IMG/VR virus record: IMGVR_UViG_3300009172_000049
Location: 1-26,117 of that record
Origin: a virus
Length of the DNA stretch: 26,117 bases
Direction: 5' to 3' (one strand)
The notes under the pieces are model-generated. The model had not been told where the DNA came from. It ran no database searches and saw only the letters and a program-made list of their open reading frames with translations. This document shows positions 1-26,117 of the stretch, piece after piece. The position numbers and the translations under genes were made by a program. How positions within the stretch are numbered: the first letter of the stretch is position 1; every line of letters starts with the position of its first letter.

Positions 1-1926
1 GCAGTACAAGCAGAATATAAAAATTATCTCGAAGCTCCATATGTAATAACTTTAGATTTTAAAGGATGGGACGACAACGGAAATTATGTATCTAAACCAA
101 ATTTGCGCAGAATTTTCCCAATTAAGTTGGTTAAAATAGACTTTAGTGTTACAGAAGGAGGTAGTGTTTATAGTGTACGAGCCATACCGTGGCATGAGCA
201 AGGGTTATCAGACCAAGTGCAAACAACTAAAACTGACATTACTATAACAGGTACTACTGTAGCAGAACTTTTACAAAGTGGTGCAAAAAGTTTAATGTCT
301 TCATTTAACGAATATGAACAGAAAAAATTAGAAAAAAAACAAGTAGTAGCTGTAGACGAATATATTATAACATTTCCTACTGAACGAGCTACATCAAAAG
401 AACAATTATTAGGTCAAGATACTGAAGAAGGCACAGCTACAACTAATCCTGAATTAAATTCGGGAGAAGGCGAAAAGCGTGAATTTACTGATGCAGAAAA
501 ATTAAAACTTTATCAAAGTATTTCAGGTAATGATGACAATAATGTGCCTGCTGACTTTGATACAGAGTTAAGTAAACTTCTTGGTATAGTTGTTAAGCGA
601 TCTGGAATTGGAGAAGCTGTTAGAGAAAATGCAGAAAATCCAGATAATATAAATGATATCGGAAAAGCGGAATTAATAGAGTCTTATTTAGATGGTGGCA
701 AACAGCCGTTTGGTCGACCTAAGTTTGTTGAAGAAACAAAATCAACAGGTGGCCCGCCTAATAGAGATACTTCTATTAGTACAGGTGTTTTTAAAAGAGG
801 TAATATTTCTATTAGTAATAAAGGACGGGACTTGACATTTAAGTCTGGTACAAAGATTCAAAACATTATTGAAGAAATAATTATCCTTAGTGATTATGGT
901 AGAAAAATTTCTGAAGCAGTACCTGATGGTAACGGTATGATTCCGTGGTTTAAAATTGAAACTGATGTGTATGAAATTACAAATTATGAACAGATGGACA
1001 TAACAGGACAGTTTCCTAAATTGTTTGTGTTTAGAGTAGTTCCATATAAAGCACATATTAATAGATACATGCCACCAACAAAGGCAAGCCCGGGTATTAA
1101 GGAATTAGAAAGGCAAGTATGTAAACAATACGACTACATTTATACTGGACAAAATGACGATATTATAGAATTTAATTTAGAATTTGATAAAGCATTTTTT
1201 ACTAGTATTATGCCTTTTGGTGGTGCAAATAAAGCTGGTACAAAAACTGAAAAAGAAAATAGCCCTGGTGGACCACCTGGGCATACTGAATACACTCAAC
1301 GAGCTGGCGATACTGACAACATGAGTTCTAGTGGTAATGCTACTTCAAAAGAAATATCAAAGTCGGGCGGTCGAAGCAACGGCGGCATGATGGAACGAAC
1401 TAAAGAATCTATTGCACGTGATTTCAATGATGCTTTAGTAAACAGTAATGTTGATTTAGTTATTGCTAACATGACTATTTGGGGAGACCCTTATTATATT
1501 GCAGACAGTGGTATGGGTAATTATAATGCTGCAGAAACTGAAATTCTTAATATGACCGCAGATGGAACAATGGATTATCAAAGTTCTGAAGTTGATATTC
1601 TTGTAAATTTTAGAACACCGTTAGATTATAACCAAGAAGGCGGCATGGATTTTCCTGGAGGCGGAACAAAACCTGTAGGTGCGTTTAGTGGACTATACCA
1701 AGTTATATTTTGTATGACAAATATGTCAGGCGGAGTATTTAATCAACAATTAAAATTAATTAGAAGACGTAACCAGTCAGGACGTGATACACTAAGTGAA
1801 TCTACAAATACAGACAATGCAATAATGAAAGAAAAAGTTGAAGAGTCAGCAGATGCAAAAACTAACCAAGGCGCAGGTACCGAACAGGCATCTAACGATC
1901 CGTACGGCGGCAACGATCAAATATAA
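1..1926 (+). CDS. Virion structural protein, probable baseplate hub component (5' partial)
   Basis: The reading frame is open from base 1, so the gene begins outside the window; a TTG at 103 is only an internal codon. 641 residues are visible. The N-terminal part reads like a beta-rich hub domain (APYVITLDF near base 34, then a PIKL segment near 118). Two Gly/Pro-rich linkers with GGPP (near 751 and 1269) separate folded parts. The C-terminal third holds a GDPYYI motif (near 1485) and ends in an SGLYQV...QQLKLIRRRNQ block (1690-1785), a pattern I know from phage hub and tail-tip proteins. The last 45 or so residues are polar and low in complexity. It lies nine bases before the gp5-type spike gene, the place where a gp27-like partner would be expected; that role is inferred from position. 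It could instead be another baseplate or tail-tube-end protein. No transmembrane segment is evident. Confidence 0.6.
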   Translation, partial: AVQAEYKNYLEAPYVITLDFKGWDDNGNYVSKPNLRRIFPIKLVKIDFSVTEGGSVYSVRAIPWHEQGLSDQVQTTKTDITITGTTVAELLQSGAKSLMSSFNEYEQKKLEKKQVVAVDEYIITFPTERATSKEQLLGQDTEEGTATTNPELNSGEGEKREFTDAEKLKLYQSISGNDDNNVPADFDTELSKLLGIVVKRSGIGEAVRENAENPDNINDIGKAELIESYLDGGKQPFGRPKFVEETKSTGGPPNRDTSISTGVFKRGNISISNKGRDLTFKSGTKIQNIIEEIIILSDYGRKISEAVPDGNGMIPWFKIETDVYEITNYEQMDITGQFPKLFVFRVVPYKAHINRYMPPTKASPGIKELERQVCKQYDYIYTGQNDDIIEFNLEFDKAFFTSIMPFGGANKAGTKTEKENSPGGPPGHTEYTQRAGDTDNMSSSGNATSKEISKSGGRSNGGMMERTKESIARDFNDALVNSNVDLVIANMTIWGDPYYIADSGMGNYNAAETEILNMTADGTMDYQSSEVDILVNFRTPLDYNQEGGMDFPGGGTKPVGAFSGLYQVIFCMTNMSGGVFNQQLKLIRRRNQSGRDTLSESTNTDNAIMKEKVEESADAKTNQGAGTEQASNDPYGGNDQI

Positions 1927-1935
1927 GGAATTATA

Positions 1936-3303
1936 ATGAGTAGTAGAAACCAAACTACAAGAACCAATCGCCCAGATTGGATGGAAACATCAGGACCTTA
2001 TATAGGTAAGATTGTTAATCACCTAGACAGTGAATATATGGGTGCTATCGAAGTAGAAATTTTAAAACTTAACGAATCAGGCAATCCTGAAGGAAGCAGC
2101 GGCTATCTAATGCCGTGTTACTATGTAAGTCCGTTTTACGGTGTTACTCCACGTGAGGGCGTAAAGGCTAATCCTGGATTTGATTCTACACAAAAAAGTT
2201 ACGGCATGTGGGCAATTCCACCCGATGTAGGCACTAAGGTAGTTGTGCTTGCAATGGAAGAAAGTTACGGTTTTGGATATTGGATAGGATGTGTGCAAGA
2301 CAAGTATATGAATTTTATGCTGCCAGGCAGAGCTTCAACTACATATAATTCAGAAGATAAAACAAAAGCAAAACCAGTTGGCGAATATAATAAAGAATTA
2401 GAAACTGCAATAGGCAGAGATCCTACAAAATATATTAAGCCTTGTGATATGGACACCTGTGATGTTTTAGATACACAGGGATTAGATGGAGACACAACAA
2501 GAGGTACAACTACAACTAGTGCAAGGCGTGAAGTTCCTAGTATGGTATTTGGTTGGAGTACTCCGGGACCTGCAGATAGGAGACAAGGAAAGCCTACAGC
2601 ATCTTACGGTGAAAATTTTGGCAGGACTCAAGTTCCTTTTAGTAGATTAGGCGGAACTACTTTTGTAATGGACGACGGCGATCCTATGCTTCTAAGAAAA
2701 ACACCACCAGGTGAAGGACCACCGGAATACGGTAGTGTAGAAAAAAACGAAGCTGGTGATGCTACATTGCCTCATAATGAATTAACAAGATGGCGCACTA
2801 GAACCGGTCATCAAATTCTTATGCATAATACAGAAGATTTAATTTATATAGGTAATGCTAAAGGATCAACTTGGATTGAAATGACCTCAGCAGGAAAAAT
2901 AGATATTTTTGCAAACGATAGTGTTAGCGTACATACAAAAAATGATTTAAACATTACTGCTGATAGAGACATTATAATGACTGCTGGAAGAAACATAAGT
3001 TTGAAAGCAGGAAAAGACGGGTTAATTACTGCCGGCGAAGGCACCCATATTTCTGCAAAAACTCATACAGAAACTGCCCCAGATGGAATTCATATGAACG
3101 GCCCTGCAGCAACACCTGCTTATACTCCTATGCGAACTCCGCAACATGAGCCTTGGATGGGACACGAAAATTTAAGTCCTGGAGATTTTACTTCAGCAAA
3201 AACAGCAGCTGATCCTACTTCGGGTAACACTGCTGATGCTACAGGCAATAATTTCACTGCTGCATACACTCCAGTTGCAGATACTTTTAGAAAAGGACAA
3301 TAA
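1936..3303 (+). CDS. gp5: Baseplate hub spike protein, gp5-like, lacking the lysozyme domain
   Basis: This 455-residue protein forms the central puncturing spike of the baseplate. Residues about 20-131 are an OB-fold like that of gp5/VgrG (PYIGKIV, GAIEVEILK, DVGTKVVVLAME, GYWIGCVQD). After a polar linker, residues from about 290 on (TGHQILMH, WIEMTSAGKIDIFA) lead into the short-period repeats of a triple-stranded beta-helix needle (NDLNITADRDI, RNISLKAGKDG) ending near residue 378. The C-terminus is Pro/Thr/Ala-rich. T4 gp5 carries a lysozyme domain between OB fold and needle; the corresponding stretch here (about 135-285) is Gly/Pro-rich and shows no lysozyme-like block. The ATG at 1936 follows a TAAGGAA ribosome site overlapping the previous stop. 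Identification as a gp5/VgrG-type spike is firm; the loss of lysozyme is judged by eye. Confidence 0.88.
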   Translation: MSSRNQTTRTNRPDWMETSGPYIGKIVNHLDSEYMGAIEVEILKLNESGNPEGSSGYLMPCYYVSPFYGVTPREGVKANPGFDSTQKSYGMWAIPPDVGTKVVVLAMEESYGFGYWIGCVQDKYMNFMLPGRASTTYNSEDKTKAKPVGEYNKELETAIGRDPTKYIKPCDMDTCDVLDTQGLDGDTTRGTTTTSARREVPSMVFGWSTPGPADRRQGKPTASYGENFGRTQVPFSRLGGTTFVMDDGDPMLLRKTPPGEGPPEYGSVEKNEAGDATLPHNELTRWRTRTGHQILMHNTEDLIYIGNAKGSTWIEMTSAGKIDIFANDSVSVHTKNDLNITADRDIIMTAGRNISLKAGKDGLITAGEGTHISAKTHTETAPDGIHMNGPAATPAYTPMRTPQHEPWMGHENLSPGDFTSAKTAADPTSGNTADATGNNFTAAYTPVADTFRKGQ

Positions 3304-3305
3304 CA

Positions 3306-3596
3306 ATGAATTACCTAGCAAAAATGTACAGCCGCAACAAGCCGGCAGTAGAGAGCTCATCTAAGGATAAGAATCCTAATCGTGTTAGTGGAGGCTTAAA
3401 GGCACAAGGCGGCGATCACTTTACTATGATTGCTGAGAATGGCTTAGAGCAGCAGATACCTACACAACGCTATGTACAGAGTTTAGAAGAGCAGTCGAGA
3501 AAACAGCGAACATCTATTACTGTATTAGAGCGTAAGATAACTCGCTGTGAAACAGCAATTGAACAGTTGAAGTCTGTAGTTAGAAACGGAGAGTAA
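3306..3596 (+). CDS. Small protein with C-terminal coiled coil, function unknown
   Basis: I do not recognise this 96-residue protein. The N-terminal half is basic and polar with no clear fold; a GGDHFTMIAENG segment (about residues 37-48) is the most ordered-looking part. Residues about 55-93 form a probable coiled coil, with regular hydrophobic spacing in VQSLEEQ...VLERKITRCETAIEQLKSVV. It begins two bases after the gp5 stop, with the ribosome site (AAAGGA) inside the end of gp5, so the two are probably translated together. Lying between spike and gp25, it could be a baseplate assembly factor or minor structural protein. It has none of the Pro-Ala-Ala-Arg repeat features of the PAAR spike-tip protein found near gp5 in T4, so I reject that label. 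The arrangement and length support a real gene. Confidence 0.75.
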   Translation: MNYLAKMYSRNKPAVESSSKDKNPNRVSGGLKAQGGDHFTMIAENGLEQQIPTQRYVQSLEEQSRKQRTSITVLERKITRCETAIEQLKSVVRNGE

Positions 3597-3608
3597 GGTA
3601 AATATAGT

Positions 3609-4061
3609 ATGAGCAATTTAGAAAAACAACTTTACAAACAAATTAGGGTTCCTAGTAAAAAAACTACGAGCCAAGCTATTCCGGGGTCTCGTACATATAG
3701 AGGAATTAGCACAGTTAACGAAGGCAATTCTTCTAAAGTTTTATATGACCTTGCTCTAATAAAACAAGATATTTTAAATCACTTTCATATAAGACAGGGT
3801 GAAAAATTAAGCGATCCGGAATTTGGAACTATTATTTGGGACGCACTTTTTGAACCGTTTACTGGCGATATGAAAAACGCAATAATTGAGAATGTTTCAA
3901 CTATTATAAATTATGATCCAAGAATAAAAGTTAATAACGTTGTAGTTGATCAGTACGAGAGTGGCCTGCAGATAGAAGTAAATCTTACCTATCTTCCTTA
4001 TAATATTTCAGAAAATATGAAATTAACATTCGATCAAAACAACGGATTTTTAAACACATAA
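3609..4061 (+). CDS. gp25: Baseplate wedge subunit gp25
   Basis: This 150-residue protein belongs to the gp25/GPW family, a wedge component that links the hub to the inner end of the sheath. After a variable basic N-terminus of about 40 residues comes the family core: LYDLALIKQDILNHF, the loop GEKLSDPEFGTIIWDALFEP, a helix (DMKNAIIENVSTIINYDPRI) and closing strands (LQIEVNLTYLPY). The length fits the family, allowing for a slightly longer N-terminus. Though historically called lysozyme-like, the family acts structurally in T4. The ATG at 3609 is preceded by AAGG (3595-3598). It stands 12 bases after the coiled-coil gene and 51 bases before gp6, so gp25 and gp6, which contact each other in the T4 wedge, are encoded side by side. 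Confidence 0.92.
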   Translation: MSNLEKQLYKQIRVPSKKTTSQAIPGSRTYRGISTVNEGNSSKVLYDLALIKQDILNHFHIRQGEKLSDPEFGTIIWDALFEPFTGDMKNAIIENVSTIINYDPRIKVNNVVVDQYESGLQIEVNLTYLPYNISENMKLTFDQNNGFLNT

Positions 4062-4085
4062 TAATATACGTACTTATCTCATTCA

Positions 4086-4093
4086 GCTAAATA
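4086..4093 (+). promoter_or_regulatory. Possible T4-type late promoter (GCTAAATA)
   Basis: GCTAAATA lies in the only gap longer than 25 bases (4062-4112). T4 late promoters use TATAAATA as a -10-like element with no -35, and relaxed forms (CTAAATA, NATAAATA) are described for marine T4-like phages. Transcription would start near 4099-4103, giving a leader of about ten bases that still contains the GAAGGA ribosome site (4101-4106) of gp6. That leader is very short, so the call is tentative. The 12-mer TAAATATAGTAT here (4088-4099) recurs exactly at 3599-3610. Confidence 0.4.
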
Positions 4094-4112
4094 TAGTATA
4101 GAAGGAAGAGCC

Positions 4113-7100
4113 ATGTCATCCACAGATAGACAAAACAGATTATTAGTAGCAGAGGATTGGAAACGTATATATCAGACGTATAACAACGCTGATTTTAAAT
4201 CATACGACTTTGATAATCTCCGCAGAACTATGATCTCGTATTTGAGAGAGAATTATCCAGAGGACTTTAATGATTACATTGAAAGTTCAGAATACCTTGC
4301 AATAATTGATCTTATTGCATTTTTAGGACAAAACCTTGCATTTAGAATTGACTTAAATGCTAGAGAAAATTATTTAGAATTAGCTGAACGTAGAGAGTCA
4401 GTATTACGTCTTGCACGTTTGCTTTCATACAATCCTAAACGAAATATTGCTGCTAACGGTTTACTTAAAATTGAAAGCGTAAGAACTACTGAAACGCTTT
4501 TAGATAGCAATAACTTTAATTTAGAACAACAAACAATTTTGTGGAACGATCCGTCTAACCCAGACTGGAACGAGCAATTTACAAAAGTTTTAAACTCTGC
4601 ATTACCAGTTAATGGAACTTTTGGCAGACCAGTCAAAAAAGAAGTTGTAAACGGAGTACCTACACAACAATACAGATTTAACAGTACAAATGCTGATGTT
4701 CCTGCATATAGCTTTTCAAAACCTGTAGACGGCTCAACAACAAGATTTGAAATTGTGTCAACAGATATTTCCGATGGTGTTATTTTAGAAGAATCGCCCT
4801 TTCCGGGAAACAACTTTGCATTTTTATATAGAGACGACGGACGTGGCCCAGCAAGTTCAAACTCGGGGTTCTTTTGTCACTTTAGACAAGGTACGTTAGA
4901 TCAAGGAACATTTAACGTATCTAATCCTAGTAGTAATCAAACTGTAGCAGTTGATGCAACAAATGTAAACAACACAGATGTTTGGCTCTACAAATTAGAC
5001 AGTTTTGGAAATGAAGTCGAACAGTGGACTAAAGTAGAAGCTGTTGAAGGCAACAATGTAATTTACAATAGTTTGTCAAAAAATATTAGAAATATTTTTA
5101 GTATATTAACTAGAATTGACGACAGAGTAAGTTTAATATTTTCCGATGGCGTGTTTGGCAATTTACCTCAAGGCAACTTTAGAGTTTATTATAGAACTAG
5201 TAAAAATCAAAGACTTGTTGTAGATCCTAAAGATATGCGTGGCATAAGCATAGATATACCGTATGCGTCAAGAACAGGAAAAATTGAAACTATATCAATA
5301 ACCTATAGTTTACAAACTACAGTTGATAATGCAACAGTATCTGAAACTAATGCTAATATACGCCAACGTGCTCCAGCTACTTACTATACACAAAATAGAT
5401 TAGTAACCGGCGAAGATTATCAAATTGGACCGTTGGGAGTAAGCCAAGAAATTATAAAAACTAAATCAGTTAATAGAACTGCAAGTGGCATTAGTAGATA
5501 TTTTGATTTATTAGATGCTACTGGAAAATATAGCAAAACTAACCTGTTCGGTACAGATGGTGTGCTGTATAAAGAATTTACAACTAATAAAGAAAAATTT
5601 ACATTTGTTACACAAACTGATGTTTCGGGAGTAATACTTAATAATATAACTCCGATATTATCAAGTAAGCAAATGAGAAATTATTACTTTGTAAAATTTC
5701 CAAAAACTGACACAAGTGATTTGAATATTACTTGGGTACAATCTTCTTCGGATACAAATTTAAGTACAGGCTATTTACAAAACGTAAACAGCATTAAACA
5801 GTTATTGGGAACATTTACAACTAGCATTTTAAAACTAATACGTCCCGGCACAAGTTTGAAATTTAATGCACCTGCAGGCAAACATTTTATGCCTGACGGT
5901 ACTTTAATGGACGGCGAAGCAACTCATTTAAATTCAAGATCTTACAAATGGGTTAAAGTAATAAGTGTATCAGGAAACGGAACCGAAGTGAGTGCAACAG
6001 GAACAGGTCCTGTTACGTTTAATGATATTATTCCTAGCACTGCAAAACTAGTTGAAATTAAACCATTCTTAGCTAAAAATTTACAAACGGATGTGCAAGC
6101 ACAACTTACTGATCAAATTTTTGCTTATAAGACATTTGGTTTAAGATTTGATATTAATTTAGGTCAATGGCGTATAATTACAGAAACTAATTTAAACGTT
6201 ACTGGAGCATTTAATACAGGTAAAACTGGTGACAATACTAATCAACAATTAGATGCAAGTTGGTTGTTAAAGTTTACAAATGACGGCGAAACATATACTG
6301 TTGAATCAAAAGGCAGTAGATATGTGTTTGAAAGCGATCAAGAAATAAGATTCTATTTTGATAGTAGTGACAAAATATACAACAGCCTTACAGGAAAAAT
6401 AGTTAAAGATAAAATTGGTGTATTAAACAATAATAATAAACCTGATAGTGTTAATAGTTTCACAGTTGACATGGATTGGGAAATTACAAAAGAATATCGA
6501 GACGTTGAAGGATATGTAAACAGTAAAAAAGTTGAAGTTACATTCTTTGATGAAGACGACGATGGAGTAGTTGACGATCCTGAAATTTTTGATGTTATTG
6601 TTGATGAAGACATTAACCCATTAACCAAATACGTGTTTCAGAAAAAACTTGTTACAACTGACGGTGTCGAAGATTATAATTATGTAGACAATGCAGTTGA
6701 AGGCATTCTTATAAAACTAAACGAAGATACAGTAGGTGCGCTAAGTGCTTATAATAATAATCAAATTTTTTACTTAACTAACACAGAAGTTTTTAAGAAA
6801 TACGATTCGTCTTTGGGAACACTAACATTAATAACAGATTATAAAGCACATATAGGCAGAGATAAACTTAAATTTCAATATGTACATGCTGCTGACGATA
6901 ACACTCGAATTGATCCTAGTTCAAGTAATATAATTGATACGTATTTGCTTACTAGAACATATGATACAAGTTATAGAAAATATCTAGACGGTACAACAAT
7001 AACAAAACCGTTAACGCCGTCTAGTGATAGTTTATTCCAATCATACGGAGCTGAAATTAATAAAATAAAATCATTAAGTGACGAAGTTATATATCATCCT

Positions 7101-7598
7101 GTAAAATATAAAGTTTTATTTGGAGCCAATGCTACTTTAGATTTACAATCATCTTTTAAAATTGTAAAGAATCCAGAGTTAGTATTAAATGATAACGATA
7201 TTAAATCAAGAGTAATTAGTGCAATCAATGAATTTTTTGCATTAGAAAATTGGGAGTTTGGCGATATCTTCTATTTCTCAGAACTTTCGACATATGTAAT
7301 GAATCAATTATCACCTGACGTAGTAACATTCTTAATTGTTCCTGCGCAAGTATCACAATCTTTTGGTTCGTTATACGAAATTAAATCAGAATTAGATGAA
7401 ATTTTTATAAGCGGAGCAACTGTTGATAATTTAGAAATAATAGATGCTATAACAGCAACTAAAATTAGTGCATCAGGAACTGTTGTAACAAGTTCTATAA
7501 CAGCAAACACAGGCATTACAAGTTCAAGTAGTTCAAATACAGGGATTACAAGTTCAAGTAGTTCAAACAATAGCAGTAGCGGAGGTAGTAGTTACTAA
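4113..7598 (+). CDS. gp6: Baseplate wedge subunit gp6, enlarged
   Basis: This 1161-residue protein is a gp6-type wedge subunit, the protein whose dimers form the inner ring of the T4 baseplate. The N-terminus is typical (RRTMISYLRENYPEDFNDYI, LAIIDLIAFLGQNLAFRIDL, ENYLELAERRESVLRLARLL, residues about 35-110), as are SRYFDLLDATG (about 462), NIIDTYLLTRTYD (about 944) and the end domain ALENWEFGDIFYFSELSTYV (about 1045-1064). It is much longer than T4 gp6 (about 660 residues); much of the excess lies in the middle third. Residues 813-824 (DEDDDGVVDDPE) match an EF-hand-type calcium loop. The last 50 residues are Ser/Thr/Asn-rich with two 10-residue repeats, and may be disordered. The ATG follows GAAGGA at 4101-4106. 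The TAA stop overlaps the ATG of the giant gene by one base. Confidence 0.92.
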   Translation: MSSTDRQNRLLVAEDWKRIYQTYNNADFKSYDFDNLRRTMISYLRENYPEDFNDYIESSEYLAIIDLIAFLGQNLAFRIDLNARENYLELAERRESVLRLARLLSYNPKRNIAANGLLKIESVRTTETLLDSNNFNLEQQTILWNDPSNPDWNEQFTKVLNSALPVNGTFGRPVKKEVVNGVPTQQYRFNSTNADVPAYSFSKPVDGSTTRFEIVSTDISDGVILEESPFPGNNFAFLYRDDGRGPASSNSGFFCHFRQGTLDQGTFNVSNPSSNQTVAVDATNVNNTDVWLYKLDSFGNEVEQWTKVEAVEGNNVIYNSLSKNIRNIFSILTRIDDRVSLIFSDGVFGNLPQGNFRVYYRTSKNQRLVVDPKDMRGISIDIPYASRTGKIETISITYSLQTTVDNATVSETNANIRQRAPATYYTQNRLVTGEDYQIGPLGVSQEIIKTKSVNRTASGISRYFDLLDATGKYSKTNLFGTDGVLYKEFTTNKEKFTFVTQTDVSGVILNNITPILSSKQMRNYYFVKFPKTDTSDLNITWVQSSSDTNLSTGYLQNVNSIKQLLGTFTTSILKLIRPGTSLKFNAPAGKHFMPDGTLMDGEATHLNSRSYKWVKVISVSGNGTEVSATGTGPVTFNDIIPSTAKLVEIKPFLAKNLQTDVQAQLTDQIFAYKTFGLRFDINLGQWRIITETNLNVTGAFNTGKTGDNTNQQLDASWLLKFTNDGETYTVESKGSRYVFESDQEIRFYFDSSDKIYNSLTGKIVKDKIGVLNNNNKPDSVNSFTVDMDWEITKEYRDVEGYVNSKKVEVTFFDEDDDGVVDDPEIFDVIVDEDINPLTKYVFQKKLVTTDGVEDYNYVDNAVEGILIKLNEDTVGALSAYNNNQIFYLTNTEVFKKYDSSLGTLTLITDYKAHIGRDKLKFQYVHAADDNTRIDPSSSNIIDTYLLTRTYDTSYRKYLDGTTITKPLTPSSDSLFQSYGAEINKIKSLSDEVIYHPVKYKVLFGANATLDLQSSFKIVKNPELVLNDNDIKSRVISAINEFFALENWEFGDIFYFSELSTYVMNQLSPDVVTFLIVPAQVSQSFGSLYEIKSELDEIFISGATVDNLEIIDAITATKISASGTVVTSSITANTGITSSSSSNTGITSSSSSNNSSSGGSSY
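7509..7568 (+). repeat. Two-copy 30-bp tandem repeat in the 3' end of gp6
   Basis: Two adjacent 30-base units (7509-7538 and 7539-7568) differ at only two third-codon positions (GGC/GGG and AAT/AAC). Each encodes TGITSSSSSN. Because the unit is a multiple of three, gain or loss of copies would lengthen or shorten the serine-rich tail without a frameshift. The repeat ends 13 bases before the ribosome site of the next gene. Confidence 0.95.
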
Positions 7599-7600
7599 TG
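7581..7600 (+). promoter_or_regulatory. Ribosome site and TAATG overlap coupling gp6 to the giant gene
   Basis: GGAGG (7581-7585) is a strong ribosome site read as the Gly-Gly codons in the tail of gp6. Twelve bases later the gp6 stop and the next start share a base (TAA at 7596-7598, ATG at 7598-7600). This arrangement is typical of translational coupling and fixes the start of the 5250-codon gene. Spacing is slightly long. Confidence 0.75.
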
Positions 7601-10600
7601 GCATACGACAAAGATCAAATGGAGCCAGCACTTCCAGGTGGCGATGATAGCATTAGAAGAAAAAGCGAAAATCACTTACCTAGATATTTCAGAACTTCAC
7701 ACAACTCTAAATTTTTATCTAGCACACTTGACCAGTTAATACAACCGGGAGTAGCAGAAAAGTTAAACGGCTATCTTGGACGTAAAGTTAGTAAAGCATT
7801 TAAGCCTACAGATAATTATATTGGAGCAGTTACTAGCAGTAGAGAACAATATCAACTTGAGCCTGCGGCAGTTATTAAAGATAACTTAGGTAATGTTACC
7901 TATTATAAAGACTATAATGATTATATAAACACTGTAAGTAATCTTGGCGGAAGTGTAACAGATCATAGTAGACTAAACACTCAAGAAACATATGCTTGGA
8001 ACCCGCATATTGATTGGGACAAGTTTACAAATTATAGAGAATACTATTGGCTACCTAATGGTCCTGACCTAGTGACAGTTATAGGACAAACAAAAGATGT
8101 TATTAGTACATACACTGTTGCCTTAGGACAAAATGTTGATAATGTAACATATGTATTTTCACCCGACGGTCTAACAAATAATCCAACGTTGAAACTATAT
8201 AGAGGCCAGACTTATAGATTTGAAATTGACACACCAAATCATCCTATGGCGTTTGCAACAAAGAAAAGTTTCACACCTGGCGAAGCAGTAGTTATTGAAA
8301 CTACAGATGGTGTTCGTAGTTCAGGCGTATTTGATGTTGTCTTGTATGATCAAGACGGTACAGCATATGATGCTGGCGGGTTTATTATAGATCCTGTAAC
8401 TCAAGCACAGGCAGTTGGAAGTGTAAGTTTTGGAGATGCAACTAATACTAGTTTAATATATGATACTGGTATTTCTAAGGTTGACGCTGACGGTAACGCA
8501 CTTGCTACAGTCTATATTGAAAAAGGTATCATAGAATTTACAATACCGGATACTGCTCCAGATGCATTATATTACATTTCAAAAAATGATCCTAATGTAG
8601 CAGGATATATGCAGATCTTTGACATTGAAGATAATACTGCTATTAATGTCGAAGCAGACATTTTAGGTAAAAAAACTTATACTACTAGTAACGGGTTTGC
8701 CTTGTCAAATGGCATGAAAGTAGAGTTTGCTGGAGAAGTTACGCCTGTAAAATATGCCTCTAATGAATGGTATGTTGAAGGTGTTGGCGACAAAATAAAA
8801 TTAGTGCGCCAATCAGATCTAACAGTTAGTGGGTCATTTACTGACGATATTTCTGTACCCTTTGACGCCCAAGGATTTGACTTTTATCCATTTAGTGATG
8901 CAATAGGATATCCTACTAAAAAAGATTATATAGTTATTAACCGTGCAAGTTTAGATGGAAATCTATGGAGTAGATACAATAGATGGTTCCATAAATCTGT
9001 TGTCGAAACAAGTAATACGTTAAGCAATAATCCGTCAACAATACTAGAAGACTCTAGAGCAAAAAGACCAATTATTGAATTTAATCAGGGTTTAAAATTA
9101 TTTAATTTTGGAACAAAGTCTAAAACAGATGTTGATTTAGTAGATACCTTTACAACAGATATATTTTCTACTATTGAAGGTAGTGCAGGATACAATGTTG
9201 ACGGAGTGAATCTTACTAACGGAATGCGTGTATTATTCACAGCAGATACAGATGACTTAGTAAGTGGAAAGATTTACAAAGTAAGTTTTATTACTTTTAG
9301 GAACAACATCCAAATATCATTAGTTGAAGAAACAGACACTCCTCCAGTTACTAATGAAAACGTTTTTGTAAAATTTGGCACAGTTAATGGCGGAAAGTTT
9401 TTTAGTTATAACGGAACTACGTGGACAGTAAGTCAACAAAAAACTTCAATTAATCAACAACCGTTATTTGACATGTACGATGCTAAAGGAAATGCGTTTA
9501 GTAATACAACTAACTATAATTCAACAACGTTTGCTGGTAATAAGATATTTGCATATAAAGTTGGTACAGGAACTAATGATGCAGAATTAGGATTTCCGCT
9601 TTCGTATAGAAATATAACAAATACTGGTGATATAACATTTGACTTTGCATTAACTGGTAATACATTTACATACCAAGTCGGTACTGTACTTTATACATCT
9701 AAAACAGAAACAGGGTTCTTAAGAAAGTATTCTACAATTGATACTTTTGAATATACGAATGGATGGCTCAAAACAGCTAAACTAAGTAACCAGCCTGTAA
9801 TCAGACAATACATATACGATAATACAACTGATAACTTCTATATAGACGTTTATAATAATGTTGATTACATTACTAACTTGTGGTTAACAGTTTACTTAAA
9901 CAACAAACTGCAATTCAAAGATGTTGACTACACTGTTGCGCAAGACGTAAACGGAGTTTCATATATTACATTTGCAAATAGTCTTACTACAGATGATGTA
10001 ATTGTTTTAAAAACAAAAAGTAAATATCCTAAGAACAAAAATGGATATTATGAAATAGCTAAAAACTTAGAGCGCAATCCGCTTAACGATGATATTACGG
10101 AATTTACTCTAGGTGAAGTTAATGATCACGTATCTACAATAGTTGAAGAAATTAATAATTTTTCAGGAGTATTTCCTGGACCAAGTAACTTGCGTGATAT
10201 AGGAAATTTATCAGCTAACGGCAAAAAGTTTTTAAAACATAGTGGTCCTATAAATTTAGCAATGTATCATTTAGTTGACCCTCAAGCAAACATTGTAAAA
10301 TCAATGCGTTATGCTAGAAGAGAATACGGCAAGTTTAAAAGACAATTTTTAGAAACTGCAAACACCTTAGGCTTTGAAGGTCCAGTTAAAGAACACGTAG
10401 ATAATATATTAAAAGAAATGAACAAAGATAAAACGTCTAGTATGCCGTTTTACTTTAGTGACATGATTCCACAAGGCGGTTCTGTAAAAACTACCCATGC
10501 TGTATTAGATTCAGATGAAAGATATTTTCCATTAAGTGCAACATTTTCAATGTCGGTGCTTAGTAGAAAAGCAGTACAGATATACTTAAATGGAACACAA

Positions 10601-13600
10601 TTAACTCACGGTAAAGATTATACATTTAACTCAGAAGGATTTGCTGATGTAACTGCAACAAAGGCAGTCGGCGATGCAATTGATGTATACGAGTATGATA
10701 GTACTAATGCAAGTTTTGCTCCACCTACTCCTACAAAGCTAGGATTATATCCAGCATATCATCCTCAAATTTATACAGATAATACTCCGGTAGTTCCTGT
10801 AACAGTAATTGAAGGTCACGACGGTAGTAAATTTGTTGGGTATGACGACTTTAGAGACAATTTATTATTAGAATTAGAATTAAGAATTTATAATAATATT
10901 AAGATTTCTTATGATACTAATATTTTTGACATACATAATTTTTTACCAGGCAAAGATAGAGACACTGGATTTACACGACAAGAAATAAATTCTTCAATGA
11001 CAGCTGATTTCTTACAATGGAATCAATTAGTTGACGGAGATTATGTTTCAAATTCTGGCTTTGATAGAAATAACGCATTTACGTTTAATTATTCTAGCAC
11101 ACGGTATAAAAATGGTACACAGAATTTACCAGGTCATTGGCGCCAGACTTATATGTATGCGTTTGATACTGATCGCCCACACACCCATCCTTGGGAAATG
11201 CTAGGCTTTACAATTAAACCAACTTGGTGGGAAACAACATACGGACCTGCGCCATACACCCGCAATAATAAAGTGTTGTGGCAAGATTTAGAGCAAGGCA
11301 TAGTTAGAGAACCTAAAAAGTCAATTGTAGTGCGCTCTAAGTATATACGTCCTGGTTTACAAACTACTATTCCTACAGATGACGGCGGAAACCTTTTAAG
11401 TCCAAACGCATCGGGTATTTTAGATAATTTTAATTCTGAATATGTTACAGATAACTGGGTAGTTGGAGACGGTGGCCCAGTTGAGTCGGGGTGGAGACGT
11501 AGCAGCGAATATCCGTTTAGCTTAATAACAGCTCATATACAAAATCAACCAAATGCAATTTTTGCTGCAGGATTTGATAGGTCTAGACAAAAAAGAAACT
11601 TAGCAAATCAAATTGTGTACGGTGATTCAGGCGTTTCAATTAAACTTAGTAATATTGTATTTCCAAATACAATCGATGATACTTCACAGATTTTTACTAG
11701 TGGACTTATAAATTATATTTCAAATTATTTAAGTAGTAACACTGCTGCTTCGTATACAAAATATAAACAGAATTTGGTTGCAATTAAAAATCAAATAGGT
11801 AGTAAAATTGCAGGATACACTGATAAAGAAAAATTTAGATTAATACTTGACTCTCGCACACCTACTAATGAAGGCAATGTCTTTATACCCAAAGAAAATT
11901 ACAATTTAATTCTAAACACTAGTAGCCCTATACAAACTGTTAGTTATAGTGGTGTAATGATCGAAAAACAAGCCGAAGGGTATGTTATAAGAGGTTATGA
12001 TAACTTTGTACCTAATTTTAAATATTATAAAAGAATAGTACGAACAAATGATCCTATAATAAATGTTGGCGGCATATCAGAATCGTTTGTTAATTTTGAT
12101 AGTGACAAAACATACTCTGTAGGACAAATAATAAAAACTGGCGAGTCGTTCCTGAGAGTAACAACAACTCATATTAGTAGTACAAATATAGATGCTAGTA
12201 AATTTGCAACTATTCCTGAACTTCCGTTAATTGGCGGAGCAGTTGCTTCAATGCCACGAGTGTTTGAAGATACATTAAGTACTTTAAATTATGGCGACAA
12301 ATTATCTACGTTACAAGATGTTGTTGACTTTTTATACGGCTACGGAAAATATCTAACAGACCAAGGATTTGCTTTTGAAGAACGCATCGAAGGGTCAAAC
12401 GAAGTAGCGAACTGGCCAACAAGTGCAAAACAGTTTATGTTCTGGACTACACAAAATTGGGCAGCAGGAACTTTAATAACTATATCTCCTGGTGCAAAAA
12501 AATTAAAACTACAGTCTAGTTATAGTGTTGTTGATAACATATATGATACTTTTTACGGATATAGTATTTTAAAAGGTGACGGGAAAAAATTAAACAGCGA
12601 GTATATACGTATTGCAAAAGGTGTAGAAAACGAATGTACTGTAACTGTTGTTAATTCAGCAGACGGCATTTTTGCTGCAAGATTCCCATTAGTTCAAAAA
12701 GAACATGTATTACTTTTAGATAATAAAACAGTGTTTAATGATGTAATTTATGATCCAGCTCCTGGTTATAGACAAGAACGAATTAAAGTATTAGGTTATC
12801 GTACTGATAACTGGAACGGCAGTTTAAATATTCCTGGCTTTATATATGATAATGCAAATGCTGTTGAGTGGGAAGCCTGGTCAGATTATACTATTGGCGA
12901 TCTAGTTAAGTACAAAGAGTTTTATTATAGTGCAGATAAGAAAATTACAGGCACGCAATTATTTAATGCAGATGATTGGAATAGATTAGATAAAAAGCCA
13001 GAAGCTGGCTTGCTAACAAACTTTGATTACAAAATTAATCAGTTTGCAGACTTTTATGATTTAGATAGTGACAATTTTGATACAGAGCAACAACGATTAG
13101 CACAGCATTTAATTGGATATCAGAAACGAACTTACTTAGAAAATATTATTAATGACGATGTAAGTCAATATAAATTTTATCAAGGGTTTATTTTAGATAA
13201 AGGTTCTAAAAACTCTCTTACTAAATTATTTGATGCTCTTGCTAGTGCTGATCAAGAAAGTTTAGAATTCTTCGAAGAGTGGGCAATTAAAGACGGTCAG
13301 TATGGAGCAAGTGAAGGCTTTGAAGAAGTTGAATACTTGCTTGACGAAACGCAGTTTAGATTAGATCCACAACCAATTCTATTAACTGATACTGGCACTG
13401 GACAGGAAACTGATTTAGTTTATAGAATAAAAAACCACGAAACTTATTTAAAAAGCAATAACTACGATCATTCACCATTCCCTACAAAGTATATTCAAAA
13501 AGGATATACAAAGGACTCAGGATATGTAAATCCTAAAGATGTTGATCTAGTTGTTTCTACATATAATGACATTGCTAATAAAAACTTTGACGATATTAAT

Positions 13601-16600
13601 AGTCAAGATTATGTATGGGTCGGTAATGTTAATCAATCATGGTCTGTTTATCAACATGTTATTACAGACTACATAATCGAAGCAGTAGAAACATCAGCAG
13701 GTGAATTTACAATTACTGTTAATGCAACTCCGCTAGATATAAGCACTGGTGATGTGTTAGGTTTATTTAATTTACTTATAAAAACATATGCACCGGGTCA
13801 GTTTGACAGCGCACTAGACTTAACACAAACAGTAAGTCCGATTAAAGGTTTTTACAAAGTTAAATCTGTAGCACTAAACAAAATTACATTTGAAACTACT
13901 GAAACTATTGTAGCAGTAGAGGAATGTGAAGGTAAATTAAGTAAATTTATTAGTGTTAGAGTTGGCAATTTATCCGAAGCTAATACACTAGCTGAACAAG
14001 AAATAGATGCAGAAGAAAAATTGTGGATAGACAATGCAGGAAATGACAAATGGTTAGTTTTACAAAATAAAAACAAGTTCAATGTCCAGCAAGAATTGTC
14101 AAATAGCGAAACAGGCACAGACCACAACTATGGAACATCGATTGCAGTTGATGACAGAAATGTTAGATTAGCTGTAGGTGCTCCTGACTTAGGTGACAAT
14201 GGTAAAGTGTTTGTATACAATAGATCAAGCAATGCTTTAAATTATACATTGTCGCAAGTATTAGATCCAGAAGCAAACATTACTGCTACAGGTCAAAAAT
14301 ACGGGTATGATGTGTCAATGAGTGGCGATGGAGAATATATCATTGTTGGCGCCCCGTATGCATCTAATGTAAAAACAAACTTTAAAAATGCATTTAGCAC
14401 TACTGCTAATTACGCTGCTGGTGACATAGTTAGTTTAAATAACGGCTTATGGCAAGCAGACGATGCAATTTTAGGTGCAGTATCAAATATTACGTTTAAT
14501 AGCTTTAATAGTGTAGCACAGATAAATTATGATATTAATAATTATACCCAAGATGCAGTAGATATTCCAGTAATATTAACTGGCGACTATCCTTTTAAAA
14601 ATATAACTACTGATCATTTCTTATTACGTGCTCCTAAAGCAATGTATGACGGTTCAGGACAGGGTGATCAAATATATTTAAGATGGAACAGCCTTGCTAA
14701 TGCTAATCAAACACAGATTAACTTAACTACACGGGCGCCGTTTGATGGTAGTATTCCGTACTTGTCAAAAGAATACTTAGAATCAGAACATACCATTAGT
14801 TATAAAATTGATGCAATATTATATATTGACGCATCTAACAATATACCAGCTGTTGGTGATATAGTTACTACACAAGGAGCAACAGCAACAGTTGTTTATG
14901 TACATAATGAATCGGCGCAGTTAACAATTTATGTTAATAATATAAACGGTGAATTTCCATTAGAAAACAGTTTGTTTATAAATGGAAACGATTTTATAGG
15001 TGAATATCAGCGCATAGGACCAAACGAATCCATAACTACAACTGGTTCATGGGGCGGCTATTGGTTCATTCAATCAAGTAATCCTTATGCTGTAGGAAGC
15101 ACTAATGCAGATGCTGGTAGATCTTTAGTGTTTAAAGACTTTGTATCAATATCCGATGTAGCTACAGATAGTACGTTAGACGGATATTACTATAACAGTT
15201 TAGATTATGCAACTAGTATACAAAATAGCGAAAGCGTAATTAATAGTTTTATTCAAACGTTAAGTTTTACCGGCACTCCGGGACCATTAGGAAGTTCAAC
15301 TCCTGTAGTAAGTAGAAAATTTGTTGTACGGGCTCCTAAACTATTATCAGATGCTTCTTCAGCAGGTGAAAAGTTTACACTCTATTTAAATAATTTACCA
15401 GATACTGTAACAACAGTAAAATTTGATTCATTGTTATCAATTGGCGCTGGAGAAATTATTACACAGGCTGTTACAGGTGCAACGGCAGTAGTGTTAGAAA
15501 ATACAACTAGCAGTTATACAGCAAAAGTTAATAGCATTACTGGATCGTTTGATTTAATTAACTTATTATCATTTAGTTCCAGCGGTAATCTTGGTATTAA
15601 ACTAACAGAATTGCCAGTGCAATCATTTATATCAGATCCTAGTGCTATAGGATTAAATTTTAGTGCTACTAATAAAGAGCACACTATTGACGATATATGG
15701 GACGGATATATTTCATTTGTTAATACAAAGTTTTTAAATGGCGAACCTTTTGAGCCTATTGTAGGCCAAACAGTTAGAGATAAATCAACTCAGGCTACTG
15801 CTGAAGTAGCGTATTATCAAAGAAGTTTAAATAATGTAACAATATTTGTTAAAAATGTTTCAGGTAACTGGAGTTTAGGTAATCAATTCGGTAACAACGC
15901 TGAAATAGAAATGATGCCATATGCTCCAGGACCAAACCCAGACGTCTATGGCCGTAGCGGAATTTACACTATTCCAAGAGTAATGGGCCAAATACAGCGT
16001 GTTAACTTAGGCACTGATTCAGCAGGTATTGGTAAGTTGTTTGTTGTAGATACAAACGCAAATATTACTGCACCAGCCGGCGATTTTAGAACTGCTTCAC
16101 AGCTTGGTGCAAAAATTGTTAACAATTCATTAACTGGAGACTTTGCATACTTAGAACCAGATACTAATTTTGAATACTGGATGTATAAGCAAACTGTAAT
16201 TAATGGCATTCCGCGTTCTGCAAATACTCCGACGAGTGATAACCTGGATTGGACTGAAGTCTATAAAGTTCCTACAGCGTCAACCGGCAGTATTGGTGAT
16301 ACTCCATTTACAAACGAGGGAATTTACTACATATACCAAAAAAATAATGGTGGCATTTATATCAGCCTAGGTAGTTTTGTTGGACCAGAAAGACAGTCTA
16401 ATAATTACTTAGGTTCTATAGTAGAAGTTACTAAAAGTGCAACCGGAATTTACAGAGGATTTGTTAGTGCGCCAGCAGACACAACAGTATCTAATCCTGG
16501 AAAGATTTATTTCTTAAAGAATGGAACAGAAAACGGCATTTTGTATAATTGGGAATATGCTAAAAATAAAAATTACAAAGGCGAATTTAATGCTTCGTCT

Positions 16601-19600
16601 AGTTATTTTACAGGAAATATTGTTTCATTAGATGATAAATTGTACAATGCTGTTACAAATATTACAGCAGGTACGTTTAATGCATTACAGTGGAATAGCA
16701 CAGATGATTTAATTGACTATGTAGGGTATGTTCCAAATGACACCGGCGTTAGTATTATAAACGACAGTAGTTATGATCTTAGTACAGTATTAGATCAAGG
16801 GCTATTGTACGATTTCGCAAATAGCTTTGATGTTACGCCTGATGGTGAAGTGTTAATTGTAAATGCTAAGTATGGCAACGGAAAACCTAACTTAGTTGTT
16901 GTTTATAGAATCTTAAACGGACAATATCAGCGCTCACAGCAACTTACTTCGCCTAGCAATACAGAAGCATTCGGCGAAAGTATTGCTATTAGTACTGATG
17001 GTAAATTAATTGCAGTATCGGCTCCGTTAGACGATACTAATAAAAATAATCAAGGCAAGGTTTATATTTACAAAAAGGTAAATGAGATATTTGTATTCTC
17101 TCAAACACTAATGAGTCCTAACAATAAGACTTCTCAGTTTTTTGGAGACAAGATTGATTTTGACGGCAACAGATTAGTTGTAAATTCTAAAAACGGCAAC
17201 AACTGGGTTGATACAACTTTTGATGTTTATTCATCACCTACTGGCGTTGGATATACATTAGATAAAACTAGTACAAAAAATCTTTCTAGTACAGTGTTTG
17301 ATAACGATTTTACAACATACAAAAAACAATATGAACAACAAGGTTCTATATATGTGTATGAAGTTATAAATGACACAATGATGTATGCACAGCAACTACA
17401 ATATCAAAATACATCTAGTGCTGTTACTGAATTTGGTAAAGATTTTAAACTTAAAAACAACCATGTTTATGTTGGATTGCCTAAAGTAAGTGTAAATGCT
17501 GTGTACACTGGTAGTGTTATTGACTTTAGAATACCTGACAATAAAATGATTTGGGAAACTTTAAGACAGCCAAAAGACGCTGTAGATATTTCAAAAATTA
17601 AACGTGCAATTTTATATAATGTAAAAACAAATAAGTTACTTACATATTTAGATTATATTGATCCAGTACAAGGAAAAGTTGCAGGACCAGCTGAACAAAA
17701 TCTTACATATAAAACATATTACGATCCTGCATATTATACTGTAGGGGATAATAACGTAACTGTTATGCCCTCAGCAAGTTGGGGAGCAGAACAAGTTGGC
17801 GAACTGTGGTGGAATCTTACAAATGCAAAATACTTAAATGCGTATCAGTCAGATGTTATATTCTCAGCAAATAACTGGAGTCAGTTATTTGATAGTAACA
17901 CAGTTGATGTCTACGAATGGGTAGAGTCTGATGTATTGCCTAGTGTGTGGAATAGCCAAACTAACCAAACTGCCGCAGTTGTAGATGGTATAGATGGTAC
18001 CAGTTTATATGCTGATACAGTTTATTCATCTAGACAAACATATGATAAAATAAGTGGCACGTTAGGTATTAAGTATTACTTCTGGGTTAAAAACAAGCGA
18101 ACAATGCCCGATGTAGATTTTAGAACAATAAGCTCGTTTGATGTTGCAAAATTAATTGAAGACCCTAAGGGACAAGGATATAAATTTGCGGCACTTATTT
18201 CAGAAAATAGTTTCACATTATATAACTGTGAAAGTTTGTTAGAAAATAAAGATGTTGCATTTAGTTTACAGTATTGGACTATTGATAACCAAGATATAAA
18301 CATTCATAATCAGTATCAAATTGTAACTGACGGACTTTCAACAAGTAAACCTAATAGAGATATTGAACGTAAGTGGTTTGATAGTCTAGTAGGTTATGAT
18401 GAGCAAAGTAAACAGGTACCTTCACCAAATTTATCACCTAAACAAAAATACGGAATTTTAAATAGCCCAAGACAGAGTTGGTTTGTAAATAGCGCCGAAG
18501 CTCTTAAACAAGTGATGGAAAGAGTAAATGCCGTATTACTAGAAAATTTAATAATTGATAATAAAGATCTTACAAAGATCAAAGCATCAGCCCTGCAACC
18601 TAGTGTAGTAAGTAGGGAGTTTGACACAACTGTTGATACTGTTGCAGATTTAGAGTTTATTGGTGTTGCAAAGGCACAGCAAGCAACTATGCAGTTAACA
18701 GTTAACGACGGTGTAATTACAAATGTTGTTGTATTAAATGCAGGCCGCGGTTACCTTGTTGCTCCTACGTATAAAATTGTAGGACCAGGAACAGGTGCTG
18801 AATTAGAGTTTACAATAAACAATTTAGGTGTTATAACAAATGTAAGTGTAGTCAACGGCGGAACAAACTATAGTTCAACTGACGTAATTACAATTAGAAG
18901 ATACACAGCACTAGTAAAAACTGACGAAACTATATTAGGTAAGTGGGCTTTATATGAAAGAGATAGTACAGCAAGAATTTGGCAACGAACAGCAAGCCAA
19001 TCATACGATGTAACATTATTTTGGGATTATATTGATTGGTATGCAACCGGTTACACTCAATTTACAGAGACAAATTTTGTAATTGAGGGAGCATATCAAC
19101 TACCAAGTATTAATGATACAATTGGGGACGTTGTTAAGATAAACAATGTTGGCTCAGGCGGTTGGCTATTACTTAGAAAAATAACTAACCAGGCTAATGT
19201 AGATTATACAATTAACTATGAAACTATTGGTAGACAGAATGGTACTATTAAATTTAAGAATACACTCTACGACACAGCTGCAAGTGCAACTGGATTTGAT
19301 ATTATTAGTTTTGATTCTCAATTCTTTGACAGTGTACCTAGCACAGAAATTAGAGCTGTTTTAAATTGTATTAAACATGATCTGTTTACTGAAGAATTGG
19401 CACTTGAATATAATAAACTGTTTTTTGCAAGTTTACGTTATGTATTCTCAGAACAACAAAATGTTGACTGGGCGTTTAAGACAAGTTTTGTAAAAGCAAA
19501 ACACAATGTAGGACAGCTTCGTGAAGACATTACGTTTAACAATGATAGTCTACCTAGTTATGAAAAATATCTAGAAGAAGTAAAGCCATTTAAAACAAAG

Positions 19601-22600
19601 TTACGTGAATACCTAAGTGCTTACGAAAAACTTGACAACAGTCAAAGTAGAGTTACAGACTTTGATTTACAGCCGATATATAATGACACTACAAAACTAA
19701 TAGAACCGCAAAATGTAAAAGTAGTTGGCGATACATTAATTGGTATAAATGATTCTTTAGAAACATATCCGTTTAAAAATTGGACAGATAATGTTGGATT
19801 TAAAGTAACAGAAATACAAATAGCTAATGGCGGATCAGGGTATACACAGGCACCTACTATTAAATTAACAGGCGGTGGCGGCACTGGTGCTACAGCTATT
19901 GCTAAATTAGGAGTAAACGGAACTGTAACAAGTGTAGAAGTTACAAATAAAGGAAGTAGTTATATTACTGCTCCTACATTAATGTTAACTGGCAGTGTAT
20001 CTGAAACAGGTAAAAATGCAAAACTTAGTGTTATCCTAGGAGACGGATTAACAAGAGGAATGCTAAACGTAGTAAAATTTGATAGAGTAAGCGGTGATTA
20101 TTCTATTACTAGTATTAATGAAACAGAAACATTTACAGGCACTGGCTCCAAGTACATTTACGAACTAAAATGGCCAATGGATCTTAAAACTACAAACGTT
20201 ACTGTAACTGTAAATAACATTGAACTTTTAAGAAGTGAATATAGCTTTATTAATATAAAAGATAGTACTACAACAAGTTATACTAGGTATCATGGAAAAA
20301 TTACACTTGCAGAACCAACACCTGTTAACACTTCTATTGTTATTACTTACAAAAAAGCAATTAGCTTATTAACAGCACAGGATAGAATAAACATTGCGTA
20401 CAACCCTGTAACAGGTCAATTTGCAAAAGACCTTGGACAGTTAATGGACGGTGTTGACTATGGCGGAGTAGAAGTTAAAAGTTTCGACTTTGGTGGCCCT
20501 ACAGGCTGGGATACAGCCCCTTGGTTCACTAGCGAGTATGATACTTACGACCAAACTTTTGAAGATGAAACATTTACTTTAGATGGTAGTACAATTAGTG
20601 TTACATTAGCTACGCCTTTAGAAAGCGGAGTTGTATATAACTTATACAAAAATGGTGTAAGATTAGATGACCCAGACTGGGTAAATGACAGTTCGCAGTT
20701 TACAAATCCAAATGCCGTAATGAGAAGTATAACAGGTGATGGAGTACAAACATTAATTGAGTTAGATGAATTAGGTATATCTAATGGAGCAAATGATGTT
20801 ATAGTTATACGTAAGAGTACTAGCGATGGAAGTTTCCTTCCTGTTCCAGGAACGTATGACACACTTATTGAAGGCGGCGCCTTAGAATACAATACTGCTA
20901 AAGGCATACTTGCAGAAGAAATTAATATTGACGGTGACGGGTTTGCAACAACTGCTAACAGTGGCGGCCCAGACGAGAATCTGCCAGGCAGAGTATTTGA
21001 CACAGTTGATATAAAGGTTTATGAAAGGCCTACAGGCGGATCAAGTAAAATACATTCAAGAAATTACGTAGGCGACGGTACAACTACAGATTATGATATT
21101 GGAACAACACCTATATTGGACGAGCTAGTATTTGTAAAAGTTAATAATGTTATACAAACAGCATACACTATTGATTATGAAACTAACAAAGTTAAATTTA
21201 CTACTGCACCAACATTAGCATCTAAAATTAATCTTGTAACTCTAGACTATAGTGGTACAAACATATTAGACTTAGATGAATTTATATCGGATGGTAGTAC
21301 AGCTGATTTCTTAACAAACATTACACATACTCCTAATTTAAGTAGTTTAGTTACTATTGACGGTAAAAAAGTTGAGCATGTTCTTACAAAAAGTAACAAC
21401 ACATATGCTGCAGAAAATAGAATTGTTATCCGATTTGCAGAACCTCCTAAGATTGATGCTGTAGTAAAATATGCAATTTTTGAAGGACCTATACAAAACT
21501 TTAGTGCAGTGACTATAGACGAGTTTATTGCTGATGGTAGCACGATATTGTTTGATCTTACACAAACACCGTTTACACAAAAGCCACATGAATGGTTTAC
21601 TATTGTACAAGTAAACAACACAATATTAAATGCAGGATATTCTCAAAAATATGTTATGACAGAGTCAAGAGAATATCAGTTAAAGCTATGGCAAGTACCT
21701 ACAGGTTCTGTAAGGTCAGGACAGTTAAGAATTTACTTAAACGGTCAAAAAATTAACTATATTGACGATTGGTCATTTACAAGTGCAGGTCAGTATAATT
21801 CTGCATTAGACGCTGACGATCAACTAGGTAGTGCGGTATTGTTAAATGCCAGTGTTGGAGCACCTGGTGACATCTTAAGAATATATATTGTAGGACAAGA
21901 AGACAGTACTGCCGCAGGCGGAGATTATAGATATGGTTACTTTGACAACGACAATAACTTTGTAGAAGATGACGGAAAATTATCTATCTATTCTACTTTG
22001 TCAAACGGTGACAAGGTTAAAGTTTACCAGTTTAGTAACCACGACACTCAAGGTATTGAACGACAGAGTTTAGATGTTGTTGAGCGTACACTACTATCCC
22101 CAGGTGTTGCAGCTAACAGACAGGTATTTGAAATTGACGGAAGCACAGCAAATTTAAATTTATTACCGCCACTGGCAGCTAGAAAGCAATATGCAGTATA
22201 TTTAAATAATACAAGAATTGACGATCCAAATTACAATACTGCACAGCAAACAAACGACAACGCAGTGCTATTAACAATTACTGGAGCAGAGCAAACTATT
22301 TTTGATGCGCAAGCAACAGGACTTGTTCTTGTTACAGGTGATATTTTAGAAATTGTAGAACTTGGTGCTAGTGTTACTCCTGACAGCGGTACAGCTGACT
22401 GGTATGAACTAAGACAACTAAGAGCTGGGTATATAAATTTACAAAGTCCAGCAGTTGACGATCAGTACGTTTGGGTTGTTAAAAACGGAACCTTATTAGA
22501 TCCATCAGTTGACTATGTTGTTACTCCTAATAAAATGCGTATTAAGTTAAAAGAAAACTTAGATGAGAACGACACTGTTGAAACTTTCCATTTTGCAAAA

Positions 22601-23350
22601 GAAACTTTGAAAAATAAGTTTGGATGGCGACAATTTAAAGATATATTAAACAGAGATATCTATAAGAGATTAGATGGTAGACAAAATTACAGATTATCTG
22701 AACCATTAGCATTTAATGATAAGGTAATTACAGTAGATAATAGTACTAATTTACCTGACCCAGTTCCAGGATCAAAGTATCCGGGTGTAATATTTGTTGA
22801 CAATGAACGTATAGAATACTTTAGAAAGACTGGTAATACTCTTGGACAGCTAAGAAGAGGAACATTGGGTACTGGAATTAAATCAATTTATTCTGTAGGC
22901 ACAGAGCTGTATGATCAAAGTCAAACAGCAACTATGCCATATAAGGACGAAGTATTAACAAGTACATTTACAGCTGATGGTACATCAGCAGCTTATGATC
23001 TTGACTTTACTCCTGCTAGTGTAAACGAGTTTGAAGTATTTGTTGCAGGTCGTAGACTAAGAAAAACAGCATTAGAGTCGTATCAGTTAGATACAACGTT
23101 GCGTACAACATATGCAACATCGACAGAACAAATTAGTCAAGATTCTCCATTAGGAGATGTAACTTTACCAGCAGAGTTTAGCATACAGAACAGCAACGAA
23201 TTAGTGTTGCTAGAAACACCAGGAGTAAATCAAAAGGTAATAGTAATAAGAAAACAAGGTAGAATATGGAATGTTCCAGGCACAGCGTTAAGTAATGCAG
23301 AATCCGACATTAGTAGATTCTTAAGATCAGCAACGGTTGACTTACCCTGA
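7598..23350 (+). CDS. Giant multidomain virion/baseplate protein (5250 residues) in the gp7 position
   Basis: One unbroken frame encodes about 580 kDa (estimated at 110 Da per residue). Domain walk: residues 27-155, a block I associate with T4-like marine phage baseplate proteins (LPRYFRTSHNSKFLSSTLDQ, YAWNPHIDWDKF, YYWLPNGP); 183-343, cupredoxin-like; 925-1240, conserved phage block (EGHDGSKF, LLLELELRIYNNIKI, RPHTHPWEMLGF); about 1500-1800, two modules with a Y..GD.V pattern; 1830-1910, HLIGYQKRTYLENI and LFDALASADQ; about 2140-3311, FG-GAP-like propeller interrupted by about 645 residues; 3380-3650, conserved phage block (VGELWWNLTNAKYL, DVYEWVESDVLPSVW, ILNSPRQSWFVNSAEALKQV); 3703-3767 and 4070-4134, Gly-Ser-Gly-Tyr-type repeats; about 4320-5250, beta-rich DGST repeats, with PGVIFVDNERIEYF...LRRGTLGTG at about 5060-5095. 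There is no signal peptide and no membrane segment. It directly follows gp6, where T4 has gp7 (about 1030 residues), so a wedge-peripheral role is inferred. It may carry enzyme or receptor functions that I cannot see. Confidence 0.85.
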   Translation: MAYDKDQMEPALPGGDDSIRRKSENHLPRYFRTSHNSKFLSSTLDQLIQPGVAEKLNGYLGRKVSKAFKPTDNYIGAVTSSREQYQLEPAAVIKDNLGNVTYYKDYNDYINTVSNLGGSVTDHSRLNTQETYAWNPHIDWDKFTNYREYYWLPNGPDLVTVIGQTKDVISTYTVALGQNVDNVTYVFSPDGLTNNPTLKLYRGQTYRFEIDTPNHPMAFATKKSFTPGEAVVIETTDGVRSSGVFDVVLYDQDGTAYDAGGFIIDPVTQAQAVGSVSFGDATNTSLIYDTGISKVDADGNALATVYIEKGIIEFTIPDTAPDALYYISKNDPNVAGYMQIFDIEDNTAINVEADILGKKTYTTSNGFALSNGMKVEFAGEVTPVKYASNEWYVEGVGDKIKLVRQSDLTVSGSFTDDISVPFDAQGFDFYPFSDAIGYPTKKDYIVINRASLDGNLWSRYNRWFHKSVVETSNTLSNNPSTILEDSRAKRPIIEFNQGLKLFNFGTKSKTDVDLVDTFTTDIFSTIEGSAGYNVDGVNLTNGMRVLFTADTDDLVSGKIYKVSFITFRNNIQISLVEETDTPPVTNENVFVKFGTVNGGKFFSYNGTTWTVSQQKTSINQQPLFDMYDAKGNAFSNTTNYNSTTFAGNKIFAYKVGTGTNDAELGFPLSYRNITNTGDITFDFALTGNTFTYQVGTVLYTSKTETGFLRKYSTIDTFEYTNGWLKTAKLSNQPVIRQYIYDNTTDNFYIDVYNNVDYITNLWLTVYLNNKLQFKDVDYTVAQDVNGVSYITFANSLTTDDVIVLKTKSKYPKNKNGYYEIAKNLERNPLNDDITEFTLGEVNDHVSTIVEEINNFSGVFPGPSNLRDIGNLSANGKKFLKHSGPINLAMYHLVDPQANIVKSMRYARREYGKFKRQFLETANTLGFEGPVKEHVDNILKEMNKDKTSSMPFYFSDMIPQGGSVKTTHAVLDSDERYFPLSATFSMSVLSRKAVQIYLNGTQLTHGKDYTFNSEGFADVTATKAVGDAIDVYEYDSTNASFAPPTPTKLGLYPAYHPQIYTDNTPVVPVTVIEGHDGSKFVGYDDFRDNLLLELELRIYNNIKISYDTNIFDIHNFLPGKDRDTGFTRQEINSSMTADFLQWNQLVDGDYVSNSGFDRNNAFTFNYSSTRYKNGTQNLPGHWRQTYMYAFDTDRPHTHPWEMLGFTIKPTWWETTYGPAPYTRNNKVLWQDLEQGIVREPKKSIVVRSKYIRPGLQTTIPTDDGGNLLSPNASGILDNFNSEYVTDNWVVGDGGPVESGWRRSSEYPFSLITAHIQNQPNAIFAAGFDRSRQKRNLANQIVYGDSGVSIKLSNIVFPNTIDDTSQIFTSGLINYISNYLSSNTAASYTKYKQNLVAIKNQIGSKIAGYTDKEKFRLILDSRTPTNEGNVFIPKENYNLILNTSSPIQTVSYSGVMIEKQAEGYVIRGYDNFVPNFKYYKRIVRTNDPIINVGGISESFVNFDSDKTYSVGQIIKTGESFLRVTTTHISSTNIDASKFATIPELPLIGGAVASMPRVFEDTLSTLNYGDKLSTLQDVVDFLYGYGKYLTDQGFAFEERIEGSNEVANWPTSAKQFMFWTTQNWAAGTLITISPGAKKLKLQSSYSVVDNIYDTFYGYSILKGDGKKLNSEYIRIAKGVENECTVTVVNSADGIFAARFPLVQKEHVLLLDNKTVFNDVIYDPAPGYRQERIKVLGYRTDNWNGSLNIPGFIYDNANAVEWEAWSDYTIGDLVKYKEFYYSADKKITGTQLFNADDWNRLDKKPEAGLLTNFDYKINQFADFYDLDSDNFDTEQQRLAQHLIGYQKRTYLENIINDDVSQYKFYQGFILDKGSKNSLTKLFDALASADQESLEFFEEWAIKDGQYGASEGFEEVEYLLDETQFRLDPQPILLTDTGTGQETDLVYRIKNHETYLKSNNYDHSPFPTKYIQKGYTKDSGYVNPKDVDLVVSTYNDIANKNFDDINSQDYVWVGNVNQSWSVYQHVITDYIIEAVETSAGEFTITVNATPLDISTGDVLGLFNLLIKTYAPGQFDSALDLTQTVSPIKGFYKVKSVALNKITFETTETIVAVEECEGKLSKFISVRVGNLSEANTLAEQEIDAEEKLWIDNAGNDKWLVLQNKNKFNVQQELSNSETGTDHNYGTSIAVDDRNVRLAVGAPDLGDNGKVFVYNRSSNALNYTLSQVLDPEANITATGQKYGYDVSMSGDGEYIIVGAPYASNVKTNFKNAFSTTANYAAGDIVSLNNGLWQADDAILGAVSNITFNSFNSVAQINYDINNYTQDAVDIPVILTGDYPFKNITTDHFLLRAPKAMYDGSGQGDQIYLRWNSLANANQTQINLTTRAPFDGSIPYLSKEYLESEHTISYKIDAILYIDASNNIPAVGDIVTTQGATATVVYVHNESAQLTIYVNNINGEFPLENSLFINGNDFIGEYQRIGPNESITTTGSWGGYWFIQSSNPYAVGSTNADAGRSLVFKDFVSISDVATDSTLDGYYYNSLDYATSIQNSESVINSFIQTLSFTGTPGPLGSSTPVVSRKFVVRAPKLLSDASSAGEKFTLYLNNLPDTVTTVKFDSLLSIGAGEIITQAVTGATAVVLENTTSSYTAKVNSITGSFDLINLLSFSSSGNLGIKLTELPVQSFISDPSAIGLNFSATNKEHTIDDIWDGYISFVNTKFLNGEPFEPIVGQTVRDKSTQATAEVAYYQRSLNNVTIFVKNVSGNWSLGNQFGNNAEIEMMPYAPGPNPDVYGRSGIYTIPRVMGQIQRVNLGTDSAGIGKLFVVDTNANITAPAGDFRTASQLGAKIVNNSLTGDFAYLEPDTNFEYWMYKQTVINGIPRSANTPTSDNLDWTEVYKVPTASTGSIGDTPFTNEGIYYIYQKNNGGIYISLGSFVGPERQSNNYLGSIVEVTKSATGIYRGFVSAPADTTVSNPGKIYFLKNGTENGILYNWEYAKNKNYKGEFNASSSYFTGNIVSLDDKLYNAVTNITAGTFNALQWNSTDDLIDYVGYVPNDTGVSIINDSSYDLSTVLDQGLLYDFANSFDVTPDGEVLIVNAKYGNGKPNLVVVYRILNGQYQRSQQLTSPSNTEAFGESIAISTDGKLIAVSAPLDDTNKNNQGKVYIYKKVNEIFVFSQTLMSPNNKTSQFFGDKIDFDGNRLVVNSKNGNNWVDTTFDVYSSPTGVGYTLDKTSTKNLSSTVFDNDFTTYKKQYEQQGSIYVYEVINDTMMYAQQLQYQNTSSAVTEFGKDFKLKNNHVYVGLPKVSVNAVYTGSVIDFRIPDNKMIWETLRQPKDAVDISKIKRAILYNVKTNKLLTYLDYIDPVQGKVAGPAEQNLTYKTYYDPAYYTVGDNNVTVMPSASWGAEQVGELWWNLTNAKYLNAYQSDVIFSANNWSQLFDSNTVDVYEWVESDVLPSVWNSQTNQTAAVVDGIDGTSLYADTVYSSRQTYDKISGTLGIKYYFWVKNKRTMPDVDFRTISSFDVAKLIEDPKGQGYKFAALISENSFTLYNCESLLENKDVAFSLQYWTIDNQDINIHNQYQIVTDGLSTSKPNRDIERKWFDSLVGYDEQSKQVPSPNLSPKQKYGILNSPRQSWFVNSAEALKQVMERVNAVLLENLIIDNKDLTKIKASALQPSVVSREFDTTVDTVADLEFIGVAKAQQATMQLTVNDGVITNVVVLNAGRGYLVAPTYKIVGPGTGAELEFTINNLGVITNVSVVNGGTNYSSTDVITIRRYTALVKTDETILGKWALYERDSTARIWQRTASQSYDVTLFWDYIDWYATGYTQFTETNFVIEGAYQLPSINDTIGDVVKINNVGSGGWLLLRKITNQANVDYTINYETIGRQNGTIKFKNTLYDTAASATGFDIISFDSQFFDSVPSTEIRAVLNCIKHDLFTEELALEYNKLFFASLRYVFSEQQNVDWAFKTSFVKAKHNVGQLREDITFNNDSLPSYEKYLEEVKPFKTKLREYLSAYEKLDNSQSRVTDFDLQPIYNDTTKLIEPQNVKVVGDTLIGINDSLETYPFKNWTDNVGFKVTEIQIANGGSGYTQAPTIKLTGGGGTGATAIAKLGVNGTVTSVEVTNKGSSYITAPTLMLTGSVSETGKNAKLSVILGDGLTRGMLNVVKFDRVSGDYSITSINETETFTGTGSKYIYELKWPMDLKTTNVTVTVNNIELLRSEYSFINIKDSTTTSYTRYHGKITLAEPTPVNTSIVITYKKAISLLTAQDRINIAYNPVTGQFAKDLGQLMDGVDYGGVEVKSFDFGGPTGWDTAPWFTSEYDTYDQTFEDETFTLDGSTISVTLATPLESGVVYNLYKNGVRLDDPDWVNDSSQFTNPNAVMRSITGDGVQTLIELDELGISNGANDVIVIRKSTSDGSFLPVPGTYDTLIEGGALEYNTAKGILAEEINIDGDGFATTANSGGPDENLPGRVFDTVDIKVYERPTGGSSKIHSRNYVGDGTTTDYDIGTTPILDELVFVKVNNVIQTAYTIDYETNKVKFTTAPTLASKINLVTLDYSGTNILDLDEFISDGSTADFLTNITHTPNLSSLVTIDGKKVEHVLTKSNNTYAAENRIVIRFAEPPKIDAVVKYAIFEGPIQNFSAVTIDEFIADGSTILFDLTQTPFTQKPHEWFTIVQVNNTILNAGYSQKYVMTESREYQLKLWQVPTGSVRSGQLRIYLNGQKINYIDDWSFTSAGQYNSALDADDQLGSAVLLNASVGAPGDILRIYIVGQEDSTAAGGDYRYGYFDNDNNFVEDDGKLSIYSTLSNGDKVKVYQFSNHDTQGIERQSLDVVERTLLSPGVAANRQVFEIDGSTANLNLLPPLAARKQYAVYLNNTRIDDPNYNTAQQTNDNAVLLTITGAEQTIFDAQATGLVLVTGDILEIVELGASVTPDSGTADWYELRQLRAGYINLQSPAVDDQYVWVVKNGTLLDPSVDYVVTPNKMRIKLKENLDENDTVETFHFAKETLKNKFGWRQFKDILNRDIYKRLDGRQNYRLSEPLAFNDKVITVDNSTNLPDPVPGSKYPGVIFVDNERIEYFRKTGNTLGQLRRGTLGTGIKSIYSVGTELYDQSQTATMPYKDEVLTSTFTADGTSAAYDLDFTPASVNEFEVFVAGRRLRKTALESYQLDTTLRTTYATSTEQISQDSPLGDVTLPAEFSIQNSNELVLLETPGVNQKVIVIRKQGRIWNVPGTALSNAESDISRFLRSATVDLP
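8144..8626 (+). other. Cupredoxin-like domain inside the giant protein, copper site apparently lost
   Basis: Residues about 183-343. The opening NPTLKLYRGQTYRFEI and NHPMAF and the closing EFTIPDTAPDALYYISKND match the pattern of cupredoxin-like domains common in marine phage structural proteins. In copper-binding relatives the last loop reads roughly YYCxxHPxMGG; here the equivalent residues are S328, D331 and V334, while the P332-N333 scaffold and G336 remain. H215 survives. A stretch of about 80 residues is inserted between the two halves. The likely role is structural. The fold assignment rests on motif recognition. Confidence 0.55.
14020..17535 (+). other. Seven-blade FG-GAP-like beta-propeller split by an insertion
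   Basis: Residues about 2140-3311 contain blade-like units of the form (Y/F)G..(I/V)......(V/I)....P....G.(V/I)(F/Y)(V/I)Y: blade 1 at 14123-14235 (AVGAPDLGDNGKVFVYN); blade 2 first half at 14297-14372 (IIVGAPYASN), second half at 16310-16395 (EGIYYIYQKNNG); blade 3 at 16408-16560 (FVSAPADTTVSNPGKIYFL); blade 4 at 16813-16920; blade 5 at 16966-17100 (IAVSAPLDD, GKVYIYK); blade 6 at 17140-17360 (GSIYVYEV); blade 7 at 17429-17530 (YVGLPKVS). A strand before blade 1 (KWLVLQNKNKFNVQQEL) could close the ring. The blades lack the DxDxDG calcium loop of integrin-type repeats. Blades 4, 6 and 7 are weaker matches. Confidence 0.6.
14615..15905 (+). repeat. Diverged internal duplications within the propeller insertion
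   Basis: Two long units begin with related sequences, FLLRAPKAMYDGSGQGDQIY (from about 14618) and FVVRAPKLLSDASSAGEKFT (from about 15320), about 702 bases apart. Each continues into a shorter motif of the form G..(I/V)....GATA.V......(L/Y)...V..I.G.F.L: GDIVTTQGATATVV (about 14855), GEIITQAVTGATAVV (about 15449), and a third without the long leader, GQTVRDKSTQATAEVAYY (about 15761). The similarity is clear in protein and weak in DNA, so the duplications are old. Confidence 0.6.
18703..20000 (+). repeat. Two separated pairs of Gly-Tyr beta repeats in the giant protein
   Basis: Two regions of about 65 residues each (18703-18897 and 19805-19998) share the alternating pattern (I/V)T.V.V.N.G..Y...PT....G.GTGA. 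Examples are ITNVVVLNAGRGYLVAPTYK and VTSVEVTNKGSSYITAPTLM. Such repeats are frequent in marine phage structural proteins and probably form short beta units. About 300 residues of other sequence separate the two regions. Confidence 0.7.
20566..23060 (+). repeat. C-terminal series of DGST-type beta repeats in the giant protein
   Basis: At least six diverged units share the opening F..DG(S/T)(T/S) followed by alternating hydrophobics and a (V/I)..N(G/N)..(I/L) strand: near 20566 (TLDGSTISVTLATPL), 21067 (VGDGTTTDYDIGTTP), 21280 (FISDGSTADF), 21520 (FIADGSTILFDL), 22130 (EIDGSTANLNLLPPL) and 22970 (FTADGTSAAYDL). The first and fifth are closest and also share R.DDP(D/N) and NAV...ITG over about 90 residues. 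Likely tandem beta-sandwich or fibre-like domains. Confidence 0.65.
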
Positions 23351-23356
23351 TAAATA
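23349..23356 (+). promoter_or_regulatory. Probable T4-type late promoter (GATAAATA)
   Basis: GATAAATA overlaps the TGA stop of the giant gene and matches the NATAAATA form of the T4-type late -10 element. Transcription would start near 23362, upstream of the ribosome site AGGA (23364-23367) and the ATG at 23375. It would let the fibre-side genes be expressed independently of the 15.7-kb gene before them. Confidence 0.55.
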
Positions 23357-23374
23357 ACACAGTAGGATATAAAA

Positions 23375-23989
23375 ATGAACGATAACTTTAAAGAAAAAAA
23401 CGGTATACTGATCAAAGGTCATATCAAAATACATAACCCGGAAACGGGGGAAATTTTCATTGATAAAAATAATGCTATTCATTATGAAAATATGAGTATT
23501 GCATTAGCAGACAGCGTTGGCAATAGAGGCAACGGCTGGATATATGAAATGAGCTTTGGCAACGGCGGTACTAGCGTTGATCCTACAGGCATTATTACAT
23601 ACTTGACGCCAAACTCTACAGGAACAAATGCAAGTTTGTATAATCAGACGTATACAAAAATTGTAGATGATAACAGTGTAAACAACACTGATCCGGTTAG
23701 AAATAAGATCGAAACAAGACACGTTAGTGGTACAAACTATACAGATGTATTAATAACATGTTTACTAGATTACGGCGAACCTAGTGGCCAGGATGCGTTT
23801 GATACAGCAACAGATCAAAACAGTTTATATGTATTTGACGAGCTGGGATTAAAAGGGTATTCGGCGTCAGGTACTGGAAATTTACTAACACATGTTGTTT
23901 TCCACCCTGTCCAAAAGTCTTTGAACAGGTTAATTCAAATTGATTATACTGTAAGGATACAAAGTCTTGCAGGGACGGTTGGGGAATAA
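23375..23989 (+). CDS. Putative virion structural protein, 204 residues
   Basis: A beta-rich, acidic protein without signal peptide or membrane segment. The N-terminus (KGHIKIHNPETGEIFIDKNN, then AIHYENMSIALADSV) and the following block (WIYEMSFGNGG, ITYLTPNSTGTNASLYNQTY) resemble proteins I associate with structural gene clusters of marine T4-like phages, but I cannot give it a firm T4 gene number. By order it sits where T4 has gp8, yet it is shorter than gp8 (334 residues) and I see no specific match, so I leave it unnamed. Start choice: ATG at 23375 with AGGA seven bases upstream. It ends three bases before the next gene, whose ribosome site (GGGGAA, 23981-23986) lies in its last codons, implying coupled translation. 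Baseplate wedge or fibre-attachment protein are both reasonable alternatives. Confidence 0.65.
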   Translation: MNDNFKEKNGILIKGHIKIHNPETGEIFIDKNNAIHYENMSIALADSVGNRGNGWIYEMSFGNGGTSVDPTGIITYLTPNSTGTNASLYNQTYTKIVDDNSVNNTDPVRNKIETRHVSGTNYTDVLITCLLDYGEPSGQDAFDTATDQNSLYVFDELGLKGYSASGTGNLLTHVVFHPVQKSLNRLIQIDYTVRIQSLAGTVGE

Positions 23990-23992
23990 TAA

Positions 23993-26008
23993 ATGGCATA
24001 TACAATAGCATATACTGATCAAGCTAACAAAGGTACAATTACTGTAGAAGATAATACTATCAATACAGAGACTGGGCTAGGCTTACCAGGCAGAAACGCA
24101 ACAGCATATGGTACAACGATCGCTTCAAACTTTTTACATATATTAGAAAACTTTGCTAGTGCTACACAACCGTCAACACCAGTTGAAGGACAGTTATGGT
24201 ACGATACAGCTCCAGGAACAGAACAATTAAAAGTTTATGACGGAACAAATTGGGTAGCTAGTGGAGGCCTTAAGAAAGCAAGTACTGCTCCTCAAGCAGG
24301 ACAAAGTTTAATTGGAGACCTTTGGGTTGACACTGATAACCAGCAGTTGTATCTGTTTAGTGGATCGGGTTGGGTATTAGTAGGACCTAACTTTAGTGAT
24401 GGGCTTGTAACGGGAGCATTACCAATTACAGTTATTGGTACTGACGACTTAACTTACAACGTATTACAAATTGAAGTTGATGCTAAGCCAGTAGCACTTA
24501 TTACAACTAAATCGTTTACGCCTAAAGTTGTAATTCCAGGATTTAGTACACTAAGCCCCGGTATCAATCTTTCTGCAAATAATATCGAAGGCGCCGGAGT
24601 ACCTAAGTTTTACGGTACTGCTGAAAAAGCAGAAGGATTAATTGTAAGTGGTAATACTATTGCTGCAGGAAACTTCCTTAGAGGCGATGTTACAAGTACA
24701 ACGGCTTTTCCTATTAATGTTCAAAACAATACAGGAATAAATTACGGTATTAATGCAGAAATGAATATCGGTGTTGAAGGCAACGCTGGTGTATTCCAAC
24801 ATAATATTGCTGGGTCCTCAATGGACTTTAAAGTTAAGAACGATGGCATCTTAAAAAATGTTCTTCGATTAGATAGTAATTTAAAAGTTGGCGTTAATAA
24901 TGTTGCACCTGACCAAGAATTAGACGTTACTGGTAACATACAAGCTAGTGGGTTAATTAATACTACTTCAACTGTAAACAGTACAACGTTTAGCAACGGT
25001 AGTATTAGAACAGCAGGCGGATTAGGCGTTTCTCAAGATGTTAATATTGGCGGAGCACTAACTGTCACAGGCGTAACAACAACTAGAAATGTTCTACCTA
25101 ATGAAAATAATACTAAAAGTATTGGTAGTACAAGTGCAAAATATGCAAATATATATGCAACTACTTTTGTGGGCAACTTAACAGGTAATGTAAGCGGCAC
25201 AGTTTCTGGTAGAGCTGGAAGTGCAGACAGAATAACAAGTGCAACAACATTTAGATTTTCAGGAGATATCACAGCCGCAGATGTAGTATTTGACGGACAA
25301 ACTGGTGGTACACTAAAAGTTTTTAATACTTCTATTAGTAATGACATCGTTGCAGGAAAAACAAACGTATTAACATCACAAGCTGATGATGAATTTTTAA
25401 TTAACAGAACTTCTGGTGATACTGGATTAAAGAAAATTAATAGAATTAATTTGTTTTCAGCTATCCAAGGACTTACTCCTGTAGGTACTGTTGTATCATT
25501 TGCAGGTGGATCAGCGCCAATAGGATGGTTAATTTGTGATGGTACAGAGTATTTAATAAGTCAATACGGGTCATTGTATGGTGTTGTTGGTACAACATAT
25601 AAGGCGTCACCAACGTCGGGGTTTTTTGCATTACCTGACTTGCGTGGAAGATTCTTACTTGGACCAGACAACATGGGAGGCACAAGTGCTAATGTTGTAA
25701 CATCAGGATCTGCAGATGTTGTTGGTGCTAAAGACGGTGCTGAAACTATTACAATTGCAACTGAAAACTTGCCAGAACATGAACATGATCTTAGAGGCGA
25801 AAGCGGTGACCAGTACTATGCTACAAGAGATGTTTCTGGAACACCAAACGATAACGATGCGATTATTTATGATTCACCAACTGGCACAGGAGCTGGCCAA
25901 GCCTATCCTGCAAGTGGTGGTGTTTTAACAGATAATAGCTTAGGACAAGCAATAAGTGTTATGAATCCATATATGACAATGAATTTCATAATTTATACTG
26001 GAGGGTAA
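23993..26008 (+). CDS. Tail-fibre-like protein with tail-collar domain
   Basis: This 671-residue protein probably forms a trimeric receptor-binding or short tail fibre. Residues 1-45 form a short attachment-type module (YTIAYTDQANKGTITVEDNT), also seen in the next gene. Residues about 65-135 hold two W(Y/V)DT repeats (EGQLWYDTAPG and GDLWVDTDNQ). The middle is fibre-like: DVTGNIQASG, GGLGVSQDVNIGGALTV, KSIGSTSAKYANIYATTFVG and Gly/Thr repeats (about 310-410). From about 496 a phage tail-collar domain follows (VGTVVSFAGGSAPIGWLICD, FALPDLRGRFLLG). ENLPEHEHDL places H596 and H598 in an HxH arrangement like the metal-binding histidines of T4 gp12 and gp37. The C-terminus (NPYMTMNFIIYTGG) is the usual end for such fibres. 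No chaperone-peptidase domain is present. The start ATG has GGGGAA seven bases upstream. Confidence 0.85.
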   Translation: MAYTIAYTDQANKGTITVEDNTINTETGLGLPGRNATAYGTTIASNFLHILENFASATQPSTPVEGQLWYDTAPGTEQLKVYDGTNWVASGGLKKASTAPQAGQSLIGDLWVDTDNQQLYLFSGSGWVLVGPNFSDGLVTGALPITVIGTDDLTYNVLQIEVDAKPVALITTKSFTPKVVIPGFSTLSPGINLSANNIEGAGVPKFYGTAEKAEGLIVSGNTIAAGNFLRGDVTSTTAFPINVQNNTGINYGINAEMNIGVEGNAGVFQHNIAGSSMDFKVKNDGILKNVLRLDSNLKVGVNNVAPDQELDVTGNIQASGLINTTSTVNSTTFSNGSIRTAGGLGVSQDVNIGGALTVTGVTTTRNVLPNENNTKSIGSTSAKYANIYATTFVGNLTGNVSGTVSGRAGSADRITSATTFRFSGDITAADVVFDGQTGGTLKVFNTSISNDIVAGKTNVLTSQADDEFLINRTSGDTGLKKINRINLFSAIQGLTPVGTVVSFAGGSAPIGWLICDGTEYLISQYGSLYGVVGTTYKASPTSGFFALPDLRGRFLLGPDNMGGTSANVVTSGSADVVGAKDGAETITIATENLPEHEHDLRGESGDQYYATRDVSGTPNDNDAIIYDSPTGTGAGQAYPASGGVLTDNSLGQAISVMNPYMTMNFIIYTGG

Positions 26009-26013
26009 AGTTA

Positions 26014-26117
26014 GTGAGTTATAGACTAAACAGAACAGATGGTGCATTACTGGTAGACTTAACTGACGGTATACTCGATACAGCTACCACTGATTTAACA
26101 TTAATAGGAAAGAATTA
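26014..26117 (+). CDS. Second tail-fibre-like protein, 3' partial (GTG start)
   Basis: Only the first 34 residues are in the window. They begin at GTG (26014), five bases after the previous stop, with GAGGG (26001-26005) eight bases upstream. The sequence (SYRLNRTDGALLVDLTDGIL, then TATTDLTLIGKN) parallels the N-terminus of the preceding fibre protein (TD...TI.V.D.TI.T.T.L.L.GRN), so the two are probably paralogues sharing an attachment module. This opening is common in fibre-like proteins of marine T4-like phages. Length and C-terminal function cannot be judged. No ATG alternative fits the frame near the start. Confidence 0.75.
   Translation, partial: MSYRLNRTDGALLVDLTDGILDTATTDLTLIGKN

Follow-up and report, generated by a model that had tools for sequence, protein, structure and literature searches.

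Giant proteins at the position of gp7 have been described in cyanophages. In P-SSM2, gp7 (PSSM2_111) comprises 5195 amino acids and the gene order is gp25-gp6-gp7-gp8. Judged by annotated coordinates, genes found right after gp6 in other cyanophages encode proteins of 4878 (Sf-CH8), 4225 (ACG-2014f), 4067 (Bellamy), 3533 (S-MbCM7, annotated VrlC), 3494 (S-CAM4) and 3007 (S-SSM7) amino acids. For pelagi- and cyanomyophages, the accessible text of one report describes T4 Gp7 as absent and apparently replaced by VrlC, a change that it connects with a baseplate of two layers (PMC7029224). Hence, a giant in the gp7 slot is not new.

A second set of giants occurs in jumbo phages and is catalogued as PHROG 10938. 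Members include PA5oct gp355 (3857 amino acids), Atu_ph07 gp180 (4449), a Phosso protein (4555), PBECO4 gp538 (3333) and CBB_236 (3340). The family is labelled merely 'virion structural protein'. In the accessible parts of the open-access literature we found no structure for it, and the giants appear there as table rows only. An analogy for the role proposed below comes from phage XM1. The available text on its baseplate places one copy of gp17, the gp7 counterpart (242 amino acids), in a core bundle with two copies of gp16; unresolved parts of gp17 hold the tail spikes (PMC10457771).

Here, we analyse a giant gene in a 26,117-nucleotide stretch of viral DNA, referred to as the window. Its product comes from an uncultured phage lineage and belongs to the already catalogued PHROG 10938 family.

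The giant gene and its neighbours

The window encodes the following proteins.

1936..3303, + strand: baseplate hub or spike-like protein (phrog_13211, E 5.5e-36)
3306-3596: 96-amino-acid protein between the hub-like gene and gp25
3609..4061, + strand: gp25 homolog, wedge or sheath initiator (PF04965, E 3.2e-10, above cut-off; phrog_261, E 1e-18)
4113..7598, + strand: gp6 homolog, 1161 amino acids (phrog_10646, E 6.5e-293)
7598..23350, + strand: giant protein, 5250 amino acids, ATG start (PHROG 10938)
23375..23989, + strand: 204-amino-acid protein, 3′ of the giant gene (phrog_11259, E 1.1e-71)
23993..26008, + strand: tail collar fibre protein, 671 amino acids (PF07484, E 7.1e-17)

At E 0.01, no PHROG family matched the 96-amino-acid protein. 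The gp6 and giant genes overlap by one base, shared by the stop codon of the former and the start codon of the latter. At 7488-7569, the 3′ end of gp6 contains a tandem repeat with a unit of 30 bases (2.2-2.4 copies). The repeat encodes part of a Ser/Thr/Asn/Gly-rich gp6 tail, just upstream of the giant gene.

A preliminary description of this DNA had reported a single frame of 5250 codons in the gp7 slot of the baseplate cluster. Our ORF analysis reproduces the frame exactly, immediately 3′ of gp25 and gp6; it has no internal stop. Across the same interval, the other frames contain 424 and 746 (forward) or 372, 213 and 463 (reverse) stop codons. With hundreds of stops in each of these, the open frame is not a chance occurrence. 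Third-position GC content is between 0.20 and 0.25 in all 11 blocks of 500 residues. Hence, the gene looks coding throughout. The calculated mass and pI of the product are 584 kDa and 4.75, respectively. Three consecutive pieces of the protein matched PHROG 10938 with E values of 1.1e-187, 1.1e-62 and 2.3e-77. The category assigned to PHROG 10938 is 'head and packaging', whereas the gene is located in a baseplate cluster.

We compared the locus with those of nine named jumbo phages. As in the window, a gene at the gp6 position lies directly upstream of the giant in eight of the nine. Annotations call this gene baseplate wedge in Phosso, PA5oct, Atu_ph07, BF, XbC2 and PBECO4, and hypothetical in Munch. 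In Vibrio phage 2.275.O the gp6-position gene (10938-14801 of locus L006), recognised by its position, is annotated as carbohydrate-binding module family 5/12. Hence, CBM-type modules may enter gp6 too. The exception is SCTP-2 (L004), where a 3096-amino-acid gene precedes the giant and the gp6-like gene is some 90 kb away. On the 3′ side, a gene for a protein of about 200 amino acids, likened to that at 23375-23989 by size only, is present in Phosso, SCTP-2 and Vibrio 2.275.O, and after one small gene in PA5oct. In BF, XbC2, Munch and PBECO4 (L007-L010), a gene for a Clp-type ATPase or protease follows on the opposite strand.

Core and modules of the giant protein

We aligned the whole chain of the window protein with 12 close and nine distant homologs. 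A near-identical sequence (G001) and a broken one (G013) were excluded. At least five of the nine distant homologs align at 3029 of the 5250 residues. The better-kept blocks in these homologs are residues 1-150 (approximately), 451-965, 1033-2050 (with gaps), 3300-4100 and some later patches. Segments absent from most of them include residues 167-353, 966-1032, 1755-1800, most of 2048-3033, 4840-4928 and 5142-5224. The absent segments are discrete and set between conserved flanks. The features of the chain are as follows.

7598..8047, + strand: conserved N-terminal block, residues 1-150, with an LPxxFR...FL pattern near residue 27 (nine distant homologs have a mean identity to the window protein of 0.18-0.32 in steps of 50 residues)
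8087..8632, + strand: predicted cupredoxin-like fold, residues 164-345 (AF2 model; mostly missing in nine distant homologs)
8948..10492, + strand: conserved core block, residues 451-965 (alignment occupancy)
10694..12859, + strand: conserved core block, residues 1033-1754 (alignment occupancy)
12860..12997, + strand: CBM5/12-like 46-residue segment, residues 1755-1800 (weak fold matches; missing in most distant homologs)
13172..13252, + strand: FYxGxIxxKG[TS] motif, residues 1859-1885, resembling FYxxKGxxxSxxxLF of T4 and cyanophage gp7
13739..17497, + strand: variable region, residues 2048-3300 (approximately), with FG-GAP repeats, a CBM5/12-like module and a long insert
17498..19897, + strand: second conserved core block, residues 3301-4100
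18716..18895, + strand: GGxGYxxPT-type module copy 1, residues 3707-3766 (self match E 8e-9; PHROG matches)
19805..19987, + strand: GGxGYxxPT-type module copy 2, residues 4070-4130 (self and PHROG matches)
22715..22897, + strand: small module, residues 5040-5100 (approximately), similar to cyanophage gp7 at residues 67-125 (probability 40-42 and E about 3e-4 in hhalign)

Taken with the module matches, the occupancy pattern supports a conserved core interrupted by modules. The alternation of conserved blocks with surface-type modules, proposed from the window's letters, is thus upheld by alignment occupancy and by Pfam and fold matches. The accompanying claim, that conserved blocks extend from the N-terminus to the last 200 residues, applies to the 12 close relatives. 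Here, conservation spans residues 1 to 5250, with poor occupancy near 2600 and 4850. In the distant homologs, the blocks and later patches given above are the better kept.

The N-terminal modules were assessed using a model of residues 1-1190. In BFVD, this model matched A0A6J5L0K2, from an uncultured Caudovirales phage, with 44% identity over 1184 alignment columns. Cupredoxin enzymes made up most of the best Foldseek rows (query TM scores 0.06-0.08), and one domain of the model accounts for them. Among the rows listed for this low-confidence model, we could identify none as gp7. A Klebsiella phage baseplate chain (9f4b_FA) appeared at rank 22 (E 2.6e-3). Residues 164-345 of the AF2 model (mean pLDDT 62.6) superpose on a nitrite reductase chain, 2dv6_A, with a VIA-align Z score of 10.9 and a deviation of 2.2 Å over 99 residues. 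Cupredoxins hold copper through ligands in a Cys-His-Met loop. The consensus at the expected place in the giant is YYxSxND. Hence, judging by these residues, the copper site has probably been lost.

Residues 1753-1799 gave weak fold matches. The Z score was 6.4 for 8fqc_P1; chitin-binding domains scored about 3.9-5.3, with some 45 residues superposed. They also weakly resemble domains of the receptor-binding proteins of phages Milano and 7-7-1 (Z about 4-6.4). Sequence searches of solved structures returned no match up to E 1 for query A1, and only 9rkv_M (E 1.6) and 8fqc_P1 (E 2.3) for query A3. A second model, of residues 1600-2075 (mean pLDDT 59), had no fold match at E ≤0.001.

Pfam matches lie further along the chain. 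Residues 1301-3200 matched FG-GAP_2 (PF14312; E 3.3e-17, 62.8 bits against a cut-off of 23) and CBM_5_12 (PF02839; E 5.5e-9, 36.3 bits against a cut-off of 26.2). With residues 1-1600, CBM_5_12 scored 16.5 bits, which is under the cut-off. By pattern, FG-GAP-like repeats occur near residues 2178, 2235, 3125 and 3182, with a long stretch in between. PHROG matches near residues 3690-4130, including Hc2 and tail-fibre families, fall on the GGxGYxxPT-type modules. The same applies to an apparent gp8 within the giant. Thus, phrog_438 matches residues 3686-3764 (approximately) through its positions 179-256, a GGxGYxxPT-type module, while T4 gp8 matches positions 3-86. Comparison of the giant with T4-type gp8 by hhalign also gave no match, and we rejected this candidate.

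Relation to gp7 and proposed role

The preliminary description had placed the gene in the gp7 slot and measured it against T4 gp7. The first part stands: the giant gene follows gp25 and gp6, although T4's own gp25 is located elsewhere in T4. The second part is doubtful. T4 gp7 (1032 amino acids) has the same gene position and possibly the same KG motif, but is about five times shorter than the window giant. Profile similarity was not detected. When 12 blocks of the giant were compared with six T4-type gp7 and gp8 proteins, the best probabilities were 2.0 and 0.7, respectively. As a control, a profile of the window gp6 and seven gp6-position proteins of phage relatives was compared with six T4-type gp6 proteins; this gave a probability of 70.3 (E 4e-5). 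A further 28 blocks compared with T4 gp7 reached at most 4.5, for residues 2601-2900, away from the KG motif. The giant also had no match to phrog_964, which contains T4 gp7, at E 0.01. Since position fits gp7 and sequence does not, we file the protein under PHROG 10938 and not as a gp7 ortholog. It is probably a functional counterpart of gp7.

We consider it fairly likely that the giant, a PHROG 10938 member of the RaK2, Atu_ph07 and PA5oct kind, takes the place of gp7 in the baseplate wedge, with its core beside gp6 and lineage-specific modules directed outward. By analogy with XM1 gp17, the conserved core would make part of the wedge frame and would probably be bound to gp6. The cupredoxin-fold, chitin-binding-type and FG-GAP modules set into this core would face outward, where they might bind envelope polysaccharide or hold fibres. 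Six copies, if present, would together weigh about 3.5 MDa. In favour of the proposal are the family and gene position, the detection of homologs in virions, the pattern of core and modules and, as a hint, the motif at residue 1859. Against it count the negative profile comparisons with T4 gp7 and gp8, the gene order of SCTP-2 and the PHROG category, together with the N-terminal, motif-ranking and fold comparisons given below. If the giant is a gp7 counterpart, it would illustrate how inserted binding modules can enlarge a wedge subunit, and a role would be found for one of the largest jumbo-phage proteins still unexplained.

A stronger form of this explanation sees the giant as an enlarged but true ortholog of the gp7 of T4 and of cyanophages, which in the latter takes the form of VrlC-like giants. 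The LPxxFR segment and the KG-motif helices would then be the gp7 core, parted by some 1800 inserted residues. We hold this to be somewhat less likely than not. The cyanophage genes occupy the same slot and have similar sizes (3007-5195 amino acids), and the small module at residues 5040-5100 is common to both. The KG-motif domain is also shared by T4-type and cyanophage gp7: the N-termini of seven cyanophage gp7 proteins matched T4-type gp7 with a probability of 95.8 (E 6.7e-9), in the domain containing FYxxKGxxxSxxxLF. A similar motif begins at residue 1859 of the giant. Among 22 aligned family members, FY is present in 21 (Phosso has FH), while the next G and the KG are present in all 22; other positions vary. 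Compared with a combined gp7 profile, the motif scored 22.1. This exceeds each of 200 column shuffles (mean 12.2, SD 2.3, maximum 20.7).

Other comparisons count against orthology or give it no support. The hhalign probability for the motif was only 3.6. When 85 sliding blocks were compared with the gp7 profile, three overlapping blocks containing the motif ranked 2-4, below residues 2701-2885, which match another part of the profile. From FY to KG, the motif of the giant is four residues longer than its gp7 equivalent. In fold searches with the KG region, where the model is weak, no gp7 chain was identifiable among the 50 rows listed by each, a result that carries little weight. The LPxxFR...FL segments align with cyanophage gp7 at the expected place, and residues 1-150 are a candidate core-bundle segment. 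However, 100 shuffles gave scores with a mean of 10.7 and a maximum of 23.6, and the alignment score of 14.1 does not stand out from these. The giant may be orthologous to T4 gp7, but these comparisons do not establish it.

Similarly, the cyanophage gp7/VrlC giants (phrog_2885) resemble the window protein in slot, in size (P-SSM2) and in small modules, but end-to-end homology with the window family was not detected. An HMM of 22 family members found the window protein and PA5oct, and neither P-SSM2 gp7 nor S-SSM7 gp7. We also rejected P-SSM2 gp7 as a direct homolog. Briefly, blastp against a four-sequence database returned a total of 35 rows, counting those from T4-type queries. Rows for the jumbo family were short pieces, with a best E value of 3e-6. 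A broader proposal would unite the two sets. Thus, two lineages of T4-type phages, the cyanophages and the group comprising RaK2, Atu_ph07, PA5oct and uncultured jumbo phages, would each have gp7 enlarged ~3-5-fold by surface-binding modules that part the core-bundle segment from the KG-motif helices. One ~584 kDa chain per wedge would take over peripheral baseplate parts that T4 makes from gp8-gp11. We regard this as doubtful.

Alternatively, the giant could be a receptor-binding or fibre-anchoring protein that is merely located at the gp7 position and is not a wedge subunit. Several of its modules are of surface-binding type, a collar-fibre gene is found 3′ in the window and, in SCTP-2, the giant occurs without an adjoining gp6. 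Conversely, a gp6-position gene adjoins the giant in the other eight of nine loci, and about 3000 residues are common to phages of very different hosts. Host-range proteins in general are not shared so broadly. We thus judge this explanation unlikely and prefer assignment of the giant to the wedge.

Virion evidence, frame integrity and distribution

The proposal that the giant is part of the particle, testable by virion proteomics, finds support at the level of the family. Published mass spectrometry places homologs in virions of three related phages, phAPEC6, CBB and PA5oct; the window phage itself lies outside this evidence. In the accessible text on phAPEC6, gp245 is a hypothetical protein of 381.88 kDa that adjoins the baseplate wedge protein gp244; mass spectrometry of virions identified 17 unique peptides (7.6% coverage), and phAPEC6 is counted as the same species as PBECO4 (PMC7247149). 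The tail map published for phAPEC6, with a resolution of about 25 Å, is too coarse to place the protein (PMC7247149). The PBECO4 homolog has a calculated mass of 381.87 kDa if begun at the eleventh codon. For CBB_236, the available part of the report lists 21 peptides and 7.72% coverage (PMC5259590). According to the CBB record, this is a 10,023-base gene after the baseplate wedge gene CBB_237. The record for PA5oct gp355 carries the note ESI-MS/MS. In phage AP-J-162, the accessible text gives ORF 58 (4455 amino acids) as 'structural protein', adjoining the baseplate wedge ORF 57 (PMC11242549).

Conceivably, the chain is a precursor cleaved into several virion proteins. Its size would fit, and the low coverage in relatives, as given in the accessible reports, demonstrates no intact chain. 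Nevertheless, no processing domain is found among the Pfam, NCBIfam and PHROGs matches of the giant, and we consider cleavage of this kind very unlikely.

The preliminary description had further argued against a chance fusion and had named an assembly error joining genes as grounds for refutation. We find no such join. A second IMG/VR record (G001; 3300031569_000033), likely to be a sample independent of the window, has a giant frame of equal length and differs at 51 of 15,753 bases. Two further contigs differ from the window at 7 of 3913 (L016) and 3 of 3482 bases (L029). In two relatives whose last 700 residues are 64% and 57% identical to the window protein, the frames comprise 5270 and 5257 codons, respectively. 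A search with these 700 residues found a match in 16 of 20 records and internal stops were reported in none of the match rows. Errors can occur in contigs of this family: in L050, a 28-base tandem duplication around 12200-12420, likely an assembly or sequencing error, splits the giant frame into 1482 and about 3536 codons. This apart, nothing speaks for an assembly join of separate genes in the window, and the second record and the divergent relatives of like length refute it.

We determined the distribution of the family by searching 50,697 phage records (threshold E 1e-5). The first 1600 residues matched 60 records and the last 1950 residues matched 57, with 40 of each listed. With 141 residues around position 1860, 59 records matched at E 1; two Stenotrophomonas phages did so only at E 0.8. 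The listed matches are to jumbo phages, among them RaK2, PBECO4, CBB, GAP32, Munch, PA5oct, Atu_ph07, Phosso and SCTP-2. The exceptions to jumbo size are two records, both from Klebsiella phages, that measure 86 and 110 kb. In Stenotrophomonas phage RAS14, a 3138-amino-acid gene follows a gp6-like gene; its match to the window family is only E 0.8. In an uncultured phage of 595 kb, 108 residues gave a weak match to gp6 (E 3e-9), and ORFs of at least 300 amino acids in the surrounding 40 kb reach at most 1640 amino acids. Hence, not every huge phage has the giant.

The preliminary description had treated the giant as unusual, and this view did not hold. PHROG 10938 already exists, P-SSM2 gp7 has 5195 amino acids in the same slot, and the size is normal among close relatives. 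The nine named jumbo-phage homologs (3333-4555 amino acids) are homologous to the window giant over much of the chain but fall short of its length by about 700-1900 residues. The cupredoxin-fold segment, residues 1755-1800 and most of 2048-3033 are missing from the majority of them. IMG/VR relatives are in the window's size class, with no essential difference seen in the parts compared. A wider scan with residues 3301-4283 identified 212 stretches that encode a match, and the survey used 80 of these. The giant frame was complete in 48 of the 80 loci, which extended only 10 kb upstream of the match, so that frames with longer N-terminal parts were scored as incomplete. These 48 frames form 29 clusters at 95% identity. 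All but one have 4298-5583 codons; the outlier, L155, has only 1821. The window giant is in the upper part of the ordinary size range of its relatives. It is one more member of a family of 3300-5600 residues that is common in uncultured phage contigs and also present in culturable jumbo phages of E. coli and Pseudomonas.
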